Source: Natrononativus amylolyticus
Lineage (GTDB): Archaea; Halobacteriota; Halobacteria; Halobacteriales; Natrialbaceae
NCBI RefSeq assembly: GCF_024362525.1
Contig: NZ_CP101459.1
Location: forward strand, 248,001-312,000
Length of the DNA stretch: 64,000 nt
Reading direction: 5' to 3'
The notes under the pieces: model-generated
Seen by the model: only the letters and a program-made list of their open reading frames with translations
Database searches by the model: none
What the model was told of the DNA's origin: nothing
Translations under genes and position numbers: made by a program
Shown: piece by piece, positions 1-64,000 of the stretch
Layout: each line of letters begins with the position of its first letter
Position numbering within the stretch: the first letter of the stretch is position 1

Positions 1-380
1 GGATCATGTACCTCGGCCACCTCGTCGAGATCGGACCGGCCCAGGAGATCATCCACAACCCGAAACACCCCTACACGAAGGTGCTGAGCTGGGCGACGCC
101 GCCGCTCGACCCCGACGCCGCGCGGGAGGCGAACGCGACGAAACCGCCGATCCGCGACATCGACATTCCCGACCCGACCGACCCGCCCGAGGGCTGTCCG
201 TTCCACACGCGCTGTCCGGAGGCCCGCGAGGTCTGCACCCGCGAGATGCCCGAACTCCGCGACAGCGACAACCACTCGCGCGTCGCCTGCTTCCGCGAGG
301 AGCCCGACCACGAGTACTGGAACAGCGAGCCGATCGACGAGGAGGCGGTCGACCTCGAGGAGCCGGCCGCCGGAGACTGA
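1..380 (+). CDS. Oligopeptide-type ABC transporter ATP-binding protein, C-terminal part
   Basis: The reading frame is open at the window edge, so only the last 125 or so residues are seen; the ATG at base 6 is internal. The visible part is the end of an ABC ATPase of the dipeptide/oligopeptide class: a YLG-LVEIGPA stretch after the H-loop, an HPYTK motif, and the C-terminal oligo_HPY domain with four cysteines (GC-FHTRCPEA-EVC, then AC-F). In this family the domain packs against the nucleotide-binding domain, and in some members it binds an iron-sulfur cluster. The Walker motifs lie outside the window. It probably belongs with the two permeases at 731-2858. In haloarchaea such importers carry sugars as often as peptides, so the substrate is open. 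Confidence 0.93.
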   Translation, partial: IMYLGHLVEIGPAQEIIHNPKHPYTKVLSWATPPLDPDAAREANATKPPIRDIDIPDPTDPPEGCPFHTRCPEAREVCTREMPELRDSDNHSRVACFREEPDHEYWNSEPIDEEAVDLEEPAAGD

Positions 381-389
381 CGGCGGGCA

Positions 390-400
390 AAGTATTTTTA
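390..400 (+). promoter_or_regulatory. TATA-like box before the small membrane protein
   Basis: An AT-rich block (AAGTATTTTTA) lies about 30 bases before the ATG at 427, the spacing expected for an archaeal promoter producing a leaderless mRNA. The small protein can therefore be transcribed apart from the upstream ATPase gene. Confidence 0.45.
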
Positions 401-426
401 GCCCCGCTCGAAAGTATCGCTGACGA

Positions 427-660
427 ATGAGCAGTAAATACGACAAGAGCTTCCTCGAACACCTCTGTGACTACGAGCAGGCCTGGCGCCTGCTGTTTAC
501 GTTTTCCGTCGCCGTGATCGGGCTCATGTCGCTGTGGCTCTTCACAGCCGACCGGGAGTCGGCGACGTTCGCGGTCGTCGTGTTGAACATCGTCGGCGCG
601 TCGGCGTTCGCGCTACTGAGCGGCTTCCTCCTCTGGAAGTGTCGGTGGAGCAAGGGGTGA
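427..660 (+). CDS. Small two-helix membrane protein next to ABC ATPase
   Basis: A 77-residue protein of no named family. After an acidic and aromatic N-terminus there are two hydrophobic segments (about residues 21-40 and 48-69) joined by a short charged loop (TADRESAT), ending in a basic tail (KCRWSKG). It follows the transporter ATPase gene and precedes the permeases. The protein at 51870-52091 has the same layout, a similar loop (ATPESGTR), a matching VVVLN/VVINL start to helix 2 and a Cys-Arg near the end. It also follows an ABC ATPase gene, so I think the two are homologous accessory membrane proteins. Function is unknown; a regulatory or stabilising subunit of the importer is one guess. 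Confidence 0.75.
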   Translation: MSSKYDKSFLEHLCDYEQAWRLLFTFSVAVIGLMSLWLFTADRESATFAVVVLNIVGASAFALLSGFLLWKCRWSKG

Positions 661-690
661 AATCCGGAATCGTTGTACCGCAGCCTGGGA

Positions 691-702
691 AAGATATATT
701 AT
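691..702 (+). promoter_or_regulatory. TATA-like box before the permease operon
   Basis: AAGATATATTAT lies about 35 bases before the ATG at 731. It suggests that the permease pair has its own promoter even though the ATPase gene is upstream on the same strand. Confidence 0.5.
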
Positions 703-730
703 GTATGGAGCCAGATTCAGCACTACCTAG

Positions 731-1753
731 ATGAGGTATTTTGTCAACCGCGTGTTACACGCTTTCGTGGTACTAATTAGCGTGACGACGATCACGTTCG
801 CGCTGTTCCGATTGATGCCGGGGAATCCGGCGCAGGCGATGCGCGCGCAGTTCGAAGCACAGGCCGAGGCACGGGGGCAAACGGTCAATCCCGACTATCT
901 CGATGCGATGGTCGCACAACACACCGGATTCGACCCGGACCAGCCCTGGTACATCCAGTACGTCGAATACTTACAGGACATCATCCTCTACCAGGACTTC
1001 GGCCACTCGATCTTCTACAACGAACCGGTGTTCGACATCCTGTTCACCGCGATGCCGTGGTCGATTTTCATCAGCGTCTACGGGCTGGCGTTCGGCTACA
1101 CGGCGAACATCCTGCTCGGGGCAGCGATGGCGTACGCAGAGGGGTCGCGCTTCGACAGCTACTCGACCGTCCTGGCGACGTTCCTGAACTCGGTCCCCTA
1201 CTACGTCGGGGCGATCCTGTTCCTCGCGTTCTTCGCCTACCAACTCGGTTGGTTCCCGAGCGGCGGCCGGTACAACACGAACCTGGAAGCCGGACTCAAC
1301 GTCCAGTTCATGGCGAGCATCACACACCACGCGGTGCTCCCGATCATGTCGAGTTTCATCGTCGGGTTCGGCGGCGGTGCGCTGGCAATGCGGGGTAACT
1401 CCATCCGAATCCTCGGAGAGGATTACCTCCGGGTTGCCCGGCTCCGCGGGATCAGTTCCGAACGCATCGCGACCCGCTACGTCGCGCGGAACGCGATCCT
1501 CCCGCTGTACACCGAGATGATGATCGGCATCGCCGCCGTCTTCTCGAGCAGCGTCGTCCTCGAGTTCATCTTCACGTACCCCGGCGTCGGCTGGTACACC
1601 TACGACGCGGTTATCCGGCGCGACTACCCGCTTCTGATGGGATCGTTCCTCTTCTTTACCATCGTCACGCTCATCGGCATCCTCATCGCCGAGTTCACGT
1701 ACGGCATCGTCGACCCACGGATCGGATCTGGTGAAAACAATGAGTCATACTGA
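731..1753 (+). CDS. ABC transporter permease, DppB/OppB type
   Basis: A 340-residue integral membrane protein of the binding-protein-dependent permease family. It has an N-terminal helix (about 8-28), a long extracytoplasmic loop typical of DppB-type subunits (about 30-105), then five more helices. The EAA loop that docks on the ATPase is clear at about 230-259 (GEDYLRVARLRG followed by VARNAILP). It forms the translocation channel with the DppC-type subunit, whose gene overlaps its 3' end. Length is normal. It is clearly related to the permease at 55632-56639. No substrate-binding protein gene is present next to this pair, so it must lie upstream of the window or elsewhere. Confidence 0.95.
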   Translation: MRYFVNRVLHAFVVLISVTTITFALFRLMPGNPAQAMRAQFEAQAEARGQTVNPDYLDAMVAQHTGFDPDQPWYIQYVEYLQDIILYQDFGHSIFYNEPVFDILFTAMPWSIFISVYGLAFGYTANILLGAAMAYAEGSRFDSYSTVLATFLNSVPYYVGAILFLAFFAYQLGWFPSGGRYNTNLEAGLNVQFMASITHHAVLPIMSSFIVGFGGGALAMRGNSIRILGEDYLRVARLRGISSERIATRYVARNAILPLYTEMMIGIAAVFSSSVVLEFIFTYPGVGWYTYDAVIRRDYPLLMGSFLFFTIVTLIGILIAEFTYGIVDPRIGSGENNESY

Positions 1754-2858
1754 CGAACCTCGGACAGACGGAGGCGAACCGCTCAGCGACGAACAGCTGT
1801 TCGGCCAGCTCGCCGAGAAAGACCGCGTCGAACTCTCGCGCAAGGAACGGTATTCCCGTGCACTCGACGCGTACGTTCTCGCGCCGGCCCGGGTCGCCTG
1901 GGAGGACTGGCGGATGCGCTTTGGCATCTTCATCATCACGATGTTCGTGTTCGTCGGCGTCGTCGGCACCCGCCTCGTTCCCAGGCCGGGGACCAACCAG
2001 GCGCCGAACAACTTACAGCCGTTCCAGGGCGGCGTCTCCGCGATCTGGGAGGACGGCGGCTGGATCGACATCGGACTCGAGCACTCGTACTCGTTCCAGT
2101 ACTTCTCCATCCCCGGGTTCGACCTCGAGTACCCCCTCGGGGCGGACAACTACGGGACGCCGATCGGGCGAAACCTCGTCCACGCGACGCCGGACATGCT
2201 CGAGATGGTGATCGCCGGCGCGATCGTCTCCGTCGGCATCGCCGCACTAATCGGCATCACGGCCGGCTACAAGGGCGGGAAGATCGACTCGTTCCTCATG
2301 TACATCACGGACATCGTGATGACGATGCCCGGCCTGCCGCTGATCATCGTCATCGCGGCGATCTACCCGCCCCGGCAGGCGTGGCTTGTCGGCGTCGTCC
2401 TCGCGATCGACTCCTGGCCCGGACTGGCGCGTGCGCTCCGGTCGCAGGTGCTCACGCTCCGCGAGGAGTCTTACGTCGAGGCCTCCCGAACGATGGGGCT
2501 CACCTCGAAGACGATCCTCTCGCGGGACATCACGCCGCAGCTGATGCCGTACATCCTGATCAACGCGGCACACGCCGGCCGGTCGGTGATCTTCGGCGCC
2601 ATCGCGCTGTACTTCCTCGGCATCCTCCCGTTCACGACGGCCAACTGGGGGATCATGATGGACACGGCGTACTCCGAGGCGCACGCGCTGGTCAACCTCG
2701 CGAACTTCTACCAGATCTTCTGGCCGATGGCCGCGGTCGTGGTCATCTCGTTCGGCCTGATCATGTTCGCACAGGGGATGGACCGCGTGTTCAACCCGCG
2801 GATCAGGGCACGACACGCCAAGAAGGTCGGCGGTGACGGCGAATCGGTCGACAACTAA
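1740..2858 (+). CDS. ABC transporter permease, DppC/OppC type
   Basis: A 372-residue permease, partner of the preceding DppB-type protein. I chose the ATG at 1740, which overlaps the upstream gene by 14 bases; an in-frame ATG at 1731 is possible. It has a hydrophilic N-terminal extension of about 60 residues, a first helix (IFIITMFVFVGVVG), a loop, and five C-terminal helices. The EAA motif reads EESYVEASRTMGL followed by RDITPQLMP. The overlap indicates translational coupling and equal production of the two subunits. The paralogue at 54584-55651 has the same design. Confidence 0.95.
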   Translation: MSHTDEPRTDGGEPLSDEQLFGQLAEKDRVELSRKERYSRALDAYVLAPARVAWEDWRMRFGIFIITMFVFVGVVGTRLVPRPGTNQAPNNLQPFQGGVSAIWEDGGWIDIGLEHSYSFQYFSIPGFDLEYPLGADNYGTPIGRNLVHATPDMLEMVIAGAIVSVGIAALIGITAGYKGGKIDSFLMYITDIVMTMPGLPLIIVIAAIYPPRQAWLVGVVLAIDSWPGLARALRSQVLTLREESYVEASRTMGLTSKTILSRDITPQLMPYILINAAHAGRSVIFGAIALYFLGILPFTTANWGIMMDTAYSEAHALVNLANFYQIFWPMAAVVVISFGLIMFAQGMDRVFNPRIRARHAKKVGGDGESVDN

Positions 2859-2947
2859 CGCCTCGAATTACTTTTCTCTCGCTCGAGCGACCACGAACCA
2901 CCACGCGGTCCGATCGAACGTCCTCGAACAACGCTCGAAATCGCCGG

Positions 2948-4411
2948 TCAGTCGACGAGGTTCGAGCGGGCGGCCTCGAGCCAGGGGCGGCGTCGCTCGA
3001 CGGCGGCGCTCGCCGTCAGCACCGCTTCGTCGCCGAACCGCGGACCGACGAGTTGCATCCCGACCGGGAGCCCGTCGACGAACCCCGCGGGGATCGAGGC
3101 CGCCGGGTGGCCCGTCATGTTGAACGGCCACGTGAGCAGCCAGCCGGCCTGCGGGTCGACCGGCGTCCCGTCGACGCGGACGTCCTCGAGGGAGTCGTTG
3201 TGGATCGGCAACACCGACAGCGTCGGCGTCACCAGGAGATCGTACCCGTCGAACACGTCCTGAATCTCGTCGTAGATCGCCGTCCTGACGCGGTTCATCC
3301 CCCCGAGGTCGACGGCGCTCACCTCGCGGCCGGCCGCGATCCGGTCGCGGAACGTCGACGGGACCGACTCGGCGTCCCGCTCGAGGAACGCGACGCCGTG
3401 GCGTCGTTCGACGTTCTCCGCGATCGTCGCCGAGAGTGCCTGCATCAGCCCGTATCGGGTTCGTGCGGCGAGGTCGTCGAACTCGTAGCCGAACGCGACG
3501 TCGACGCGGTCGACCGTCGCCCCCTCGCGCTCGAACGCCTCGAGGGCGTCCTCGACGCGCTCCCGGACGACGGCGGCGACGGAGAAGACGCCCAGATCGG
3601 AGCTGTAGGCGATCCGCCAGCCGTCGACCGAGCGGTCCAGAGCAGCCTGATACGCCGCGCCCGTATCCGGGAGCGAGAACGGATCCCGCGGGTGGGGACC
3701 GACCATCACCTCGAGGGCGAGCGCCGCGTCCCGTACCGTCCGCGTGAGGACGCCCTTGTCGATGAACGGCGACTGGTTCTGGAACGCGTTCGGCCGGCTG
3801 ACGTTCGGGATGCGACCGAACGACGGTTTCAGACCGTAGACGCCACAGCAGGCGGCCGGAATGCGCACCGACCCCGCCGCATCGCCACCCTGGGCGAACG
3901 CCGCCATCCCGTCGGCGACCGCGGCCGCGCTCCCGCCGGAGGAGCCGCCCGCGTTTCGATCGAGGTCGAACGGCGTCGACGTCGGGCCGACGAGCAGGTT
4001 GTCGGTAACCGGCCTGTGGCCGAACTCCGGGGCGTTCGTCTTGCCGATCACGATCGCGCCGGCGTCCTCGAGGCGTTGGACGAACGCGGCGGTGTGGTCC
4101 GCGACGTGGTCCTCGAACGCTCGACAGCCGAACGTGTGTCGGATCCCCGCCCGAAACGCCGTGAGATCCTTCAGCGCGACCGGAACTCCGTGGAGCGGGC
4201 CGACGTCCTCGCCCGCCTCGAGCGCCCGTTCGGCCTCCAGTGCGCGCTCTCTGGCGTGCTCACTCGCCACCGTGACGTACGCGTTTACCGCGTCGTCGCG
4301 GTCGGCGATCCGCTCGAGAAAGGCGTCGACGACCGCCGTGGGCTCGAGCGTCCCGTCACGGATCCCTTCGGCGAGTCGCCACGCCGGAGCGAAGAGGAGT
4401 TCGTTCGTCAT
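2948..4411 (-). CDS. Amidase of the amidase-signature family
   Basis: A 487-residue enzyme with the amidase signature (GGSSGGSAAAVADG, then GGDAAGSVRIPA, then GLKPSFGR). The Ser-cisSer-Lys triad is readable as Lys81, Ser157 and Ser181, with the spacing of GatA-type enzymes, so it should hydrolyse a carboxamide in the cytoplasm; no signal peptide is present. Length is normal. It stands alone, convergent with the permease operon and divergent from the Tat protein at 4747. It is not flanked by gatB or gatC, and a catabolic amidase is more likely than the tRNA amidotransferase subunit. The substrate is unknown. Confidence 0.9.
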   Translation of the reverse strand: MTNELLFAPAWRLAEGIRDGTLEPTAVVDAFLERIADRDDAVNAYVTVASEHARERALEAERALEAGEDVGPLHGVPVALKDLTAFRAGIRHTFGCRAFEDHVADHTAAFVQRLEDAGAIVIGKTNAPEFGHRPVTDNLLVGPTSTPFDLDRNAGGSSGGSAAAVADGMAAFAQGGDAAGSVRIPAACCGVYGLKPSFGRIPNVSRPNAFQNQSPFIDKGVLTRTVRDAALALEVMVGPHPRDPFSLPDTGAAYQAALDRSVDGWRIAYSSDLGVFSVAAVVRERVEDALEAFEREGATVDRVDVAFGYEFDDLAARTRYGLMQALSATIAENVERRHGVAFLERDAESVPSTFRDRIAAGREVSAVDLGGMNRVRTAIYDEIQDVFDGYDLLVTPTLSVLPIHNDSLEDVRVDGTPVDPQAGWLLTWPFNMTGHPAASIPAGFVDGLPVGMQLVGPRFGDEAVLTASAAVERRRPWLEAARSNLVD

Positions 4412-4746
4412 TGTCTACCAGACGCAGAGGAGTCGGCAAAAGCGTGCTGGTAGAGTCACGTCTGGCAGAGAGCAAGCCACCCCGGCGTCGAGAACGAGGC
4501 GGGTGTCCCGTCGAGACCGCAGGGTTTCTCGTCGGAACGGACTGGCGTTGCAGACGGGCAGGAAACGGTTTCGGGTACTTTGCGAGAGCGCGAACTTGCG
4601 ACTGAACAAATCGCTGGAGGAGAATGTAAACGAAAGAAATGCTTTTGAGAGTTGGGGAGACAGTGGGTATTGTACAGGGTAATCGCTAGCACATCTCTCG
4701 GGCGAACGAGACGGGAGAGTCAGGATGCCTTGTAAGAGGGACACGA
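4412..4746. other. Intergenic stretch without a visible gene
   Basis: This 335-base gap separates divergent genes. Neither strand holds a convincing reading frame and I see no tRNA or strong hairpin. The part at 4620-4690 is less GC-rich than its surroundings and should contain the promoter of the beta-helix gene, but no clean TATA box stands out. Confidence 0.5.
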
Positions 4747-6333
4747 ATGAGTAATCGAAACGACACCACGGACGATGCACAGTCGAGCGACCGGACGGGC
4801 GGCCTTCCGCTCAGCCGGCGGGGAATGCTCGCCGCGAGCGCGGTCGGACTCGGAATCGCCGGCGCGGGATCGGCGGCCGCGGACGACCGCGAGGGGAGCG
4901 AGAACAGCCCGTTCGCACCCAGAGACCACGACCACGGCGGGGACGTGCTGGGCGCTTCGGAACCGGTCGCGGCGATCACCACCGAGCACCTCTCGGTCGA
5001 GGGGACCAACCGCGTCGACGTCGTCGGCGACCCCGAGATCGACCACGAGGGCGATCTGGCGGCGGAGATCCAGTCGTACCTCGCCGACCGCGAGCCGAAC
5101 CACCTGTTCGTTCTTCCCGCGGGAACCTACTCCTGGAACAGCCAGCTGGAGCTGTCGGGGTTCGAATTCTTCGGCGTCGTCGGCGCACCCCAGGCGACGC
5201 TGGCGGTCGAAACGCACGATCCGGACTACGCGTTCGACCTCGAGGGAGAGCGAGTCCTGCTCGGGGACTTCACCGTCGACATCACGGCGGGCGACACCAT
5301 CGACGCCGGAATCGTGTTCGCAGGAATCGAACGGCGCGGACTGATCGAAAACCTCGACCTCCGGGGCGAGCGGGACTACCACCAGTCGGACCGCGGCGGC
5401 AAGTTCACCTGCCGGGTGGACACCCTCGAGGAGGACGGCTACACCGAGATCCGCAACGTCCGCCTGCCCGACGGCGAGGTCGAGGGCGACGGCGGATCGG
5501 TCATCCCGTTCGCCGCGGACCCGCCCCACGTCGGCACGAACGTCTGGAACGGCTGTTACGTCAAGGATTGGACCTCGGGATTTTACGTGATGAACAACGA
5601 CGGTCGAAACATCCTTCAGGGGTGTCTCACGATCGACTGCAACAACTTCGGCATTCGCCTCGGCCGGAACGACGTCTGTCGGGACTCGCGGATCGTGCTG
5701 TCGGACGCATCCGACCGGGACACGCCGGGGATGGGGCTCACCATCTTCGGCGGCAGCCCGCTCGTCGAGAACGTCCAGATCGAAGCGCCGGACATCTGGA
5801 ACAACGCCCTCTGGGTCGGCGGCCAGGCGACCGGCGGGACGGTCCGCGACGTCGACATCTACATCGGGGAGATCTCGCCGGTCCACGCGATAGACATCAG
5901 CGGAGGCCTCTCGCTCGAGGAGGAACTCCTGTTCGAGAACGTCACCATCGTCGACGAGAGTGACGGCTCCGCCCACCCCGTCCACGGTGCCGGGTTCGAC
6001 TACTCAGTCGAGGTCGGAACGCCGAACGTCACGTTCCGCGACTGCCGCTTCGAGTCGCCGAACCGCGACGGAATGCGGGTCGTCGGCGCCGCGTCGGACG
6101 CCGGCGTGACGATCGAGAACTGCACGTTCGACACCGGCGGCGCGGACCTCCGGTTCACCGTCGAGGACGCCGGCCACAGCGTGTGCAACAACCGCTTCAA
6201 CGGCGACGTCGCGTGGGACGAACCCCTTTCGGAGGTCCTCTGGATGGGGAACCGCCACGAAGGGGCGGTCGAGTCGGGCGGCACGGAGGACTGGAACGCC
6301 CTCGCCAACTGGGGCTTCGACGTGGACGCCTGA
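4747..6333 (+). CDS. Exported Tat-signal right-handed beta-helix protein
   Basis: A 528-residue protein with a twin-arginine signal (LSRRGMLAAS at about 22-31, then a hydrophobic stretch and AAAD), so it is exported folded. From about residue 110 it shows irregular repeats of 20-30 residues with N-C/N-T-F pairs (for example NCTFD, DCRFE, GCLTIDCNNFGIRLG). These are typical of parallel beta-helix proteins related to pectate lyases and other polysaccharide lyases or epimerases. No lyase catalytic set can be assigned by eye. An exported carbohydrate-active role is likely given the neighbours. The second such protein is at 29312-30886. Confidence 0.82.
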   Translation: MSNRNDTTDDAQSSDRTGGLPLSRRGMLAASAVGLGIAGAGSAAADDREGSENSPFAPRDHDHGGDVLGASEPVAAITTEHLSVEGTNRVDVVGDPEIDHEGDLAAEIQSYLADREPNHLFVLPAGTYSWNSQLELSGFEFFGVVGAPQATLAVETHDPDYAFDLEGERVLLGDFTVDITAGDTIDAGIVFAGIERRGLIENLDLRGERDYHQSDRGGKFTCRVDTLEEDGYTEIRNVRLPDGEVEGDGGSVIPFAADPPHVGTNVWNGCYVKDWTSGFYVMNNDGRNILQGCLTIDCNNFGIRLGRNDVCRDSRIVLSDASDRDTPGMGLTIFGGSPLVENVQIEAPDIWNNALWVGGQATGGTVRDVDIYIGEISPVHAIDISGGLSLEEELLFENVTIVDESDGSAHPVHGAGFDYSVEVGTPNVTFRDCRFESPNRDGMRVVGAASDAGVTIENCTFDTGGADLRFTVEDAGHSVCNNRFNGDVAWDEPLSEVLWMGNRHEGAVESGGTEDWNALANWGFDVDA

Positions 6334-6370
6334 CGCTACGTCTCTTCCGCGCTGATCCACCCCCAGGGTC

Positions 6371-6377
6371 TTTTTTT
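6371..6377 (+). terminator. Oligo-T tract after beta-helix gene
   Basis: A run of seven T residues, about 37 bases after the stop codon of the beta-helix gene, matches the poly-T type of archaeal terminator. No strong stem precedes it. Confidence 0.5.
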
Positions 6378-6475
6378 GACGACTGACCGCCGACCTCACC
6401 AGTTTCGGTAAGATTTGGAGAAGTCGGTACTGGAATATTCTATGTACCCACACACATACCTTCTCCAACACGAAC

Positions 6476-6482
6476 ACTTAAG
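6476..6482 (+). promoter_or_regulatory. TATA-like box for acidic lipoprotein gene
   Basis: ACTTAAG is centred about 28 bases before the ATG at 6507, consistent with leaderless transcription of the lipoprotein-CapA pair. Confidence 0.5.
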
Positions 6483-6506
6483 ATCGGGGGGCCAGAGCGA
6501 TTACGC

Positions 6507-7013
6507 ATGGGACAATCACGTCTCTCGCGACGACGATTCGGTATGGCAGCAGCGCTCGGCCTGACAGCCACACTCGCTGGCTGTACGAGCGGGGACGACA
6601 ACGGCGACGACGACGCCGGAAACGACACCGACGACAACGACACCGACGACAACGACACCGACGACGTCGACGACTTCGACGAGTCGGACCTCGAGGAAGA
6701 CACGGTCGGCGAGCTCAGGCTCATCCTCGAGAACGAGGACGGCGACCCGGTTTCCTCCGGCGTCGAGATCACCGTCGATCCCGCGAACGACGACATGTCG
6801 TTCGGACTGGCCGACCCCGACATCGAGGACGGCGAGGCGACCGTTTCGATCACCGAAGAGGACGACTACACGATCACCGTCGAGAGTACGGATGACTCGT
6901 TCGAGACTCAGGAGGAGGAGGTCACCGTCGGCGAGGACGACGAGGAGGTAACGTTCACCCTCGAGGGCGCGAGCGCAGACGAGGAGGAAGAAGAGGAAGA
7001 AGAAGACGAGTGA
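6507..7013 (+). CDS. Acidic Tat lipoprotein with Ig-like/PEGA-like domain
   Basis: A 168-residue protein. It starts with a twin-arginine motif (LSRRRFGMA) and a lipobox ending at Cys26 (ATLAGC), so the mature protein should be lipid-anchored outside the cell. A linker made of repeated Asn-Asp-Thr-Asp-Asp units follows, encoded by near-identical 15-base repeats. A beta-rich domain (about 70-145, with ENEDGDPVSSGVEITVDP) resembles carboxypeptidase-regulatory or PEGA-type folds. The C-terminus is a run of glutamates. Its last codon overlaps the CapA-like gene, suggesting joint expression. The protein at 44239-44808 is a clear paralogue. Function is unknown; a surface spacer or ligand-binding protein is possible. 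Confidence 0.8.
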   Translation: MGQSRLSRRRFGMAAALGLTATLAGCTSGDDNGDDDAGNDTDDNDTDDNDTDDVDDFDESDLEEDTVGELRLILENEDGDPVSSGVEITVDPANDDMSFGLADPDIEDGEATVSITEEDDYTITVESTDDSFETQEEEVTVGEDDEEVTFTLEGASADEEEEEEEEDE

Positions 7014-8296
7014 CCGATCGGATGGTCACCGGGTCACGGACGCGCCTCGGACTGGCCGACAGCGTCGACGACGCCGACGAGAGCCGGTGGTCGATGTTCG
7101 TCGCCGGCGACTACGTCATCGACCGAGACGAGCCGGCGACCGCCGAGCGGACGATCGACCCGGCGCTGCGCGACCGGATCGCGGCTGCCGAGGTTTCGAT
7201 CGTCAACTTCGAGGCGCCGATCGTCGACGGTGCGGAGCCGATCACCAAGAGCGGCCCCGTCATCGAGAACCCGCCGGAGGCCGCGACGGCGGCGGCCGAC
7301 GCCGGGTTCGACGTCTGCGCGCTCGCGAACAACCACGTCCGCGACTACGGCCCCGAGGGCGTCGCCTCGACCCTCGAGGCCCTCCAGCGTGCGGGCTGTG
7401 AGACCGTCGGGGTCGGCGAGAGCCACGACGCCGCATTCGAGCCGCTCGAGGTCACGCGGGGCGACGGTCGCGTCGCCGTCGTCAACGTCTGCGAGCGCGA
7501 GTTCAACATCGCCGGCGAGGACAGTTACGGTGCGGCCTGGATCTCGGACCGACGAGCCCGCGAGACGATCCGGCGGGCGGACCGCGAGTACGACGCGGTG
7601 ATCGTCCTCGCCCACGGCGGGGCGGAGTACGTTCCGTTCCCGTCGCCGGAGCTGCAAGGGACGTTGCGGGAGTTCGTCGATCTGGGCGCGGATCTCGTCG
7701 TCGGCCACCACCCGCACGTGCCACAGGGCTGGGAGCGCTACGGCGACGGCGCGATCTTCTACAGCCTCGGCAACTTCCTGTTCGACCGGATGGCCGACTC
7801 GGAGAACTGTTCGTGGGGGCTGTCCCTCGAGATCGAGTTCGACGGCGCGACGCCGGTCGGCGTCGACCTGGTTCCGACGGAGACGATCGACGGGACCGCC
7901 TACGAACTCGGGGAGCGACGCGACCGCGAGAACCACCTCGAGTACCTGCACCGTCTCGCCGAACTCACCGCGGAGCCGTCGACCCTCGAGCCCTACTGGC
8001 AGGAAGTCGCCGTGCAGGTGTTCTACGAGCGGTACTCGAACTGGCTCCACATGGGCTGTGGGGCGACCCTCGCACGTGCCAGGTCGGCGCCGAACGATCC
8101 GGAGGCACAGCGACCGGTGTGGGACCCCGAGGCCCGACGCCGCGAGATCATGGCCCTGCTCACGATCGTTCGGACGGAGTCTCACCGCTGGCTCATGACG
8201 ACCGCGCTGTCGGTGCTCACGGGCGAAGTCGCCGACCGGCGGACGCCGGCGATCCGTGAGGAAGCACAGCTGTTGCTCTCTCGAGCCGAGCGGTAA
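7010..8296 (+). CDS. CapA-family metallophosphoesterase-like protein
   Basis: A 428-residue protein of the CapA/PgsA (poly-gamma-glutamate synthesis accessory) family. The family motifs are present in order: AGDYVID, VNFEAPIVD, LANNHVRDYGPEG, LAHGGAEYVPFPSP, GHHPHVPQG and SLGNFLFD. These form a calcineurin-like dinuclear metal site. The GTG at 7010 overlaps the lipoprotein stop (GTGA); an ATG at 7022 is the alternative. Unlike many bacterial CapA proteins it has no membrane anchor. CapB and CapC are absent nearby, so polyglutamate synthesis cannot be claimed; a hydrolytic role on a phosphorylated or capsule-like compound is equally possible. Confidence 0.86.
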   Translation: MTDRMVTGSRTRLGLADSVDDADESRWSMFVAGDYVIDRDEPATAERTIDPALRDRIAAAEVSIVNFEAPIVDGAEPITKSGPVIENPPEAATAAADAGFDVCALANNHVRDYGPEGVASTLEALQRAGCETVGVGESHDAAFEPLEVTRGDGRVAVVNVCEREFNIAGEDSYGAAWISDRRARETIRRADREYDAVIVLAHGGAEYVPFPSPELQGTLREFVDLGADLVVGHHPHVPQGWERYGDGAIFYSLGNFLFDRMADSENCSWGLSLEIEFDGATPVGVDLVPTETIDGTAYELGERRDRENHLEYLHRLAELTAEPSTLEPYWQEVAVQVFYERYSNWLHMGCGATLARARSAPNDPEAQRPVWDPEARRREIMALLTIVRTESHRWLMTTALSVLTGEVADRRTPAIREEAQLLLSRAER

Positions 8297-8343
8297 GTCC
8301 GACTCCGATCCCGTCCGAGCGACGACGGGCGGAGCCGCGTCGG

Positions 8344-9165
8344 TCAGGCGAACAGTTCGGCGGCGAGGTCGGGTGTGAGTTCGCCGCCGTACTCCGAGAT
8401 TTCGAATGCTTCGGCGTACTCGATCTCCCCGCCGGCGTCCTCGCCGTAGGTGTCGACCAGGAGTTCACGGAACCGGTCGGCGCCGTCTCGCATCTCCCGG
8501 AGCCCCGAGATCGGATCGGACTCGAGCCACCGCCGTCGCGCTGCCGGATCGTCGGGAACCTCCTCGAGTTTGTTCTCGGTGTACGGCAACCACTCGTAGA
8601 ACTGGGACTCGTGGCAGTCGAGCATGTCGTACTTGCACTCGAGGTGTTCCGCCTCGATCGGGACGACGACGTCGGGGGTAAACGGGTAGGGCCGCTCGAA
8701 CGTGTCCAGCAGGTAGCCGAAGACCGGGTTCGACTCGAGCGCCGGCACCGCCGGACAGACGTTCGGGACGGTGACCATGTACGCCGCGTCGCGGACCAGC
8801 TGGGAGGTGTAGCGGTGGTCGGGGTGGTAGTCGTTCGACCGGTGGGTCAACACGAGGTCGGGGTCGAACCCGCGGAGCAAGCGGATCACCTCCTCCCGGC
8901 GCTCGAGGGAGGGTCTGAGCTTCCCGTCCGGCGTGCCGAGAACTCGGTACTCGGCGATTCCGGCCGCTTCGGCGGCGTTCTCTGCCTCCCGGCGGCGCCG
9001 TTCGACGAGCGAAGAACCGTGTCGGTCGTGGTGGCCGCCGCGGCCGTCGGTCATCGAGACGAAGCGGACGTCGTGGCCGGCGGCTGCGCTGTGGCAGGCG
9101 AACCCGCCGGCTCGAATGTCGGGGTCATCGGGGTGGGCGCCGATGACGACGATCGTGCGGGACAT
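8344..9165 (-). CDS. PIG-L family N-deacetylase
   Basis: A 273-residue member of the LmbE/PIG-L family of zinc-dependent deacetylases, which remove acetyl groups from N-acetylglucosaminyl compounds. The N-terminal motif GAHPDDPDIRAGG supplies the zinc ligands His and Asp and the catalytic Asp; the second motif LTHRSNDYHPDHRY supplies the third ligand. The usual HPDDE is HPDDPD here. There is no signal peptide, so it acts in the cytoplasm. It is similar along its length to the protein at 24170-25012. It is convergent with the CapA-like gene and lies 72 bases downstream of two oxidoreductase genes on the same strand. Confidence 0.92.
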   Translation of the reverse strand: MSRTIVVIGAHPDDPDIRAGGFACHSAAAGHDVRFVSMTDGRGGHHDRHGSSLVERRRREAENAAEAAGIAEYRVLGTPDGKLRPSLERREEVIRLLRGFDPDLVLTHRSNDYHPDHRYTSQLVRDAAYMVTVPNVCPAVPALESNPVFGYLLDTFERPYPFTPDVVVPIEAEHLECKYDMLDCHESQFYEWLPYTENKLEEVPDDPAARRRWLESDPISGLREMRDGADRFRELLVDTYGEDAGGEIEYAEAFEISEYGGELTPDLAAELFA

Positions 9166-9237
9166 GCTCGAGAGATCGAATCCGGAGTCGGAAAACCTTC
9201 CGGTCGACTCTCGACCGGCCGAGTATCGGCGGGCGAC

Positions 9238-10233
9238 TCAGTCGACGTCGGCCACCGGCACCGACGCGCCCGCGTCAGCGGAGTCGTAGGCGGCCTCGAC
9301 GACGGCGACGGCCGCGAGCCCGTCGGCGGGCGTGATCTCCGGGTCGCGTCCCTTCCGGACGCTCTCGAGGAAGTCGTCGACGAGTCCGGCGTTGGCGTCG
9401 GTCCCGTAGAACGCGGTGTGGACGCCCGCGTCGTCGCCCGAGGCGACGGTGTGGGTCAGCGACTGATCCATGTAGTCGATCGCGACGGTTCCCTCGGTGC
9501 CGGTCAGTTCGAGGGTGGCGTCGCCCCACGTGTGCCAGGCGTCGGGTTTGCTCCAGGAGCCGTCGAGCAAGAACGGCGTCCCGTCGGCCATCGCCATCGA
9601 GAGGACGTTGACGTCGTCGACCGGGATGTCGTGGAACCTGGTGTCAGTTTCGGCGTACACCTCGGCCGGCGTCTCGCCGAGTAAGTCGAGCACGAGGTCG
9701 ACGATGTGGACGGTGTGATCCACCACCGCCCCGCCGCCGGCTCTCTCGGGGTCGGCGAACCAGCCGCCGGGCATCTTCCCCCGGTTCGTCCCGGAGATCG
9801 ACCGCACCGAGCCGATCTCGCCCGCCTCGAGCGCCTCTCGCATCCGCCGGGCCGGCTCGCAGAAGCGAAGCGGCATCGCCACGCCCGCGACGATCCCGGT
9901 GTCCTCCCAGACGTCGACGATCGCCGACGCCGCCTCGACGGTCGGCGCGAGCGGTTTCTCACAGAGGACGTGAACGCCCGCCTTCGCGGCGCGTTCGAAC
10001 CAGTCGCGGTGGTCGGCGTTGGCCGAGCAGATCACCGCCGCGTCGATCCGCTCGAGCAACTCGTCCCCGTCGGCGACGTACGCCGTCCCGTGACGGTCGG
10101 CGGCCGCCCGTCCGCGCTCGTCGTCGCCGTCCGCGATCCCGACGAGGTCGACGTCCTCCCGGCCGGCGAGGATGCCGGCGTAGGCATCGACGTGGGCGTG
10201 GGCCGCCGACAGCACCCCGACGGAGAGGCTCAC
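9238..10233 (-). CDS. Gfo/Idh/MocA-family oxidoreductase
   Basis: A 331-residue NAD(P)-dependent sugar oxidoreductase. It has an N-terminal Rossmann domain, the CEKP signature at 91-94, and a C-terminal domain with the GGGAVVDHTVHIVDL catalytic region. The dinucleotide loop is unusual: the N-terminus reads GVLSAAHAHVDAY, with histidines where GxGxxG is normal. Two other proteins here (37969 and 62340) show similar histidine-rich variants. Its start overlaps the end of the next oxidoreductase by four bases (ATGA), so the two are made together and may act on successive intermediates of one sugar. Confidence 0.92.
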   Translation of the reverse strand: MSLSVGVLSAAHAHVDAYAGILAGREDVDLVGIADGDDERGRAAADRHGTAYVADGDELLERIDAAVICSANADHRDWFERAAKAGVHVLCEKPLAPTVEAASAIVDVWEDTGIVAGVAMPLRFCEPARRMREALEAGEIGSVRSISGTNRGKMPGGWFADPERAGGGAVVDHTVHIVDLVLDLLGETPAEVYAETDTRFHDIPVDDVNVLSMAMADGTPFLLDGSWSKPDAWHTWGDATLELTGTEGTVAIDYMDQSLTHTVASGDDAGVHTAFYGTDANAGLVDDFLESVRKGRDPEITPADGLAAVAVVEAAYDSADAGASVPVADVD

Positions 10234-11192
10234 GCTCTCACCTCCTCGAGGGCGACCGGCTCACCGCGGTCGGCCGACCGCTCGGCGGCGAGGGCGAGTC
10301 GAAGCGCGTCGATCCCCGCCTCGGCGCCCACGTCCGGCTCCGCGCCCGACTCGAGGCAGGAAACGAAGTGCTCGAGTTCGCGCCGGTAGCCGTCCCTCGC
10401 GAGGGGGCTCTCGACGACCATCCCGTCGCCGTCCCAGACGGCGAACGGCGCCTCCTCGGCGCCCGCGAACTCGACGAGGCCGTCGTCGCCGGCGAACTCG
10501 AGTTCGGCCGTCAGCGGCCGCGATTCGGGCTGGGCCCACGACGCCTCGACGTAGCCGACGGCGCCGCTCGCAAAGCGGAGGGTGACGATCCCGTGTTCGG
10601 CCCGATCGTCGCGGGTCCTGCGGGCGAACACGCGCTCGACGTCGCCCCACGCCCACTGGAGGTAGTCCAGGTCGTGGATCGCCAGGTCGACGAAGACGCC
10701 GCCGCTCTTCTCGCGGTCGGCGAACCAGTCGGCAGAGCCCCACTCGGGAAACGGCGAGAGTCGGCGGGCGCGGGCGACGCCCGCCTCCCCCACGTCGAGT
10801 TCGCGAGCGCGCCGGTAGTTCGGCATGAACCGGACGACGTGACCGACCATGAGCGTAATGTCGGCGTCGGCTGCGACCGTAGCGATCTCCTCAGCCTCCT
10901 CGAGCGAGCCGGCGATCGGTTTCTCGAGGAAGACGTCGATCCCGGCCGTAGCAGCCGCGGTGACCAGCTCGAGATGCGTGTGCGTGGGCGTACAGACGTC
11001 GAGGAAATCGAGATCCGCCTCGTCGCACATCGTTTCGACGTCGGTGTACGCGGCGGCGTCGAAGTCGAACTCGTCGATGAACCCGCCCGGACCGCTGGGC
11101 GAGGAGACGGCGACGACGTCGACGTCCATTTCGGCGTACTCCGCTGCGTGGGTCTGGGCCATGAAACCCGTTCCCGCGATTCCTACTCGCAT
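10230..11192 (-). CDS. Gfo/Idh/MocA-family oxidoreductase
   Basis: A 320-residue oxidoreductase of the glucose-fructose/inositol dehydrogenase family. It keeps the standard dinucleotide motif (GIAGTGFMAQTHA, residues 4-16), the EKP signature at 90-92 and the GGVFVDLAIHDLDYL motif that carries the catalytic histidine. It is the first gene of a two-gene unit with the oxidoreductase that overlaps it. The pair may interconvert keto and hydroxy forms of a sugar derivative. The exact substrate cannot be told from sequence. Confidence 0.93.
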   Translation of the reverse strand: MRVGIAGTGFMAQTHAAEYAEMDVDVVAVSSPSGPGGFIDEFDFDAAAYTDVETMCDEADLDFLDVCTPTHTHLELVTAAATAGIDVFLEKPIAGSLEEAEEIATVAADADITLMVGHVVRFMPNYRRARELDVGEAGVARARRLSPFPEWGSADWFADREKSGGVFVDLAIHDLDYLQWAWGDVERVFARRTRDDRAEHGIVTLRFASGAVGYVEASWAQPESRPLTAELEFAGDDGLVEFAGAEEAPFAVWDGDGMVVESPLARDGYRRELEHFVSCLESGAEPDVGAEAGIDALRLALAAERSADRGEPVALEEVRA

Positions 11193-11256
11193 GGGGTCAC
11201 ATCATGCGCCATCGCTAATAACGCTTCGTACAGCGGAGAGGCGCGTCCGCGACGGG

Positions 11257-12477
11257 TCAGTTCACCTGCGTGACCTCGTACCCCTCGCGTTCGATCGACT
11301 CGATGATCGCCGCAGCGTGGCTGTCGCCGCTCGTCTCGACGAGGAAGACGAGAAACGCCTCACCGACGGAGAGCGAGCCGTCGGCGCGGTAGTGATGGAC
11401 CGTTCGGATGTTGGCCCCCAGGTCGCCGATCCGCTGTGAGATGTCGGCCATTCGCCCCGGGCCGTCGTCGATTCGCACCTGGAGCCTGATCATCTGGCGT
11501 CGCGCGGTCAGCTCGTGGGTGAGGATCGTCTGGAGCCGGGACATGTCCAGGTTGCCACCAGAGAGCACGGGGACGACGGTTTCGCCGGTCACGTCGAGCT
11601 GGTCGCCGAGCAGCGCGGCCACCGACGCCGCGCCGGCCCCCTCGACGAGCTGTTTCGCCCGCTCGAGCAACAGCACGATGCCGCTGGCGAGCTCCGATTC
11701 GCTGACGGTGACCACCTCGTCGACGTGCTCGTCGATCAGCGAGAACGTCAGCTCGGCGGTGCTGCCGGTCGCGATACCGTCCGCGATCGTGTCGACGTCG
11801 TCTGTCGGCAGGGGTTGGCCCTTCTCGAGGCTCTCGGGAACGGTCGCCGCGTCGCTCGCCTGCACACCGACGATCCGCACGTCCGGGCGCTCCTCGGCGA
11901 GGGCGGCCCCGATACCGCCGATGAGGCCGCCGCCGCCGATCGGAACGACGACGGTGTCCAGGTCGGGAACGTCCTCGAGGAGTTCGAGTCCGAGCGTTCC
12001 CTGGCCGGCGACGATCGCCGGGTCGTCGAACGCGTGGACGAGTTCGACGCCGTCTCGCTCCGCGAGCGCCTCCGCGTGGGAAACCGCTTCGCCGAAGTTG
12101 ACGCCCTCGAGGACGACCTCGGCGCCGTAGCCTCGCGTCGCGTCGATCTTCGTCTGCGGGGCGGTCGTCGGCATCACGATCGTCGACGGGACGCCGGTTT
12201 CGGCGGCCGCCAGCGCGACGCCCTGGGCGTGGTTTCCCGCGCTGGCGGCGACGACCTCCTCGATGTCACCGCGTTCGGCGACGTTGAGGAGCTTGTTGTA
12301 CGCGCCCCTCGTCTTGAACGATCCGGTACGCTGGAGGTGTTCCATCTTGAGGAAGACGTCGGCGCCCGAAACGTCGCTGAGCGAGCGGCTGAATTCGACG
12401 GGCGTCCGCTGAACCAGACTCGAGCCGTCGAGGCGTTCGCGCGCCGAAAGGACATCCGCGCGGGTGATCTCGACCAT
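11257..12477 (-). CDS. ilvA: Threonine ammonia-lyase (threonine dehydratase)
   Basis: A 406-residue fold-type II PLP enzyme. The PLP lysine is Lys55 in GSFKTRGAYNKL, followed by SAGNHAQGVA and the phosphate-binding loop GGGGLIGG. The last 80 residues form an ACT domain of the kind found in the shorter threonine dehydratases (IQTILTHELTARRQMIRLQVRI onward). It deaminates threonine to 2-oxobutanoate, feeding isoleucine synthesis or threonine breakdown. Length fits the single-ACT class, which is also called TdcB when catabolic. It is a lone gene, divergent from the IclR regulator across 286 bases. Confidence 0.92.
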   Translation of the reverse strand: MVEITRADVLSARERLDGSSLVQRTPVEFSRSLSDVSGADVFLKMEHLQRTGSFKTRGAYNKLLNVAERGDIEEVVAASAGNHAQGVALAAAETGVPSTIVMPTTAPQTKIDATRGYGAEVVLEGVNFGEAVSHAEALAERDGVELVHAFDDPAIVAGQGTLGLELLEDVPDLDTVVVPIGGGGLIGGIGAALAEERPDVRIVGVQASDAATVPESLEKGQPLPTDDVDTIADGIATGSTAELTFSLIDEHVDEVVTVSESELASGIVLLLERAKQLVEGAGAASVAALLGDQLDVTGETVVPVLSGGNLDMSRLQTILTHELTARRQMIRLQVRIDDGPGRMADISQRIGDLGANIRTVHHYRADGSLSVGEAFLVFLVETSGDSHAAAIIESIEREGYEVTQVN

Positions 12478-12725
12478 CTGGGAGACAATTACGCAGGGAC
12501 GTCTTAGTTGTTACTGAGCCCATTAGCGCGACGACAGGTACGCGACGGGGAACGACGCGAGACGTCGTTCGCTGACACCGGTCGTTTGGAGCCGCGAAAC
12601 GGCGTGCTGTTTCTCGTCCAGAGTGTCGGACTGGGGAGAGCGGTCGTCGTTCGACGTTCGCCGTTCGGGCTCCGTTTCGACAGGCCGGGCGATGGTCGAA
12701 GTCGACGCTCCGTTTTACGACACCA

Positions 12726-12746
12726 AACATTTATCTGGTAAGTGTT
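12726..12746. promoter_or_regulatory. Inverted repeat overlapping the promoter of the first IclR gene
   Basis: AACATTTA and TAAGTGTT form an imperfect inverted repeat (seven of eight positions pair) around TCTGG. It contains the TATA-like TTTATC block about 30 bases before the ATG at 12764. The position suits autoregulation by the encoded regulator. Confidence 0.45.
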
Positions 12747-12763
12747 CCCAGTAGAGACAAACA

Positions 12764-13525
12764 ATGGCCGAAGCAAAAAACCCGGTGCAAGCGGTTCAAC
12801 GGACGCTAGACATCCTCTCGGTGCTGCGAGACACTGGCGGGGCCCGCGTCACCGAGATCGCGAGGGAGATCGGGGTGTCGAAGGGAACCGTCCACTGTCA
12901 CCTCGCGACGCTCGAGGAGAACGGCTACGTCGTCAACGAGAACAGCGAGTACAAACTGGGGCTGCGCTTCATCGACCTCGCCCACTACGCGAAAGACCGC
13001 ATCGACATCTACGACATCGCCACCTCGGAGGTCGACACGCTCGCCGAGGAATCCGGCGAGATGGCACTGTTCACCGTCGAGGAGGACGGCGAAGGGATCT
13101 GCCTGTACACGGCGGAGGGTGCGGAAGCGGTCAAGACCGAAGTGTACGTCGGCTACCGAAACCAGCTCTATCACACGGCCGTCGGGAAGGCGATGTTAGC
13201 GTTCATGCCGGCGGAAAAGCGCGACGAGATCATCGAAAACACCGAGTTCGAGCAGCTCACGCCGAACACGATCACCGACGAGGACGAACTCCGGGCGGAA
13301 CTCGAGCAGATCCGCGAGGACGGGATCGCCTACAACCACGGCGAGACGATCCAGGGGCTCGTCGGCGCGGGGGCACCCATCCGCGACCAGGACGGAACGC
13401 TCTACGGGGCGATCAGCATCATCGGCCCGGTCAGGCGCATCAACGAAGAGCGCCTCGAGACGGAGATCCCGGAGATGATCCACCGTGCAGTAAACATCAT
13501 CGAGATCAACATCACCTCGCTGTAA
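12764..13525 (+). CDS. IclR-family transcriptional regulator
   Basis: A 253-residue regulator. The N-terminal winged helix-turn-helix spans about residues 8-66 (AVQRTLDILSVLRD, then VTEIAREIGVSKGTVHCHLATLEENGYV). The C-terminal IclR effector domain contains the YHTAVGKAMLA signature and GAPIRDQDGTLYGAISI. Such regulators usually sense an intermediate of the pathway they control. It is closely related to the protein at 43347-44141. An inverted repeat overlaps its TATA region. The divergent threonine ammonia-lyase or the surrounding sugar genes could be targets. Confidence 0.94.
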   Translation: MAEAKNPVQAVQRTLDILSVLRDTGGARVTEIAREIGVSKGTVHCHLATLEENGYVVNENSEYKLGLRFIDLAHYAKDRIDIYDIATSEVDTLAEESGEMALFTVEEDGEGICLYTAEGAEAVKTEVYVGYRNQLYHTAVGKAMLAFMPAEKRDEIIENTEFEQLTPNTITDEDELRAELEQIREDGIAYNHGETIQGLVGAGAPIRDQDGTLYGAISIIGPVRRINEERLETEIPEMIHRAVNIIEINITSL

Positions 13526-13930
13526 CGCCAGCCGCACACCGTCGTCCGGTTTTCGCCGGGTCGGCCGCCGATACTGTCCGTTCTCCCGACTCCACCGGTT
13601 GTTGTGGCGGCTCGTTCGACGCCCACTGACAGCGGCGCCGCCCCGGAGGGAGTGTTGTTTAGCTCTGGAAAACGAAGGCTTGCGCTTCGCCCACCCATCA
13701 CGCGTCCCGCTCTCGCCCGATCGCGGCCATCCTCGTAGATTACAGTCCTATGGCTGTAACTATCGCTCGAGAATCGCTGCCGATGGCCTGAGCAATCCCG
13801 GTAGGAACAGATCGGCGTTCGAACCGCGACGTTTAGCTCTCGGAAACGAATCGCTTCAGCGGCACTCCGGTGTCCGACGCGTATCACCGGCAACGCTATC
13901 GTGCGTCGCCCGAAACGTGGCGGGTATCGA
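13526..13930. other. Intergenic stretch with two 20-base direct repeats
   Basis: A gap of 405 bases with no convincing gene. Two 20-base segments, 13657-13676 and 13831-13850, both start GTTTAGCTCT and end AAACGAA and match at 18 of 20 positions. Between them lies a TTACAG/CTGTAA inverted repeat near 13740-13760. The function is unknown. Confidence 0.6.
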
Positions 13931-14782
13931 ATGCTCGACTGTCGCCGACTCACCGCCGACGATCTGGCTGACGCGCTCGAACTCTCGAGGCAGGCCGGCT
14001 GGAACCAGGTCGCAGCCGACTGGCAGCGCCTGCTCGCGCTCTCGCCCGAGGGCTGTTTCGCCGGAACCGTCGACGGCCAGCTCGTCGCGACGACGACGGT
14101 GATCACGTACGGCGACGACGTGAGCTGGATCGGGATGGTCCTCGTCGACGAAGCCCACCGGAGCCAGGGGTACGGAAGCCGGATCTTCGAGCGCGGTCTC
14201 GAGTACGCCCGCGAACGCGGCGGCCGACGGCTCGGCCTGGACGCGACCCACCTCGGGGAGCCGATCTACGAGAAGTACGGGTTCGAGCGCGTCGCGCCGG
14301 TGTTTCGCTGGCAGGGGACGCTCTCGGACAACGACGGTGAGCATCGCGCGGAATCCGCCGAACCGCTCGAGTCAGAGCTGCTCGACGCCGTCTGTGCGTT
14401 CGACCGGAACGCCCTCGCCGTCGACCGAACCGACCTGGTGCGAGAACTCGTCGCAGAACCGGACGTTCGAGGCTTCGTCGTCGGCGATTCGGCGAGCGTC
14501 GACGGCTACGCCTTCGTCCGGCCCGGCCGGACCCACCGGCAGATCGGTCCGATCGTCGCGTCCGATTCGCGCACGCTCGAAGCGCTGCTGGCCGCAGTTA
14601 CGACGGCGCTCGGCGAACGTGCGGTGATCGTCGACGCGCCAGAGCGGGCGGGCGTCGAAGCCGCGCTCGAGGCGGCCGGGCTCGATCGAACCCGCGAACT
14701 CGTCCGGATGACCCATCCCGACCGCGCCGAACTGCTGCTTTCTGACTCGGTCTGCGGGCTCGTCGACTTCGCGTTCGGGTAG
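13931..14782 (+). CDS. GNAT-family N-acetyltransferase
   Basis: A 283-residue acetyltransferase. I chose the ATG at 13931; a GTG at 13901 would add ten residues. The N-terminal GNAT domain (about 1-135) contains the acetyl-CoA loop HRSQGYGSRIF after the beta strand SWIGMVLVDEA. The remaining residues form a second, degenerate GNAT-like half (EPDVRGFVVGDSASVDGYAFVRPG), as in acetyltransferases with a C-terminal Acetyltransf_18 domain. It probably acetylates a small amine in the cytoplasm. It is a lone gene with no clear operon partner. Confidence 0.85.
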   Translation: MLDCRRLTADDLADALELSRQAGWNQVAADWQRLLALSPEGCFAGTVDGQLVATTTVITYGDDVSWIGMVLVDEAHRSQGYGSRIFERGLEYARERGGRRLGLDATHLGEPIYEKYGFERVAPVFRWQGTLSDNDGEHRAESAEPLESELLDAVCAFDRNALAVDRTDLVRELVAEPDVRGFVVGDSASVDGYAFVRPGRTHRQIGPIVASDSRTLEALLAAVTTALGERAVIVDAPERAGVEAALEAAGLDRTRELVRMTHPDRAELLLSDSVCGLVDFAFG

Positions 14783-14834
14783 GACGTCAGAGGGGGCGAA
14801 ACGGGTGCAGAAACGGTACAGCCGAGTGTCGAAG

Positions 14835-15209
14835 CTACGCGGCGGCGACGACCTCTATTTCGACGCCGATGTCGATGGGAAGGTCCGACACCTCGACGGC
14901 ACAGCGGGCCGGAAACGGCTCGGACATGTACTCGGCGTACACGTCGTTGACCGCGTCGTAGTTGTCCATATCGGTGACGTACACGTTCGCCTTGATCACC
15001 TTGTCGAGCGACGAACCGGCTTCCTCTAAGATCGCGCCGATGTTCTCGAGGGTCTGGGCCGTCTGATCGCGAATGTCGTCGACCTCGACCTCCCTCGTCT
15101 CCGGGTTCGCCGGGCCCTGGCCCGAGACGTAGATCGTGTCGCCGTACTTCATCGCCTGCGAGTACGGTCCGATGCTGTCCGGTGCGTCGCTGGTGCTGAT
15201 CTCTTCCAT
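14835..15209 (-). CDS. RidA-family reactive enamine/imine deaminase
   Basis: A 124-residue protein of the RidA/YjgF/UK114 family, which hydrolyses reactive 2-aminoacrylate-type enamines released by PLP enzymes such as threonine dehydratase. The family pattern is clear: a DAPDSIGPYSQAMKYGDTIYVSGQ start and a C-terminal ARCAVEVSDLPIDIGVEIE, whose Arg is the carboxylate-binding residue. Length is typical. A TATA-like box (15233-15243) about 29 bases upstream indicates a leaderless transcript. The nearby threonine ammonia-lyase and FAD amine oxidoreductase both make products that RidA can clear. Confidence 0.94.
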   Translation of the reverse strand: MEEISTSDAPDSIGPYSQAMKYGDTIYVSGQGPANPETREVEVDDIRDQTAQTLENIGAILEEAGSSLDKVIKANVYVTDMDNYDAVNDVYAEYMSEPFPARCAVEVSDLPIDIGVEIEVVAAA

Positions 15210-15397
15210 GCGTCTTTCACGTCACACAGTCGCATAATAAATCCTGCTACTCCATCGGAAGAACGAGTGACGCCGTCGGGGGTTTCGGACCGTCGAAAGT
15301 TGCGTACCCGATCGTACTCCAAAATACAGTGTCTCGGTACACTTATTTTCCTGCGATCGGAACCCTATTTCGGCACCATCGGTTGCCACTGAAACAC

Positions 15398-17269
15398 ATG
15401 ACCAATAGAAACACACGCGGTAACGGGGACGACGGACGCTCGAGTCGACACGACGTGACGGGAATCGATCGAAGACAGTTTCTCGCCCTCACGGGCGCAA
15501 CCGCGGGCGCGTTAGCCGTCGGCACGGGTCACGCCGGGGCCGACTCACAGGCCGTAACGGACGTGCCCGGCTTCAGCTGTGACCGGCCGCAGTTCACCTG
15601 CGGACGACAGGTGCGCGCCGGCGACGGGATGGTCTCGACTGTCGATCCGATCGCGTCCGGCGTCGCCGCAACCGTCCTTCGCGAGGGCGGCACCGCCGTC
15701 GACGCTGCGGTCGCCATCCAGTACGTGCTCACGGTCACCCAGCCACACGGGTCCGGAATCGGCGGCGGCGGCTTCATGATCGTCTACGACGCCGACTCCG
15801 GGACGGTCGATATCGTCAACAGCCGCGAGCGCGCGTCGCGGAACGCCGAACCGGAGCAGTTCCTCGACGACGACGGCGATCCGATCGGGTTCTCCGAGCG
15901 AATCCAGACCGGCGAGGCGATGGGCGTCCCCGGGACCCCGATGGGCCTCGAGACCGCGCTCGACCTGCACGGCACCCGGCCGCGTCAGCGGCTGATAACG
16001 CCCGCTATCAAACTCGCTCGTGACGGATTTACGGTCGACGCGTTCCTCGCCGAACAGATCGCGAGCAACACGGACAAGTTCAACGAGGCCGCGCTCGAGG
16101 TCTTCAGCGACGAGACCGGCGCCCTCTACGAGGAGGGCGACACGATGACGAATCCGGATCTCGCCGAAACCCTCGAACTCATCAGGCGCGACGGAGCCGA
16201 GGCGTTCTACGAGGGGCCGATTGCGACGGATCTGGCGGCCGAGATCCGGCGGAACGCCAGGGAGCCGGACCGCGTCGTCGACGAGGAGGACCTGGCGGCC
16301 TACGACGTGACCCTCGACGACCCCGTACGCGGCGAGTGGTACGACTACGAAATCGTCTCCCAGCCGCCGCCGAGCTCCGGGGGTGCCATCGTCTACTACA
16401 TCCTCAAACTGTTCGAACTGCTCGAGGGCGAACAGTACGACGTCCGCTCTCCGGAGAAGTACCACTTCCTGGCGGAGGCCCAGTCGCTGGCCTGGGCCGA
16501 CCGCAACGAGTACCTCGGCGACCCCGAGTTCGTCGACGTCCCGCTCGAGGGGATGCTCTCGGAGGAGTACCTCGCCTCGCGAGCGGAGATGATCGAACTC
16601 GGCTCGACGGCGTTCGACTACCAGGGCGGCGAGAGCTCACAGCCCGGCGAGCCGGGGGCGTTCGAGCCCGCAGGCGCGCCGGCCTCCGCCGTGCAGTCGG
16701 GGTCGACTACGCACTTCTCGGTCGTCGACCAGTGGGGCAACGCCGTCTCGTACACGTCGACGATCGAGCAGTTCATGGGATCGGGGAAGGTTGTTCCCGG
16801 TCGCGGCTTCCTGATCAACAACGAACTGACCGACTTCAGCGCCATCCCCGACGGGCCCAACATGGTCGAACCGAACAAGCGCCCGCTCAGTAGCATGAGC
16901 CCGACGATGGTCATGGAAGACGGGCAACCGATCTTCACCGCCGGTTCTCCCGGCGGTATCCGGATCATCACCGCAACGGCGCACGCGATCCTCCACGGGC
17001 TGGTCTACGACCTCGAGCCGCTGGCGGCGATCGAGGAGCCGAGCATCTTCAAGTCCACCCTCCCGACCGTCCACTGGGAGGACGGCGTTCCGGAAGCCGC
17101 CCGCGACCAGACCGACGACTGGGGGCTGGTCTGGGGTGACGAGCCGGAAGTCCAGGGGAACGTCCAGGTAATCGAAGTCGACGGCGACGAACTGATCGGC
17201 GCCGCCGACCCGTCTCGAGACGGGCAGGCCACCGGCTTCGACCGTGGCGGCCGCGGTCGGCCGCGCTAA
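15398..17269 (+). CDS. ggt: Exported gamma-glutamyltransferase
   Basis: A 623-residue precursor counted from the ATG at 15398; the frame is open further upstream, but the Tat motif IDRRQFLAL sits correctly for this start and a TATA-like box lies at 15341-15349. The enzyme folds as an N-terminal nucleophile hydrolase. The autocleavage site and catalytic threonine are at about residue 437 in the STTHFSVVDQWGNAVSYTST segment, and the PLSSMSPT and GSPGG motifs bind the glutamyl group. It cleaves gamma-glutamyl amide bonds outside the cell. Substrates could include glutathione-like thiols, gamma-glutamylcysteine (abundant in haloarchaea) or poly-gamma-glutamate. Confidence 0.93.
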   Translation: MTNRNTRGNGDDGRSSRHDVTGIDRRQFLALTGATAGALAVGTGHAGADSQAVTDVPGFSCDRPQFTCGRQVRAGDGMVSTVDPIASGVAATVLREGGTAVDAAVAIQYVLTVTQPHGSGIGGGGFMIVYDADSGTVDIVNSRERASRNAEPEQFLDDDGDPIGFSERIQTGEAMGVPGTPMGLETALDLHGTRPRQRLITPAIKLARDGFTVDAFLAEQIASNTDKFNEAALEVFSDETGALYEEGDTMTNPDLAETLELIRRDGAEAFYEGPIATDLAAEIRRNAREPDRVVDEEDLAAYDVTLDDPVRGEWYDYEIVSQPPPSSGGAIVYYILKLFELLEGEQYDVRSPEKYHFLAEAQSLAWADRNEYLGDPEFVDVPLEGMLSEEYLASRAEMIELGSTAFDYQGGESSQPGEPGAFEPAGAPASAVQSGSTTHFSVVDQWGNAVSYTSTIEQFMGSGKVVPGRGFLINNELTDFSAIPDGPNMVEPNKRPLSSMSPTMVMEDGQPIFTAGSPGGIRIITATAHAILHGLVYDLEPLAAIEEPSIFKSTLPTVHWEDGVPEAARDQTDDWGLVWGDEPEVQGNVQVIEVDGDELIGAADPSRDGQATGFDRGGRGRPR

Positions 17270-17368
17270 CGAACGCGCCACCCGGGGCGCCCGCCGCAGA
17301 ACCGGTCGTTCTCGTTTTTCCGCTGCTCTATCGCCACCGGGGACTGACGCGACCGACGGCCGTCGCCG

Positions 17369-18514
17369 TCAGGCGAACCGCTCCGGTGCGAACGGCTCGA
17401 GGCCGCTCGAGGGAGCCTCGCCCCGGACGAGTTCCGCGATCAGTTTGCCGCTGTACGGCCCGAGCGTGAGCCCCGTCGGGCCGTGGCCGGTCGCGAGATA
17501 CGCGCCCTCGATCCCCGGAACGGCCCCGAGTATCGGGAGGCCGTCGGGCGAGGCCGGCCGGAGCCCGACGCGAACCTCGCGCAGTTCCGCGTCCCCGAGG
17601 GCGGGGATCAGGCGAAGTGCCTCCTCGAGCACCTCGCGAACGCCGGCGGCGGTCGTCCGCGAGGCGTACCCGCTCCCCGACTCGCGGGTCGCCCCGACGG
17701 CCACGCGCCCGTCCGACCAGGGGACGACGTAGTGGCCGCGAAACCCCTTCACGATCGGCCACTCGCCGGTCGGCAGCTCCGGGTGGCGGAGGTGCGCGAT
17801 CTGTCCGCGCTGGGGTTCGACGGGAATCTCGACGTCCAGCCGGTCGGCGAACGCGGGCGACCATGCGCCGCCCGTAACGACCACCCGGTCGGCCCCGATC
17901 GTCCGCCCGTCTGCCAGTTCGACGGCGCGAACCGAGCCGTTCGCGACCGTGAGGTCGGCGACGTCCCCGTTCTCGACGTCCAGGCCGGCGTCCTCGGCTG
18001 CACGACGAGTGGCGTCCGCGAACCGACGGCCGTCGATCCGGGCGGCGTCGGCGTAGTGAAACGCCCGCCTGACCGGCGCCAGTCCCGGGAGTCGGGCGGA
18101 CGCCGCCGGGGGCTCGAGCGACTCGACGCTTCCCGGCGCCGGGTTGGCCAGTCGCCGCTTGCGCTCGTCGATCCGCTCGAGGGAGTTCGAGAGCGGGGCG
18201 GTTTCGTCCTCGTCGACCGCAACGGCGAGCAGTCCGGGCCGTGAGAAACTCGTCTCCCGCTCACCCGCCGCTTCCAGTCGAGCGACGAGCGTCGGATAGT
18301 ACTCGAAGGCGTCGACCGCGAGGCCGAACCACGGGCCGGACGCGGTTCGGCTGCTCGTCGCCGGAGAGACGATTCCCGCGCCGGCGTCGGTGGCTCTTCC
18401 CTCGTCGTCCCGGTCGACCAGAAGCGTCTCCACGCCGTCACGAACGAGGTGGTAAGCCGCCGACGCGCCGACGATTCCGCCGCCGACCACGACGGCTTCG
18501 TATGCGTCGTTCAT
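17369..18514 (-). CDS. FAD-dependent amine/D-amino-acid oxidoreductase (DAO family)
   Basis: A 381-residue flavoprotein of the DAO family, which includes glycine oxidase, sarcosine oxidase and D-amino-acid dehydrogenase. The N-terminal FAD motif is VVVGGGIVGASAAYHL followed by the acidic end of strand 2 (LLVDRD). The C-terminal GLRPASPDGLPILGAVPG and YLATGHGPTGLTLGP close the FAD site. ATG 18514 was preferred over the GTG one codon upstream; a TATA-like box at 18541-18550 fits leaderless expression. It probably deaminates a small amino acid or amine to an imine and keto acid. It is convergent with ggt. Confidence 0.9.
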   Translation of the reverse strand: MNDAYEAVVVGGGIVGASAAYHLVRDGVETLLVDRDDEGRATDAGAGIVSPATSSRTASGPWFGLAVDAFEYYPTLVARLEAAGERETSFSRPGLLAVAVDEDETAPLSNSLERIDERKRRLANPAPGSVESLEPPAASARLPGLAPVRRAFHYADAARIDGRRFADATRRAAEDAGLDVENGDVADLTVANGSVRAVELADGRTIGADRVVVTGGAWSPAFADRLDVEIPVEPQRGQIAHLRHPELPTGEWPIVKGFRGHYVVPWSDGRVAVGATRESGSGYASRTTAAGVREVLEEALRLIPALGDAELREVRVGLRPASPDGLPILGAVPGIEGAYLATGHGPTGLTLGPYSGKLIAELVRGEAPSSGLEPFAPERFA

Positions 18515-18517
18515 CAC

Positions 18518-18954
18518 CGATCGTTGAGGGTATACGATGGTAATACTTTGCCCGGTCGCAGCCGTCGCTGCCGGGTTCGTTCGGTACGAACGGGTACCGT
18601 CTGCACCGACGGTTTCACGACGACACTGCGCCGTCGTGATCTCGAGACAGGCGTTTCAAAATCGGTATACGTCGAGAGAAGAATGTGGTAACCGCGCACG
18701 ATTCGAGCGACGATCGACGGAACCCCTCGTCGCGTTCGCTGGATCGAGGCGGCTGCACGACACCAATCCGGTAGTGATACGACGCGGTTTTTGAAATTGG
18801 CTCCGAATACCGGTCACGCTGTTCGAGCAACGTGAGAACGTCTATTATCTCGAAACCGGTGTCCGATCGGTCCCCGATCGGTCTTGCGTCTAGATATCAA
18901 TTCACTCGCGGCGAATTATATCGCTGAGGTGGTGGCTTCTGGTACGTGTCAGCC
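18518..18954. other. Intergenic stretch with short repeats, no gene seen
   Basis: These 437 bases hold the promoter of the FAD oxidoreductase near 18541-18550, a CGTTCG/CGAACG inverted repeat at 18578-18592, and a tandem duplication of CCGATCGGTC at 18863-18872 and 18874-18883. The segment 18884-18940 is AT-richer than its surroundings. No reading frame looks real. Confidence 0.55.
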
Positions 18955-20031
18955 TCACGACGGCGGTCCGTCCACGGCCCCGTCCGGCGACACGCCCGTC
19001 ACTCGCTCGAGGCCGCCGAACGTGACCGCGGTGAACGAGGCCTCAGCGGTCTCGCCGGGCTCGAGGACGTTCATCACGTCCTCGTCGTCGGGTGTTGCCA
19101 CCGGGTGGGACGTCGTCGGCTCGAGGCCGACGTTGTAGTTGCGGTTGAACCACGGCGACTTGTGGTAGCCGCCGAAGGGTTGCCAGTACCAGAGACACTC
19201 GAACGGATCGAGCGGAAAGTGCAGGCCGAACCCGAGATCGAGATCGGGGTTGGTGAGCGCGTACCAGCCCTCAGCCATGTCGATCGCGAACGACTGGTCG
19301 TGAATCGTCTCCTCACGTGCGGGAATCTCGCGGAGGTCTACGGTTTCGCCGTCGCGTCCCGGCGAGTGGGGCCACTCGTAGGTCGCCTCGTCGGCAAGCC
19401 GACCGTTCGGAAAGTCGTCGCCGTAGGGCGGGTTGTAGCCGGTGGCCTCGGGGAGGTCGAGCCTCGCGACGGGCGACAGCAGGGGTTCGCCAAGGGTGAT
19501 GTGGTGTTGCCAGACGTACTCGAGGGCCACCCCACCCTCGTTGGTCACCGACTCGTCGATGTGCAGGCGGGACTCGCCCGCCCGGAGGGTCAACTCCCGT
19601 TCCACGGAAAACGGGTAACGGACGAGATCGACGGTCAGCCGGAGCGTCGCGGCCTCGCCGTCGTCGCGGGCGACAGACGCCTCCCACGGGAGGAGCGCGC
19701 TCTCGCCGTGGAGGCCGTAAGAACTCCCCTCGACCTCGAGGCCGGTGCCGGCGATCGGCAGGTTCGTCTGCCAGCCGCCGGGGTAGTGTTCGTTCCAGAC
19801 GGTCTCCGTCGAGGGCACGTAGCGATCCCGCGGCGCCGTCCACTCGTGGGGCGCCCGCCAGAGGACGTCGACGTCCGTGCGTTTGTCTCTGAACTCGACG
19901 AGATCCCCGCCCTTGCCCGTCAGCACGACGACCCGGAGCGCCTCGTTCTCGAGGATCGCCGCCTCGATCCCCTTGTACGTGAACTCGGTGGAGAGTCGCG
20001 GCCCCGGCCCGGTCCGGTGGTCTGGGGTCAT
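18955..20031 (-). CDS. Aldose 1-epimerase-like (mutarotase fold, DUF4432-like) protein
   Basis: A 358-residue protein with the galactose-mutarotase-like beta-sandwich. The opening ALRVVVLTGKGGDLVEFRDK, then LWRAPHEW, GLHGESALLPWE and ESRLHIDESVTNEG, match the pattern of aldose 1-epimerases and the related DUF4432 proteins. It may convert sugar anomers or simply bind a sugar. Its start overlaps the stop of the ceramidase-like gene by four bases (ATGA). It is the last gene of a five-gene minus-strand group beginning at 25012. There is no signal peptide, so it is cytoplasmic. Confidence 0.8.
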   Translation of the reverse strand: MTPDHRTGPGPRLSTEFTYKGIEAAILENEALRVVVLTGKGGDLVEFRDKRTDVDVLWRAPHEWTAPRDRYVPSTETVWNEHYPGGWQTNLPIAGTGLEVEGSSYGLHGESALLPWEASVARDDGEAATLRLTVDLVRYPFSVERELTLRAGESRLHIDESVTNEGGVALEYVWQHHITLGEPLLSPVARLDLPEATGYNPPYGDDFPNGRLADEATYEWPHSPGRDGETVDLREIPAREETIHDQSFAIDMAEGWYALTNPDLDLGFGLHFPLDPFECLWYWQPFGGYHKSPWFNRNYNVGLEPTTSHPVATPDDEDVMNVLEPGETAEASFTAVTFGGLERVTGVSPDGAVDGPPS

Positions 20032-21317
20032 GGCTCCCTCCGTCGGGCGCCGGCCCGCTCGGCCACCGCGACTGCCTTCGTGAGAATCCGGTCTTCAGTC
20101 GTCGGGGCGTACAGCCCGTCCTCGAACGACTGCCAGGATTCGTAGCCACCTTCGGCGAGGATGCGCCGCGTCGGGAGATAGCCCGTGTTGTTGGCGTAGC
20201 CCGCTACCCACAGCGGCGCCGCCAGGGTCTCCTTCAGCCGTAACGAGAAGTCGGCGACGACCTCGCCCGAGAGCGAGAGCAGGGTGAGGTCGGTGCCGAA
20301 GCCGACCGCCTGGATCGGGTACGGGCGGTGGTCCGTGACTTCAGTGCCGACCGTTTCTCCGTCATTTCCGTCGCTGCCGTCGTCCACGGGGTTCTCGACG
20401 TCGAGGGCCACGTTGCCGGCCACGAGCCGAAGCGGTCCGCGAACCGGCCGCGGCTCGGTCACGAGCGCTCGCTCGACGGCGGTGGCCGCCGTCTCCGCGT
20501 GCTGTTTGACGAGCGCTCGAGTCCCCTGCGGGTACGCCTTCTGGTCGCCGGCGCAGCCGATGACGAAGACCGCCGTCGCCTCCGGGTAGAACTCCTCGAG
20601 GGCCGCCATCGCGTACCCCGGCCAGTCGCCGTTGACCTCGTTGCAGTAGGACATCCCGACGGTCGGGTGGCAGGCGTAGCCGAACAGGATCGCCTTCGTC
20701 GTCCCGTCGGCGGTTTCGGCGACGAGCACCGGGAGGTCGTGGTCGACGGGGCCGTCGGCGGTCGGCGAGAAGCCGATCCCCTCCTCGGACGGTCGCCGGC
20801 GGTTCATCGCGATGGCACACCGCGCGCGGTAGTGAGCCAGCGACGCGGGCTCGAGGTCGTCGAGTGCGTCGCCGATCACCGAGAGCAGCGTCTCGTCGAC
20901 GAACTCGCGGTAGGAAGCGACGAGGTCGTCGTCCCGGTCGTAGTCCTCCTCGAGACCCTCCCGGAGGACGTCGTAGTCCGGCCCGTAGTGGGTGTGACTC
21001 GGGGTGATGACGAGCGCCTCGGGCTCGAGGTCCCACCGCTTCGCACACTCCGCCTCGAGGAACTCGCGCTGGCTCTCGAAGACGAACAGCAGTTCGAACG
21101 AGAGGAAGACCATCCGTCGCCCCCGTCGATCCTCGAACGCCACCGCGCGGGCGTAGATGTCGTGTTCGACGCCGTCCATGTGGCCGTCGCGGGCGCCGAA
21201 GCCGATGAGCCGGTGGTCGGCGTCGGCCTCGGGGGTGATCGGCGCCGTCGCGGTTCCGATCCGCCACTCGAGGCCGGCGCCGTCGGCTGTCTCTCCGCGT
21301 GTTCGGTCGTTCGCCAT
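20028..21317 (-). CDS. Neutral-ceramidase-like amidohydrolase
   Basis: A 429-residue protein resembling the N-terminal domain of neutral/alkaline ceramidase. The family pattern is GTATAPITPEAD at the start, the zinc motif PSHTHYGP, and the FGYACHPTVGMSYCNEVNGDWPGYA segment that holds another ligand. Real neutral ceramidases are longer and exported; this one has no signal peptide and lacks the C-terminal immunoglobulin-like domain. Archaea have no ceramides, so it more likely cleaves another N-acyl compound, for example an N-acylated amino sugar. It overlaps the mutarotase-like gene. The protein at 60852-62225 is a second member. Confidence 0.82.
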   Translation of the reverse strand: MANDRTRGETADGAGLEWRIGTATAPITPEADADHRLIGFGARDGHMDGVEHDIYARAVAFEDRRGRRMVFLSFELLFVFESQREFLEAECAKRWDLEPEALVITPSHTHYGPDYDVLREGLEEDYDRDDDLVASYREFVDETLLSVIGDALDDLEPASLAHYRARCAIAMNRRRPSEEGIGFSPTADGPVDHDLPVLVAETADGTTKAILFGYACHPTVGMSYCNEVNGDWPGYAMAALEEFYPEATAVFVIGCAGDQKAYPQGTRALVKQHAETAATAVERALVTEPRPVRGPLRLVAGNVALDVENPVDDGSDGNDGETVGTEVTDHRPYPIQAVGFGTDLTLLSLSGEVVADFSLRLKETLAAPLWVAGYANNTGYLPTRRILAEGGYESWQSFEDGLYAPTTEDRILTKAVAVAERAGARRREP

Positions 21318-21386
21318 GGGTAGCCGTCCGTCGTGCGCCTCGAGTAATAAACCTACCCGATGCGGTACGGCCGGTTTCGCCCGCCG

Positions 21387-22727
21387 TCAGTCGTTCTCGC
21401 CGGTCCGCTGGCGCAGCGTCGCGCCGACCGGCTCGCCCTCGAGCCTGTCGGTCACGTCGTCGCTCTCGAGGGCGTCGGCGACAACCTCGAGCGACTCGCG
21501 GTAGGCATCGAGGACGAACGCGACGTCCTCGTCGGTGTGGCTGTACGTCGGGATGTGACTGCCGGTGTAGAGCACGCCGCGCTTGTGGGCCTCCTGCATG
21601 AAGAGGCTCCGAACGGCCTGGTCGTGGTCGCCCTCCTCGTCGTGGAACTGGATCGCAAAGCGCGGCGGAAGCCCCGTCGCTCGAGTCCGGTCCTCGAGTC
21701 CCACCTCGGTCGCGAGCTCGTTGTACCCCTCGAGGAGCGAGTCGCCGATCCGGAAGATGTGTTCGTGGACGTCCTCCTCCCGCTGGACGGTGATCGCCGC
21801 CTTCGCCGCGGCGAGCGAGGCTGCGTCGCCGGCGTAGGTCATCGAGTAGAAGAAGTCGTCGCGGTCGATCGTCTCCATGTACTCGCGCTTTCCGGCGAGC
21901 GCCGAGATGGGGAACCCGTTGGCCATCGCCTTCGCGAAGCAGGCGAGGTCGGGGGTGACGCCGTAGTACTCCTGTGCGCCACCGATGGCGAATCGGAAGC
22001 CGGTCAACACTTCGTCGAACACCAGCAGGGCTCCCTCGCGCTCCGCGAGTTCCTGCAGGCGCTCGAGGAAGTCGTCCGCCGGGTCCTCGAGGTTTACCGG
22101 CGTCGTCACGATCGCCGCGACGTTATCGGGGTGCGCTTCGAAGATCCGCTCGACACTCTCGATGTCGTTGTACTCGAATGCGACGGTGTTGTCGCCGATG
22201 CCATCCGGAATACCGGCGTCGAGCCCTTCGTTGGCGCTCGTCCAGACGTCGGGCCAGCCGTGGTAGCCCTGGGTCGCGATCACGTCCCGGCCGGTGTGTG
22301 CCCGCGCCACCTTCGCGGCGAGGGCGGTCACGTCGTTGCCGCTCTTGGCGAACTTCACCATCTCCGCACAGGGGACGACCTCGGTGAGGAGTTCAGCCAC
22401 CTCGACGTGGAGCGGGTGCTCCATCGTGTACATCGTCCCGTCATCGAGCTGCGCTTTGACCGCGTCGGTCACGGCGGGGTAGTTGTGACCGAGGAGCACC
22501 GGTCCCAGCGCCGCGTTGCAGTCGACGTACTCGTTGCCGTCGGCGTCCCACAGGCGGCTCCCGTCCGCGCGGGCGATGTGCGTCGGCGAGACGCCCTGGA
22601 CGAACTGCGTCGGCGCTTTGCTCCCAGTCTGGGTCGCCCCCGGGACGACCCGCGCCGCCCGATCCACTAGCTTTCGTGACTCCTGTACCGACCGGTCGCT
22701 CGCGGCCGATTGCGAACCCTTGGACAT
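21387..22727 (-). CDS. Class-III aminotransferase, glutamate-1-semialdehyde-mutase-like
   Basis: A 446-residue fold-type I PLP enzyme of aminotransferase class III. The PLP-binding aspartate is Asp238 (LLVFDEVLTGFRF) and the Schiff-base lysine is Lys266 (ACFAKAMANGFP). The family is often labelled HemL, but the context has no tetrapyrrole genes. The protein sits between a DegT aminotransferase and a ceramidase-like hydrolase, so a sugar- or amino-acid-specific transaminase or aminomutase is more likely. It belongs to the minus-strand group 25012-18955 with gaps of 69-101 bases on either side. Confidence 0.88.
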   Translation of the reverse strand: MSKGSQSAASDRSVQESRKLVDRAARVVPGATQTGSKAPTQFVQGVSPTHIARADGSRLWDADGNEYVDCNAALGPVLLGHNYPAVTDAVKAQLDDGTMYTMEHPLHVEVAELLTEVVPCAEMVKFAKSGNDVTALAAKVARAHTGRDVIATQGYHGWPDVWTSANEGLDAGIPDGIGDNTVAFEYNDIESVERIFEAHPDNVAAIVTTPVNLEDPADDFLERLQELAEREGALLVFDEVLTGFRFAIGGAQEYYGVTPDLACFAKAMANGFPISALAGKREYMETIDRDDFFYSMTYAGDAASLAAAKAAITVQREEDVHEHIFRIGDSLLEGYNELATEVGLEDRTRATGLPPRFAIQFHDEEGDHDQAVRSLFMQEAHKRGVLYTGSHIPTYSHTDEDVAFVLDAYRESLEVVADALESDDVTDRLEGEPVGATLRQRTGEND

Positions 22728-22828
22728 TACGAAAGAGACTCTCGCCGCGCGCTGATAAGTGCTTCGTTCACACGGAACGCAGCGTCAGACTGGTGCTCCG
22801 AGTTCGGGACCGCAGCGCTCGCCGGCTC

Positions 22829-24064
22829 TCACTCGAGCAACAGTTCGTCGACGTTCTCCTGAATCTTCCTGATCGCGCGCGGGATCGCCAGGACCGTGTC
22901 GTCCTCGGCGAGCAGCGCCGTGTGCGAGAGCCGGACGTTCGTTCGCATAATCTTCTCGACGCCGGGGAGGTGGCGGTGGCGGTTGACCGGGATGTCGGTT
23001 CCCGGCGGGACGAGCGCGCCCAGTTGCTCCCGGGAGAACGCCGGCTGCTTGTACAGCGGCAGTCCGTAGCCGGAACTCGCGGGAACGCCCTCGGCGGTGA
23101 GCGCCTCGAGGAACCGGTCCCGGGAGAGGCCGCCGAACGCCTCCGCGTCGTACCGGAAGTTGTAGACGCAGTAGCCGCGGTCGGTGATGCGGTCGTCCGC
23201 TCGCAGCGTGTGGATCCCGTCGATCGTCTCGAGTTCGGAGACCAGCAGCTCCTCGTTTCGCTGCCGGCGCTCGTTCTCCTCGGGGAGTTTCTCGAGCTGT
23301 GCACAGAGCAGCGCGCCCTGAAGTTCGGGCAGCCGGTAGTTCGAGGCGAGCATCGTGTGCTTGTACCCGGCGCCGACGGCCCGCCCGATGTTGTGGACGA
23401 GCCGCGCCTCCTCGGCGAGCACGTCGTCGTCGGTGACGACGATGCCGCCCTCGCCGGCGGGGAGGGCCTTCGACTGCTGGAACGAGAACGTCCCGAAGTC
23501 GCCGAAGGTGCCGACGCGCTCGCCCCGCCAGGCCGATCCCTGGGCGTGGGCGGCGTCCTCGATCAGGAACAGCTCGTGTTCCTCGACGATAGGCAGCAGT
23601 TCGTCCATGTCCATCGGGTACCCGCCGAAGTGGACGCCGACGATCCCGACGGTGTCCGCCGTGATCTCCTCGCGCACCGACTCGGGGTCGAGGTTGAACG
23701 TGTCGGGATCGACGTCGACGAACTTCGGGACGGCACCCATACACGCGATCGCGCTCGCGCTCGCGATGAACGTGTAGGCCGGGACGAGCACCTCGTCGCC
23801 GGGTTTCACGCCGCAGGCGCGCAGCGCGAGTTCGATCGCGACGGTGCCGTTCGAGACGGCGATCGCGTGTTCTGCGTCGTGGAACTCCGCGAACTCTTCT
23901 TCGAAGCGATCGACCCAGTCGGCGCCGTCGATGATCCGACACCACTTCTCCGACTCGAGGCTGTCGAGGACGTACTCTTTGCTCGTCTCCGTACACTGGG
24001 GCCAGCGCGGAATCTCGAGGTCGGCCGCCGCCTCGGGTCCGCCGTTGATCGCTAGGTCTGTCAT
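22829..24064 (-). CDS. DegT/DnrJ/EryC1/StrS-family sugar aminotransferase
   Basis: A 411-residue PLP enzyme of the sugar aminotransferase family. The order of motifs is SNGTVAIELALRA, VPAYTFIASASAI, IEDAAHAQGS and FSFQQSKALPAGEGG; the Schiff-base lysine is Lys199. Members usually transfer an amino group between glutamate or glutamine and a keto-sugar. Here it lies between a PIG-L deacetylase and another aminotransferase with no nucleotide-sugar genes, so it may run in the deaminating direction in amino-sugar breakdown. That direction is inference. Confidence 0.92.
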   Translation of the reverse strand: MTDLAINGGPEAAADLEIPRWPQCTETSKEYVLDSLESEKWCRIIDGADWVDRFEEEFAEFHDAEHAIAVSNGTVAIELALRACGVKPGDEVLVPAYTFIASASAIACMGAVPKFVDVDPDTFNLDPESVREEITADTVGIVGVHFGGYPMDMDELLPIVEEHELFLIEDAAHAQGSAWRGERVGTFGDFGTFSFQQSKALPAGEGGIVVTDDDVLAEEARLVHNIGRAVGAGYKHTMLASNYRLPELQGALLCAQLEKLPEENERRQRNEELLVSELETIDGIHTLRADDRITDRGYCVYNFRYDAEAFGGLSRDRFLEALTAEGVPASSGYGLPLYKQPAFSREQLGALVPPGTDIPVNRHRHLPGVEKIMRTNVRLSHTALLAEDDTVLAIPRAIRKIQENVDELLLE

Positions 24065-24169
24065 TGTCGTGTTCGACTACCTTCATCATGCGCGGTATGG
24101 TACATGAGTCCATCGGTCACGTCGATGCTGCGGTGGCCCGGGACCGACGGGCCGTCGAATCCGGGTCGT

Positions 24170-25012
24170 TCAGAACGGGAACAGCAGTTCCTCGTGCTTC
24201 GCCGTCATCGTCCCGCCGTACTCACACTCCTCGAACGCCTCGGCGTACTGCACCCGCGAGCCGCGCTCTTCCCCGTAACGCTCGATCAGGTCCTCCCGGA
24301 ACCGATCCGCGACCGCCTCGAAGTCGGGGGCGCGGGTTTCCGCGAGCCACTCTCGGCGCGCCTCGTCGCCCTCGGGCACCTCCTCGAGTACGTTCTGATT
24401 GTACGGCAGCCACTCGTACATCTGTGACTCGTGGCGGTGGATCGCGTCGAGCTTCCGTTCGATCGCGTCGTCGATGTCGACGACGACGTCCGCCTCGAAG
24501 GGGTACGGCTTCCGGAAGTCGTCCTCGAGGTAGCAGATGATCGGGTTGTACTGGAGGTGCGGCGTGTCGGGACAGATCGAAGGGACCGTGACCATGTACG
24601 CCGCGTCCTGGACGAGATCGGAGCCGTAGCGGTGGTCCGGGTGGTAGTCGTTCGGCCGGTGGGTGAGCACCAGGTCGGGTTCGTGCTCGCGGATGAGCCG
24701 GATGACCTTGTTGCGATTTTCGATCGTCGGGCGGAGCTTCCCCTCGATGATGTCGAGCGAAACGAAGTCTACACCGAGGACGTCGGCCGCCGCCCGACCC
24801 TCCGCGCGCCGGGTTCTGGTCAGTTCGAGGCCGCCGATCTCGTGGTGGCCGGCCTCGCCGTTGGTCAGGGAGACGAACGTGACGTCGTGGCCGCGGTCGG
24901 CCCACAGGCTGGCGGTGCCGCCGACTTTGATATCGCAGTCGTCGATGTGTGCGCCGATGACGAGCACAGTGAGCGGTTCGTCGGCTATCGCGTCGGGATC
25001 TGCCGTCGACAT
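24170..25012 (-). CDS. PIG-L family N-deacetylase
   Basis: A 280-residue zinc-dependent deacetylase, paralogue of 8344-9165. Motifs are GAHIDDCDIKVGG near the N-terminus (the usual Pro of HPDD is Ile here) and LTHRPNDYHPDHRYGSDLVQDAAYMVTVP. I set the start at the ATG 25012 rather than the longer frame from 25039, because a TATA-like box at 25036-25045 places transcription start next to 25012. It heads the five-gene minus-strand group. It probably removes the acetyl group from an N-acetyl sugar before the aminotransferase steps. Confidence 0.92.
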   Translation of the reverse strand: MSTADPDAIADEPLTVLVIGAHIDDCDIKVGGTASLWADRGHDVTFVSLTNGEAGHHEIGGLELTRTRRAEGRAAADVLGVDFVSLDIIEGKLRPTIENRNKVIRLIREHEPDLVLTHRPNDYHPDHRYGSDLVQDAAYMVTVPSICPDTPHLQYNPIICYLEDDFRKPYPFEADVVVDIDDAIERKLDAIHRHESQMYEWLPYNQNVLEEVPEGDEARREWLAETRAPDFEAVADRFREDLIERYGEERGSRVQYAEAFEECEYGGTMTAKHEELLFPF

Positions 25013-25035
25013 AGAAGAGACGACCACCCCCTCGA

Positions 25036-25045
25036 GCAATAACGC
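25036..25045 (-). promoter_or_regulatory. TATA-like box deciding the deacetylase start
   Basis: On the minus strand GCGTTATTGC is centred 28 bases before the ATG at 25012. The next possible start, at 25039, lies inside the box and would not be transcribed, which supports the shorter protein. Confidence 0.55.
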
Positions 25046-25140
25046 TTGCGACAGCGGTGAGTGGCGAGAGCGCAGACCCTTCAGCGTGCGAGAAATAACC
25101 TTTTCGTCGTGGGCTGAAAACGCTCAGCCGGAGAACTTAC

Positions 25141-26229
25141 ATGGCAGACGGAGTCACGGTTCACGATCCCGACCGGAGTTACGACGGCTACACGCTGTTC
25201 AACGAGACGTACGAGTACCCCGAGAAGGCCCCCGACGGGACGGGGAAGATCTACCTGATCGATATGGACGGCGAACCCGTCCACCGCTGGGAGGTCGAGA
25301 CGGCGGTCCAGTCCTACACCCGCCTCCTGCCGAACGGAAACCTCCTCTATCCGACGCGCGACCGCTCGACGATCGAGGAGGCCGGCCTTCGGGAGCTCGA
25401 CCCCGAGAGCAACGTCGTCTGGTCCTACCACTGTCGTATCGACCACGACTACCAGGTGATGGACGACGACCGCCTCCTGCTCCACACCATCACCGACAAC
25501 ATGGTGCCCGAACTCGGTACGGAGCTCAAGCGCAACCCCTACATCGTCGAAATCGACCGTGAGAAAAACCTCCACTGGGAGTGGTTCGGGGAGGACCACG
25601 TCGACGAGATGAGAGAGTTGCTCCCGGCGGAGGACTGGGCGTTCGTCGAGAATCGCATCGAGGAGGAGTACGCCTTCGACTGGGCGCACAACAACACCCT
25701 GCAGGTAATCCCCGAGAACGAAACCGCCGAGAGAGAACGCGAGGAGGGCGGTCCCGTCCGCTTCGAACCCGGGAACATCGTCTTCTCCTACCGGAGCCTC
25801 GACGTCATCGGCGTCATCGACTACCCCAGCGGGGAGATCGTCTGGGCGTGGGGACCGAGCGAACTCGACGGCCAGCACCTCCCGCACGTTCTCGAGAACG
25901 GTAACGTCCTCATCTTCGACAACGGCACCGAGCGCGGGTGGTCGCGCGTAATCGAGGTCGATCCCCTGACCGAGGAGATCGTCTGGGAGTACACCGCCTC
26001 GCCGCGAGAGGAGTTCTACGCGCCGTTCATCTCCGGCGCACAACGACTGCCGAACGGCAACACGCTAATCTGCGAGGGGACGAAGAAACACCTCTTCGAG
26101 GTGACCCCCGACGGGGAGGTCGTCTGGGACTTCGTCAGCCCGTTCACCGAAGAGGGCTCGATGGGGAACGTCTACCGCTGTCTGCGCTACTCGCCGGAGT
26201 ACGTCGAGCCGCTACTCGAGTCACACTAA
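25141..26229 (+). CDS. Arylsulfotransferase-family beta-propeller protein
   Basis: A 362-residue protein of the ASST/arylsulfotransferase family (PQQ-like six-bladed propeller). Repeats of the type LPNGNLLYPT, LENGNVLIFDNG and LPNGNTLICEG alternate with E-I-V-W strands (NVVWSYH, EIVWAWG, EIVWEYT, EVVWDF). Bacterial arylsulfate sulfotransferases are periplasmic with a signal peptide; this one starts directly at MADGVTVHDPDRSYDGYTLFN, so it is probably cytoplasmic. It may move sulfate from an aryl sulfate to another acceptor, or only bind ligands. The nearby sulfatase makes sulfate metabolism a sensible context. A TATA-like box is at 25092-25101. Confidence 0.83.
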   Translation: MADGVTVHDPDRSYDGYTLFNETYEYPEKAPDGTGKIYLIDMDGEPVHRWEVETAVQSYTRLLPNGNLLYPTRDRSTIEEAGLRELDPESNVVWSYHCRIDHDYQVMDDDRLLLHTITDNMVPELGTELKRNPYIVEIDREKNLHWEWFGEDHVDEMRELLPAEDWAFVENRIEEEYAFDWAHNNTLQVIPENETAEREREEGGPVRFEPGNIVFSYRSLDVIGVIDYPSGEIVWAWGPSELDGQHLPHVLENGNVLIFDNGTERGWSRVIEVDPLTEEIVWEYTASPREEFYAPFISGAQRLPNGNTLICEGTKKHLFEVTPDGEVVWDFVSPFTEEGSMGNVYRCLRYSPEYVEPLLESH

Positions 26230-26233
26230 CGGC

Positions 26234-26518
26234 TCACCCGTCAGCGGTGCGCTCGGAGACCGAGAGGCGCTCGCCGGCGACCAGTCTGACGTCGTAGTTC
26301 CCGACGGAGAATTCGATCTCGAGCCCGCAGCGCTCGCCGCGGTCGACGAGCGAATCCAGCGCGTCGGGGTCGAGGTAGTCGTACAGCGACCACTCGAGGT
26401 CGCAGGGGTCGGTATCGCTGAGTTCTTCGACGGCGAGGGCGACCGCGACGCTCGGAGAACCCGCCTCGCCGAGCGGACGAGTCACGTCGTCCTGTCGTTT
26501 CGTATCGTGGGTAGCCAT
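26234..26518 (-). CDS. HalOD1 output-domain protein
   Basis: A 94-residue protein made almost entirely of the HalOD1 domain found in haloarchaeal signalling proteins (VAVALAVEELSDTDPCDLEWSLYDYLDPDALDSL, then an IEFSVGNYDVRL strand pair). I prefer the ATG at 26518; a GTG at 26530 is possible. Stand-alone HalOD1 proteins are common in this class and their role is not established. It is convergent with the arylsulfotransferase-like gene, four bases apart. Confidence 0.85.
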   Translation of the reverse strand: MATHDTKRQDDVTRPLGEAGSPSVAVALAVEELSDTDPCDLEWSLYDYLDPDALDSLVDRGERCGLEIEFSVGNYDVRLVAGERLSVSERTADG

Positions 26519-26618
26519 ACTGACGGACACGCTCCGTTCACCTCTCGTCGCGTTCGCAGGGGCTTCAATCTATGGTGCCCGATCCTGACTCTCAGTGCGC
26601 GCAACCGGTCCCGGAAGG

Positions 26619-27419
26619 TCAGCGGTTCGCCGGCTGGTCGACGCTGCGCGCCCTGTAGTCGGCGAACGCGTCGCTGCCGTGGGCGAGCGCTCCCGCGGCG
26701 TCGTCGGTCACGCCGTTCTCGCAGACGAGCCACTCGGCGCCGTTCTCACGGGCGGCGTCGACGCAGGCCTCGAGGTCGACGACCCCGGTGCCGACGTCCG
26801 CGTGGAGGGCGTCCGGGTCGTCGGGAACCGTGTCGGTCACGTGGACGACGGGGGCGCGCTCCGAGACGAGCGAGAGGAGTTCCAGGGCGTCGTACCCCGC
26901 GTGGGTCGCGAGTCCGACGTCCGGCTCGTAGCCGAAGCGACCGTCGGCGTGCTCGACGAAGTGCTCGAAGGCGGGGACGGCGTCGCCGTCGACCTCGATC
27001 TCGGTAAACTCGAAGGTGTGGTTGTGGTAGAGCAGTTCGACGTCGTGGTCGGCCAGGTCGTCGGCCAGCGCCGCGAGCCGGTCGGCCGCCGCTTCGACGC
27101 CCGCCGCGGACTCGAACGCCCCCGGATCGTACGTCGGGACGATCAGACGGGAGATGCCGACCGTCTCGCAGGCCGCGACGACGTCTTCGAGTGACGACTC
27201 GATTCGGTCGACGCCCAGGTGGGCGCCGGCGACTCCGAGGCCGGCGTCGTCGAGGGCGTCGGCGGTTCGCTCGAGGTCCCCGTCGTCCTCGAAGTCGTCG
27301 AAGTGAGCGGCGTAGAACTCGACGCCGTCGAACGTCGTCTCGCCGACGCGGGAGATGACCTCCGCCGTCGGTTCCTCGAACGCTCTCAGCGTGTACAGCT
27401 GAATCGCTGTTCGTACCAT
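26619..27419 (-). CDS. Sugar phosphate isomerase/epimerase-like TIM barrel protein
   Basis: A 266-residue member of the xylose-isomerase-like TIM barrel superfamily. The long frame continues upstream, but ATG 27419 is 26 bases from a clear TATA box and gives the same MVRTAIQL start as the paralogue at 60082. The metal-binding set appears complete: YHNHTFEF, the Glu/Asp of YEPDVGLATHAG, VVHVTDTVPD and CENG. These proteins isomerise or epimerise sugars or inositol intermediates with a divalent metal. It sits near a sulfatase and the arylsulfotransferase-like gene. Confidence 0.9.
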   Translation of the reverse strand: MVRTAIQLYTLRAFEEPTAEVISRVGETTFDGVEFYAAHFDDFEDDGDLERTADALDDAGLGVAGAHLGVDRIESSLEDVVAACETVGISRLIVPTYDPGAFESAAGVEAAADRLAALADDLADHDVELLYHNHTFEFTEIEVDGDAVPAFEHFVEHADGRFGYEPDVGLATHAGYDALELLSLVSERAPVVHVTDTVPDDPDALHADVGTGVVDLEACVDAARENGAEWLVCENGVTDDAAGALAHGSDAFADYRARSVDQPANR

Positions 27420-27439
27420 ACCACAGTGCTGGTGAGGCG

Positions 27440-27450
27440 ATATAAAGTAG
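27440..27450 (-). promoter_or_regulatory. TATA box of the first sugar isomerase gene
   Basis: CTACTTTATAT on the minus strand is about 26 bases before ATG 27419. It fixes the start codon and implies leaderless translation. Confidence 0.65.
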
Positions 27451-27597
27451 TTTTGCTCGCTGCACGTTCGGCCGGCTGTTGGAGCCCGGGCAGCGCCGGC
27501 GCTCGTCGAGTACCGTCGGGCACTCGCGGCGGACTGGAGCCGGACTACGGCGAACCGGAAGCGAGCGGATCGGCGGCCGTCACCGTCCGAGACGGCC

Positions 27598-29070
27598 TCA
27601 GCTCTCCGAGCTGCAGTCGTCCGGATCGCCGACGTCTTCGGAGCCCGCACTCGTCGGGACGAGCCGCCCGTCCTCGACGAATCCCTCCTCGCGGTCGGCG
27701 AGGCGATCGACCATCGCCTCGCGGGCTCGCTCGAGCCGGTCTGCGTGGGCCGCCGACTCCGAGAGGTCCCGCTCCTCGCCGGGGTCCTCGGCGAGGTCGA
27801 ACAGCAGGCGGCTGTCGGTGACGGGGTTCCAGACGAACTTGTAGCGCTCGCCGATCAGGTACTGGGTGCCGTTCTCCGGATCGTAGCTCCCGGGAGCGTG
27901 CTCGCCGTGGTACCACTCGCGCCAGTCCTCGCGTTCGGGCTCCTCGAGGAGTTCGAACAGGTTCCGCCCCTCCACGGTATCGGGGACGTCGACGTCCGCG
28001 GCCGAGAGCAGCGTCGGCATCACGTCCTCGAGCCCCACCGGCTGACCGACGATCCGCTTTCGCGGCGCCTCCATCCAGTCGGGATACCGAAGCAGGAACG
28101 GGACCCTCGAGGACCCCTCGTAGGCGTAGCTCTTTCGCCACATGTGGTGGTCGCCGAGCATCTCGCCGTGGTCCGAGCAGAAGACGACGAACGTGTTCTC
28201 GTAGTCGCCGCTCAGCCGAAGTGCGTCGATGACCCGCTTGATCTGGTGGTCGATGTGGGTGATGAGGCCGTAGTAGGCCGCTCGCGCCCGGTGGACGATC
28301 GTCGGCGGGAGGTCCGCAAGCCAGGCGTCCGCGGCCGGATAGTCGGGGATCTTCTCGCCGTGTTCGGCGTCGATCCAGTCGCCCATGTACGGCGCCGGGG
28401 TCTCGCGGTCGACGTACATATCCCAGTACGCCTGCGGCGGATCGAACGGGGTGTGCGGGCGCACGTACGACAGGTTGAGGAAGAACGGCCGGCTCTCGTC
28501 GCGCTGGTCGAGGAACTCGAGGGCCTTGCGAGTCGTCCAGTTCGTCGGGTGGTGGTACTCCTCCGCGTGCCAGGGGCGGGGGTCCCACGAGTTCCGCCCG
28601 AGCCCGTGGGACAGCTCGTCGAAGTTGCCGTCGGTTTCGGTCTCGAGCCAGCGCGTGTAGTCGTCGTTCGGGTGGGAGAACAGCGCCTCGTGCTGGTCCA
28701 TGCTCTCGAACCCCATGTGCTTGCGGATCGGGATCGAGTGGATCTTCCCGGCGAGTTTCGTCTGGTAGCCCGCGTTCCGAAGCTCCTCCGGAAGCGTGTG
28801 CTCGAACTCCCAGGGGGTGGTCACCCAGCCCGGCGCGCCGTTGGTCGAGGGCGTCTGTCCCGTGAGCAACGACCGCCGCGCCGGAATGCACGACGGGGCG
28901 GGGGTGTACGCCCTGGTGAACATCGCGCCGTTCTCGATGAAGTTGTCGATGTTCGGCGTGTGAACGAGCGATCGTCCGTCCTCGTCTCGCGGCGAGTGCG
29001 GATCAGCACCGATGCAGTCCCCCCGGTGCTGGTCAGTCATGATGAACAGGATGTTCGGTCGGTCCGCCAT
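27598..29070 (-). CDS. Formylglycine-dependent sulfatase
   Basis: A 490-residue S1-type sulfatase. The N-terminus NILFIMTDQHRGD carries calcium-binding aspartates, and the active-site cysteine is Cys61 in the C-x-P-x-R motif (SCIPARRSLLTG), which must be oxidised to formylglycine. Later metal ligands are in FCSDHGEMLGDHH. No signal peptide is present, so the sulfate ester is cleaved inside the cell, after import. It is divergent from the second beta-helix protein. With the sulfatase at 39049 it suggests at least two sulfate positions or substrates. Confidence 0.94.
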   Translation of the reverse strand: MADRPNILFIMTDQHRGDCIGADPHSPRDEDGRSLVHTPNIDNFIENGAMFTRAYTPAPSCIPARRSLLTGQTPSTNGAPGWVTTPWEFEHTLPEELRNAGYQTKLAGKIHSIPIRKHMGFESMDQHEALFSHPNDDYTRWLETETDGNFDELSHGLGRNSWDPRPWHAEEYHHPTNWTTRKALEFLDQRDESRPFFLNLSYVRPHTPFDPPQAYWDMYVDRETPAPYMGDWIDAEHGEKIPDYPAADAWLADLPPTIVHRARAAYYGLITHIDHQIKRVIDALRLSGDYENTFVVFCSDHGEMLGDHHMWRKSYAYEGSSRVPFLLRYPDWMEAPRKRIVGQPVGLEDVMPTLLSAADVDVPDTVEGRNLFELLEEPEREDWREWYHGEHAPGSYDPENGTQYLIGERYKFVWNPVTDSRLLFDLAEDPGEERDLSESAAHADRLERAREAMVDRLADREEGFVEDGRLVPTSAGSEDVGDPDDCSSES

Positions 29071-29092
29071 GGCTCATACCACCGACGCGGAG

Positions 29093-29102
29093 CATATAAT
29101 TC
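29093..29102 (-). promoter_or_regulatory. TATA-like box of the sulfatase gene
   Basis: GAATTATATG on the minus strand is 27 bases before ATG 29070, giving a leaderless sulfatase transcript. Confidence 0.6.
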
Positions 29103-29252
29103 TACGTACCTGGTCGCCAGACCGTCTGCGTCGATCCCGACCCGCACAGACGGGCCTGCTTCCCCACACCCGGCCGCTGATCGGTGAGGTGTCCGTCCCG
29201 CCGGGTTCTCTCCGTCGGTCGGGGGAGTCTCGACGAGCGAACGTTCAACGCT

Positions 29253-29269
29253 CTATAAAATTGTATAAA
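29253..29269 (+). promoter_or_regulatory. Double TATA-like box of second beta-helix gene
   Basis: CTATAAAA and TGTATAAA follow each other in the divergent region, about 45-55 bases before ATG 29312. They should give a transcript with a leader of roughly 15-30 bases. Confidence 0.6.
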
Positions 29270-29311
29270 CCCTTATCGTCCGGTTGTGTGAGACGTGAAC
29301 TGCTGACACAC

Positions 29312-30886
29312 ATGACCTCAGACCGATCAGCAGATCGCACAAGCAACGCTACCCGACCGGCCGGTGCGGACTCGAGTCCGCGCGGACTCGACAGGCGGGG
29401 CTGTCTCAAACTTGCCGGTGCCAGCCTCCTGGCCGGAGTCGCGGTGGGCGTTCCGGGAGTCGCCGCGGCGGACGACGACGAGTACGGTACGGTTCTCGAT
29501 ATCGTCGACGACTTCGGTGCCGATCCGACCGGTGAGGAACCGATCAACGACGCGCTCGCCGAAGCGACGGCAGCGGTCGAGTACGATTTCAGCCACTACG
29601 ATGGCGTCGGCTCGCCTATTGTGGCGGTCGACGAGATTGATTTCAACGACGACGGCGTCAAGGTCGCCTTTCCGGAAGGCGAGTACGTCGTCGACAGCGG
29701 ACCGAACAACTGGGGGTTCGCTCGCTGGGGGATCAGCCCCGACACCCCCAAGGAACAGCAGTTTCTCGGCAAACTCGCGGTGGTCGGTGACGGCGACGTC
29801 ACGCTCGGGACGACCGAGGGAGGGCGGTACCCGCTGTTCACGCTCTGGGGCCGTGACATCCGGATCGAGAACTTCACCGTCGACCAGACGCCGGACGACA
29901 CCTCGACCGGCATAACGGGACAGGCTTCCGAACGGCTCGAGATCCGGGATATCCACTTCGACGGGAAAGTGACCGGTCCGTACCAGGAACTGCCCCACCC
30001 CAATGACGAACCGGAGGAGTACAACGAGAACATCCTCGACGACCCGCAGTGTCTCGGCCCCGGTGTCTTCGGTTCCGACGGGGGCGGCGTGATCGAGAAC
30101 GTCCGAGCACCCGATGGCGTCGTCGATTACAGTCGAAAGGGTGGCGTCTGGGTGACGTTCCACCACGCAGGCGACCTGCTCTTTCGAAACTGCGAGTTCT
30201 CCTACTTCGGAGACAACGCGATCTACGCTTCTCCACCCGGTATGTCCGGAAACGGCCAGCAGGGATCGGTCCGCGTCGAGGATTCGCTGTTCAAGAACAA
30301 CAACGTCACCGCGATCCGACTCGGCACCCCGGGAAGCTACGCCAAAAACTGCGTCGTCATCACCGAGGAAGGCGAGATCCCCGCAACCCCCTGGGGCGCG
30401 ATCACGAGCCGCGCCGGCTGGGTCTGGTACACCTTCGACGGCTACTACGAGAACATCGACGTGATCCACGACCACCCCGCTGGAGAGGGGATTCTCGACC
30501 ACAACGACGACACCAGGGGCCTCGATCTCACGGTCCGGAACTGCCGGTTCGAGCTGAACAACGACGGGTCGAACGCACTCCGGGTCACCGATCCCGGCGT
30601 CGATAGGCTCGCGGTCCGGAACGTCGACGTCACCGGCGAGGCCGGAGACGGCGCGGCCGTCGAACTCGGAAACACGGACGTCGACGTTCGTAACCTCTGT
30701 CTCTCCCAGACCGGGGACGACCGCGACGGGATCTCGCTCGCCAACGCCACCGGTTCGATCGTCAACGCGAACGTCGACGTCACGGGCGAACAGATCGTCG
30801 GGGACGACGGCGGCGTGACCGTCCGAAACCTTCGAGACGACGGATCCTGCTCGCCCGCACGTCCACGGAACCCGCTCGAGGACTGA
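29312..30886 (+). CDS. Exported Tat-signal beta-helix protein, pectate-lyase-like fold
   Basis: A 524-residue exported protein counted from ATG 29312; the open frame extends to 29012 but that would bury the signal. The Tat motif is LDRRGCLKLAG at about 26-36, followed by a hydrophobic stretch ending in AAAD. The mature N-terminus (VLDIVDDFGADPTGEEPINDALAEA) is the DFGADPTG start typical of pectate-lyase-3-like and phage tailspike beta helices. Repeats such as FRNCEFSYFGDNAIYAS, VEDSLFKNNNVTAIRLG and VRNCRFELNNDGSNALRV follow. It may bind or cleave an extracellular polysaccharide. It shares fold and signal with 4747-6333, but sequence similarity looks low. Confidence 0.83.
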   Translation: MTSDRSADRTSNATRPAGADSSPRGLDRRGCLKLAGASLLAGVAVGVPGVAAADDDEYGTVLDIVDDFGADPTGEEPINDALAEATAAVEYDFSHYDGVGSPIVAVDEIDFNDDGVKVAFPEGEYVVDSGPNNWGFARWGISPDTPKEQQFLGKLAVVGDGDVTLGTTEGGRYPLFTLWGRDIRIENFTVDQTPDDTSTGITGQASERLEIRDIHFDGKVTGPYQELPHPNDEPEEYNENILDDPQCLGPGVFGSDGGGVIENVRAPDGVVDYSRKGGVWVTFHHAGDLLFRNCEFSYFGDNAIYASPPGMSGNGQQGSVRVEDSLFKNNNVTAIRLGTPGSYAKNCVVITEEGEIPATPWGAITSRAGWVWYTFDGYYENIDVIHDHPAGEGILDHNDDTRGLDLTVRNCRFELNNDGSNALRVTDPGVDRLAVRNVDVTGEAGDGAAVELGNTDVDVRNLCLSQTGDDRDGISLANATGSIVNANVDVTGEQIVGDDGGVTVRNLRDDGSCSPARPRNPLED

Positions 30887-30928
30887 GCGGGCCGATCCAA
30901 CTCCGACCGAAGCGCGCTTCCGACCGCC

Positions 30929-31729
30929 TCACTCGATGCGTTCTCGCGCCTCCGGACACCACCAGCAGTCCGGTTCGGCACAGAGCAGGAAACCGGGATC
31001 GTCCTCGAGCGCCTCGAGTGCCGCCTCGATGATCGCGTCGCCGTCCATCAATTGCGCGGGCGCTCGACCGATGTGACCGCGCCTGAGAACGCCCGCGTCG
31101 TCGGCGAGCGGCTCGAGCGCCGAAAACCCTTTACCGCAGCCGACGCGCGCCGTCTCGACCGTCCGCACGGTTCCGTCCCCGTCGCGAACGAGGACCCGGT
31201 TCGTCCCCGTCTTGTACGGCAGCTCGGCGAGCGCCTCCGCGACGTGAATCGTCGAGTTTCGCTCGTGACCGACGCCGACGAGCAGGATCGAGCCGCCGCG
31301 TCTCGCCAGGCGGTGCAGCGGGCTGTCGGCGCCCAGCGATCGCTCGAGGGCGTGATCCGTCGTCAGCGTCGTCGCTGCCGGACCGATCGCCGACACCGAG
31401 TGCGTCGGGTGTGCGCTCCGAACGGCGTCGGGGCGAGTGCGGAGCGTCTCGGTGATCGCCCCGGTTCGCGACCGGGTCCGCTCGCGATCGAACGGCTCCT
31501 CACGGACGACGAACGGTGTAAACGTGGGAACGACGACCGTTCCCTCGCTCCCGACGGCGGTGCAGAGCGCGTCGATGACCGCGTTCGCGCCGCCCTCGAC
31601 CCAGCCGATGCTCGAGAGCGCGCCGTGAACCGCGACCTCGTCGCCGTCGCGGAGTCCGAGTCGCTCGAGGTCCGCGACGAGATCCGCCGTCGAGACCGTT
31701 CCGTCGGCCGGATCCGGTGTCCCGGTCAT
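30929..31729 (-). CDS. AAC(3)-family N-acetyltransferase
   Basis: A 266-residue member of the aminoglycoside 3-N-acetyltransferase (antibiotic_NAT) fold. The motifs VHGALSSIGWVEGGANAVIDAL, GTVVVPTFTPF and HPTHSVSAIGPAA match the acetyl-CoA and catalytic His/Asp regions. The start at ATG 31729 was chosen over the open frame extending upstream. A true resistance role is doubtful in an archaeon; many relatives acetylate other amines and amino sugars, which fits this cluster. A C-terminal Cys/Trp-rich stretch (CAEPDCWWC) is a small oddity. Confidence 0.85.
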   Translation of the reverse strand: MTGTPDPADGTVSTADLVADLERLGLRDGDEVAVHGALSSIGWVEGGANAVIDALCTAVGSEGTVVVPTFTPFVVREEPFDRERTRSRTGAITETLRTRPDAVRSAHPTHSVSAIGPAATTLTTDHALERSLGADSPLHRLARRGGSILLVGVGHERNSTIHVAEALAELPYKTGTNRVLVRDGDGTVRTVETARVGCGKGFSALEPLADDAGVLRRGHIGRAPAQLMDGDAIIEAALEALEDDPGFLLCAEPDCWWCPEARERIE

Positions 31730-31736
31730 CCCCGGG

Positions 31737-32192
31737 TCAGGACAGTTCGACAGTGACGCGGCCGTCGAAGTTGAGCAACACCGACTGGGTCGTATCACCG
31801 AAGACGACCTTGCCGGTCGGGGATCGCTTGCGGCCGCCGATGAAGACGTGGTCGCAGTCGTACTCCTCGGCGATCTCGAGGATCGTCCCCGCTTCCTCGT
31901 CTTCGAGGACGGTGGCGACGGCCGTCGAATCGACGTCGACGCCCTCGAGGACGTCCGCCGCGTGCCGTTCGGTGTCGGAGACGACCGACCGGAGGATGAC
32001 GTCTTCGTCGTAGTCTGCGTGCTCGACGTCCGCGATCGTCTCGAGGACGTCTAAGTCCTCGTCGAACTCCTCGGCGTCGACGAGCGAGAGCATCACGAGT
32101 TCGGCGTCGACGCCGGCGGCCAGTTCGCCGGCTTCCCTGAGCAGTTCGTCGGTTTCGTTCGAGTCGTCGAGGATCACGAGTGCACGTTCCAT
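31737..32192 (-). CDS. Universal stress protein (UspA family)
   Basis: A 151-residue UspA protein. It starts MERALVILDDSNETDELLREAGELA and ends with the nucleotide-binding region VFIGGRKRSPTGKVVFGDTTQSVLLN, which matches the G-x2-G-x9-G-S/T pattern in spirit. The longer frame from 32936 is antisense overlap with the dehydrogenase. Its stop is seven bases from the AAC(3)-like gene, so the two may be co-transcribed. The role is general stress or energy sensing. Confidence 0.92.
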   Translation of the reverse strand: MERALVILDDSNETDELLREAGELAAGVDAELVMLSLVDAEEFDEDLDVLETIADVEHADYDEDVILRSVVSDTERHAADVLEGVDVDSTAVATVLEDEEAGTILEIAEEYDCDHVFIGGRKRSPTGKVVFGDTTQSVLLNFDGRVTVELS

Positions 32193-32284
32193 GGTTCTCT
32201 GCGTAGAATTACCCCGACCCCTGTTGAATATTGCGCTCTGGAGCGGATCCGTCCTGCGGTGTGTGGACGGCCGTCCGTACAGAT

Positions 32285-33340
32285 CTACGGGCGGAGCACC
32301 GCCTTCACGACGCCGTCGCGACGGTTCTGGACGGTGTCGAGCGCCGTTTCGAACTCCTCGAGCGGGAACTCGTGGGTGACGACGCCCTCCGTCGTCAGGT
32401 CGCCCCGGCGGAACAGTTCGATGACCTCGTCGACCGCGTGGGCGGCGGTTACCCCGCCGACGATGGTCAGTTCCTTGGCGACGATCTGGTCCGGATCGAG
32501 GTCCTTCTGCTGACCGAAGACGCCCGTGAGCGCGATGGTTCCCTGCTTGGCGGCGCTCTGGACGCAGGTCTCGAGGACGTCGCCAGCGCCGGCGGCCTCG
32601 ATACAGAGGTCGACGCCCCGTCCATCGGTGTGCTCCATCAGCGCCTCGACCGGGTCTTCCTCGCGGACGTTGACCGTTCGCGTCGCGCCGAGTCGTTCGC
32701 CGGCCTCGAGGCGCTCGTCGCGCGTGCCGGTGAGGACGACGTCGTCGACGCCCTGGGCGCGGAGGAGCTGGACGCCGTAGAGGCCGAGCGAGCCGGGGCC
32801 GAGCACCGCCGCGGTGTCGGTGAACGACGTGGCGACGCGGTGCATCGCGTGGAGCGTACAGCCCGCCGAGTCGATCTGGCTCGCCTGAACGTCCGAAACG
32901 TCGTCGGGCAGCGGCGTGAGGGTGTACGCCGGCCACGCGGCGTACTTCCGGTAGCCGCCGTCGATGGTGAAGCCGATCTCCTTCAGCTCGTCACACTGGT
33001 AGTAGCGGCCGTCACGGCACCCCTCGCAGGTGCCACAGAAGACGAAGCCGTGGAGGGCGACCCGCTGGCCGACCTCGAGGTCGTCGACGCCGTCGCCGAG
33101 CGCGACGACCTCGCCGGCCACCTCGTGGCCGAGGACGATGGGGTAGTCCGTCCACGGCGGCCCCTCGCCGTGGATGAGGCCGACGTCGCTGCCGCAGATT
33201 CCGATCGCGGTGACGCGGACGAGCGCCTCGCCCGGCCCCGGCTCCGGAACCTCGCGTTCTTCGGCCCAGGCCTCGCCCGTTCCGTCCGTCACGACGGCCT
33301 GCTGGGACGCTCCGACCGGCGGCTCCGTCACGCCGCTCAT
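32285..33340 (-). CDS. Zinc-dependent medium-chain alcohol/polyol dehydrogenase
   Basis: A 351-residue medium-chain dehydrogenase of the sorbitol/threonine dehydrogenase type. The catalytic zinc ligands are in GICGSDVGLIHGEG and GHEVAGEVVALG. The structural zinc lobe has four cysteines (CGTCEGCRDGRYYQC). The Rossmann motif is VLGPGSLGLYG. It probably oxidises a sugar, polyol or amino alcohol with NAD(P). It is 216 bases downstream of a second, zinc-less relative on the same strand. Confidence 0.92.
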   Translation of the reverse strand: MSGVTEPPVGASQQAVVTDGTGEAWAEEREVPEPGPGEALVRVTAIGICGSDVGLIHGEGPPWTDYPIVLGHEVAGEVVALGDGVDDLEVGQRVALHGFVFCGTCEGCRDGRYYQCDELKEIGFTIDGGYRKYAAWPAYTLTPLPDDVSDVQASQIDSAGCTLHAMHRVATSFTDTAAVLGPGSLGLYGVQLLRAQGVDDVVLTGTRDERLEAGERLGATRTVNVREEDPVEALMEHTDGRGVDLCIEAAGAGDVLETCVQSAAKQGTIALTGVFGQQKDLDPDQIVAKELTIVGGVTAAHAVDEVIELFRRGDLTTEGVVTHEFPLEEFETALDTVQNRRDGVVKAVLRP

Positions 33341-33556
33341 CGGGTCGACCTCGCGGCTCGGTGGTCGGCGGTAGTACTCTCCGGATAGCTGGCTTCTGTG
33401 GCGTCTCCCTTCGCGTGCGTCGGGTTCGGATCTGTGTCTGTCATGGTCGTGATCAGTTCCTTTCAGAGTCGTTTTGCGCGTCGGTGCTTATGCTTTACCG
33501 TCGGCCCGGCCCCGGTTTCGGAACGCGCCGTCACCGCGGGCGAGCGGGCGTCCGGA

Positions 33557-34564
33557 TCACTCCCACTCGAGAACCACGCCCATCGCCTCCGAGCGGTCCT
33601 CGAGCAGGTCCCCGTACAGCCGCGGCGCCTCCCGGTAGGACTCGGTGTGGCTGATCAGCGGCGCGACCTCGAGCGTCCCGTCCTCGACGAGGTCGAAGAA
33701 CAACTCGGCGTGGCGGTGTTGGGTCCACGGGTTCCCCGGCGTCGCGACCGGCGGGTGGGAAGCGTTGTGCGCCCCGATGATGGCGTAACTGGGCGCGTTA
33801 CAGTGGTCGTGGAGGTCGATCGTCGTCTCGCCGCGGGGGCTGCTCAGGACGACCAGTCGACCCTGCTCGCGCAAGACGTTGAACTCGTCGGTGATCACGT
33901 CGGGATTGCCCGTCACCTCGAAGACGACGTCGGCGAGGCGGTCGTTGCCCGCCGCCCGCACGGTCGACTCGGGATCGTCCGAGAGCGGGTTCGCCCCGAC
34001 GACGCCCGGATCGTCGGGGAGATACTCGAGTCTGGAGTCTGCGACGTCGAATCCGACGACCGGTCGAGCGCCGGCGGCGCTGCAGACGCGAACGGCCAGC
34101 TGGCCGAGGAGCCCGAGCCCGTAGACGGTCGCCGACTCACCCCAGGTGAGATCGCTCCGTCGCACGCCGTTCATCACGATCTCGGCGATGGTGAAGAACG
34201 TCGCCTCGTCGTCGGTTACGCCGTCGGGAATCGGCCGGCAGGCGGCGGCGGCGGTGCAGACGTACTCTGCGTGACCGCCGTAGGTGGCGACGCGCTGCCC
34301 CGTCGAAACCGACGCGACGTCGTCGCCGGTTTCGACGACCGTCCCGATGTTGTTGTATCCGGGCGTAAACGGGTACTCGATGTGATCGTCCCAGCTCGAA
34401 CCGCGCGGAACGTCACCGGCGAGCGCGGTCAGTTCGGTGCCGGTACTGACGAGCGTGCGGTTCGAGCGGATCAGCACCTGATCCGCCTCTGGTTTCGGAA
34501 CCGGCCGCTCTTCGATCGCTGGCGATTCGACGTCCGTGAATACGACTGTGTGGTTTGTGGTCAT
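33557..34564 (-). CDS. Zinc-site-lacking medium-chain dehydrogenase/reductase
   Basis: A 335-residue MDR-superfamily protein from ATG 34564. The frame is open to 34633 but those residues look non-coding. It has the catalytic-fold N-terminal domain and a Rossmann motif (VYGLGLLGQLAVRV). The usual Cys-Gly-Ser-Asp zinc motif is replaced by VSTGTELTALAG, and the structural cysteine lobe is missing. This matches the dehydrogenase-like half of bi-domain oxidoreductases often found beside Gfo/Idh/MocA proteins. It may dehydrogenate a sugar without zinc. It lies in the sugar cluster with no tight operon partner. Confidence 0.85.
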   Translation of the reverse strand: MTTNHTVVFTDVESPAIEERPVPKPEADQVLIRSNRTLVSTGTELTALAGDVPRGSSWDDHIEYPFTPGYNNIGTVVETGDDVASVSTGQRVATYGGHAEYVCTAAAACRPIPDGVTDDEATFFTIAEIVMNGVRRSDLTWGESATVYGLGLLGQLAVRVCSAAGARPVVGFDVADSRLEYLPDDPGVVGANPLSDDPESTVRAAGNDRLADVVFEVTGNPDVITDEFNVLREQGRLVVLSSPRGETTIDLHDHCNAPSYAIIGAHNASHPPVATPGNPWTQHRHAELFFDLVEDGTLEVAPLISHTESYREAPRLYGDLLEDRSEAMGVVLEWE

Positions 34565-35145
34565 CGATATGCATCGGTGGCTGGCGGTCCGCCTCGCCCC
34601 GTCCGTGTGAGCGATACACGCACCCGGTACCATAGGTGTTTTCGTTACGCCGGATCGACGGTCCGCGAACGGCTCTCGGCTCGAGGTCGCGACGCTCGAG
34701 GACAGGCCCAGGCGTCGGACCCGAAACGGCAGCCGAGAGCACAGTCAGTTTACCTCTGGTAAACGATTCGCCCCGCTCGCTCATGACACGGTACTGAGTG
34801 ACACAGTCCGGTTCGGAGATGAATCCACCAAATTCCGGCACGATGTGGTTCACGTTACAGGCATACGTTAGTAATTCTATCGCGGTTCGTTCTCTCGAGA
34901 TGATCGTTTTGCGTCGGTGAACGCGACTCGTATACCCGGCGCACCGTTCGAAACGGTTTCATCGGAAAAAACGGCCGCGTGACCGCTGGCCCGGTCGGAA
35001 AGGAGCCCTGAGAGATCGACACACAGAACGGAGCAATCGCGACCGGAGAGCCGCGGGTACGCCTGGCTGGGGTCGGAGTCGGAACTCGTTCACGACGGTT
35101 CTCACGCCGTGGTCGCGGGTCGAACGGTCTCCGCGCGGCGACCCG
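34565..35145. other. Long intergenic stretch with a perfect palindrome
   Basis: These 581 bases have no supportable gene: frames on both strands are random-looking and low in acidic residues. The only clear structure is the palindrome at 34748-34764. AT-rich promoter-like sequence lies at 34865-34880. Confidence 0.6.
34748..34764. promoter_or_regulatory. Perfect 17-base palindrome, candidate IclR operator
   Basis: GTTTACC-TCT-GGTAAAC is a perfect inverted repeat 184 bases upstream of the zinc-less dehydrogenase gene. Its form matches the palindrome at 63454-63470 and partly the one before the second IclR gene. I infer a binding site for a regulator of this island. Confidence 0.55.
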
Positions 35146-35364
35146 CTACCCCTCCGTAGTTTCCGGTTCGCCGCGCTCGAGGGTGATCAGCCGGTCGTAC
35201 ATCGCGTACCGGAAGTACGCCGTCCAGAAGAGGGCGAAGACGAACATGATTCCGAAGAACAGGAACCGGTCGTCGATTCCGAAGTGCATAATCACGTATC
35301 CGCCGCTCAGGACGACGCCGAAGTTATACATGAACACGACCAGGTTCGAGAGTGGCGATTGCAT
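35146..35364 (-). CDS. Small two-helix membrane protein
   Basis: A 72-residue protein with two hydrophobic segments (about 5-27 and 33-52) and an acidic C-terminal tail (LERGEPETTEG). The short loop HFGIDDRF separates the helices. No family is recognised. A TATA-like GGATTTTTGTC lies about 27 bases upstream. It resembles the other small membrane proteins of the window in size and layout, but I see no real sequence match to them. Confidence 0.68.
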   Translation of the reverse strand: MQSPLSNLVVFMYNFGVVLSGGYVIMHFGIDDRFLFFGIMFVFALFWTAYFRYAMYDRLITLERGEPETTEG

Positions 35365-35454
35365 ACCACAGCGTCACGCGTCGGTGACAAAAATCCGCCG
35401 GTTCCTCGACATACCGCCCGCAGCCCGGCCGTTCGGCAGGAGGGGATAGCCCGC

Positions 35455-36666
35455 CTACGCCAGGTACGACCGGATCCGCTCGACGACGTACTCGGCCTCC
35501 TCGTCGGTGAGACACATCGGGTTCACGGTGAACGCCGACTCGTGGAGGTAGTCGGGACCGACGAACACGCGCGGGTCCTCCGTTCGCAACTCGGCGACGA
35601 GCGTCTCGACGTCGATCCCCGCGATCTCCGGATCGAGCGTGACGTACACCTCCGGTGCGACTGCCGTCTTCTCCGCCTCCGTAACCGTAATCGAGAGGCC
35701 CTCTTCCTCGCGGAGCGCCGACGCCATCCCGTCCGTTCGCTCCGTCCACTCGCGTACGCGAGCGTCGTGGTCCTCATCGACGAACAGCTGCAGGGCACGG
35801 ATGAGCCCCGCGATCTCCTCCTTCCCGACCTTGAGCGGCCGGCCGACACCCTGGCGCGGGACGCCCGCGAACCGCTCGAGGTCGATCAGGTTCGCCGGCG
35901 GCTCCCAGACGTCCTCGGCGACGTGCATGTCGAGGTGTTGCATCGCCGCGGACTCGATGAGGTCCTCGCGGCCCGCTAAAATCCCCGAGGCCTGCGGGCC
36001 GCGGATCGCCTTCCCGCCGCTGAAGACGACGAGGTCGGCGCCCTCGTCGATAAAGCGCGAGAGGTTCCGTTTCGGCGGCAACTCGGCGGCCGCGTCGACG
36101 ATCACGGGCACGTCGTGTTCGTGTGCGACCGCACAGACGTCCTCGAGGTCGGGCTGGGAGTACGACTTCTGCATGTACGCCACCGCGGCGGTCTTCTCGG
36201 TGATCGCCGCCTCGATCTCCCACAGCTCGGTGTTCACGGAGCCGGTGCCGAGGTGGTTGTCGTTGTTGCCGACGTCGACGATTTTCGCCCCCGCGAGGCG
36301 GATCGCGTGGTCGTAGCCGTTGCGGTGCGAGCGGGGCATGATCACCTCGTTCGCGGCACCCTCGGCCAGCGGGAGCTCGTCCATCGTCTTCAGGTCGGTG
36401 TCGGCGATACAGGCGGCCGTCCCGAGGGTGAGACACGCCGCCGCGCCGCTGGCGACGTAACCCGCCTCCGCGCCCGTCACCTCAGAGATGAGGTCGCTCG
36501 CTCGAGCCTGGAGGTCCGAGATGCGGACGAACGACTCCGCCGCGCTCGCCATCGCCTCGACGGCCTCCGGCCGGATGAGGCTCCCCCCGATCCGCGTTTT
36601 GGTGCTCGCCGCGTTGATGACGGTCGGCACCTCGAGTTCGTCGTAGATCGATTGCTCGTCGGTCAT
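35455..36666 (-). CDS. SelA-like PLP enzyme (D-glucosaminate lyase/DgaE-like)
   Basis: A 403-residue fold-type I PLP enzyme of the SelA-related group. The start LEVPTVINAASTKTRIGGS, then AGYVASGAAACLTLGTAA, and the Schiff-base lysine Lys219 in FSGGKAIRGPQASGIL are diagnostic. Selenocysteine synthase itself is longer and bacterial. Short relatives act as D-glucosaminate-6-phosphate ammonia-lyase or other amino-acid lyases, so amino-sugar acid breakdown is a fair guess. A TATA-like box is at 36700-36709. It is divergent from the flavoenzyme-oxidoreductase-sulfatase operon. Confidence 0.87.
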   Translation of the reverse strand: MTDEQSIYDELEVPTVINAASTKTRIGGSLIRPEAVEAMASAAESFVRISDLQARASDLISEVTGAEAGYVASGAAACLTLGTAACIADTDLKTMDELPLAEGAANEVIMPRSHRNGYDHAIRLAGAKIVDVGNNDNHLGTGSVNTELWEIEAAITEKTAAVAYMQKSYSQPDLEDVCAVAHEHDVPVIVDAAAELPPKRNLSRFIDEGADLVVFSGGKAIRGPQASGILAGREDLIESAAMQHLDMHVAEDVWEPPANLIDLERFAGVPRQGVGRPLKVGKEEIAGLIRALQLFVDEDHDARVREWTERTDGMASALREEEGLSITVTEAEKTAVAPEVYVTLDPEIAGIDVETLVAELRTEDPRVFVGPDYLHESAFTVNPMCLTDEEAEYVVERIRSYLA

Positions 36667-36834
36667 GATGTGTGTCCACCCGACCCATCCGTCGGACGGG
36701 AAATAAGTGATTCGATGCTCGTGATCTCGAGGGGTCCAGCCGTTCCAGAGCGGGTCTCGGTGGGGCGCCGGGTACTCTGCGGTGTCGTCGAGCCGGTCGG
36801 ACGACTCCGAGCTCGCCGCTCGTCGCTCCCGTAC

Positions 36835-36844
36835 GCTTATTATC
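36835..36844 (+). promoter_or_regulatory. TATA-like box of the LLM-oxidoreductase-sulfatase operon
   Basis: GCTTATTATC is centred 28 bases before an ATG at 36868 that opens a 39-codon frame. The main gene starts 116 bases further on, so the operon mRNA has either a long leader or a leaderless upstream ORF. Confidence 0.55.
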
Positions 36845-36867
36845 CCCCGTTGCCATCCAACGGACGA

Positions 36868-36987
36868 ATGCGAGATCGTTCGATGTACACACGTGACGCG
36901 TCCGTACTGACACAGCTGTCGTTCGGCCGGCGAGGGACGGCGGCTCGAGGATCGAAAGCGGCCGAGACTAGGAGGCCAAACGCATGA
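36868..36987 (+). CDS. Possible 39-residue leaderless upstream ORF
   Basis: The ATG lies at the expected transcription start, and the TGA overlaps the ATG of the flavoenzyme gene (ATGA). The peptide is basic (many Arg and Lys), unlike normal haloarchaeal proteins, so its sequence may not matter. An AGGAGG ribosome-binding site at 36970-36975, inside this frame, sits eight bases before the flavoenzyme ATG. Translation of the small frame could control access to that site. It could also be chance. Confidence 0.35.
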   Translation: MRDRSMYTRDASVLTQLSFGRRGTAARGSKAAETRRPNA

Positions 36988-37964
36988 AGTTCGGCGTCTT
37001 CCAGAACCAGTACTACACGCCCGGCGACGACTTCGAGGTGACCGACCTCGTAGAGCAGGCCGAGTTGATGGAGGACCTGGGCTTCGACGGCGCAGCCCTG
37101 GGCGAGCGTCACGTCCACGAGGAAGGGGTGGTGGAGCCGCTCACCGCGCTGTCGGCGCTGGCGGCCAGGACCGAGACGCTCGAGCTGGCGACGATGGCGA
37201 TGCTGCCGGCGCTGTACAACCCGCTCCACCTCGCAGAGAAGGTGGCGATGATCGACCGCCTCTCCGGCGGCCGAATGCGCTTCGGCGCGGCGATCGGCTA
37301 CCGCGAACGCGAACTCGAGCCGTTCGGCGTCTCGCTCGACGACCGGGTGCCGAAGTTCATGGAGTCGCTGTCGCTGCTCAAGCGGCTGTGGGCCCAAGAC
37401 AGCGTCTCCCACGACGGCGAGGCGTGGTCGTTCGAGGACGTGTTCGTCAGCCCCCGACCGGCGGGGTCGATGCCGGTCTGGATCGGCGGCCACGCCGACA
37501 TCGCCATCAAGCGGGCGGCCTATCGCGGCGACGCCTGGATCGCCAGCGCCTCCTCGACCACCGACGACTTAGCGCACCAGATCGGCGTCTACGAGGACTC
37601 CCTCGAGGAGTTCGAGATGGATCGCGCGGACAACGACGTGGTCCTCATGCGCGACTGCTTCGTCGCCGACTCCCTCGAGGACGCCCGCGAGACGATCGAG
37701 CCCCACCTGCTCGAACTCTACCGGATGTACGCTCGGTGGGGCCAGACGTACATGGACGAACACGAGGTCGAAGTCGACTACGACGAACTCGAGGAGAAGT
37801 TCGTCCTCGGCTCCCCCGAGGACTGCCTCGAGAAGTTGCGGACGTACGAGGACCTCGGCGTCGACCAGGTCTACCTCCGGGTTCAGTTCCCCGGCCAGCC
37901 ACAGGACGTCACCCTCGAGTGTCTCGAGCGCATCGGCGACGAAATCATTCCGAAACTCGACTGA
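36984..37964 (+). CDS. LLM-class flavin-dependent oxidoreductase
   Basis: A 326-residue luciferase-like monooxygenase (TIM barrel, FMN or F420). Family features include MKFGVFQNQYY at the start, ELATMAMLPALYNPLHLAEKVAMIDRLSGGRMRFG, and PVWIGGHADIAIKRAAYRGDAWI. The ribosome-binding site AGGAGG eight bases upstream fits this start. It is the first main gene of a tight plus-strand operon with an oxidoreductase (gap four bases) and a sulfatase (gap three bases). A role in oxygen-dependent or F420-dependent removal of a group such as sulfonate is possible but unproven. Confidence 0.9.
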   Translation: MKFGVFQNQYYTPGDDFEVTDLVEQAELMEDLGFDGAALGERHVHEEGVVEPLTALSALAARTETLELATMAMLPALYNPLHLAEKVAMIDRLSGGRMRFGAAIGYRERELEPFGVSLDDRVPKFMESLSLLKRLWAQDSVSHDGEAWSFEDVFVSPRPAGSMPVWIGGHADIAIKRAAYRGDAWIASASSTTDDLAHQIGVYEDSLEEFEMDRADNDVVLMRDCFVADSLEDARETIEPHLLELYRMYARWGQTYMDEHEVEVDYDELEEKFVLGSPEDCLEKLRTYEDLGVDQVYLRVQFPGQPQDVTLECLERIGDEIIPKLD

Positions 37965-37968
37965 TCCC

Positions 37969-39045
37969 ATGAACGACCCCACGATCGGTTACATCGGACT
38001 GAACCACCACCACACGGAACCCTACCTCGGAACGCTCGCCGAGCTGCCGGCGGACGTGACCTGCGCCTGCGAGCCAGACGAGTCCTTCGACACCGACGCC
38101 GTCGACGGCCTCGGCGACGTCCCGCTGTACCGGGAGCCGGAGACCCTGCTCGAGGCGGAAGCGCCGGACGCGGTCTGGATAACGCTCTCGAACAGGGAGA
38201 CGCCCCGCGTCGTCGAGGCCGCCGTCGACCGCGGGATCGACGTCTACACCGAGAAGCCGGCGGCGAGGACCGCGGCGGATCTCGAGGCGCTCGTAGAGAC
38301 CGCCGAGGGATCGGACGCGACCGTCTGCGTCTCCTACACCTGGCGGGGCCACCCGGCCTCGGCGGAACTCAGGTCTCGCGCCGCGCAGGGCTTTTTCGGC
38401 GACCTCCGGGCGCTCGAGGCGCGGTTTCTCGCCTCACAGCTCGCGTACCGCGACGCCGACCACTACCTGTTCGACCGGGCGGCGAGCCGGGGCGGCATCG
38501 TCCAGTGGCTCGGCATCCACTGGATCGACCTCCTCCCGTGGATCCTCGACGACCCCATCGCCCGCGTGAACGCGAGCCTCGAGTTCGAGACGCCCGGCGT
38601 CGACGTCGAGGACGGCGCGGTCGTTCAGTTCGAACTCGCCTCGGGCACGATGGGGTCGCTGCAGTGTGGGTACTACCTCCGCGAGGGCCGCTACGACACC
38701 GCCCTGTCGATCACCGGGATGGACGGCCGCGCCACGTGGGACCCGATGGGCGACTACTTCGGCTTCGAGGACGAGACGACAGTCGAGTTCGAGTCGACCA
38801 GCGACGAGTACGCGAGCACGCCGCGGCGGTTCCTGACGTACGACTACGAGCCGGTTCCCGGCTACGGCGGCGGGTTCGGCTACGACTTCATGGCGCAGTT
38901 CCTCGAGGCCCGCGTCAACGACGACGTCGACGTGCCGGCTGACCTGCGGGACGCCCTGGAAGTCGTCCGGGTGCTCGACGCGATCTATGAGTCGGCCAAG
39001 GCAGAGGGGTGGGTGGCGGTCGAAAACGCGAAACTCGAGGGCTGA
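37969..39045 (+). CDS. Gfo/Idh/MocA-family oxidoreductase with His-rich N-terminus
   Basis: A 358-residue member of the family. The nucleotide loop is non-standard (IGYIGLNHHHTEPYLGTL), while the EKP signature at 95-97 and the WLGIHWIDLLPW catalytic region are kept. The histidine-rich loop replaces GxGxxG, as in two other copies in the window. It lies in the middle of the flavoenzyme-sulfatase operon, four bases after the flavoenzyme and three before the sulfatase. It probably oxidises a sugar product made available by those enzymes. Confidence 0.9.
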   Translation: MNDPTIGYIGLNHHHTEPYLGTLAELPADVTCACEPDESFDTDAVDGLGDVPLYREPETLLEAEAPDAVWITLSNRETPRVVEAAVDRGIDVYTEKPAARTAADLEALVETAEGSDATVCVSYTWRGHPASAELRSRAAQGFFGDLRALEARFLASQLAYRDADHYLFDRAASRGGIVQWLGIHWIDLLPWILDDPIARVNASLEFETPGVDVEDGAVVQFELASGTMGSLQCGYYLREGRYDTALSITGMDGRATWDPMGDYFGFEDETTVEFESTSDEYASTPRRFLTYDYEPVPGYGGGFGYDFMAQFLEARVNDDVDVPADLRDALEVVRVLDAIYESAKAEGWVAVENAKLEG

Positions 39046-39048
39046 ACC

Positions 39049-40602
39049 GTGAACGTTCTCCTGATAGACGTCGATTCGCTTCGTCCCGACCACCTCGGCT
39101 GTTACGGCTACGGCCGCGAGACGAGTCCGACGATCGACTCGATCGCACGGCAGGGCGTCCGCTTCGAGCGGTGTTACGCCTCCGACACCCCCTGTCTGCC
39201 GAGCCGAACGGCCCTCGCGACGTGTCGGTTCGGGATCGACACCGGCGTCGTCACCCACCACGGCGAGGGACAGCGCTACGACGAGCCGGGCGACGGCCAC
39301 GATCCCGGCTCCGCGGTCGTGCCCGCGTTCCGCCACCTCGCAGAGCACGGCGTCTACACCGCGTCGGTGAGCCAGTTCGCCCAGCGTCACCTCGCGTACC
39401 ACTTTAGCGCCAACTTCCAGGAGTCGATTACTCCCACCGCGACGGCGGGCGGGCCGGCGATCGAGGACTGTTCGGACGTGACGCCGATCGCCGAGTCGTG
39501 GATCGACCGCCACGCCGGAGACGGCGACTGGCTCCTCCACGTCAACTACTGGGACGTCCACCATCCCTACCTCGGGATCGAGGAGTTCCTCGAGCCCGTC
39601 CGCGAGTCGGGGCCGGCGCCGTCGTGGCCCGATCAGGAGGCGATCGACGACCAGCGAGGGATGACCGGCGTCCGCTGTGCGGACCTGTGGCCGAGCGCGA
39701 CGCAGTACCGCGGCGACTGGGAGGACTTTTACGACTACCCGATGCCGGAATCCGTCGAGGGACCCGAAGACGTCGCTCAGTTCGTCGACGGCTACGACGC
39801 GAGCATCCGTCGCGTCGACGGCGAGGTTTCGAAACTGCTCGAGTGCCTCGAGCGAAACGGCATCCGCGAGGAGACCGCCGTCGTCGTCACCGCAGATCAC
39901 GGGGAAGCCTTCGGCGAACACGGGATCTACGCCGAACACGCGTTCCCGCACCCGGCCTGCCAGCGCGTGCCGCTGATCGTCTCCTGGCCGGGCGTCACCG
40001 ACGACGCGGCGGGCGCGGCGATCGACGGCCAGGTGTACCAGTTCGATCTCGTCCCGACGGTGTGCGAACTGGCCGACGTGCCGATTCCGTCGGGGTGGGA
40101 CGCCGAGGCGTTCACGCCCGCCCTCGAGACCGGAGCCTTCGACGGCCGGGAGACGATCGTCTCCGGACACGGGATCTACACCTACGGCCGCGCCGTCTAC
40201 CGGGACAGGTGGCTGTACGTCCGGCTCGTCCACCCCGGCGTCTACTCCCTCCCGGGCCTCTACAACGACCCCGACCTGCCGAGCGACGGGCTCGAGCTGT
40301 TGCACGACCTCGAGTCGGATCCGAACCAGACGACCAATCTCGCCGCGGAGCGACCGGAGAAGGCGGCCGAACTCCGCGGCGCGCTCGACCGCTGGCTCGC
40401 CGACCGCCTCTCGGACGCGCGGAGGGGTCGGAATCGCGGCGAGGGTCGCGGCGTCGATCCGCTCGCGCGCACCGCCGCCAGGGGGCCGTACCTCTACGTC
40501 GATCCGGCGGAACTGCTGGCGCTCTACCGCGAGCACGGTCGGACGGCCGAGCAGATCGCGGCGCTCACCCGGTCGATGGAGCGATTCCCTCGAGCCCGCT
40601 AA
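39049..40602 (+). CDS. Formylglycine-dependent sulfatase
   Basis: A 517-residue S1 sulfatase starting at GTG 39049. The N-terminal metal motif is VLLIDVDSLRPDHLGCYGY, and the formylglycine cysteine is Cys49 in the perfect C-x-P-S-R motif (CLPSRTALATC). ADHGEAFGEHG provides later ligands. There is no signal peptide, so it acts inside the cell. The last gene of its operon, it is only distantly similar to the sulfatase at 27598-29070, suggesting a different sulfate position or substrate. Confidence 0.94.
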   Translation: MNVLLIDVDSLRPDHLGCYGYGRETSPTIDSIARQGVRFERCYASDTPCLPSRTALATCRFGIDTGVVTHHGEGQRYDEPGDGHDPGSAVVPAFRHLAEHGVYTASVSQFAQRHLAYHFSANFQESITPTATAGGPAIEDCSDVTPIAESWIDRHAGDGDWLLHVNYWDVHHPYLGIEEFLEPVRESGPAPSWPDQEAIDDQRGMTGVRCADLWPSATQYRGDWEDFYDYPMPESVEGPEDVAQFVDGYDASIRRVDGEVSKLLECLERNGIREETAVVVTADHGEAFGEHGIYAEHAFPHPACQRVPLIVSWPGVTDDAAGAAIDGQVYQFDLVPTVCELADVPIPSGWDAEAFTPALETGAFDGRETIVSGHGIYTYGRAVYRDRWLYVRLVHPGVYSLPGLYNDPDLPSDGLELLHDLESDPNQTTNLAAERPEKAAELRGALDRWLADRLSDARRGRNRGEGRGVDPLARTAARGPYLYVDPAELLALYREHGRTAEQIAALTRSMERFPRAR

Positions 40603-40656
40603 TCCGGCCGGCGATCTCGAGTACGATCGGCAGCCGGAGAAGAACCGAAACCTCGG

Positions 40657-41676
40657 TCAGACGCCGAGATACCGCTGGGCGTTCTCCACGTAGAACTTCT
40701 CGAGGACCGCCCGCGGCAGGTCGATCGCGTCGACGGTCCAGTCGCCCTGGATCGGCGTCGGGTGGGCGATCCCCTCCCGATCGGTTTCGAAGTACCGCCA
40801 GTGGGCGTCGTAGAACTCCTCGGCCTGCTCGTGGGTCGGGTCGAACCCCTGGGGTGCCCCCAACATGAGCGAGTCACGGACGCCGAGGTCGGTGCCGAAG
40901 AGGATCCGGTCCTGGAACTCGAGGAAGATTTCCCGGACGAACTCGGCCTCGTGGCGGCCGATCTCGCCGAGTCTAGCCGAGACGTCGACGATGTAGTTCG
41001 GATTCTCGCGCATGACGTCGGCGACGTAGCCGACCTCCTCTGCGGCACAGCCCCAGTGGACGCCGAGGAACGTCGTCTCGGGGTGGCGTTCGATGACGGT
41101 CTCGAGCTGGCGGATGAGCTGCCACCAGTCGTAGGGGTGCTCCTCGCGGTCGCCCCACCACCAGTCGGGGTTCTCCGAGAGTTCGGCCCAGCGCTCGTTT
41201 TCGGGCTCGAGCGGCTCGAAAAATGCCTTCGGGTCGGCGGTGTGAAAGGCGATCGGCACGTCGAGCTCGCTCGCCCTCCCGAACAGCGGGGCGAGTCGCT
41301 CGTCGTCGACGCGGACCGTGCTCCCGTCGGGATCCGTGTAGACGAGCCCCATCCGCTTGTGGATCTTGAAGCCGACGGCGCCGGCGGCGACGGCGTCGTC
41401 CATGCGGTCGAGTTCGCGCTCGAGCCAGCCGTCCTCGCCGAAGTCCTCGAACTCGAACCCGCCGAAAACGCCGAACCGACCGGGGTACTCCGCGGTCGCC
41501 TCGACGAACTCGTCGAACGCCTCGCCGGTGTAGGCAGAGATGTCGACCATCGCCTCGAGACCGTTGCGATCCATGAGTTCGATCGCCTCCTCGAGCCGTT
41601 CGGGGTCGATGTGCGTGTGCATATCGATCACCGGCTGGTCGCGTCGCCACGCCGCGTGAGGCGTTTCGGCGGTCAC
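40657..41676 (-). CDS. Amidohydrolase_2 family metal-dependent hydrolase
   Basis: A 339-residue TIM-barrel hydrolase. The metal motif is VIDMHTHID near the N-terminus, then FKIHKRMG, IAFHTADPKAF, GVHWGC and LFGTDLGV. The frame is open up to 41850, but a TATA-like box at 41785-41794 puts transcription start near 41762. GTG 41676 is the best start because it overlaps the stop of a short upstream ORF (GTGA). Relatives include lactonases, decarboxylases and 4-sulfomuconolactonase-like enzymes. The active site is complete. It is related to the first half of the protein at 50131. Confidence 0.87.
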   Translation of the reverse strand: MTAETPHAAWRRDQPVIDMHTHIDPERLEEAIELMDRNGLEAMVDISAYTGEAFDEFVEATAEYPGRFGVFGGFEFEDFGEDGWLERELDRMDDAVAAGAVGFKIHKRMGLVYTDPDGSTVRVDDERLAPLFGRASELDVPIAFHTADPKAFFEPLEPENERWAELSENPDWWWGDREEHPYDWWQLIRQLETVIERHPETTFLGVHWGCAAEEVGYVADVMRENPNYIVDVSARLGEIGRHEAEFVREIFLEFQDRILFGTDLGVRDSLMLGAPQGFDPTHEQAEEFYDAHWRYFETDREGIAHPTPIQGDWTVDAIDLPRAVLEKFYVENAQRYLGV

Positions 41677-41759
41677 GGCCGGTTCACCTCGGTTCGGACT
41701 CCGAGTGATGGCGACGGCGATGCCCCTCCGGTCGATAGTCTCTCCGCTCCCAGGGTCAT
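41673..41759 (-). CDS. Possible 28-residue leaderless upstream ORF
   Basis: ATG 41759 is about 31 bases from the TATA-like box, where a leaderless transcript would begin. The frame ends in a TGA that overlaps the GTG start of the amidohydrolase (GTGA). The peptide (starting MTLGAERL) has no recognised family. It repeats the arrangement before the flavoenzyme gene at 36984, so a coupling or leader-peptide role is possible. Chance is not excluded. Confidence 0.35.
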   Translation of the reverse strand: MTLGAERLSTGGASPSPSLGVRTEVNRP

Positions 41760-41784
41760 ATGACCGAATAACACTACTGCGGAA

Positions 41785-41794
41785 ACTTATACGT
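41785..41794 (-). promoter_or_regulatory. TATA-like box of the amidohydrolase unit
   Basis: ACGTATAAGT on the minus strand lies 26-35 bases before ATG 41759. It rules out the longer amidohydrolase start at 41850. Confidence 0.55.
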
Positions 41795-41846
41795 TCCTGT
41801 TGGTCACGCCTTACGACGAACGCACTGGCGGTAGAGTCGCGAGAGG

Positions 41847-42476
41847 TCACTCGAGCGACCGATCAGGGCAGTCTCGCGCTGTCTCTCGTGGCGTCTCATC
41901 GCTCGAAACCGACTCGCGGTCCATCTCGAGGAGCTGTGAGAGCGTCTTGAACCGCTCCGGTCCGTCGCCCCACGCCCGCCCGAGATTCTTCACTCGCTCC
42001 TCGTGTGTCTCTGAGACGTGGGCGGCGACGACCTCGCCCGCGAAGACGGTGTGATCGCCCGTCCGAAACGCCGGCCCCGGCCGGCACTCGAAACACGCGG
42101 CTGCGTCCTCGAGGATCGGCGTCGATCCGACCGCCGGTTCGGCGAGCGACAGTCCTGACGCCGCGACCTTGTCGACGTCGGCGCCGGAGTTCGATCCACA
42201 GAAGACGATGTCGTCCGTCTGCGCCTCGCTCGGGAACGCGATCACGTAGTCCGCGGCCGCCTCGAGTAAGCCGTGGGTGTACCGCTCGAGGCCCACGCTG
42301 ACGGCGATCATCAGCGGGTCGTTGGAGGTGAACATGCTCCACCCTGCCGGCATGACGTTCGGATCGCCGTCCTCGTCGGGCGCGACGATGAGGACGACCG
42401 ATTCTGGAAACTTCCGGGCGACGGCTTCGCTGAACGGAACGCGCTTCACGGAATCACCATTGTCTGACTCTAGCAC
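41847..42476 (-). CDS. Flavin reductase-like FMN-binding protein
   Basis: A 209-residue protein of the flavin-reductase-like (split-barrel FMN-binding) family, from GTG 42476. The FMN region reads PESVVLIVAPDEDGDPNVMPAGWSMFTSNDPLMIAVSV, followed by ADYVIAFPS and the FCGSNSGADVDK loop. It could supply reduced flavin to a monooxygenase such as the LLM enzyme, or act as a small flavin reductase alone. A TATA-like box at 42494-42505 supports a leaderless start. It is divergent from the FAH-family gene. Confidence 0.88.
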   Translation of the reverse strand: MLESDNGDSVKRVPFSEAVARKFPESVVLIVAPDEDGDPNVMPAGWSMFTSNDPLMIAVSVGLERYTHGLLEAAADYVIAFPSEAQTDDIVFCGSNSGADVDKVAASGLSLAEPAVGSTPILEDAAACFECRPGPAFRTGDHTVFAGEVVAAHVSETHEERVKNLGRAWGDGPERFKTLSQLLEMDRESVSSDETPRETARDCPDRSLE

Positions 42477-42570
42477 TCACCTTCGCGCGAATCGAAAATA
42501 GGCGTATCGGTCACTCACCTCGTGCCGGAGCGGCCGATTGATCGGCCACAGCCGTACCCCGACCGAAAGT

Positions 42571-42588
42571 GAGTTAACCCGGTGACTC
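42571..42588. promoter_or_regulatory. Inverted repeat over the FAH gene promoter
   Basis: GAGTTAACC and CGGTGACTC form an imperfect 18-base inverted repeat, about 16 bases before ATG 42604 and overlapping the likely TATA region. Its half-sites (TTAACC/GGTGA) resemble the other operator-like palindromes. It lies close to the IclR gene, which could act here. Confidence 0.45.
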
Positions 42589-42603
42589 CATCGTGTACCA
42601 CCT

Positions 42604-43338
42604 ATGCGAACGGTACGATTCGAAGACGAGACCGGCTACGCCCGGCGCGGCGAGTGGACCGACGACGGCATCGTCGCGAACGGTAACACGTACGATCCAG
42701 CTGAAGCGAACGTCTTGCCGCCCTCGGAACCGACGAAGATCGTCTGTCAGGCCGGCGGCTACATGGACCACCGCGAGGAGTCCGGCTTCGACGACCGCCC
42801 CGAGCGCCCCGAACTGTTTTTGAAGACGCCCAACTGCGTCGTCGCCCACGGCGACGCGATCGAGTTGCCGCCGGGCCGCGAGAGCGTCGAGTTCGAAGCC
42901 GAGTTCGGCATCGTCATTTCCGAGCAGTGTCGCGCAGTGTCGGAGGCCGACGCAATGGAGTACGTGGAAGGATTCACCTGCGTCAACGACATCTCGAACC
43001 GCGACGACCAGGAGCAAGAACGCAACTGGGTCCGCGGGAAGGCCTTCGACGCCTCCTGTCCGATCGGGCCCGTGGTGGCGACGCCCGACGAGGTGCCGGA
43101 CGATGCGGCGTTGACCCTGCGCCTCAACGGCGAGACGAAACAGGAGACCACTCGCGAGCACATGATCTTCTCGGTACCGGAGCTGGTGGCGGACGTCAGC
43201 GAACTCATCACGCTCGAGCCCGGGGACGTGATCGCCACCGGCACGCCGTTCGGCCCGGACGAACTCGCCCCCGGCGACACCGTCGAAGTCGAGTTCGACG
43301 GCGTCGGCACCCTCGAGAACCACGTGATCGCGCGATAA
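42604..43338 (+). CDS. Fumarylacetoacetate hydrolase family protein
   Basis: A 244-residue FAH-fold enzyme. The metal-binding and catalytic core runs from VVAHGDAIELPPG through EFGIVISEQ, GFTCVNDISNRD, RGKAFDASCPIGP and GDVIATGTPFGPDELAPGDTVEVE. Such enzymes are acylpyruvate hydrolases, ketodeoxy-sugar-acid dehydratases or decarboxylases. In sugar-acid catabolism they often work on 2-keto-3-deoxy acids. The context with an IclR regulator, convergent and nine bases apart, suits that. Length is typical for the short class. Confidence 0.9.
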   Translation: MRTVRFEDETGYARRGEWTDDGIVANGNTYDPAEANVLPPSEPTKIVCQAGGYMDHREESGFDDRPERPELFLKTPNCVVAHGDAIELPPGRESVEFEAEFGIVISEQCRAVSEADAMEYVEGFTCVNDISNRDDQEQERNWVRGKAFDASCPIGPVVATPDEVPDDAALTLRLNGETKQETTREHMIFSVPELVADVSELITLEPGDVIATGTPFGPDELAPGDTVEVEFDGVGTLENHVIAR

Positions 43339-43346
43339 GCGACGGA

Positions 43347-44141
43347 CTACGGTTCGGTCTGCAGCGAGGTCAGGTTGATCTCGATGATGTTCACGCTCCG
43401 CATGATCATGTCGGGGAGTTCGCGCTGAAAGCGCTCCTCGTCGAGGCGGCGCGACGGCCCGATGATGCTGAGTGCGCCCAGGACAGAACCGTCCTGATCC
43501 CGGATGGGAGCGCCCACGCCGACCAGTCCCTGGATCGTCTCCTCCTCGTTGAACGCGATTCCGCGCTTTCTGGTCTCCTCGAGCTGGTCGAGCAGCGCCG
43601 ACTCCGTCGTGATCGTGTTCTCGGTCACCTGCGTGAGTCCGTGGCGGTCGATGATCTCCGCGACCCGCTCTTCGGGCAGGTGCGCCAGAATCGCTTTGCC
43701 GACCGCCGTGTGGTGAAGCTGGCTTCGGTGGCCGACGTACAGCGGCGTCTGTACCGCCTGCTCCCCGTACGCGACGTACAGGCAGACGCCCATCCCGTGT
43801 TCCTCTACGGTAAACAGCGCCATCTCGCCGCTCTTCTCCGCGAGCTTCGTGACCTCGGTTCGTGCGAGTTCCAACACCGGCACTCGCATCTTGGCGTGGT
43901 GGGCGATGTCGAGAAATCGAAGCCCCAGGTGGTACGACTCGTCTTCCGTCTGGACGACGTAGCCGTCGGCCTCGAGCGTCGCCAAGTGGTTGTGCACGGT
44001 CCCCTTGGTGACGCCGACCGTCCTGGCGATTTCCGTCACACCCGCTCCGCCCATTGTCCGGAGCGCCTCGAAGATTTCCAGTGTGGTTTGGACCGACTGG
44101 ATTCGTTTTTTGCCGTCAGGCGACCCCGATTTTGCTCCCAT
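43347..44141 (-). CDS. IclR-family transcriptional regulator
   Basis: A 264-residue regulator, paralogue of 12764-13525. The winged helix-turn-helix is at about 12-70 (VQTTLEIFEALRTMGGAGVTEIARTVGVTKGTVHNHLATLEADGYVV). The effector domain has HHTAVGKAILAHLPEER and VGAPIRDQDGSVLGALSIIG. A TATA-like box (44166-44174) and an overlapping palindrome lie 25-50 bases upstream, so autoregulation is likely. The convergent FAH gene and other sugar genes are candidate targets. Confidence 0.94.
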   Translation of the reverse strand: MGAKSGSPDGKKRIQSVQTTLEIFEALRTMGGAGVTEIARTVGVTKGTVHNHLATLEADGYVVQTEDESYHLGLRFLDIAHHAKMRVPVLELARTEVTKLAEKSGEMALFTVEEHGMGVCLYVAYGEQAVQTPLYVGHRSQLHHTAVGKAILAHLPEERVAEIIDRHGLTQVTENTITTESALLDQLEETRKRGIAFNEEETIQGLVGVGAPIRDQDGSVLGALSIIGPSRRLDEERFQRELPDMIMRSVNIIEINLTSLQTEP

Positions 44142-44171
44142 GGGAGGCGTGTTAGGCGCCCGCTCACATAA

Positions 44172-44192
44172 CTGTTTAGGACCGGTAAACAG
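44172..44192. promoter_or_regulatory. 21-base palindrome before the second IclR gene
   Basis: CTGTTTA and TAAACAG are perfect seven-base arms around GGACCGG, abutting the TATA-like box of the IclR gene at 43347-44141. The outer half-sites match those of the 34748 palindrome. This is the best candidate site for autoregulation. Confidence 0.6.
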
Positions 44193-44238
44193 CGTGCCCG
44201 GACGAGAGAATCCGGGACCCGAACGCTACGACCGGGCC

Positions 44239-44808
44239 TCAGTCGTCCGCGTCGTCACCACCGTCGCCCTCCTCACTGTCGTCTTCTCCGTCCTCCTCGC
44301 CGTCGTCTTCTTCGTCCTCGTCGCCGTCAGCGGCCTCGTCGTCGGGAGCCTCCTCGTCGTCTCCGGGTGCCCCCTCGAGGACGAGCGTTACCTCGGTCTC
44401 CTCGTTCTCCTCGACCGTCACGGTCTCTTCGACCGTTTCGAACTCCTCACCCTCCGCGGTGACCGTGTACTCGCCCGGCTCGACCGTCGTTCCCGGAACG
44501 TCCATATCGACGATCGTGCCGTCCTCGATGTCCTCGCGGTAGGTGTACGTCGAAACGCCCTCGTCGGGTACGATAGTGACCTCGACGCCGGAAGAAACCG
44601 GATCGCCGTCCTCGTTCTCGAGGTGGACGATGAGCCGCGTTTCGGGCTCCTCCTCGACCTCCGCCTGTTCTTCGGTTTCCTCGTCGTCGGTTTCGTTCTC
44701 CGCTTGATCGTCGTCGGCTCCCTCGTCGTCGCCACAGCCGGCTAGCGCGACGGTCGCCGTAACTGCACCGACGATAAACGTCCGTCTCCGTACCGATGGA
44801 TTCGCCAT
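44239..44808 (-). CDS. Acidic Tat lipoprotein, paralogue of 6507-7013
   Basis: A 189-residue protein from ATG 44808 (a TTG three codons upstream is less likely). It has a twin-arginine motif (VRRRTFIVG), a lipobox (ALAGC), an acidic linker, and a beta domain with ENEDGDPVSSGVEVTI, nearly identical in that stretch to the protein at 6507. The C-terminus is a long Asp/Glu-rich tail. The mature protein should sit on the outer face of the membrane. A TATA-like GGTATTTTTCTC lies upstream. Function is unknown. Confidence 0.8.
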   Translation of the reverse strand: MANPSVRRRTFIVGAVTATVALAGCGDDEGADDDQAENETDDEETEEQAEVEEEPETRLIVHLENEDGDPVSSGVEVTIVPDEGVSTYTYREDIEDGTIVDMDVPGTTVEPGEYTVTAEGEEFETVEETVTVEENEETEVTLVLEGAPGDDEEAPDDEAADGDEDEEDDGEEDGEDDSEEGDGGDDADD

Positions 44809-44968
44809 GCTCTGCAATGGAGAGCCCCGAGAAAAATACCTTTGGGAAGCGGTCGCCGCGAAACCGATTAATACAGCGAATGAAACGGTGGAACGTTACG
44901 CTGCCGGCGGTCTGGGTCGAGGGCAGGTCCCGCTTGGGGTGAGCCCCCGAACCCCCGTGAAGCCGAGG

Positions 44969-45163
44969 TTACGATCCGTCGATCAACCGGACGTCACCGC
45001 CTGCGACCGCGAGGAGGCGCTCCTCGAGCGCCCGGTCGGGGCCGTGCTCGTCGATGTCGGGGGTTCGCTCGAGGTGATCCTCGACCGCCCGTTCGATCCC
45101 TTCCTCGAGCGGCGTCGACGACCAGCCGAGGCCCGCGAGTTTCTCCGTCGACACGACGTAGGG
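44969..45163 (-). pseudogene. 3' fragment of a disrupted NAD-dependent epimerase
   Basis: About 64 codons remain, beginning PYVVSTEKLAGLGW and ending at the TAA. This is the C-terminal part of a haloarchaeal NAD-dependent epimerase/dehydratase. The 5' part lies at about 46745-47321 on the other side of the tnpB element. The two parts together are 60-75 codons shorter than typical family members, so some of the gene was lost as well. Confidence 0.75.
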
Positions 45164-45300
45164 ATGACATCCTCCCCGGCGTAAACGCCGGGGTTTCCTC
45201 GCGCGGGGTATCGCTTACCGACCCACTGAGGCAACTTGCGGGTTCGTATGCTCCTCGTTGGGACGGTGAGAGCGTGGTGACTCCGACCAAGTATGGTCGT
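45163..45300 (-). ncRNA. Predicted omega RNA (reRNA) scaffold at tnpB 3' end
   Basis: In this family the guide RNA is made from the 3' end of tnpB and the element's right end, and its guide is the flanking host DNA. Here that would cover the end of tnpB and the hairpin 45174-45193, with the guide reading into the epimerase fragment from about 45162 downwards. The limits are by analogy only. Confidence 0.4.
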
Positions 45301-46489
45301 CCTTGAGGCATACAGGCCGTGCCATCGGCCGTGTTACCGTCGTCTGCCGCCTCAGGAACGTCTCGCTTGCGGTGAGGTCTGCGTGGCTCTCGAAGCCGCA
45401 CGGACACGTGAGCGTGTCTCGGTGGCGTGTCGTCCGGTCGGTCGAACCACAGTTCGGACACTCTTGGCTTGTCCACGCTTCCGAGCGAATCTCTACGGAT
45501 ATACCGTACTCCTCGGCGGTACACGCGAGGCGCTTGATGAACGCCCGGAACGCCCAGAAGTTGTGCGTTTTCTCGTTGGCCCGAACCGACCAATGCGTAT
45601 CGAGTACGTCCGTTAACGCCCCGACGTACACCGTGGAGACGCCTTCGGCGTGCAACCGTTCAATGAGGTCGCGTGCGAGCGCGTCTTGGGCGTGGTCGCG
45701 ACGTCTTGTCCGGCTTCGGTATAGCGAGCGTATCCGATGACTGCTGTACCGTCCGTCGTCCAAGAGCGACTGCAACCGGGCGATTTCTCGCGTCGTCTCG
45801 CGGAACCGCTCGAACAGGTCGCGCCCTTCGTACAGCAGTTGCGTGCCGGTCGTGGTCGTACAGGCGACGAGGTTGTTCGCACCAATATCCAAAGCGGCCG
45901 TTTCGTCGGCCAGTGGGTGTGCCAGTCGAGGATTGTCGATAGTGACTGGCTGAAAGGCTCTGAATGTCTGTGCTTGTTCGTCCCAGAACAACTCTAACCG
46001 GCCCTGCTTGTCGTACTGCTTCCAGTTGGGGTCGCCCCGGACTTCGAGTCGAAGCCTCTCGCGGTGTCCAAGGCCGTACTCGTCTTTCAGGTCTTGGCCG
46101 ACGAGGATTTCGAGTCGGGAGTATTCGCCCCATTCGACCGAGTACGACGTGTTTCGGATGTACGTTCGGAGTTCGCGGTCGTCCTCGGCGTTGCCCCAGA
46201 AGCCGGGCTTGCCGTTGGCTTCACCCTTCTTTTGGAGTGCGAAGAACGACCTCCACACTTCGCGGTTCTTCCGTTCGATTTGCTGAACGGTTGACGCGCC
46301 GAGGACACCGCCGTAGCGTCCGCGATACTCGCTGATGTCCCACACGTCCGCGTCGGGGTCTGCGTAGTTCTCGCGGCGCTCGTAATTTATCTCGTTCCAG
46401 AGAGCGGCAGAAGCGTCCAACAGGCGTCGAAGCAACTCCTCGTCCGCGTGGGACTGAGAAACCACGTCGAACGTGTTGGTCCGCTTCAT
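45215..46489 (-). CDS. tnpB: TnpB-family RNA-guided nuclease homologue
   Basis: A 424-residue protein from ATG 46489. The C-terminal half is RuvC-like: the first acidic residue is Asp201 ([12 protein letters not shown]), the zinc ribbon has cysteines at about 344, 347, 362 and 364 (ECPNCG, CPCG), and the last acidic residue is Asp371 (SHADLTAS). The RuvC-II glutamate, normally in V-E-D-L, is absent: the strand reads [12 protein letters not shown], with Gly290 at that place. Glu306 (NEKTHNFW) or the Glu of SEAWTS might substitute. It is otherwise full length and undamaged. TnpB proteins cut DNA at the donor site, aiding retention of the element. Confidence 0.9.
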
Positions 46490-46518
46490 CAACCACTCCT
46501 ACGGGATGGCAAAACATA

Positions 46519-46540
46519 AGTCTATGGTTATCCATAGACT
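46519..46540. promoter_or_regulatory. Perfect palindrome between tnpB and the small gene
   Basis: AGTCTATGG and CCATAGACT are perfect nine-base arms around TTAT. The repeat fills the space between the divergent starts at 46489 and 46546, so a protein bound here would control both. It is AT-rich enough to include a promoter element. Confidence 0.7.
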
Positions 46541-46545
46541 GAGTT

Positions 46546-46677
46546 GTGACGAACATTCACATCGAAGTGCCGGACGAGGAACAGTACGAGCGGCTGAAAG
46601 ACGTGAAGAACAAGTACGGGCTAACGTGGCGTGGGATGCTTGTCCACGCGGCCGACGACTTGGATACCCCGGACTGA
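46546..46677 (+). CDS. 43-residue gene divergent from tnpB, possible DNA-binding regulator
   Basis: Starting at GTG 46546, the small protein begins MTNIHIEVPDEEQYERLKDVK and ends HAADDLDTPD. The pattern of a short strand, then KDVKNKYGLTWRGMLVHAA helices, resembles ribbon-helix-helix or antitoxin-type proteins. It lies inside the element, is transcribed away from tnpB and is separated from it by a perfect palindrome. I infer a repressor of tnpB and of itself. It is too short for family assignment by eye. Confidence 0.7.
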   Translation: MTNIHIEVPDEEQYERLKDVKNKYGLTWRGMLVHAADDLDTPD

Positions 46678-46744
46678 GCGGCGTCGGCGGTTATTCGGCA
46701 GTTGTCGGATTCACGCCCGCCGTAAACGGCGGGACTCTCTCCTT

Positions 46745-47321
46745 GAATCAGGTAGTCGCCCCCCGGGACGACGATCCGGTCGTGGGTCCGCACGCGGTCG
46801 ATCCAGTAGCCGAGCCTGCCGGTGGGGTCGTACGGCCCGTAGATTGCCGTCGGCCGGACGATTCTGGCGTCGACGTCGGCCTCGAGGAGCAGCCGGTCGC
46901 ACTCGGCCTTTCGCGGCCCGTAGCTCTCCATCGTGTCGTCGACGGCCTGCTCGGGCGAGCAGGGCTCGAGGGGCGTCCGCCCCTCACGGATCGGGACGGT
47001 GGAGCCGAGCCGGTAGGCGCTGGTACTCGAGACGAACACGTAGGTGTCGATGTCGCTGAAGACGTCGAGAGCCGTTCGAACGTCCTCGGGGTAGAACCCG
47101 GCGAAGTCGATCACGACGTCGGGATCGACCGCCTCAGTGGCCGCCCGAAGGGCCGCCTCGTCCCGGCGATCACCCTCGACGTGACCGACGTCGTCTTCGT
47201 CGAACGGGATCGGCGTGTTGCCGCGCGTAAAGAGCGTCACGTCGTCGCCGCGGTCGCGGAACTCCTCGACCGTGAACCGACCCATGAACCGTGCGCCGCC
47301 GATCGTCAAGACCCGTGTCAT
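46745..47321 (-). pseudogene. 5' fragment of a disrupted NAD-dependent epimerase/dehydratase
   Basis: About 192 codons from ATG 47321. The Rossmann motif GGARFMGRFTVEEF and the catalytic Y-x3-K (YGPRKAECDRLL) are intact, and VRPTAIYGPYDPTGR is conserved. Coding similarity stops at VVPGGDYL, where the tnpB element begins. The frame reads on into the element until a stop at 46557, so any product would have a foreign tail and no substrate-binding domain. The enzyme is surely inactive as an epimerase. Confidence 0.8.
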
Positions 47322-47426
47322 GGCACCACACTCGAGGGCGCGGGTATAAAATCACCCGACACCGCTCGTTCGAGTCGGGGGTCCGGAGAACAGGGGTGCT
47401 CGAGCCTCGAGACGTGCGGTCGGTCG

Positions 47427-48659
47427 CTACAGCAGGCCGATCTCGAGGGCGACCTCGCGGAGGTAGTTGATCACGATGCCGATGATGGCGAGGTAGCCGA
47501 TCAGGCCGAGGGCGTTCGCGCCGATCCCGTTCGCGTGCTCGCCCATGAACTCCGAGTCGCTCGCGATCGAGAGCACGAGGAACCCGAGGATCGGGAACGC
47601 CACGACCGCGGAGGCCTGGGCGACCCGGAGGAGTTCGATCGGGTCCTCCCGGAAGACGAGGACGACGGCCAGCCCGATCAGGATCGCGATCGAGGACCAC
47701 TGCTTGACCGGACGGCCGTCCATCGACGGGTTGCCGCCGTAGCCGTCGACCAGCAGGGTGGCGCCGATGAGCGCGTTGACGACGAGCGAGGAGAGCGCCG
47801 CGAAGAAGAAGCCGAGCGTGAAGAGGTAGAACGCGACCGGACCGGCGAGGGGCTCGAGCTGGGCGGCCATCCCCTCGGCGGAGAACACCGGGTCGGCCTC
47901 CCCGTGGATCACGCTCGCGCTGGTCAAGAGGACGACCGTCGCGATGAGTCCGAGAACGGCGATTCCGAGGATACTGTCGAAGCCCTGCTGTGACAGCTCC
48001 TCGGGCCCCCAGTCCTTCTCTTTCATCAGGTGAGACTGGTAGACCGCGGCCGCGATCGAGAACGTCGTCGCCGCCATACCCAGCGAGAGGAAGACGCTGT
48101 CGACGTCGGGGAACGACGGCACGAGTCCGGTCGCGGCGTCGCCGACGTCGACGCCGACGATCGCGAGCGTCCCGAAGAACGCGACGATCATGACCCCGAC
48201 GGTGAACTTCACGAGGAGTTCGATCTTGTCGTACAGGTCGGGGAGCCAGATGAACCCGATCGCCGCGGCCGAAAAGACGGCGGCCCACAGCCTGACGTCG
48301 TAGCCGAAGAGCGCGTTCGAGGCGAACCCGATTCCCGCGTTGTTCCCCGCCTGGAAGGCGAGGATGGTGACGAACCCGAAGAATCCGCCGGCGAGGGCGA
48401 CGACGGTTCCGAACTTCTCGCGAGTCGCCTGAAACAGCGTGTCGCCGGTGACCAGCCCGATCCGCGCGGCCATCCAGGTGTAGGTGATCATGAAGACCGT
48501 CGCGATCACCGGCACCCAGAGGAGCTGGTAGCCGTACAGGCTTCCTGCGATCGTCGACAGCGCGATGCTCCCCGGGCCGACGACGACGGCGGCCAGTACC
48601 AGCGCCGGCCCCATCGCCTTGAACTGGTCCCACACGGATCGGTCGGTTTGTGTTGACAT
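47427..48659 (-). CDS. NRAMP-related membrane transporter with altered metal motifs
   Basis: A 410-residue protein with about 11 membrane helices, from ATG 48659 (the frame is open to 48971; a TATA-like box at 48683-48692 supports the shorter start). The fold and repeats match the NRAMP family. The helix 1 metal motif DPGN is GPGS at residues 28-31, and the helix 6 MPH is YQSH at 207-210. The aspartate, asparagine and methionine that bind manganese or iron are therefore missing. It probably carries something other than Mn or Fe, perhaps Mg, an organic cation or a metabolite. Confidence 0.85.
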   Translation of the reverse strand: MSTQTDRSVWDQFKAMGPALVLAAVVVGPGSIALSTIAGSLYGYQLLWVPVIATVFMITYTWMAARIGLVTGDTLFQATREKFGTVVALAGGFFGFVTILAFQAGNNAGIGFASNALFGYDVRLWAAVFSAAAIGFIWLPDLYDKIELLVKFTVGVMIVAFFGTLAIVGVDVGDAATGLVPSFPDVDSVFLSLGMAATTFSIAAAVYQSHLMKEKDWGPEELSQQGFDSILGIAVLGLIATVVLLTSASVIHGEADPVFSAEGMAAQLEPLAGPVAFYLFTLGFFFAALSSLVVNALIGATLLVDGYGGNPSMDGRPVKQWSSIAILIGLAVVLVFREDPIELLRVAQASAVVAFPILGFLVLSIASDSEFMGEHANGIGANALGLIGYLAIIGIVINYLREVALEIGLL

Positions 48660-48682
48660 ACCACTGAAAATATGTACGAGCC

Positions 48683-48692
48683 AAATAAATTC
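48683..48692 (-). promoter_or_regulatory. TATA-like box of the NRAMP-related gene
   Basis: GAATTTATTT on the minus strand is 28 bases from ATG 48659 and sets the start codon. Confidence 0.6.
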
Positions 48693-48835
48693 ATCGGAAT
48701 CGGTGACTCTCACGACCGTCACGCGAAGACGCGCCGGCGATCGCAGCAGCGACCGACGAACTGCCGATTCGGCGTCGGACACCCCGCACTCGAGACGAGG
48801 CCAGCGAGCCAGCGCGAGCGAAAGGGCGGGGCGCC

Positions 48836-50002
48836 TTACCGCAGGTCGTACCGGGAGTCTATCCCGACGATCTCGCTCTCGCGGATCGACCGCTCGGCCC
48901 CCAGCGCGATCGCCGCCGCGCGCTTGGCGTCCGTCACGGTCGCCGGCGGCTCCGTGCGGCCCTGGAGACACCGCAGGAAGGTTCGCATCTGGAGGTAGTC
49001 TCCACCGCCGTGTCCGCCGGCGAAGCCGCCGGTTTCGTACGTTTCGCGCCGCCTGCGGGCGTACAGCTCCCAGGCGTCCGAGCCGTCCGACGCGCTGGCG
49101 AGGATTCCTTCGGTACCGCGAAACTGATAGTCACGACGGCCGTGAAACTCCGGGTGCCAGTCGCCGTACGGCGCGTACAGGCAGAGATCGAGACTGGCTC
49201 GGACGCCGTTTTCGTACTCGACGATTACGACCGCGTGGTCGTTCACGTCGGTCCCCTCGGTGAACACGTCCTGGCCGCCGAACGCGCAGACGCGAACCGG
49301 ATCCGCACCCGTGACCCAGTTCATCAGATCGAAGTCGTGGCAGTTCTTCTCGAGTAGCGACCCGCCGCTTTCGGCCTGCGTGTAGTAGTGGCCGTCCGGA
49401 AACGGCATTCGAACCTCCCGACAGGAGATCATCCCGAGCGATCCGATCGCGCCCTCCGCGACCAGCTCGACGAGGCGGCGGTAGTAGGGAAGCGAGCGCA
49501 TGTTGAACCCCGGGTAGAACAGCCCTTCCGACTCCCTGACCGCCGCCTCCAGGCGGTCGTGGTCCTCGAGCGTGGTCGCCAGCGGCTTCTCACACAGCAC
49601 GTCGACGCCGCGCTCGAGCAACGGAACCGCGAGCTCTACGTGCGTGTCGTTCGGCGAGGCGACGACGACGGCGTCGTACTCCCCTCGCTCCAGAAACGCC
49701 TCGTACGTCTCGAAGAGGTCGGGGTCGTCGCCGCCGTCTCGACAGACGGCCGCAGCCGCCTGCCGTGCGTCCGCTGACGGATCGAAGACGGCGCTCACTG
49801 TCGGCTGCAGGTCGGAGACGTCCTCGACCCACTCGGGGTGATCGGCTGCGTATGTCTCGTACAGCGGCTGAGGACTGTTCAGGACGCCGTCGCCCGCGTC
49901 GCTCCCGAGGTGATTTTGACGCCTGAGTCGGTAGATTTCGGCGATGTGGGCGCTCCCGCGTGACCCCGCGCCGACGAGTCCGAGCCGAGGGTCGCTGACC
50001 AT
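48836..50002 (-). CDS. Gfo/Idh/MocA-family oxidoreductase
   Basis: A 388-residue member with a standard nucleotide motif (LVGAGSRGSAHI), an internal insertion of about 40 residues before strand 3, the CEKP signature at 137-140 and LEKNCHDFDLMNWVTG as the catalytic region. It is longer than the other four copies because of the insertion and an extended C-terminal domain. It lies between the transporter gene and the double amidohydrolase gene, all on the minus strand but with gaps of more than 100 bases. Confidence 0.92.
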   Translation of the reverse strand: MVSDPRLGLVGAGSRGSAHIAEIYRLRRQNHLGSDAGDGVLNSPQPLYETYAADHPEWVEDVSDLQPTVSAVFDPSADARQAAAAVCRDGGDDPDLFETYEAFLERGEYDAVVVASPNDTHVELAVPLLERGVDVLCEKPLATTLEDHDRLEAAVRESEGLFYPGFNMRSLPYYRRLVELVAEGAIGSLGMISCREVRMPFPDGHYYTQAESGGSLLEKNCHDFDLMNWVTGADPVRVCAFGGQDVFTEGTDVNDHAVVIVEYENGVRASLDLCLYAPYGDWHPEFHGRRDYQFRGTEGILASASDGSDAWELYARRRRETYETGGFAGGHGGGDYLQMRTFLRCLQGRTEPPATVTDAKRAAAIALGAERSIRESEIVGIDSRYDLR

Positions 50003-50130
50003 ACCGAGTGCTGTCGAAGCGAACGCAAAGCTCTATGGGATGCGGACGCCGCATCGACGGTCGATCGGCAGCCGTACTTCCGGTGTATCTGCGTCGGAGC
50101 GGAGAGGGGGCGTTTACGGCCGCCAGTCGA

Positions 50131-51807
50131 TCACTCGAGCAGCGACAGGACGTTCTCGCTGCGAACCCGGTCTTTGTCGTCTTCGCTCACCGGGAGGTTC
50201 TCGGTGTAGATGTAGTGGGAGTCGAAGTACAGCATCGGCAGCTTCGGGCCGGTAACGAGCCGGTCGACGCCGAGTTCGTCGACGAGGTCGGCGCCCTGAT
50301 ACCGGAAGAACATGAACAGATCGTCGAGGACGAACAGCGTCTGTCCCTCCCGGACGAAGTTGTTGAGACGGACGCCGCTCGGGTACGAGGTCGCCACCTC
50401 CCTGATGATCTCCGGGGCGCTTCCCCACCCGTTGGCGATGATCACGTCCGTCTCCGGCGCCCGCGTGAGGGCGTCGATCAACGCCTCGACGTGTCCCGCG
50501 CCCCAGTGTTTGTTCCGGATGTCGTCGTGGTCGCGGAGCTTGAACCGGGGGTGGCGCTGGCGCTTGTCCTCGAGGGTCGCGACGAACATCGCGGGAACGT
50601 CGTAGTCGGCGCAGGCCTCGAGCAGTTCGACGACCGCGTCGTCGTCGATGTCGTAGTCGTGGTAGGCCGGAAAGAGTCGCACGCCCTTCATTCCGAGTTC
50701 CTCGACGCTCTCGCGGAGGTCCTTCCGCCAGCCGGGGAACGTCGGGTCGATCGTCGCGAACGGGATAAACCGGTCCTCGTGGTCCTCGATCGCGGCCGCG
50801 AGCTCCTCGTTGCCCCGGTGGACGTCCCGGTAGAAGACGGCGTCGAGCGAGGAGACGACGGCCCTGTCGACCCCCTTCTCGTCCATCTTCGCGAGCAGTT
50901 CGTCGGGCTCGGCGTCGATCGGCCGCCACGGGAACTCGCCGAGGTAGGCGTTGGCGTCGACGATCGTCTCCTCCCGGGGCTGTGCGCGCTCCTCGAAGTG
51001 GCTCCGTGCGCGGTCGATCCCCGCCGCCACGGCGTCCGCTGAGAGCTTGTTCGGAACCGTTTCGGGAATCAGGTTCTCGAAGTTGTACGCGATGTCGGCT
51101 TTCTCCTCCGGGGTGAGGTCCGCTCCCCGGAGCTTTCCGACGCCGGGCAGGAACCAGGTGTCGGTGCCGAAGACGAGCCGGTCGGTGCCGAGATACTCCG
51201 CGGCCATCTCGAGGGAGCCGTGGTCGCAGACCGAGCCGCTCGTATCGAGGTAGACGTTGTCGTAGTCCTGGATGTTCTTGATCCGGTGTTCCCAGTGGCC
51301 GCCGCCGCCGATGTGCGCCGAGAGCAGTTTGAGATCGGGGAACTTCTCGGCGAGGCCGACGACGTGCTCGGAGTAAGACTCCGCCTCGAGACTCTCGAAC
51401 GGCTCGTTGCGCTGGGAGACGTGCGAGAGGATCGGGACGTCCATCTCGACGGCCGCCTCGGCGAACGGTTCGACCCGCGGATCGTCGAGGTACACCTGCG
51501 CGTACAGCTTGAGTCCGATCAGGCCGTCCTCCTCGACGGCTCGCCGGAACTCCGCGACGCCCTCCTCGCCCCACTTGGGGTTCGCTCGCGCCCACCCGTA
51601 GAACAGGTCGGGGTACTCCTCGACGTACTTGCCGACGGTGCGGTTGTTCTCCCGACACTCCGCGACGCTCTCGCCGCGCTCGCCGATGAGCGCGATTCGC
51701 TCGACGCCGAGGGCGGCCGCCTGCTCCCCGACGATTTCCGCCCGCTCGGCCCGTTTTTCGGGCGTGGAGTTGTCCTCTGTCCACAGGTGAAAGTGACTGT
51801 CTATCAT
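50131..51807 (-). CDS. Tandem amidohydrolase fusion with degenerate second domain
   Basis: A 558-residue protein from ATG 51807. Residues 1-275 form a complete amidohydrolase_2 barrel with H5-x-H7 (DSHFHLW), Lys100, His129 (LSHVS), His165 (SAHIGG) and Asp216 (FGTDTW). Residues 280-558 repeat the fold, but the HxH is DANAYLG, the AHIGG is ANGWGS and the GTD is TGP, so no metal ligands remain. The second half probably serves structure, regulation or substrate binding. Typical family members are about 280-340 residues. The product of the active half is unknown. Confidence 0.85.
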   Translation of the reverse strand: MIDSHFHLWTEDNSTPEKRAERAEIVGEQAAALGVERIALIGERGESVAECRENNRTVGKYVEEYPDLFYGWARANPKWGEEGVAEFRRAVEEDGLIGLKLYAQVYLDDPRVEPFAEAAVEMDVPILSHVSQRNEPFESLEAESYSEHVVGLAEKFPDLKLLSAHIGGGGHWEHRIKNIQDYDNVYLDTSGSVCDHGSLEMAAEYLGTDRLVFGTDTWFLPGVGKLRGADLTPEEKADIAYNFENLIPETVPNKLSADAVAAGIDRARSHFEERAQPREETIVDANAYLGEFPWRPIDAEPDELLAKMDEKGVDRAVVSSLDAVFYRDVHRGNEELAAAIEDHEDRFIPFATIDPTFPGWRKDLRESVEELGMKGVRLFPAYHDYDIDDDAVVELLEACADYDVPAMFVATLEDKRQRHPRFKLRDHDDIRNKHWGAGHVEALIDALTRAPETDVIIANGWGSAPEIIREVATSYPSGVRLNNFVREGQTLFVLDDLFMFFRYQGADLVDELGVDRLVTGPKLPMLYFDSHYIYTENLPVSEDDKDRVRSENVLSLLE

Positions 51808-51869
51808 CCGATGGTAAACCAATACGCGAGTGCGGTATTAAGTCCCACGGCAGCGGCGTGTTCCGCAGA

Positions 51870-52091
51870 TCAGTAATCGCCCTGCCGACACGTCCGGATC
51901 GTGAACCCGAGAACGGTGAGAAAGCCCACGATGAGCACCAAGTTGATGACGACGATCTGCCGGGTGCCGGACTCGGGCGTCGCCAGAAACAGGGACAGTC
52001 CCATGAACACGAGCAAGACGATGTTCAGCCCGAACAGAACCGCCCAGATCGGGAACCCGGCGCAGACGACGTCCCAGAACCGTTCCGACAT
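51870..52091 (-). CDS. Small two-helix membrane protein following the ABC ATPase
   Basis: A 73-residue protein with two hydrophobic segments (about 12-37 and 46-64). The loop ATPESGTR and the following VVINL match the loop and second-helix start of the protein at 427-660, and both end with a Cys-Arg and a charged tail. It lies 48 bases after the stop of the ATPase gene at 52140, as the other one follows its ATPase. I infer a shared accessory role with the importer. No family name is known to me. Confidence 0.78.
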   Translation of the reverse strand: MSERFWDVVCAGFPIWAVLFGLNIVLLVFMGLSLFLATPESGTRQIVVINLVLIVGFLTVLGFTIRTCRQGDY

Positions 52092-52139
52092 GATATCGCA
52101 TAGGTCAGCGGCCGCACACCTAAAAGTATCTCTCGCGGC

Positions 52140-53513
52140 TCAGTCGCTGGTCGCTTCCGACTCGGCCGACGAGGTCGACGTCGTCCCGTCGACCCGCTCC
52201 GTGTGGAGGAGGCAGGCGGCGGTGTGATCCGGACCGACCGCCTCCGGAACGGGATTCGTCTGCTCACACGGCGTCGTGAACTGCGACTGCAGCGTCGTCG
52301 CGGCGCCGTCCTCGTCTCCGCCCGCGAGCTCACGAAGCGCCTCCGCGAGCGTTCGCTCGGCGGACGGATCGGAGAGCTCCGCGAGGTCGAACTCGTCTCT
52401 GAGCGCCGCCACGAGGTCGTCCTCGGAGACGGTTTCGGGGTCGTCGGTCTCCGAGAGCGCCCGACGGCGCGCCTCGAGGTCGACGTCTCCCTTCTCGACG
52501 CGCTCGCGGAAGTCGAGGACGTTCCCCCACAGCTCCTGGTCGAGCTCGAGCCCCTCGGGCTGGATCACCTCCGGACAGCGGGTGTGGAACCGACAGCCCG
52601 ACGGCGGGTTGATCGGGTCGGGGACGTCGATCTTCCTGATCGGCATCTCGTCGGCCCGGCCCATCGTCTGGAAGTCGGGGGTCGCCCACCGGAGCGACTT
52701 CGTGTACGGGTGCTGTGGGTTCTGGGCGATCTGCTCGGCGGGGCCGATCTCGACCAGTTCGCCGAGGTACATCACCCCGATGCGGCCGCCGACTTTCTCC
52801 GTGATGTAGCGGGCGTTCGAGAAGTCGTGGGAGATGAACAGGAACGACGTGTTGAACGTCTCCTGGAGTTCGTGCATCAGGTCCATCATCTCGATGCGCA
52901 GCGAGACGTCGAGCGCGCTGATCGACTCGTCGGCCAGGATCACGTCCGGGTTCATCAGCAGCGCCCGGATCAGCGCCACCCGCTGTTTCTCGCCGCCCGA
53001 GAGCTGGTGGGGGTAGCGGTAGGCGTAATCCTCCGGCGGCGCCATCCCGACGCGCTCGAGCAAGCCGAGCACGCGCGCGATCCTGTCCTCCCGGGAGAGC
53101 TGTTTCTCCCACTTCTTCAGCGGCGACTGCAGGATCGCCATCACCTTCCGGTTGGGGTTCAGCGAACTGCCGGGGTCCTGGTGAATAATCTGGAGCGACC
53201 GGCGAATGTCCCAGTGAGGGATCTCGATCTCTCCGTTGCCGTCCCTGGCGTCCTGAATGTTCTGGCCGCGGTAGGTCACGCTTCCGCCGGTCGGTCGCTG
53301 GAGGCCGATCGCCGTCTTCCCCAGCGTCGTCTTCCCGCAGCCGCTTTCGCCGACCAGCGCGATCACCTCGTTCTCGTGGATGTCGAGGGAGACGCCGTCG
53401 ACGGCACGAACGACGTTGGGTTCAGAGAACGGGTTCAGAACGCTCCCGGAGTTGTCCTCGAAGTGAACCTCGACGTCCTCGAGCGAGAGCACGACGTCGT
53501 CGCCGGGGCTCAT
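52140..53513 (-). CDS. ABC transporter ATP-binding protein, DppF/OppF type, with insertion
   Basis: A 457-residue ATPase. Walker A is GESGCGKT (55-62), the signature LSGGEKQR (171-178), Walker B VILADE (191-196) and the H-loop SHD (228-230). The C-terminal oligo_HPY four-cysteine motif is split: Cys307 and Cys313 (GCRFHTRCPEV) are followed by about 97 extra residues, mostly charged and predicted helical (317-413), then Cys416 and Cys434 (PCEQ, AACLLH). Normal proteins have these cysteines 30-40 residues apart. It overlaps its partner ATPase gene by four bases (ATGA). Confidence 0.94.
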   Translation of the reverse strand: MSPGDDVVLSLEDVEVHFEDNSGSVLNPFSEPNVVRAVDGVSLDIHENEVIALVGESGCGKTTLGKTAIGLQRPTGGSVTYRGQNIQDARDGNGEIEIPHWDIRRSLQIIHQDPGSSLNPNRKVMAILQSPLKKWEKQLSREDRIARVLGLLERVGMAPPEDYAYRYPHQLSGGEKQRVALIRALLMNPDVILADESISALDVSLRIEMMDLMHELQETFNTSFLFISHDFSNARYITEKVGGRIGVMYLGELVEIGPAEQIAQNPQHPYTKSLRWATPDFQTMGRADEMPIRKIDVPDPINPPSGCRFHTRCPEVIQPEGLELDQELWGNVLDFRERVEKGDVDLEARRRALSETDDPETVSEDDLVAALRDEFDLAELSDPSAERTLAEALRELAGGDEDGAATTLQSQFTTPCEQTNPVPEAVGPDHTAACLLHTERVDGTTSTSSAESEATSD

Positions 53514-54580
53514 TGGTCACCCACCTCCTCGAAGCTCGGAATGGCGAGCGGAATGGCCTCCTCGGCCTCCTCCCAGTGGAAACACTTCGCGCGGTGGCTC
53601 CGACTGACCTCGTGGTACTCGGGGTCGTGCTCGCGACACTCGTCGGTCGCCAGCGGACACCGCGGGTTGTACGAACACCCCGGCGGAACGTTCACCGGGT
53701 CGGGACTCGAGCCTTTGATCGACTTCATCTCCTCGACGGGCGTGCTCATGTTCGGCGTCGTGTTGAGCAGCGCTCGCGTGTACGGGTGGGCCGCGTTCGA
53801 GAGGAGCTTGCGCGTCGGGCCGACCTCGACGAACTCGAACGCGTACATCACCGCCACCCGGTCGGCGAGTTCCGCGACCAGCGGCAGGTCGTGGGTGATG
53901 AAGATCAGCGTGATGTCGTACTTCTCTTTGATCTCCGTGAGCAGCTTGAGAATCGACCGCTGCATCAGCAAGTCGAGCGCCGCCGTCGGCTCGTCCATCA
54001 CGAGCACCTTCGGGTCGAGCACCATGCTGAGCGCGATCAGCGTCCGCTGGCGCATCCCGCCGGAGAGCTCGTGGGGGTAGGCGTCGAGCACGCGGTCGGG
54101 GTCGAGGTAGAGGTCCGAAAGGAGTTCGCGCGCCCGCTGCATCCCCTCGTTGTAGTTGGCGCCGTGCGCGTCGAGGGTCTCCTCGAAGTGCGTTTTGACC
54201 TTCATCGTCGGGTTGAACGAGCTCATCGCGCCCTGGAACACCATCGAGATCTCGGCCCACCGGTACTGCTTGAGCTCCTTCGTCGTGAGTCCGAGAATGT
54301 CGACCGGCTCCTCGGGCGACGGGTAGTACGTGATCTCGCCGCCGAGGACGCCGGGGTCGACGACCGCGTCGAGCATCGCCGACGCGAACATCGACTTTCC
54401 GCTCCCGCTCTCCCCGACGACGCCGAGGATCTCGTTTCGTTCGATGTCCATGTCGACGCCGTCGAGCACCTTCGACTGACCGCGCTGCATGTCGAAGGTG
54501 ACGCTGGTGTTTCGAACGGTGACGATCGGATCGTCGACCTCGAACTCGCTTTCGATCTCGAGCGATTGTGTGTTAGCCAT
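53510..54580 (-). CDS. ABC transporter ATP-binding protein, DppD/OppD type
   Basis: A 356-residue ATPase with Walker A GESGSGKS, signature LSGGMRQRTL, Walker B VLVMDEPTAALD, and a normal oligo_HPY domain (NVPPGCSYNPRCPLATDEC, then AKCFHW). It forms the ATPase heterodimer with the DppF-type protein encoded next. Length is normal. It is translationally coupled on its 3' side and lies three bases after the DppC-type gene. Confidence 0.95.
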   Translation of the reverse strand: MANTQSLEIESEFEVDDPIVTVRNTSVTFDMQRGQSKVLDGVDMDIERNEILGVVGESGSGKSMFASAMLDAVVDPGVLGGEITYYPSPEEPVDILGLTTKELKQYRWAEISMVFQGAMSSFNPTMKVKTHFEETLDAHGANYNEGMQRARELLSDLYLDPDRVLDAYPHELSGGMRQRTLIALSMVLDPKVLVMDEPTAALDLLMQRSILKLLTEIKEKYDITLIFITHDLPLVAELADRVAVMYAFEFVEVGPTRKLLSNAAHPYTRALLNTTPNMSTPVEEMKSIKGSSPDPVNVPPGCSYNPRCPLATDECREHDPEYHEVSRSHRAKCFHWEEAEEAIPLAIPSFEEVGDQ

Positions 54581-54583
54581 CGG

Positions 54584-55651
54584 TTAGAGTCCTCCTGGTC
54601 GCGTATTCGGATCGGTTTCCTCGTCCGTCTCGGGGTCCGCGTTGTCGGTACTGTCCTGTTCGAGGTGGCGCGCCCGGATCCGCGGGTTGAAGATGCGGTC
54701 CAGCCCCTGCCCGAGCAACAACAGCCCGAGCGAGAGGACGACGATCGTCACCATCGGCGCGTAGAACCAGTGGTACAGCGACGCCGTGTACACCCCGCCC
54801 TGTCCGTAGGCGGTGTTCATCATCACGCCCCAGTTGAACCCGGTGTGGGGCAACAGCCCGAGGAAGTACAGTCCCACGGAGGCCATGATGACGTTCCGGG
54901 CGGTTGTGACGAAGTTCACCACGATCAGCGGCATCACGTTCGGCAGCACGTCCTTCGTGACGATCGCGGGAAGCGAGATCCCGATCGTCCGCGACGCCTC
55001 GACGTACGACTCGTGGCGGAGTTTTAGCACCTCCGAACGCAGCGCGCGGGCGAAGCCGGCCCAGGCGTTCACGACGAGGATGATACCGATCACCCACGGG
55101 CTCGAGGGGTCGAGGATCGCCGCGAGCACGACCACGAGCGGGAGGCCGGGGATCGTCATCAGCACGTCGGCGACGGCCATCATGAACTGGTCGACGGAGC
55201 CGCCCTTGTAGCCGGAGAACACGCCCCAGAAGACGGCCATAACCGTCGAGAAGATCGCGCCCGCGGCCATCATCTCGAGCATCGCCGGCGTCGCGTGGAC
55301 GAGCTGTGCGAGGATGTCCTGGCCCTGTCCGTCCGTGCCGAGCGGGTGGGCCATCGACTGGAACGGCGGAATCAGGAAGTCAGCGTCGCCGGAGTACGGC
55401 CGGTCGATAGCCCACACGCCGATGGTGCCGACGAACACGAACCCGATGGTGATCAGGAAGCCGGTGATCGCCCGCCAGTCGTTGATGAGGATCTTCGTCG
55501 GTGCGGCGACGTACTCGTCGAACAGCGCGCGGTACCGCTCGGAGCGCGAAACCTCGACGTCAGCCACCGTTTCGAACGGTGACTGCACCTGATCGGACGA
55601 GACGCCACCGCCGTCGGTCTGGATATCGGTGTCAGAACGCTTCACTGTCAT
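54584..55651 (-). CDS. ABC transporter permease, DppC/OppC type
   Basis: A 355-residue permease from ATG 55651 (a GTG one codon upstream is also possible). It has a hydrophilic N-terminus, a first helix (GFLITIGFVFVGTIGVWAI), then GTDGQGQDILAQLVHATPAMLEMM, and the EAA loop RHESYVEASRTIGISLPAIVTKDVLPN. Its start overlaps the DppB-type gene. It pairs with that subunit to form the channel. Confidence 0.95.
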   Translation of the reverse strand: MTVKRSDTDIQTDGGGVSSDQVQSPFETVADVEVSRSERYRALFDEYVAAPTKILINDWRAITGFLITIGFVFVGTIGVWAIDRPYSGDADFLIPPFQSMAHPLGTDGQGQDILAQLVHATPAMLEMMAAGAIFSTVMAVFWGVFSGYKGGSVDQFMMAVADVLMTIPGLPLVVVLAAILDPSSPWVIGIILVVNAWAGFARALRSEVLKLRHESYVEASRTIGISLPAIVTKDVLPNVMPLIVVNFVTTARNVIMASVGLYFLGLLPHTGFNWGVMMNTAYGQGGVYTASLYHWFYAPMVTIVVLSLGLLLLGQGLDRIFNPRIRARHLEQDSTDNADPETDEETDPNTRPGGL

Positions 55652-56639
55652 CACTCTCCGCTCGTGGGTCGACGTAGCCGTAGGTGAGATCGGCGATGTA
55701 GACGCCGATAATGACGCCCGCCGTGATGAACAGGAAGGTTCCCATCATCAGCGGGTAGTCGCGTGCGCTTATCCCGCGGAACATGAAGTAGCCGACACCA
55801 GGGTACTGGAAAATCTGTTCTAAGATGATCGAGCTTCCGAACAGGGTGCCGATGGAGATCATCATCGCCGTGTACATCGGCAGGATCGCGTTGCGCGCGA
55901 CGTATCTGATGGCGATACGACGCTGTGAGAGCGCGCGCAGACGCGCGACGCGCAGGTAGTCTTCGCCGAGGATCTGGATCGCGTTCCCCCGCATCTGGAG
56001 GGCGACGACGCCGAACCCGGCGACGACCAGCGAGATGATCGGGAGCGCGCCGTGGTGGATCACGCTCCAGATGAACTCGAGGTTGAACCCCTCCTCGACG
56101 CCCGAGCCGTAGTGGCCGCCCGTCGGGAACAGGCCGTGGTTGTGCCCCAGGAAGCCGAGCAACACGACCGCGACGACGTAGAACGGCACGGACGTGAGCA
56201 GGATCGAAGCGCCCGACCACGAGACGTCAAAGCGCGTCCCCTCGACGTACGCCATGAACGCGCCGAGGCTGATGCCGATCAGGTAGATTAGGATCATCGA
56301 GATGATCGAGACGAAAATCGTCCACGGCATCGCGTTCCCGAGGATCTGTGCGACGGGGTCGTGGTACCAGGTGGAGTCGCCGAGGTTGCCCTGGAAGACG
56401 TTCGTGACGTACGTCAGGTACTGCTGCCAGAGCGGTTCCTGCGGGTTTATCGCCGCGTACCGTTCGACCTGTCTGGCCGCAGCCGTCGGATCCTGGCCCG
56501 CCCCCTCGTGTTGTGCGCGGATGTAATCCATCGGCCCACCCGGCATGAGCCGGATGAGCGCGAACGAAAGGGAGACGACGACGTAGAACGTCGCGACGGC
56601 CATTACGGTGCGTTTGATGAAGTAGTCTGTCGAGACCAT
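55632..56639 (-). CDS. ABC transporter permease, DppB/OppB type
   Basis: A 335-residue permease similar throughout to the protein at 731-1753. The EAA loop reads GEDYLRVARLRALSQRRIAIRYVARNAILP, and the C-terminal FQYPGVGYFMFRGISARDYPLMMG is also conserved. It follows the binding-protein gene by 169 bases, so a second promoter or mRNA processing may separate the highly expressed binding protein from the membrane subunits. Confidence 0.95.
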   Translation of the reverse strand: MVSTDYFIKRTVMAVATFYVVVSLSFALIRLMPGGPMDYIRAQHEGAGQDPTAAARQVERYAAINPQEPLWQQYLTYVTNVFQGNLGDSTWYHDPVAQILGNAMPWTIFVSIISMILIYLIGISLGAFMAYVEGTRFDVSWSGASILLTSVPFYVVAVVLLGFLGHNHGLFPTGGHYGSGVEEGFNLEFIWSVIHHGALPIISLVVAGFGVVALQMRGNAIQILGEDYLRVARLRALSQRRIAIRYVARNAILPMYTAMMISIGTLFGSSIILEQIFQYPGVGYFMFRGISARDYPLMMGTFLFITAGVIIGVYIADLTYGYVDPRAESDDSEAF

Positions 56640-56808
56640 ATGTTAGGACTTCTCGCGGATTTCCCACCGCGTAGCCGAGGCGGTGCTGGCTGCGGTTGCA
56701 ACCGGGGTGTGCTCACTCTCCACACGACGTACCATAGAACGTGAAAGCCGGTTCGTCGACTTATAATTTGTGATGCGGGCTATCCTCCACGTCGGGACTC
56801 GAGACCGG

Positions 56809-58734
56809 CTACGAGTCCTCCTTTCGCGCGAGCGCCCCGATCTGGGGGAGCGAGTAGGTAAACGGCATCAGTCCCGCGAGCGGGTCGTTCTCCTGGTCTC
56901 TCGGGTAGTCCCAGCGGTCGCCCATCATGAACCAGCCGTAGACGCCGGCCGAGCCCGGAAGCTTCGGCACCGTCTGGTTGAACGCCCAGGCGAGCGTCTC
57001 GCTGATCTCGGTCACGCGCTCCTCGTCGGTCGTGTGTGCGAGTTCTTCGTAGAGTTCGACCGGGTCCACCTCGATGGTGTCGTCGCTATCGGGTTCGCCG
57101 ATCGGGGGGATCTCGAGGCCGGGTTCGCCGTAGGGCTCCTGCAGGTAGTTGGCGAACGGCCGCTCGGACTCGTCTGCGCCGTCGTAGCGGAGCCAGCTGA
57201 GCTCCCAGCCGCTCACGATATTCGAGAAGCCAATGAAACCCCGCGTGAGCTCGTAGTCGAGGTTCGGCAGCGTCTGGCCGAAGAACGTCGTCCCCTCGAT
57301 GACCTCGACGGTCGATTCGATCCCGAACTGGTTCAGGTTCGAGGCGGCGTACTCCATGCCGTCCTGTTGCCACTGGACCGTCGACGGCGCCGCCCAGGTC
57401 GCCTCGAGGAGCTCGCCGTCGGGTTTGTACCAGCGGTCGTCCTCCTTGGTCAGGCCGGCGTCCTCGAGCAACTCCTCGGCGCGGTCCCAGTCCTCCTCGT
57501 ACGTGGTGAGGCTGTCGAGGAAGTCGTCGGAGACCTCCTCCTCCATGACGGGCGTCATTCCGCCGAAGGTCTCGTCGACGACCCCGTACTCGCCGTGGTA
57601 CTGGTGGCTGATCCCGTCGTAGTCGAGGATGTGTGCGAACGCCTTGCGAACGCGCTCGTCGCGCCACATGTCCGCGTGCTCGCCCTCGAGCCAGTTGAAG
57701 ACGAACGCGTCGTTCCAGCCGGAGACGATCGCGTTGTACTCTGCGCCCTCGGGGTACTCGTTTGCGATCTCGTCCTCGGAGTCGATCTCGAAGCCGTCGC
57801 CGCCGTCGATGTTTCCGTTCTGGGCGGCCTGGTGGAGCTGTGGCCGCTCCCCGAAGAACTGGCTCGTCTGCCCGTCGTAGTTGAGTTCGTCCGGGTAGTC
57901 CGAGAGATCCAGATCGTAGTTCTCCTCGAGGTTCTGCTGGATCGAAGCCCACGGGTAGTCCTCGTACGTCGTGAAGTGGACGCCCTGGGTGTCGATCGTC
58001 TCGAGTTCGAACGGACCGGAGGCGTACGGCTCGACGTCCTCGCCACGGAGGTTGAACTCCGCGAGGTCCGCCTGCACCTCCTCGCGGGCGTCGTCGGAGC
58101 CGGCGTCGACGTACCGCTCGACGAACTCGGCGTAGTGTTCCTCGTGTGCGTGGAACTGGTGTTCGCTGAGGATGTTCGTCTCGAGGGCGACCGGGTTGTA
58201 CGTCTCGTTGAGTTCGAAGACGGCGGTGGTGTCGTCCTCGGCGTACATGTCCTCGATGCTGTCGAGGCGGTCGACGACGTTCTCGCCGGCGATGTATCCG
58301 ATCTGGACCGAGCGGACGTAGTCCTCAGCGGTCACCTGATCCCCGTTGTGCCAGGTGAGGTCCTCGAGCACTTCGACCGTCAGCGTGTCGCCGTCGATGG
58401 TGTAGTCGGAGAGTGCGGCCGGGTAGTACTCCCCGAACGTGCGCGATTCGATGACTGCGCTGGCGTACACTGCCTGGGAGATGTCCCACTCGGGCGGAAT
58501 GGTGATGTTCCGCGGGTTGAACTGGATGTCCTCCTGGGCGGCGAGCTGGGTGGTAACGAACCGGTTGTCGTCCCCACCACCGTTCGAGCCGCCGCCGTCA
58601 CCGTTATCGTCACCGGTACACCCTGCGAGAAGGCCCGCAGCACCCGCACCCGTGAGGGCCAGCATTCGGCGGCGATTGATCGCGTGTTCCGGCCGAGAGC
58701 CAGACCTCTCGGAGCCAGAGTTAACTTTTGGCAT
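56809..58734 (-). CDS. ABC transporter substrate-binding lipoprotein (SBP family 5)
   Basis: A 641-residue binding protein from ATG 58734. It carries a Tat lipoprotein signal (INRRRMLALTG, then LLAGC), so the mature protein is anchored outside by its cysteine. A Gly/Asp/Asn linker precedes a type II SBP of the family 5 (DppA/OppA) kind, with motifs such as VEVLEDLTWHNGDQVTAEDYVRSV and DERVRKAFAHILDYDGI. It delivers substrate to the permeases encoded downstream. In haloarchaea this family binds peptides or sugars; the surrounding sugar genes favour an oligosaccharide or glycoside. Confidence 0.93.
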   Translation of the reverse strand: MPKVNSGSERSGSRPEHAINRRRMLALTGAGAAGLLAGCTGDDNGDGGGSNGGGDDNRFVTTQLAAQEDIQFNPRNITIPPEWDISQAVYASAVIESRTFGEYYPAALSDYTIDGDTLTVEVLEDLTWHNGDQVTAEDYVRSVQIGYIAGENVVDRLDSIEDMYAEDDTTAVFELNETYNPVALETNILSEHQFHAHEEHYAEFVERYVDAGSDDAREEVQADLAEFNLRGEDVEPYASGPFELETIDTQGVHFTTYEDYPWASIQQNLEENYDLDLSDYPDELNYDGQTSQFFGERPQLHQAAQNGNIDGGDGFEIDSEDEIANEYPEGAEYNAIVSGWNDAFVFNWLEGEHADMWRDERVRKAFAHILDYDGISHQYHGEYGVVDETFGGMTPVMEEEVSDDFLDSLTTYEEDWDRAEELLEDAGLTKEDDRWYKPDGELLEATWAAPSTVQWQQDGMEYAASNLNQFGIESTVEVIEGTTFFGQTLPNLDYELTRGFIGFSNIVSGWELSWLRYDGADESERPFANYLQEPYGEPGLEIPPIGEPDSDDTIEVDPVELYEELAHTTDEERVTEISETLAWAFNQTVPKLPGSAGVYGWFMMGDRWDYPRDQENDPLAGLMPFTYSLPQIGALARKEDS

Positions 58735-58764
58735 GGTATACGGTGATAGGCACACAATCACTCA

Positions 58765-58773
58765 CCATAAAGT
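58765..58773 (-). promoter_or_regulatory. TATA-like box of the ABC transporter operon
   Basis: GACTTTATG on the minus strand is centred about 35 bases before ATG 58734 and should drive the five-gene transporter operon and the small membrane gene after it. Confidence 0.5.
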
Positions 58774-58906
58774 CTTCTATTGTCAACGGTGAGCGTTTTG
58801 TGGCGAAAAAACGGGAGTCGGCTCCGTCGCGCTCGAGTGCTCTCATCCGTGCGTTCCGGCGCAGCCGCGAACTCACCTGCGGATGTGCCGAAAAAGCGGT
58901 GCAGTC

Positions 58907-59152
58907 TCAGTGGCCGTACCGACCGAGCGCCCAGAACAGTCCGTAGACGACGAGCGCGATAACGCAGATGATGATCCCCGATGCGGCAGACACGCCCGCC
59001 TCGACGCCGCGGCCGAAGAGATCGAAGACGTAGCCGAGCGCGATCAGGAACAGACCGACGGCGAACGGCACCACCAGCGTAACGTACTCGTTCAACGTTT
59101 CGACGAGCGTCGTCTCCCCGGCGTCGCTATCTGACACGTATTCGGTCGCCAT
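58907..59152 (-). CDS. Small two-helix membrane protein
   Basis: An 81-residue protein with an acidic N-terminus (MATEYVSDSDAGE) and two hydrophobic helices (about 25-46 and 53-75) separated by a short loop with one Arg and one Glu. No family recognised. A TATA-like box at 59175-59184 lies 27 bases upstream, so it is independently expressed. It is next to the binding-protein gene but I see no similarity to the two ATPase-linked small proteins. Confidence 0.72.
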   Translation of the reverse strand: MATEYVSDSDAGETTLVETLNEYVTLVVPFAVGLFLIALGYVFDLFGRGVEAGVSAASGIIICVIALVVYGLFWALGRYGH

Positions 59153-59311
59153 GGCAGTGTCAACCGGTCACGAGCATATAATTGTTTGCACCGACCGGTG
59201 CTCGCGAGCGCGCGAAAACGGCAATCTGCCGGGGCGTTCGGCGGCTTTTTCCGCGGTCCTGACAGGAACAAACCAAAATGTATACGAGTGTTGCCGCGGG
59301 AGAGTGAGCCG

Positions 59312-59941
59312 ATGATTACGCGGTTGGCAACCAATCCACACGCGTTCGTGGAGCGACAGTCGAAGTATCCGGGGATTCGAACGCAGTCGCTCATCGCGTT
59401 TCTCGTGGGCGTCGCGTTCGGCCTGCAACACATCGGACTGACCACCGTTCTCGGCTCGGAACTCGAGCACGTCTCGGGGCCGATTTGGGTGCTCACGGTG
59501 GTCGATCTGGTCGTCCCGTTCGTCCTCTGGGGGGTCGTGACGGTCCTGATCTACTACACCGCGCGTCTCGTCGGGGGCTACTTTCAGATCGGGCTGCTCT
59601 TTCGGATGGTCGGCTGGGGGTTCGCCCCGCTGATCGCGAGCGGATTCCTCGTGAGCCTCGCGCGGCTCTACGCCCTTCAGGGCGCGGCGCCGCCGGAAGA
59701 ACCGAGCTTCTCCGCGTTCGAGTACGAGTACGCGGCCTACCAGTCCTACGTCGACGCGGCCACGAACGAGCCGGTCTTCCTCGGGGCGACGGCGGTCGCG
59801 GCCGGGTTCGCACTCCTCAGCGGCTACATCTGGGCGATCGTCATCGAACACCTGTCCGGCCTCTCGTTCACCCGCGCCCTCGCGGTCAGTGCCCTCCCGG
59901 TCGCGCTCTGTCTCGTCTGGATCGGCTGGCAGCTCGTCTGA
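59312..59941 (+). CDS. Yip1-family integral membrane protein
   Basis: A 209-residue membrane protein with about five hydrophobic helices. The N-terminus (MITRLATNPHAFVERQSKYPGIRTQSLIAFLVGV) and the central FRMVGWGFAPLIASGFLVSL match the YIP1 domain common in haloarchaea. ATG 59312 was chosen because a TATA-like box (59278-59286) lies about 30 bases upstream. Its role in archaea is not known. It is divergent from the small membrane protein gene. Confidence 0.85.
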   Translation: MITRLATNPHAFVERQSKYPGIRTQSLIAFLVGVAFGLQHIGLTTVLGSELEHVSGPIWVLTVVDLVVPFVLWGVVTVLIYYTARLVGGYFQIGLLFRMVGWGFAPLIASGFLVSLARLYALQGAAPPEEPSFSAFEYEYAAYQSYVDAATNEPVFLGATAVAAGFALLSGYIWAIVIEHLSGLSFTRALAVSALPVALCLVWIGWQLV

Positions 59942-60036
59942 TACCGGACATCCCGTCGTTCGAGGGAGTCGGCGCACGCCTCGACGGCCCACCCAGCGGT
60001 GCGTATTCGATCGCTGTCAGATATCCGAACGGAATA

Positions 60037-60072
60037 GCTTTATTGTTTGCAGCCGTTCACCTATCGGTAGGT
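60037..60072 (+). promoter_or_regulatory. TATA-like box and operator-like repeat of second isomerase gene
   Basis: GCTTTATTG at 60037-60045 is followed at 60059-60072 by ACCTA-TCGG-TAGGT, an inverted repeat that falls at the expected transcription start. A protein bound there would block initiation of the gene at 60082. Confidence 0.5.
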
Positions 60073-60081
60073 ACGTAAGAA

Positions 60082-60858
60082 ATGGTGCGAACAGCGATAC
60101 AGCTTCAGACGCTCGAGGATCTTCCTGACGAACTGCCCGAACTCATCGCGCGCGTCGGCGACACCACGCTCGAAGGGGTCGAGTTCACGGGTCTCGCCGG
60201 CTCGTCGCCGTCCGTCGTCGCCGACGCGGTCGCAACCGCGGGCGTCGAAATGATCGGCGCGCACGTCTCGGTCGACCAGCTCGAATCGGAGTACGACGCG
60301 CTCGTCGAGACCTACGGTGAACTCGGGTGTCGGCGGTTCATCGCGCAGTCGTACGACGAAGACGCCTTCGACTCGCTCGAGGCGACCGAGGCGGTCGCGG
60401 ACCACCTCTCCGACCTCGCCTCGAAACTGGCAGCCGACGGGTTCGAGTTCTGCTATCACAACTCGACGGTCGAGTTCGACCAGCTCGGGGACGAGTACGT
60501 CTACGACGTGTTACTCGACCGGACCGACGACTCGATCGCCTTCGAACTCGACACGGGACTGGCCGTGTACGCTGGCGCCGATCCGATCTCGCTTCTCTCC
60601 CGGTACGGCGACCGGATCTCGCTCGTTCACCTCACCGACTCGGTTCCGGGTCGAGAAGCGACGATTCAGGTCGAAGTCGGCGCCGGCGAACTCGACGTCA
60701 AACGCTGCGTCGACGCCGCGCGCGACGCCGACGTCGCGTGGCTCGTCTACGAGCACGGACAGACCGACGACCCGCTGGACTCGCTGTCGTACGCTTCGAC
60801 GCTGTTGCCCACCCTCTCGAGCGGACACGACCCCAACGCGACCTCGAGCGTTTACTGA
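60082..60858 (+). CDS. Sugar phosphate isomerase/epimerase-like TIM barrel protein
   Basis: A 258-residue paralogue of 26619-27419, sharing the MVRTAIQL start and overall order. The metal residues mostly persist (FELDTGLAVYAG, LVHLTDSVPG, YEHG), but the YHNH motif of the first copy reads YHNS here, so one active-site histidine is lost. It may use another substrate or be weakly active. It ends convergently with the ceramidase-like gene, overlapping it by seven bases. Confidence 0.88.
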   Translation: MVRTAIQLQTLEDLPDELPELIARVGDTTLEGVEFTGLAGSSPSVVADAVATAGVEMIGAHVSVDQLESEYDALVETYGELGCRRFIAQSYDEDAFDSLEATEAVADHLSDLASKLAADGFEFCYHNSTVEFDQLGDEYVYDVLLDRTDDSIAFELDTGLAVYAGADPISLLSRYGDRISLVHLTDSVPGREATIQVEVGAGELDVKRCVDAARDADVAWLVYEHGQTDDPLDSLSYASTLLPTLSSGHDPNATSSVY

Positions 60859-62225
60859 CCGCCATCGGCGGCCGACGGGCTCGAAGTTAAGGCCCCGACG
60901 AGCCCCAGCGCTTCGCGGCGGAACTCGAGGACCGCCTCCGGCGAGAGCTTCGCCGTTCGGACTTCGTACCCGACGTTTTCGAGGTCGGCGAGCGGCGGCA
61001 GGTAGCCGACGTAGTCGTTCGCGTAACCGGCCAGCAGCAACGACTCGGCGCGCGCCGCCGACTTGAAGCGGAGGCCGTGGGCCGTGTGTACCTCGCCGGG
61101 CATCCCCAGGACCCCGATCGTTCCGATCTCGAAGTACGGCAGCCGGTTCGGGAGGCAGGTCGCATCCCAGCGCGCGATCGCGAGCAGCTCCGTGGCGTAC
61201 TGACGGTCCCAGGCGAGTTTCTCCGCGCCGACGGTCTCGCCGTCGGCCTCGAGGCGCTCGATCCGATCGTCGAGGTCGTCGATCCGCGCCTCGAGCGTCT
61301 CTACGGGGGGCGTTCGCTTGACCGGGAGCCGGAGCTCCGCCTCGTCGACGAAAATCGGGGCGCGGCTGGCGCCGTCCGCCGCCGGCTCCGCGCCCTCGAG
61401 CGCACGGACGACGGCGTCGCCGACGCGACCGCCGACCCGCTCCATCGCCTCGTACGCCTCCGCTCTCGAGCGGCCCGGGCGCAGTCCCGCCGGGTTGACG
61501 TCGCCGGCGGCGCCGTTGAGAAAGAGCACCGTCGCCCCCGGACGGACCTCGCGAACGCGCTCCCTGGCGACGCCCGGCCAGTCCGCCGAGAGGTGCGTCT
61601 CTCGCGCTGTCGCACACACCGGGTGACAGGCGAAGTTGTAGAGCACCGTCTCCGCCCCCGAAACCGTCTCGACGAGAACGGCGGTGACGTTGGGGTCGAC
61701 CGGCCCGTGTGGCACGCGAACGTTCCCGCCGACGCCACCCGCCGCGCGGCGGTTCTCCTGAACCGCCCCTTCGGAGTCGGTGGCGGTGTGAACCGCGGCC
61801 GGCTCGAGGGCGGCGTGCGCCCGTCGGAACGTTTCGACGACCGCCTCCTCGATCCGCGAAACGGTTTCCGAGACGTCCGCGGTCGCCCGAAGCGGCGGGC
61901 TCACGTCGAGCGCCCGAGCGGGAAGGTACGGCCCCGCGTGGGTGTGCGTCGCCGCGACGACGATCGAATCGAGGTCGACGCCGGCGCTCGCGAGCGCAGT
62001 TCGAACCCGGTTCGTGAACTCCCGGGAGACGTTCAGCACGTCCACCGAGGCGACACCGACCGTAGATGTGCCGTCGTCGAGAACGAGGGCGGCGGCGAAC
62101 AGCGGATCGTGAACGCCCGTCGAACGACCCTCCCGAGCGCCGTAGCCGCTCATCACAACCGGCTCCTCGGGCGTGATATCGGTCGACGCCGATCCAGCGC
62201 GGAGTCGCGCCTCGTGGGCGGGCAC
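60852..62225 (-). CDS. Neutral-ceramidase-like amidohydrolase
   Basis: A 457-residue relative of neutral ceramidase. The start GSASTDITPEEPVVMSGYG, the zinc motif AATHTHAGPY, LYNFACHPVCATARETHLSADWPG, and FLNGAAGDVNPAG are the family landmarks and are more complete than in the copy at 20028. There is no signal peptide and no C-terminal immunoglobulin-like domain. A coiled-coil-like insertion (LEARIDDLDDRIERLEADGE) lies near residue 310-330. It likely cleaves an N-acyl bond of an imported compound. Confidence 0.85.
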   Translation of the reverse strand: MPAHEARLRAGSASTDITPEEPVVMSGYGAREGRSTGVHDPLFAAALVLDDGTSTVGVASVDVLNVSREFTNRVRTALASAGVDLDSIVVAATHTHAGPYLPARALDVSPPLRATADVSETVSRIEEAVVETFRRAHAALEPAAVHTATDSEGAVQENRRAAGGVGGNVRVPHGPVDPNVTAVLVETVSGAETVLYNFACHPVCATARETHLSADWPGVARERVREVRPGATVLFLNGAAGDVNPAGLRPGRSRAEAYEAMERVGGRVGDAVVRALEGAEPAADGASRAPIFVDEAELRLPVKRTPPVETLEARIDDLDDRIERLEADGETVGAEKLAWDRQYATELLAIARWDATCLPNRLPYFEIGTIGVLGMPGEVHTAHGLRFKSAARAESLLLAGYANDYVGYLPPLADLENVGYEVRTAKLSPEAVLEFRREALGLVGALTSSPSAADGGQ

Positions 62226-62339
62226 TCAGACCACCCCCGTCCGTCCGGACTGTCTGTTGTGCATCGTCGCTGGGTAACGCGGGAGACGCCTTAGTTGTAT
62301 GGCGACCCGCCAACGAGTTCGGTCGGGCGTCGACGCGAG

Positions 62340-63230
62340 TCAGTAGTAGGGCTCGTACTCCGCGAGGAAGGCGGCGCCGTCGACGGAGTACTCCGAGAGG
62401 ATTCGGCAGTTCGGCGTGATGGGGCCGGGGTGCTCGAGCGCGGCGTTCACGGCGAGTAAAAGCGATGCGGCGTCGAGAACCCGGTCCGCGGGGTTCCTGG
62501 CTCCCGCGACGACCTCGAGGAACGTGTCGATGTAGTTCTCGTACATCTCGGTCATCTCCTCCGCGGAGCTACCGACGTCCCGTCGAACGGTTCGCTCGCC
62601 GATGCTGAAGAAGGTGAACAGCTCGTCGTCGCTCGGATCGTCGAGTCGAACGGTCGCGTACGTTCCGTCCTCGAAGGCGACGTCGACCGTCTGACCGGGG
62701 TCGTTGGCCCGCGACGCGCACGTCCAGGGCGCTCCAGCCAGCCGGCGAACCGTATCGATCACGTGGCTGCCGTAGTAGAACGTGTCGTCGTAGCCGATGC
62801 AGTACACCGTCTGCTGATCGCCGAAGCTGTCGAGCGAGCGAACCGCAGACTGGTAGGGAACCGCGGAGCCGCCGAAAAACGGCGTCTCACCGATCGCGTC
62901 TCGAATCGCGCGAACGTCCTCGAGAGAGCCCGCGATGGGTTTGTCGACCAGCGTCGGCACGCCGCGCTCGAGAAACGGGACCGCGAGCTCGCGGTGGGTG
63001 TCCCAGTTTACCGTCAGAATCAGGACGGCGTCGACGGCGGAGACGAGATCCAGCGGCTCCGCGAATCGGGTCGCTTCGTAGCGCTCGCAGAACCGGTCCG
63101 CGTACGCATCGCTCCGTACCGCACCACCATCCCAGACGGCCGTGAGCTCAGCCAAACCGTGCTCCTGGATGGTCGCTGCGAACGATTCCGAGTGACTCGT
63201 GTCTAAGCCGACGATACCGATATCGACCAT
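62340..63230 (-). CDS. Gfo/Idh/MocA-like oxidoreductase with GLDTSH loop
   Basis: A 296-residue, rather short family member from ATG 63230 (the frame is open to 63332). The nucleotide loop is GIVGLDTSHSESFAAT, lacking GxGxxG, and the signature is DKP at 96-98 instead of EKP. A TATA-like box at 63258-63266 supports this start. The catalytic His/Asp region is less clear than in the other copies (YGSHVIDTVRRL may be equivalent). It could be a substrate-binding or slow enzyme of the same pathway. Confidence 0.85.
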   Translation of the reverse strand: MVDIGIVGLDTSHSESFAATIQEHGLAELTAVWDGGAVRSDAYADRFCERYEATRFAEPLDLVSAVDAVLILTVNWDTHRELAVPFLERGVPTLVDKPIAGSLEDVRAIRDAIGETPFFGGSAVPYQSAVRSLDSFGDQQTVYCIGYDDTFYYGSHVIDTVRRLAGAPWTCASRANDPGQTVDVAFEDGTYATVRLDDPSDDELFTFFSIGERTVRRDVGSSAEEMTEMYENYIDTFLEVVAGARNPADRVLDAASLLLAVNAALEHPGPITPNCRILSEYSVDGAAFLAEYEPYY

Positions 63231-63257
63231 CTGTTCGTTAGTGCCGCGCCGCCGAGC

Positions 63258-63266
63258 CTTATAGTT
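63258..63266 (-). promoter_or_regulatory. TATA-like box of the last oxidoreductase gene
   Basis: AACTATAAG on the minus strand is about 32 bases before ATG 63230 and fixes that start. Confidence 0.55.
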
Positions 63267-63453
63267 TCGCTTGGACGGAGTGTCGGTGGTCAGTACTCTC
63301 CGCTCGACGCTCGAGCGAGAACGGTCGTTCAACTCGATAAAACGGCTGCACTCGGCAATACCGAGTGGAAACTCCGGGCGGACACCGTATACGCGAGGTC
63401 GGTGCCGTCCGTGAGCACTGGTACCACAGGGTTATCGAGTGTACTCCACGTTC

Positions 63454-63470
63454 GTTCACCCCTGGTGAAC
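63454..63470. promoter_or_regulatory. Perfect 17-base palindrome, candidate IclR operator
   Basis: GTTCACC-CCT-GGTGAAC has perfect seven-base arms and a three-base centre, the same layout as 34748-34764 with C/G for T/A at one position of each arm. It lies 224 bases upstream of the last oxidoreductase and next to AT-rich sequence. Confidence 0.55.
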
Positions 63471-63507
63471 AGATATAGATGATATGCAAATTGAGTTAAC
63501 GATATTT

Positions 63508-63521
63508 AAATACATGTATTT
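63508..63521. promoter_or_regulatory. Perfect 14-base AT-rich palindrome
   Basis: AAATACATGTATTT is perfectly self-complementary and lies in a promoter-like AT-rich patch 37 bases after the 63454-63470 palindrome. It may be a regulator site or a TATA region for a rightward transcript. No gene follows within the window. Confidence 0.4.
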
Positions 63522-64000
63522 GTGGTGTCTGATCGACGTCGACCGGCGAATGCTACCCGCTACAGACGAGCTACGGGTCGTTGGACCAGATCATGTCAGA
63601 ACCGGTGGTGCGGACTGGCGCGGCACCGTTCGGAGGTCGATGCCGGATCGTTTCAGTGTTCCAGTCGTTTACCACGTATGAACGGTGATCGGACCGCCGT
63701 CGATCGCACCGAGAAGCGACGGCCGTCAAGAATTACAAACATATACCTGTAATCCGGGGGCGCGAGAAATGCACTCGTGGAATGGTCCCACACACAGCAG
63801 TAAACATCATACTTAGCAAATCAAAAACAATACCATTATTATTATATTATTGGACGCAGACATCGGATACTAAAATGCATTCACAAAGACCCAAAACTGA
63901 ACTGAGGGGAAGAGCAGCGGATCTGAACGGGAAATAGGATTGAATCCGAACCGTCGGCTGCTATTCGTTAGCCACATGTTGAATTGTATCGAAAGTGTCT

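Follow-up and report, generated by a model that had tools for sequence, protein, structure and literature searches.

A mostly plasmid-borne gene island of haloarchaea that may break down an amino sugar or similar compound bearing sulfate and N-acyl groups

One question raised by a run of five closely packed genes in Natrononativus amylolyticus is whether they make up a pathway by themselves or belong to something larger. The window analysed here is a 64,000-nt stretch of contig NZ_CP101459.1 (GCF_024362525.1), positions 248,001-312,000 of the forward strand. The original prediction, made from these letters alone, saw in the run a possible pathway for N-acylated amino sugars, deacylation followed by amino-group transfer, coherent and undescribed for archaea though unproven at each step, and proposed one transcript as a test of it. 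The five ORFs do exist, all on the minus strand, at 18955-25012, with haloarchaeal codon statistics and, in a Pfam profile scan, curated family matches:

24170..25012, minus strand: PIG-L family deacetylase (PF02585, 94.1 bits; gathering cut-off 28.2)
22829..24064, minus strand: DegT aminotransferase (PF01041, 324.2 bits; cut-off 19.8; PLP lysine K199)
21387..22727, minus strand: class III aminotransferase, AT3 (PF00202, 175.7 bits; PLP lysine K266 in FAKAMANG)
20028..21317, minus strand: ceramidase-like protein Cer1, 429 aa (PF04734, 39.7 bits, matching the N-terminal part of the model only)
18955..20031, minus strand: DUF4432 protein with aldose 1-epimerase (mutarotase) fold, 358 aa (PF14486, 78.1 bits; cut-off 32.5)

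The packing is as predicted, with gaps of at most 105 bases (105, 101 and 69, from PIG-L through DegT and AT3 to the ceramidase-like gene) and one 4-base overlap, the ATGA at 20028-20031 shared by the ceramidase-like and DUF4432 genes; the PIG-L, DegT and class III names hold as well. The single transcript does not fare so well, as two TATA-like boxes lie inside the group:

22754..22759, minus strand: CTTATC, with CGAAG just upstream, 32 nt before AT3
21346..21351, minus strand: TTTATT, 34 nt upstream of the ceramidase-like gene

The first is kept in the window and in all eight other genomes, the second in the window and seven of the eight, and the control genes (DUF4432, DppD and DppF) have such a box in none of eight genomes each. 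These boxes are promoter-like as sequence motifs only; their conservation would nevertheless argue against one transcript, since a single operon should lack conserved internal promoters.

Distribution speaks to the pathway itself. In a survey of 125 genomes of the family Natrialbaceae, close orthologs of the ceramidase-like protein (at least 74%), the DUF4432 protein (at least 71%) and AT3 (at least 62%) share one identical set of nine genomes. These nine are related, and the counts carry no correction for kinship. DegT (E<=1e-80) is present in all nine; it accompanies a ceramidase-like match in 14 of 15 genomes and is absent from all 110 genomes that lack such a match. The PIG-L ortholog (at least 71%) is found in only five of the nine, the other four having relatives at 41-44%; moreover, it adjoins DegT in this genome alone among the nine. 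A linear five-gene pathway is therefore not supported. What does stand of the predicted amino-sugar pathway is the co-inheritance of the other four genes, in a setting of sugar catabolism that includes further amine-handling enzymes.

The co-inherited set reaches well past the five genes, to at least 62 kb of the window. The same families recur in 160-197 kb stretches of eight other genomes, 11 of 22 counted families being present in all eight (thresholds for this count were chosen after identities were seen). Gene order is shuffled from genome to genome: the ceramidase-like and DUF4432 genes are adjacent and on the same strand in nine of nine, the sole pair always so placed; AT3 adjoins the ceramidase-like gene in six of nine, against a background of 170 adjacent among 3740 gene-pair cases. 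A plasmid of Halomontanus rarus carries DegT, AT3 and the ceramidase-like and DUF4432 genes; one of Haloprofundus salinisoli carries, on one strand, genes for a substrate-binding protein, a GH28-related protein, DegT, AT3, two ABC ATPases and a ceramidase-like protein. The five genes are thus part of a much larger set, usually carried by plasmids and arranged differently from one haloarchaeon to another, and not a self-contained five-step operon; co-inheritance of the island points to a shared function of the whole rather than of five genes in sequence.

One could suppose instead that there is no single pathway here: several catabolic routes share a plasmid, and the five genes are split over at least two (for example ceramidase-like-DUF4432, DegT-AT3 and PIG-L). 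The shuffled order, the boxes that separate AT3 and the ceramidase-like gene, and the differing distribution of PIG-L are compatible with this; so are two genomes (G008 and G016) in which AT3 lies near DegT, yet ~73 kb and ~13 kb, respectively, from the ceramidase-like gene. The exact coincidence of three genes in nine of 125 genomes and the company of four on the H. rarus plasmid are harder to accommodate, and we regard such a split as unlikely.

Besides the five genes, the island contains:

14835-15209: RidA-like gene, so named from a 69% counterpart annotated as RidA family (L211, 6348-6722)
25141..26229, plus strand: arylsulfotransferase (ASST) family protein; all nine islands
26619..27419, minus strand: TIM-barrel protein TIM1 (xylose isomerase-like, weakly IolE-like); all nine islands
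27598..29070, minus strand: arylsulfatase Sulf1, CIPAR motif (PRK13759, 519.9 bits, above the cut-off of 481); all nine islands
29312..30886, plus strand: right-handed beta-helix/pectate-lyase-like protein, Tat-type RRGCL motif near the N-terminus
30929..31798, minus strand: AAC(3)/FrbF-type N-acetyltransferase family protein (PF02522, 202.2 bits); at least 55% in five of eight other islands
32285..33340, minus strand: Zn alcohol dehydrogenase ADH1 (best curated model, below cut-off, scyllo-inosose 3-dehydrogenase); seven of eight other islands
33557..34633, minus strand: Zn dehydrogenase ADH2; all nine islands
35455..36666, minus strand: SelA/DgaE-like PLP ammonia-lyase family protein (DgaE family 206 bits, cut-off 385)
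36984..37964, plus strand: luciferase-like oxidoreductase (LLM); six of eight other islands
37969..39045, plus strand: Gfo/Idh/MocA dehydrogenase GfoC; all nine islands
39049..40602, plus strand: second sulfatase, Sulf2, CLPSR motif; six of eight other islands
42604..43338, plus strand: FAH-family hydrolase; six of eight other islands
43347..44141, minus strand: IclR-like regulator IclR2, named by eye from its N-terminus against a profile-scanned IclR protein; seven of eight other islands
50131..51822, minus strand: amidohydrolase-2 family protein AmdH2; all nine islands
52140..58761, minus strand: Dpp-type ABC importer (DppF, DppD, DppC, DppB-like and an SBP_bac_5 protein), the binding protein named by profile, the subunits by eye and tblastn blocks
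60852..62225, minus strand: second ceramidase-like protein, Cer2, also without the serine discussed below; seven of eight other islands

Amines would be handled in the window by DegT, AT3, the DgaE-like protein, a PALP protein, the AAC(3)-like protein and the RidA-like gene product. A deacetylase and an acetyltransferase are found together in one island, so the direction is not obviously single. Among window proteins scanned there is no glycosidase family, leaving the beta-helix protein as sole candidate depolymerase.

The PIG-L protein keeps the metal-site motifs of its family (H22-x-D24-D25 and H124-P-D-H127), with H22, D24, D25, H124, D126 and H127 invariant in all eight sequences aligned. 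It falls short of the NCBIfam equivalog for the bacillithiol deacetylase BshB1 (119.3 bits, cut-off 182.5); its closest solved relative is an archaeal diacetylchitobiose deacetylase, 8bgn (E 3e-17; 66 bits over 185 residues). The Thermococcus/Pyrococcus enzymes (8bgn, 3we7) share the PIG-L family and the HxDD and HPDH motifs with the window protein, but the chitin pathway in which they act, as given in the relevant passages of PMC6579819, uses an exo-glucosaminidase and a GlcN-6-P deaminase, not aminotransferases. Deacylation by this family is accordingly not new for archaea: it was described in T. kodakarensis (PMC6579819, in part) and predicted for chitin-eating natronoarchaea (Natrarchaeobius; PMC12343721, in part).

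The two aminotransferases keep their catalytic lysines in the window proteins and in eight of eight orthologs each. DegT is closest, among solved proteins, to 2-deoxy-scyllo-inosose aminotransferase 2c7t (222 bits) and AHBA synthase 1b9h (221 bits), with which its N-terminal WPQ region and PLP lysine align; unlike that group, it is not seen alongside aminocyclitol biosynthesis genes. Against named sugar aminotransferases (PseC, ArnB, WecE, LegC-type and others) its best score is 231.6 bits versus an equivalog cut-off of 420. AT3 reaches 391 bits with PRK06209 (cut-off 486), and has aminoglycoside C-6' aminotransferases among its relatives. As glutamate-1-semialdehyde aminomutase (HemL) it scores 244.3 bits against an equivalog cut-off of 527.3, and a better candidate, likewise below cut-off, lies on contig C1 of the same genome (441.7 bits); judged by these scores, AT3 is a HemL-like superfamily member but not HemL. 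Specific curated models for the DegT, AT3, DgaE-like and PIG-L proteins all score below their cut-offs.

Such relatives invite a biosynthetic account, in which DegT, AT3, the AAC(3)-like acetyltransferase (FrbF and AAC(3) are among its relatives) and the deacetylase would make an amino sugar or something like an aminoglycoside; PIG-L enzymes also act in bacillithiol and mycothiol synthesis. The equivalog shortfalls tell against it, as does the lack, among window proteins scanned, of a glycosyltransferase above cut-off, a nucleotidyltransferase or a cyclitol synthase; and the substrate-binding protein, the sulfatases and the beta-helix enzyme indicate uptake and degradation rather than synthesis. 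We judge biosynthesis decidedly improbable.

The ceramidase-like label needs qualification. The predicted model of Cer1 (mean pLDDT 76.4) resembles the neutral ceramidases of Pseudomonas aeruginosa (2zws: Z 32.3, rmsd 3.2, 373 residues aligned) and human (4wgk: Z 30.1), and has their catalytic-domain fold. The putative Zn ligands H108, H217, E352 and Y380, which we take to match the His, His, Glu and Tyr zinc ligands of ceramidases, align with those enzymes and are invariant in 19 of 19 sequences. To this extent the predicted label stands; the reported active-site Ser does not. Lys260 occupies its position: none of the 19 aligned ceramidase-like proteins has Ser there (Lys in 10, Asn in nine), nor has any of 80 wider relatives (of the 80 best matches, 70 are bacterial, mainly from Planctomycetes and Verrucomicrobia). 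Identity to the neutral ceramidases is 20%, the C-terminal domain is absent (residues 14-423 cover 1-487 of the 630-residue 2zws chain), and the NCBIfam neutral ceramidase model gives 16.8 bits against a cut-off of 1200. Since the serine is missing, membership of this family does not tell whether the protein is specific for N-acyl groups, and the case is a caution against inferring ‘ceramidase’ from the family name. Its constant partner is the ‘mutarotase-like’ protein of the original prediction, and rightly so called: the DUF4432 profile matches 3ty1, a putative aldose 1-epimerase (E 2e-6), and Foldseek aligns its predicted structure with galactose mutarotases (E down to 1e-16), which places the protein in the aldose 1-epimerase superfamily.

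Degradation could also follow a route already predicted for haloarchaea. The CE14 deacetylase of Natrarchaeobius is, we assume, a member of the PIG-L/LmbE family. The island has a deacetylase, DgaE-like lyase, IclR regulator and RidA-family gene of the Natrarchaeobius type, as family-level matches only, and the distribution of the DgaE-like protein extends beyond the island, with matches at E<=1e-60 in 40 of the 125 genomes. In the portions of PMC12343721 drawn on here, a deacetylase-dehydrogenase-ammonia-lyase route is predicted for GlcNAc, with CE14 deacetylase, glucose-type dehydrogenase (GDH), DgaE-like lyase, IclR, RutC/RidA family protein and ABC importer clustered; haloarchaeal glycosaminoglycan (GAG) loci, in those of PMC13260240, are plasmid islands with sulfatase and sugar importer. 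The island might then be a variant of the GlcNAc/chitin or GAG route, its aminotransferases accessory. The Natrarchaeobius clusters are, however, chitinase-centred, whereas a GH18 chitinase is absent here and occurs in one of the nine genomes with the island; the GAG loci carry a GH88/GH154/PL8 set, whereas GH88 is absent from three of the nine genomes, has its sole match in this genome on C1, and, where present, lies outside the island stretches examined with one exception, a match in G016 (C2:87704) separated by 57 kb from the ceramidase-like gene. Nor do those portions of the two papers name a DegT, class III aminotransferase or ceramidase-like step; the sulfatases and the DUF4432 protein likewise go unmentioned in that of PMC12343721. 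Such a variant seems to us rather unlikely.

The account we favor, and to which we give about even weight, is that the island serves to break down a compound both sulfated and N-acylated, either an amino sugar or something resembling one (an aminocyclitol). The analysis shows the genes, the folds and catalytic residues of their products, co-inheritance in changing order and promoter-like boxes before two of them. Catabolism has good support; its direction, the kind of substrate, the sequence of steps and the chemistry we infer. In the scheme proposed, the secreted beta-helix enzyme and sulfatases would trim material outside; the Dpp-type importer would bring the pieces in; the PIG-L deacetylase, and perhaps the ceramidase-fold metallohydrolase, would open amide bonds inside the cell; Gfo/Idh and Zn dehydrogenases would convert ring positions to ketones; DegT and AT3 would remove (or add) the amino group at a carbon of this kind, keto or aldehyde; nitrogen would leave as ammonia through the DgaE-like lyase and RidA; and DUF4432 would interconvert anomers of a substrate or product of the ceramidase-like enzyme. 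A more specific version, which we think quite doubtful, has archaea degrading aminocyclitol- or aminoglycoside-like sulfated compounds: DegT would be a cyclitol aminotransferase run catabolically, ADH1, TIM1 and the Gfo-type enzyme would handle an inosose-like ketone, and the ceramidase-fold proteins would be a serine-free class of metallo-amidases or esterases whose targets are acyl groups on sugars, not lipids.

If the catabolic account is right, a co-inherited gene set lets haloarchaea from no fewer than two families, Natrialbaceae and Haloferacaceae, use nitrogen- and sulfate-bearing carbohydrate, a capacity that, from what the cited portions of PMC13260240 and PMC12343721 convey, has been reported only lately. 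Two uncharacterised groups, the serine-less ceramidase-fold proteins and DUF4432, would also gain a function that can be tested.

The five genes read by the original prediction as one pathway for N-acylated amino sugars are a fragment of a larger, co-inherited, probably catabolic and mostly plasmid-borne gene set (the ‘island’), present in nine of 125 Natrialbaceae genomes. All five minus-strand reading frames are where they were predicted, in a window that spans 248001-312000 of C2, a 768-kb contig of a 3.99-Mb genome in three contigs; their Pfam assignments are as follows.

18955-20031, minus strand: DUF4432
20028-21317, minus strand: Ceramidase_alk (the ‘ceramidase-like’ gene)
21387-22727, minus strand: class III aminotransferase (AT3)
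22829-24064, minus strand: DegT
24170-25012, minus strand: PIG-L

Their spacing is also as claimed, with gaps of 105, 101 and 69 bases and an ATGA overlap between the ceramidase-like and DUF4432 genes.

Each of the five proteins was searched against the same 125 genomes. The ceramidase-like protein has matches in 15 (E ≤ 0.001), of which nine, the window genome included, reach at least 74% identity and the next best 50%. DUF4432 is found in 12; the same nine genomes lie at ≥71%, the next at 57%. AT3 matches 107 genomes at E ≤ 1e-60, mostly at ≤40% identity, and the nine at ≥62%. DegT (E ≤ 1e-80) occurs in 14 genomes, the nine with islands and five with a 40-50% ceramidase-like relative, and thus in 14 of the 15 genomes where the ceramidase-like protein has a match and in none of the other 110; these co-inheritance counts are uncorrected for relatedness, the nine genomes falling in six of 29 genera. 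PIG-L, with matches in 13 genomes at E ≤ 1e-40, is the loosest of the five, as its ≥71% ortholog is present in only five of the nine islands. The four islands without it contain 41-44% PIG-L relatives, which might substitute for it. In the stretches from G110, G113, G117 and G016 (loci L071-L094 and L111-L118), such a relative several times adjoins a RidA-like gene and ADH1, a Zn dehydrogenase gene.

The extent of the island emerges from comparison of 46 window ORFs with the surroundings (160-197 kb) of the ceramidase-like ortholog in the eight other genomes. Eleven of the 22 families counted, with identity thresholds fixed after the values were known, occur in all eight: DUF4432, ceramidase-like, AT3, DegT, an arylsulfotransferase-family protein, a TIM-barrel protein, an arylsulfatase (Sulf1), the Zn dehydrogenase ADH2, the Gfo/Idh/MocA dehydrogenase GfoC, an amidohydrolase-2 and a beta-helix protein. 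DgaE-like, ADH1, IclR-like, RidA-like and second ceramidase-like genes occur in seven; genome G008 lacks all five. Further features of the window are these.

8344-12477, minus strand: second PIG-L gene, two Gfo/Idh genes and a threonine-dehydratase-like PALP+ACT gene
30929-31798, minus strand: AAC(3)/FrbF-type N-acetyltransferase, with ≥55% relatives in five of eight other islands
36984-37964, plus strand: luciferase-like oxidoreductase
41847-42476, minus strand: flavin reductase family gene
45215-46492, minus strand: IS605 OrfB/TnpB-like transposase gene (PF01385, PF07282)
60852-62225, minus strand: second ceramidase-like protein, likewise without the ceramidase serine

A neighbourhood similar to the first of these is also found in Saliphagus infecundisoli (L050/L130). 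The presence of an N-acetyltransferase in the same island as a deacetylase is odd. The luciferase-like oxidoreductase and the flavin reductase could form a two-component monooxygenase.

Gene order is shuffled between islands. Adjacency was scored within 600 bases on one strand, using matches of ≥50% identity and leaving out one of the 46 ORFs (31737-32936, which overlaps ADH1). The ceramidase-like and DUF4432 genes are adjacent on the same strand in all nine genomes, AT3 and the ceramidase-like gene in six; in G008 and G016, AT3 lies near DegT and distant from the ceramidase-like gene. Among the nine, PIG-L adjoins DegT in the window genome only; in Haladaptatus sp. DYF46 they lie side by side but divergent. 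In G111, G112 and G114, some 1.4 kb separates DegT from a gene related to the second PIG-L of the window, and sulfatase, DgaE-like and FAH-family hydrolase genes lie behind. The second ceramidase-like ortholog is within ~0.3 kb of AT3 in G007 and G104. The transposase is a possible agent of the shuffling.

Promoter-like sequences bear on the claim of a single transcript. Upstream of AT3 the window has CGAAGCACTTATC, whose box lies 32 nt ahead of the ATG; the ceramidase-like gene has TTTATT 34 nt upstream. One study gives 72% of protein-coding transcripts of Haloferax volcanii as leaderless, a haloarchaeal TATA motif of TTWT and a BRE motif of CGAAA (PMC4983044). The motif YTTAWY, found 20 times in the window with both strands counted, was picked after the two window sites had been seen; its weight rests on orthologs and control genes. 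In the ranges searched before the start codons of the other genomes it precedes AT3 in 8/8 (0.09 expected) and the ceramidase-like gene in 7/8 (0.06 expected); it precedes DegT in 2/8, PIG-L in 0/4, and the controls DUF4432 and the importer genes DppD and DppF in 0/8 each. Conservation at AT3 and the ceramidase-like gene, and absence from the controls, make separate starts probable: from these sequences, AT3 and the ceramidase-like-DUF4432 pair probably begin their own transcripts, with read-through from upstream possible. On the boxes and the shuffled order together, one linear five-gene operon is rejected.

The ceramidase-like protein is probably misdescribed by its family name. Its Ceramidase_alk match (39.7 bits) covers the N-terminal part only. 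The predicted model (pLDDT 76.4) matches Pseudomonas aeruginosa neutral ceramidase with Z 32.3 over 373 residues, covering chain residues 1-487 only; the VIA-align table of structure matches re-examines Foldseek's own. H108, H217, E352 and Y380, putative zinc ligands, are invariant in all 19 ceramidase-like proteins and align with the ceramidases, whose zinc ligands are His, His, Glu and Tyr and whose active site includes a serine; the residue alignment is the computed part. At the serine position, ten of the 19 have Lys and nine Asn, and ceramidase is rejected as a stated function. Among the 80 best relatives, the 70 bacterial sequences have Asn (69) or a gap (1), and the ten archaeal ones, which overlap the 19, Lys (7) or Asn (3). 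The DUF4432 protein has an aldose 1-epimerase fold.

For PIG-L, the nearest solved chain is archaeal diacetylchitobiose deacetylase; for DegT, 2-deoxy-scyllo-inosose aminotransferase and AHBA synthase are nearest; for AT3, HemL, with an aminopentol aminotransferase and aminoglycoside C-6' aminotransferases lower in the list. Specific equivalog models for all three score below cut-off. A housekeeping HemL role for AT3 is rejected on its sub-cut-off score and a better candidate, itself below cut-off, on contig C1.

The island also encodes a DgaE-like lyase (below its curated cut-off), a dehydrogenase nearest scyllo-inosose 3-dehydrogenase (also below), several Gfo/Idh enzymes and two sulfatases with CxPxR motifs, one exceeding the curated arylsulfatase cut-off. 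Biosynthesis of an amino sugar is not the reading chosen; catabolism is favoured by the substrate-binding protein, the sulfatases and the lack of any glycosyltransferase above cut-off among the window proteins scanned. GAG became less likely as the substrate, as GH88 is not a consistent part of the islands. So did chitin: GH18 is found in one of nine island genomes, which sets them apart from the chitin clusters of Natrarchaeobius.

The sequence of steps had been called undescribed for archaea. Deacetylation by a PIG-L-family enzyme is known from Thermococcus kodakarensis (PMC6579819, PMC3102087). For Natrarchaeobius, one study predicts GlcNAc use from a gene cluster that combines a deacetylase, a dehydrogenase, a DgaE-like lyase, IclR and RutC, the nitrogen being removed by the lyase rather than by transamination (PMC12343721); part of the proposed chemistry was thus already predicted for haloarchaea. 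Within the portions of the literature compared, no account brings DegT, AT3, ceramidase-like and DUF4432 genes together. No description of this island was found in the literature searched (subscription journals mostly outside coverage), nor among the 12 titles listed of 87 on Natrialbaceae, sulfatases, plasmids and aminotransferases.

Outside the family, a Haloprofundus salinisoli plasmid carries, on one strand, genes for a substrate-binding protein, a GH28-related protein, DegT, AT3, two ABC ATPases and a ceramidase-like protein, with PIG-L, IclR, luciferase-like oxidoreductase and FAH genes 8-12 kb upstream. In Halomontanus rarus the ceramidase-like-DUF4432 pair and PIG-L share one stretch, and the plasmid carries DegT and AT3 some 70 kb from there. 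Creatininase-family and carbon-nitrogen hydrolase annotations in the named plasmids' islands (L210, 207-1010; L211, 14907-15713 and 10290-11273; L212, 9145-10125) may represent further amide-cleaving enzymes. Bacterial loci are uninformative on partners, because DegT stands beside the ceramidase-like relative in so few (at least 3 of 70 non-archaeal loci among the matches listed; 80 loci in all). In the haloarchaea, the gene set around the five genes is real and co-inherited; it is probably catabolic, and the chemistry proposed for it is plausible.

What the first reader, a model, noticed from the sequence alone, without database searches (positions are those of the whole stretch)
45215..46489. 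TnpB lacks the canonical RuvC-II glutamate
Asp201 and Asp371 of the RuvC site and the zinc ribbon are intact, but the strand that normally ends in V-E-D-L reads V-G-A-L. Either the glutamate has moved (Glu306 or the Glu of SEAWTS) as in TnpB groups with rearranged catalytic residues, or the nuclease is dead and acts as an RNA-guided binder.
Basis: partly seen in the sequence, partly recalled or inferred. Interest (0 to 1): 0.72.

Follow-up and report, generated by a model that had tools for sequence, protein, structure and literature searches.

The report
TnpB nuclease with its glutamate moved
This jumping-gene protein from a salt-loving archaeon has not lost a catalytic acid; the acid sits 47 residues further along, as in a published group of related RNA-guided DNA-cutting enzymes, so it is probably an ordinary working nuclease of a known kind.

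Summary
The ORF at 45215-46489 (minus strand) is a 424-aa TnpB with Gly290 where the RuvC-II glutamate normally sits. It is not a dead nuclease, and Glu306 is not the replacement. The moved residue is Glu337 of SEAWTS, seven positions before the first zinc cysteine (E-x6-CxxC). This is the published 'Ealt' arrangement of Fanzors and some TnpBs (Yoon et al. 2023, PMC10711439).

Position 290 is Gly and position 337 is Glu in 77/77 haloarchaeal homologues; Glu306 is Glu in only 38/77. In a separate set of 90 diverse TnpBs, the glutamate sits at one place or the other: 85 canonical only, 5 alternative only, none with both or neither. D201, E337 and D371 are the only acids shared by all Ealt members examined.

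A predicted structure (pLDDT 79) puts Glu337 in the loop between the fifth RuvC strand and the zinc domain, where Fanzor structures place theirs. The gene is under purifying selection, has intact ends and a conserved end RNA, and relatives moved recently. Cleavage is inferred, not shown.

Additions: the family rides IS200/IS605 elements (some with a Y1 transposase), has a CxC second zinc knuckle, and often carries a conserved divergent 43-45-aa ORF.

The parts
45215..46489 (-). tnpB gene, 424 aa, Ealt type: RuvC triad D201-E337-D371, G290 at the canonical glutamate position
45479..45481 (-). codon of Glu337 (SEAWTS), the relocated RuvC-II glutamate, E-x6-C344xxC347
   Evidence: computed from ATG at 46489; conservation 77/77, Ealt-specific
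45620..45622 (-). codon of Gly290, the vacated canonical glutamate position
   Evidence: computed from ATG at 46489; 77/77 Gly
45164..45293 (-). right end of the element, including the conserved 3' part of the predicted omega/reRNA (overlaps the tnpB 3' end)
   Evidence: 51-sequence alignment and consensus fold; 9 of 18 pairs with compensatory changes
45174..45193 (-). terminal RE hairpin CCCCGGCG-TTTA-CGCCGGGG, followed by AGGATGTCAT at the element's end
   Evidence: sequence; three pairs with 18-21 double changes among 51 sequences
46716..46733 (-). left-end hairpin CCCGCCGTTTACGGCGGG
   Evidence: sequence; conserved at the left ends of relatives
46752..46755 (-). CTAC at the outer left end: candidate target/transposon-adjacent motif (TTAC in the sister subfamily)
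   Evidence: ends defined by identical copies at different sites; BLAST boundary at 46755
46546..46677 (+). divergent 43-aa ORF (GTG start), conserved companion of the element
   Evidence: 48 loci with tblastn hits; pN/pS median 0.07; no Pfam/NCBIfam match
46519..46540 (.). 9-bp perfect inverted repeat AGTCTATGG-TTAT-CCATAGACT between the two divergent starts, operator-like
   Evidence: as long in 1 of 1000 shuffles; arms retained in several relatives
44972..45163 (-). 3' remnant of the interrupted NAD-dependent epimerase gene; its first bases are the guide position of the predicted omega RNA
46756..47321 (-). 5' part of the same epimerase gene

Best explanation
[quoted passage not shown] Its RuvC site uses D201, E337 and D371. 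The metal-binding glutamate has moved from the end of the fourth RuvC strand (now Gly290) to the loop after the fifth strand (Glu337), just before the zinc domain. Inferred working: the 3' end of the tnpB transcript forms the omega RNA. The DNA flanking the right end supplies the guide. The complex finds sites bearing the left-end motif (CTAC here) and cuts them with two metal ions, which helps keep the element in the cell. Shown here: residue pattern, conservation, element ends, covarying end RNA, purifying selection, recent mobility of relatives. Inferred: cleavage, guide use, TAM identity.
For: Conservation 77/77 at both switch positions. Mutual exclusion in 90 unrelated TnpBs (85/5/0/0; Fisher p 2e-8). 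D201, E337 and D371 are the only acids shared by all 23 Ealt sequences examined, and residue 337 is never E in 91 canonical ones. E-x6-CxxC is the published Ealt definition. Predicted fold: E337 directly after strand 331-335, D371 at the start of helix 370-382; Fanzor structures place the E on the loop between the fifth strand and the TNB domain. Whole-length fold match to Cas12f (Z 26.1), ISFba1 TnpB (21.9), ISDra2 TnpB (20.7) and mimivirus Fanzor2 (20.7). dN/dS 0.12-0.19. Covarying RE hairpin. 100%-identical copies at different sites in two other genomes.
Against: No cleavage assay of any member of this archaeal group was found in the held papers. The tools give no coordinates, so no residue distances could be measured. 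Purifying selection and mobility also fit an RNA-guided binder with metal-dependent DNA holding. Two other acids (E327 77/77, E333 76/77) are equally conserved inside the haloarchaeal family and are excluded only by the wider comparison. Most of the wider Ealt viral sequences were fetched with a pattern containing the E; L312, L126 and the three archaeal-virus copies were not.
Confidence: 0.9

Rival explanations
1. [quoted passage not shown]
For: Canonical glutamate absent. Cas12m2 shows that an altered RuvC triad can bind without cutting (PMC10442227).
Against: Cas12m2 has lost the first Asp (His-Asp-Asp); here both Asps and a glutamate are kept in 76/77 relatives. Family elements have intact ends and moved recently in relatives. 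No fixed neighbouring target gene: flanks differ from copy to copy.
Confidence: 0.06
2. The replacement acid is Glu306 (or Glu327/Glu333), not Glu337.
For: E327 and E333 are almost invariant within the haloarchaeal family.
Against: E306 is Glu in 38/77 only; E327 and E333 are not shared by Ealt TnpBs outside the family (0.42 and 0.08 D/E) while E337 is 12/12. E306 lies in a low-confidence stretch, 296-306.
Confidence: 0.02
3. A decaying single copy with a chance E-to-G substitution.
For: Solo tnpB in a broken host gene; no own tnpA.
Against: Gly is fixed in 77/77 relatives; open frame; dN/dS 0.12-0.19.
Confidence: 0.01

Closest known systems
Ealt TnpBs with D-Phi-G motif (Yoon et al. 2023, NAR, PMC10711439)
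   Same: RuvC-II glutamate six residues upstream of the zinc CxxC; D-I-G at RuvC-I (Phi = I); non-acid at the canonical place.
   Different: Second zinc knuckle is CxC, so the published search pattern matches only 1 of 77 family members, while a CxC version matches 74.
Fanzor nucleases and cyanobacterial pro-Fanzors
   Same: Same glutamate relocation; fold matches mimivirus Fanzor2 9b0l with Z 20.7.
   Different: DIG not DPG at RuvC-I; archaeal; rides IS200/IS605-type elements whose relatives have an IS200/IS605 TnpA, not IS607.
ISHhu1 (Halobacterium hubeiense, IS200/IS605) TnpB
   Same: 69% identical TnpB with G290/E337; annotated tnpA of the IS200/IS605 family immediately upstream.
   Different: ISHhu1 has tnpA and TTAC...TCAA-type ends; the window copy is solo, with CTAC...TCAT ends and a divergent small ORF.
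ISDra2 TnpB (canonical)
   Same: Whole-length fold, zinc domain, right-end RNA (Z 20.7).
   Different: Canonical glutamate on the fourth strand.

Membership tests
TnpB (guided_TnpB, NF040570) | Profile score over the curated cut-off | tested here: met
   131.3 bits against cut-off 100
TnpB (guided_TnpB, NF040570) | Whole-length TnpB/Cas12f fold (WED, REC, RuvC, TNB) | tested here: met
   Model pLDDT 79; residues 1-386 aligned to Cas12f and TnpB chains, Z 20-26
TnpB (guided_TnpB, NF040570) | RNA-guided DNA cleavage | not testable with these tools
   needs an assay
Ealt TnpB | Glutamate six residues before the zinc CxxC, none at the canonical position | tested here: met
   E337-AWTSQE-C344; G290
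Ealt TnpB | CxxC second knuckle, as written in the published search pattern | tested here: not met
   CxC at 362/364; pattern matches 1 of 77. This is a search device of one paper, not a property that defines the group or its function, so I do not hold it against membership
Ealt TnpB | Groups with other Ealt sequences in a tree | tested here: inconclusive
   Quick tree needs two changes, but one Ealt clade is not rejected and scores higher (p-AU 0.62)
Fanzor / pro-Fanzor | D-P-G at RuvC-I together with Ealt | tested here: not met
   D201-I-G
TldR (nuclease-dead TnpB repressor) | Loss of RuvC catalytic residues | tested here: not met
   D201, E337 and D371 kept. The definition rests on my own knowledge of the family; the original paper was not read
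IS200/IS605 element (IS1341-like, solo tnpB) | Sharp ends with subterminal hairpins and a constant left-end motif; tnpB without tnpA | tested here: met
   Ends defined by identical copies at different sites; hairpins; the genome's only Y1 TnpA is elsewhere on the same contig
IS200/IS605 element (IS1341-like, solo tnpB) | Insertion 3' of the motif without target duplication, shown by an empty site | tested here: inconclusive
   No empty site recovered; about 82 codons of the host gene are missing at the window copy

The most novel reading that the evidence does not exclude
The archaeal IS200/IS605 lineage (haloarchaea, perhaps with the Sulfolobales and hyperthermophile virus copies) moved its glutamate independently of the lineage behind Fanzors, so that the same active-site rearrangement arose twice. 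The quick tree shows separate groups (archaeal virus copies were not in it), but a single clade is not rejected.
Probability: 0.2. Interest if true: 0.5.

Novelty: new member of a known kind. Interest (0 to 1): 0.35.

Why it matters
It closes the question that the missing glutamate raised: annotators should not label this large family (strong match in 121 of 194 genomes sampled from the window's class) as dead. It also shows that the relocated-glutamate active site is common on archaeal IS200/IS605 elements and not tied to IS607, and that a published search pattern misses this family because of its CxC zinc knuckle. Such TnpBs could help test whether moving the glutamate lowers collateral single-strand cutting, as Yoon et al. 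suggested for Fanzors.

Tried and rejected
First AlphaFold job with only close relatives gave pLDDT 46 and was discarded. Fold models carry no coordinates here, so side-chain distances could not be measured. Rfam found nothing in the window at gathering scores. A viral scan with the close family gave one relative, and one with L126 none. Yoon's pattern was tested and fails on the CxC knuckle. The AU test did not settle one or two origins; a second run without the long-branched L312 did not finish. Not held: Altae-Tran et al. 2023 PNAS and one further Fanzor paper. Glu306 and random decay were rejected on conservation. The window element's ancestral empty site could not be shown: about 82 codons of the host gene are missing between its two parts.

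Full report
What is there. The ORF at 45215-46489 on the minus strand encodes a 424-aa TnpB. It passes Pfam OrfB_IS605 and Cas12f1-like_TNB and the NCBIfam guided_TnpB cut-off. The zinc site is C344xxC347...C362xC364; the second knuckle is CxC, and all four cysteines are invariant across 113 diverse sequences.

Which glutamate. In 77 full-length members of the family (window included), position 290 is Gly in 77, position 337 is Glu in 77, D371 is Asp in 77, D201 is Asp in 76 (one Gly), and E306 is Glu in only 38. In 90 further diverse TnpBs from viral contigs, 85 have E only at the canonical position, 5 only at the alternative one, none has both and none has neither (Fisher p 2e-8; four of the five were fetched with a pattern containing the E, L312 was not). 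When archaeal virus copies, L126, Halobacterium NRC-1 and ISHhu1 are added, the only acids shared by all 23 Ealt sequences are D201, E337 and D371; residue 337 is never E in 91 canonical sequences (72 have Pro). Canonical TnpBs of other haloarchaea show the mirror image, FEDL...DPxxTSxxC.

Structure. AlphaFold2 with a 113-sequence alignment gave pLDDT 79.4, pTM 0.71. D201 lies in strand 196-202, G290 ends strand 284-290, E337 lies in the loop just after strand 331-335 and before the zinc domain, and D371 lies at the start of helix 370-382. [quoted passage not shown] VIA-align matches cover residues 1-386: AsCas12f Z 26.1, ISFba1 TnpB 21.9, ISDra2 TnpB 20.7, mimivirus Fanzor2 20.7. Distances between side chains could not be measured.

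Known or not. Yoon et al. (PMC10711439) define Ecan (about 50 residues before the zinc motif) and Ealt (six residues before it), and report a D-Phi-G/Ealt clade beside the DPG/Ealt clade that includes Fanzors. The window protein is D-Phi-G/Ealt. Their search pattern matches only 1 of 77 family members because of the CxC knuckle; a CxC version matches 74. So this is a new member of a known kind.

Element. Copies that are 100% identical at different sites in two other genomes fix the ends: CTAC...GGATGTCAT in the window's subfamily; near-identical pairs fix TTAC...TCAA in the sister subfamily. The window copy runs from about 46755 to 45164. Its right end carries a hairpin with compensatory changes in about 20 of 51 sequences at each of three pairs, as expected of an omega RNA. 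A sister-subfamily member, ISHhu1, has an IS200/IS605 tnpA directly upstream of tnpB, and the Ealt copies in SMV1 and ISDka2 also sit beside an OrfA gene. The window copy has no tnpA; the genome has one Y1 TnpA elsewhere. dN/dS against seven relatives is 0.12-0.19. Strong family matches (E <= 1e-100) occur in 121 of 194 genomes sampled from the window's class.

Most likely working. RNA-guided double-strand cleavage by a two-metal RuvC site D201-E337-D371, guided by right-end RNA and serving maintenance of the element. Shown: pattern, conservation, fold prediction, ends, RNA covariation, selection, recent mobility of relatives. Inferred: cleavage, guide use, TAM = CTAC. A dead binder is unlikely: Cas12m2, the example of binding without cutting, has replaced its first Asp, while this family keeps a complete triad.

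Tree. A quick tree of the RuvC region, with the trait columns removed, puts the haloarchaeal Ealt group and the viral-contig Ealt groups apart (two changes), but holding them together gives a better likelihood and is not rejected (p-AU 0.62). One origin is therefore the simpler reading.

Extra finding. A divergent 43-45-aa ORF (46546-46677, plus strand) was found in 48 fetched loci, including duplicates of the same place, with median pN/pS of 0.07 over 155 pairs. It has no Pfam or NCBIfam match; an ORF at the same place is annotated as a hypothetical protein in Natronorubrum daqingense. Between it and tnpB lies a 9-bp perfect palindrome (46519-46540), seen in shorter or changed form in several relatives. 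By eye the peptide resembles a short ribbon-helix-helix protein; a self-repressor of the element's promoter is a guess.

Noticed in passing
46546-46677 (+): Divergent 43-aa ORF next to tnpB, conserved in 48 fetched loci under strong purifying selection, no Pfam/NCBIfam match; looks like a short ribbon-helix-helix protein by eye.
   Followed up: partly
46519-46540: Perfect 9-bp inverted repeat AGTCTATGG-TTAT-CCATAGACT between the divergent starts of tnpB and the small ORF; related palindromes in several relatives. Operator-like.
   Followed up: partly
44972-45163 and 46756-47321: The element splits an NAD-dependent epimerase gene, and about 82 codons (about 246 bp) of that gene are missing between the two parts compared with intact homologues.
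   Followed up: partly
G000:C2 (L001-L008, L089-L099): All ten TNB-domain matches and the only Y1 TnpA of this 4-Mb genome lie on one 768-kb contig (C2), which may be a secondary replicon.
   Followed up: no
L411, L412, L413: TnpBs of Sulfolobus/Acidianus viruses (SMV1, ATV2) and ISDka2 in a hyperthermophilic archaeal virus also have the moved glutamate; two of them sit beside an OrfA/TnpA gene.
   Followed up: partly
L126 (G038): A second, distant haloarchaeal TnpB lineage with the moved glutamate (VGDLSDI...DEENTSKTC).
   Followed up: partly

What the first reader, a model, noticed from the sequence alone, without database searches (positions are those of the whole stretch)
46489..46677. Divergent 43-codon gene and perfect palindrome controlling tnpB
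A tiny gene transcribed away from tnpB lies inside the element. A perfect inverted repeat with nine-base arms occupies the gap between the two starts. This is the layout of a self-regulating repressor. Control of tnpB by a built-in ribbon-helix-helix-like protein would be a regulatory module in a minimal transposon.
Basis: partly seen in the sequence, partly recalled or inferred. Interest (0 to 1): 0.7.

Follow-up and report, generated by a model that had tools for sequence, protein, structure and literature searches.

The report
Built-in repressor gene of TnpB elements

Summary
The 43-codon gene (46546-46677, +) lies 53 bp from divergent tnpB (45215-46492, -), with the palindrome AGTCTATGG-TTAT-CCATAGACT (46519-46540) between them, abutting a shared TATA-like box. 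The protein is under purifying selection. AlphaFold predicts a full ribbon-helix-helix (RHH) monomer (pLDDT 92.7); the best structural matches are NikR, Arc and CopG.

Relatives occur in 174 of 391 sampled genomes of the class and are annotated "hypothetical protein". In 77 of 80 named loci they sit divergently beside tnpB. The spacer DNA tracks the RHH protein, not TnpB (partial r 0.66 vs 0.07; replicated in a second TnpB clade), and its half-sites covary. A second small family (MRPNIDI...) holds the same position beside other TnpBs (29 of 30 loci).

Best reading: an autoregulating RHH repressor of tnpB and, through the tnpB mRNA, of the guide RNA. Binding and repression are inferred, not shown. 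Closest precedent: Arc-like genes divergent to cas12k in type V-K CAST (PMC9938897). I found no description for TnpB or archaea, so this is a new variant of a known kind. A perfect palindrome is not universal: other subfamilies show short inverted or direct repeats.

The parts
46546..46677 (+). Small RHH gene, 43 aa (MTNIHIEVPDEEQYERLKDVKNKYGLTWRGMLVHAADDLDTPD), GTG start
   Evidence: conserved family, purifying selection, predicted RHH fold
46519..46540 (.). Putative operator: inverted repeat AGTCTATGG-TTAT-CCATAGACT
   Evidence: perfect 9-bp arms; half-sites covary among relatives
46516..46519 (.). ATAA/TTAT core of a shared TATA-like box, 27 bases upstream of the tnpB TTG start and 30 upstream of the small gene's GTG; read by position only, no transcript data
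   Evidence: among 56 window-type gaps an ATAA/ATTA/TTAA tetramer 27 bases upstream of the small start is by far the commonest position, 37 counts
45215..46492 (-). tnpB, RNA-guided endonuclease of an IS200/IS605 (IS1341-type) element
   Evidence: PF01385 2e-25, PF07282 2e-13, NF040570 131 bits over a cut-off of 100
46716..46733 (.). Subterminal hairpin CCCGCCGTAAACGGCGGG at the tnpB-upstream end of the element
   Evidence: Sequence; similar ends elsewhere in the genome
45151..45301 (-). Likely 3' part of the guide (omega) RNA, with end hairpin at 45174-45193
   Evidence: Sub-threshold Rfam match HgcC, 25.4 bits against a gathering score of 50, E 0.0027; position at the tnpB 3' end

Best explanation
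The small gene encodes a minimal ribbon-helix-helix transcription factor built into a tnpA-less TnpB element. As a dimer or tetramer it binds the repeat in the 53-bp spacer through its N-terminal beta-strand. The repeat abuts the TATA-like box serving both divergent promoters: it covers the position of the tnpB BRE and the initiation region of its own gene. Binding would therefore repress tnpB and itself, holding both at a low set point. In haloarchaea the guide RNA is cut from the tnpB transcript, so repression would limit nuclease and guide together. Shown by computation: gene, fold prediction, selection, linkage, spacer-protein co-evolution. Inferred: binding, direction (repression), autoregulation, effect on guide RNA.
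For: The family occurs in 59 of 125 same-family genomes and 174 of 391 genomes of the class. A divergent TnpB is present in 77 of 80 named loci; of the three exceptions one has a TnpB truncated at its 5' end and two are tandem double-RHH proteins. Coding constraint: 15 synonymous to 2 non-synonymous changes to the four nearest relatives. AlphaFold pLDDT 92.7 with an extended N-terminus and two helices; best structural matches NikR, Arc (1.5 A over 40 residues) and CopG-DNA; hhalign to nine Pfam RHH_1 proteins of the same genome, probability 91. Half-site covariation: core pair C-G in 17 and T-A in 6 of 26, 80% of cells paired against 27-39% when slid. Spacer similarity follows RHH similarity given TnpB (partial r 0.66, 0 of 999 permutations) but not TnpB given RHH (0.07); second clade 0.41 against -0.10. 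The beta-strand explains more than the helices (0.55 against 0.18). Guide RNA processed from tnpB mRNA: PMC8303175.
Against: No binding or expression data. Single gaps seldom hold a statistically notable perfect palindrome (8% of 98 at p<0.05). The operator lies next to the beta-strand codons, so linkage without recombination could produce part of the correlation. No Pfam or NCBIfam family reaches its cut-off. Half-site types differ between clades, and the C-G/T-A change may be only one or two evolutionary events.
Confidence: 0.76

Rival explanations
1. The RHH protein activates tnpB (while repressing itself), bound just upstream of the tnpB TATA-like box as some archaeal activators are.
For: The operator lies directly upstream of the tnpB TATA-like box.
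Against: It overlaps the box and the BRE position rather than lying further upstream; the related layout in type V-K CAST, where the tested regulator CvkR (a MerR type) represses cas12k, points to repression (PMC9938897).
Confidence: 0.11
2. The small protein is an antitoxin-like partner that binds and restrains the TnpB protein, with DNA autoregulation secondary.
For: RHH domains are common in antitoxins (PMC8987985); close genetic linkage with a nuclease.
Against: 43 residues leave no extension beyond the RHH core to contact a partner; the same RHH type sits beside TnpBs only about 60-70% identical, and differing types beside TnpBs about 88% identical.
Confidence: 0.07
3. The small protein helps transposition or DNA architecture (for example binding the element's transfer intermediate) rather than regulating transcription.
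For: It is encoded in the element; the genome holds one TnpA that could act in trans.
Against: The repeat lies at the promoters, not at the element ends; the five relatives with tnpA directly upstream lack the small gene.
Confidence: 0.05
4. Chance ORF and chance palindrome.
For: Nine-base inverted repeats occur about a dozen times in the 64-kb window.
Against: Purifying selection, 77 of 80 linkage, fold prediction, covariation.
Confidence: 0.01

Closest known systems
Arc_1 and Arc_2 genes of type V-K CRISPR-associated transposons (Ziemann et al. 2023, PMC9938897)
   Same: Small Arc-like RHH genes (53-72 aa), encoded upstream of cas12k in reverse orientation within a transposable element
   Different: CAST elements of cyanobacteria with Cas12k and Tn7-like genes; here TnpB with no transposase in the element, in haloarchaea, with shorter proteins; sequence relation between the RHH families not tested
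CvkR, MerR-type repressor of type V-K CAST (PMC9938897)
   Same: Divergent gene repressing the type V effector from a palindrome at the promoter; demonstrated experimentally there
   Different: MerR fold, 139-185 aa; no repression shown here
Arc / CopG / MetJ ribbon-helix-helix repressors
   Same: Predicted fold, size, inverted or direct repeats at an own promoter
   Different: Below every Pfam cut-off; sits in a TnpB element
Haloarchaeal IS1341-type TnpB elements with sot/omega RNAs (PMC8303175, PMC12558985, PMC3119063)
   Same: Same type of element, tnpA-less tnpB with 3' guide RNA
   Different: The passages of those papers that I read or searched do not mention a divergent regulator gene

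Membership tests
Ribbon-helix-helix (MetJ/Arc/CopG) superfamily | Short N-terminal beta-strand followed by two helices | tested here: met
   AlphaFold pLDDT 92.7, extended N-terminus, helices 11-23 and 28-40; the strand forms only in a dimer, which was not modelled
Ribbon-helix-helix (MetJ/Arc/CopG) superfamily | Structural match to solved members | tested here: met
   Best VIA rows NikR, Arc, CopG, PutA: Z 5.1-5.4 over 40-42 residues; the Foldseek top five are CopG and PutA, none with E below 1
Ribbon-helix-helix (MetJ/Arc/CopG) superfamily | Sequence-profile membership | tested here: inconclusive
   No Pfam family over cut-off; hhalign to own-genome RHH_1 proteins 91% probability
Ribbon-helix-helix (MetJ/Arc/CopG) superfamily | Dimer binding DNA with the beta-ribbon | not testable with these tools
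   Needs biochemistry; the spacer correlates more with the beta-strand than with the helices
IS200/IS605 TnpB element (IS1341-type) | TnpB with OrfB and TNB (zinc-ribbon) domains | tested here: met
IS200/IS605 TnpB element (IS1341-type) | Guide RNA at the tnpB 3' end | tested here: inconclusive
   Sub-threshold HgcC match containing the end hairpin
Autonomous IS605 (tnpA plus tnpB) | tnpA in the element | tested here: not met
   The only TnpA match of the genome is at C2:103000-103359, outside the window
Type V-K CAST with Arc regulator | Cas12k with Tn7-like transposition genes | tested here: not met
   The effector is TnpB and the ORFs beside it are remnants of an epimerase gene and host genes, not CAST genes
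Type V-K CAST with Arc regulator | Small RHH gene divergent from the type V effector | tested here: met

The most novel reading that the evidence does not exclude
RHH gene plus spacer is an exchangeable specificity cassette of TnpB elements. Elements swap or diversify the cassette while keeping TnpB, so each operator type forms an immunity group: a resident repressor silences incoming elements of the same type but not others, much as phage repressors do. This would explain why one genome holds three related elements with two operator types (window; L002 and L008) and why the spacer DNA follows RHH rather than TnpB.
Probability: 0.3. Interest if true: 0.85.

Novelty: new variant of a known kind. 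Interest (0 to 1): 0.68.

Why it matters
TnpB nucleases are the ancestors of Cas12, and how element-borne TnpB is kept from harming its host is an open question; the controls discussed for this family so far are post-transcriptional (PMC12558985). A dedicated transcriptional repressor, present in roughly 45% of sampled genomes of the class, would show that even minimal TnpB elements carry their own switch, parallel to the Arc and MerR genes of type V-K CAST. The gene is short, annotated only as hypothetical, and testable at once in a haloarchaeal laboratory strain.

Tried and rejected
Pfam and NCBIfam scans gave no family over its cut-off; the PDB sequence search gave only chance matches. Phage records held no relative. 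A perfect palindrome as a universal mark was rejected: only 8% of 98 gaps are notable on their own. Sequence relation of the second family (MRPNIDI) to the first or to RHH_1 was not supported; its model is weaker (pLDDT 75) and the structure matches are low (MatP, Z 2.6), so its RHH nature is inconclusive, though TraM (DNA-binding) appears at E 0.012. Literature searches found no description for TnpB; only open-licence PMC papers are held, so a report elsewhere cannot be excluded.

Full report
Observation. The small ORF runs 46546-46677 on the + strand (43 aa, GTG) and tnpB 45215-46492 on the - strand. Between them lies AGTCTATGG-TTAT-CCATAGACT at 46519-46540. Nine-base perfect inverted repeats (spacer up to 12) are listed 12 times in the 64-kb window, and shuffles of this gap give p about 0.015, so the repeat alone would be weak evidence.

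The gene is real. Searches with the protein or its profile find relatives in 59 of 125 genomes of the same family and 174 of 391 of the class, all haloarchaea where named. Against the four nearest relatives there are 15 synonymous and 2 non-synonymous changes. All pairs together give pN/pS 0.47 in the reading frame; the other five frames give 0.56 to 2.06. Plasmid records that annotate it call it hypothetical protein.

It is a predicted ribbon-helix-helix protein. AlphaFold with 49 relatives gives pLDDT 92.7: extended residues, then helices 11-23 and 28-40. Most Foldseek matches are RHH proteins, and in the VIA comparison NikR, Arc (1.5 A over 40 residues), CopG and PutA lead at Z about 5. For a 43-residue model these scores are modest, but they cover the whole chain and agree with each other. 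Profile comparison with the RHH_1 proteins of the same genome gives 91% probability. Pfam does not recognise it.

It belongs with tnpB. Of 80 named loci, 77 have a TnpB gene divergent at a short distance; of the other three, L042 has a TnpB truncated at its 5' end, and L091 and L097 are tandem double-RHH proteins. The TnpBs fall in at least two distinct groups. In the window's own genome two further copies (L002, L008) keep the layout. Seen from TnpB, the 30 relatives examined fall into four classes: 8 with this RHH family, 8 with a second small family starting MRPNIDI, 5 with tnpA directly upstream and no small gene, and the rest with neither close by or truncated. The second family sits divergently beside TnpB in 29 of 30 loci and occurs in 110 of 292 genomes; whether it is RHH is open.

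The spacer co-evolves with the protein. In the subgroup nearest the window the repeat core is CTATG-N6-CATAG with the strand NIHIE; in the SN[HY]VNIE subgroup it is mostly CTACG-N6-CGTAG. In 26 sequences 80% of cells of the nine pairs are complementary (G-T allowed), against 27-39% when slid; the core pair is C-G in 17 and T-A in 6. The operator centre has 68% Watson-Crick complementarity against a mean of 27% (sd 11) over all centres. Other subgroups have other repeats, for example CCATAGATA-CAAA-TATCTATGG (L024) or direct TGTATGTTT copies (L031). Over 56 gaps the last 33 bases follow RHH similarity (partial r 0.66, none of 999 permutations) and not TnpB similarity (0.07); beta-strand 0.55, helices 0.18. 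In the other TnpB group the values are 0.41 and -0.10. Proximity of the operator to the beta-strand codons could contribute to this.

Mechanism. An ATAA/TTAT core lies 27 bases upstream of the tnpB start and 30 of the small start; among 56 window-type gaps an AT tetramer at -27 of the small start is by far the commonest position, 37 counts. That fits leaderless transcripts from overlapping divergent promoters, an inference from spacing. A protein on the repeat would cover the BRE position of tnpB and the initiation region of its own gene. In haloarchaea the guide RNAs are processed from tnpB transcripts (PMC8303175), so repression would limit both. The tnpB 3' end carries a guide-like end hairpin with a sub-threshold HgcC match.

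Known context. In type V-K CAST, small Arc-like genes and the repressor CvkR lie upstream of cas12k in reverse orientation (PMC9938897). The present case extends this arrangement to TnpB and to archaea. I found no prior description, within a library of open-licence papers only.

Verdict. Gene, fold class and association: about 0.95. Repressor of tnpB: about 0.76. New variant of a known kind.

Noticed in passing
window 44969-45163 and 46745-47321 (-): The element lies within a remnant of an NAD-dependent epimerase-like gene: N part MTRVLTIGGARFMG... and C part PYVVSTEKLAGLGW... flank it, but about 85 central residues present in intact relatives (L235, L236) are missing.
   Followed up: partly
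L158:1843-2166 (G000:C2:702842-703165); L091, L097: A tandem double-RHH protein of 103-107 aa, related to the small protein, not beside tnpB.
   Followed up: partly
L198-L227: A second small family (MRPNIDI..., 46-47 aa) divergent to other TnpBs in 29 of 30 loci, apparently undescribed.
   Followed up: partly
L228-L233: The MRPN domain also occurs at or near the N-terminus of proteins of about 350-430 aa with an unknown C-terminal part, without TnpB among the long ORFs listed beside them.
   Followed up: no
L157 (G000:C2:760801-762126): Another TnpB of the same genome has a divergent 96-codon ORF with a weak helix-turn-helix match (HTH_11, E 3.7e-5, below cut-off), perhaps a third kind of divergent regulator.
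   Followed up: no
L003, L004, L005, L007: Stretches matching only the element-end hairpin, without tnpB in the ORFs listed; possibly end-only miniature elements.
   Followed up: no
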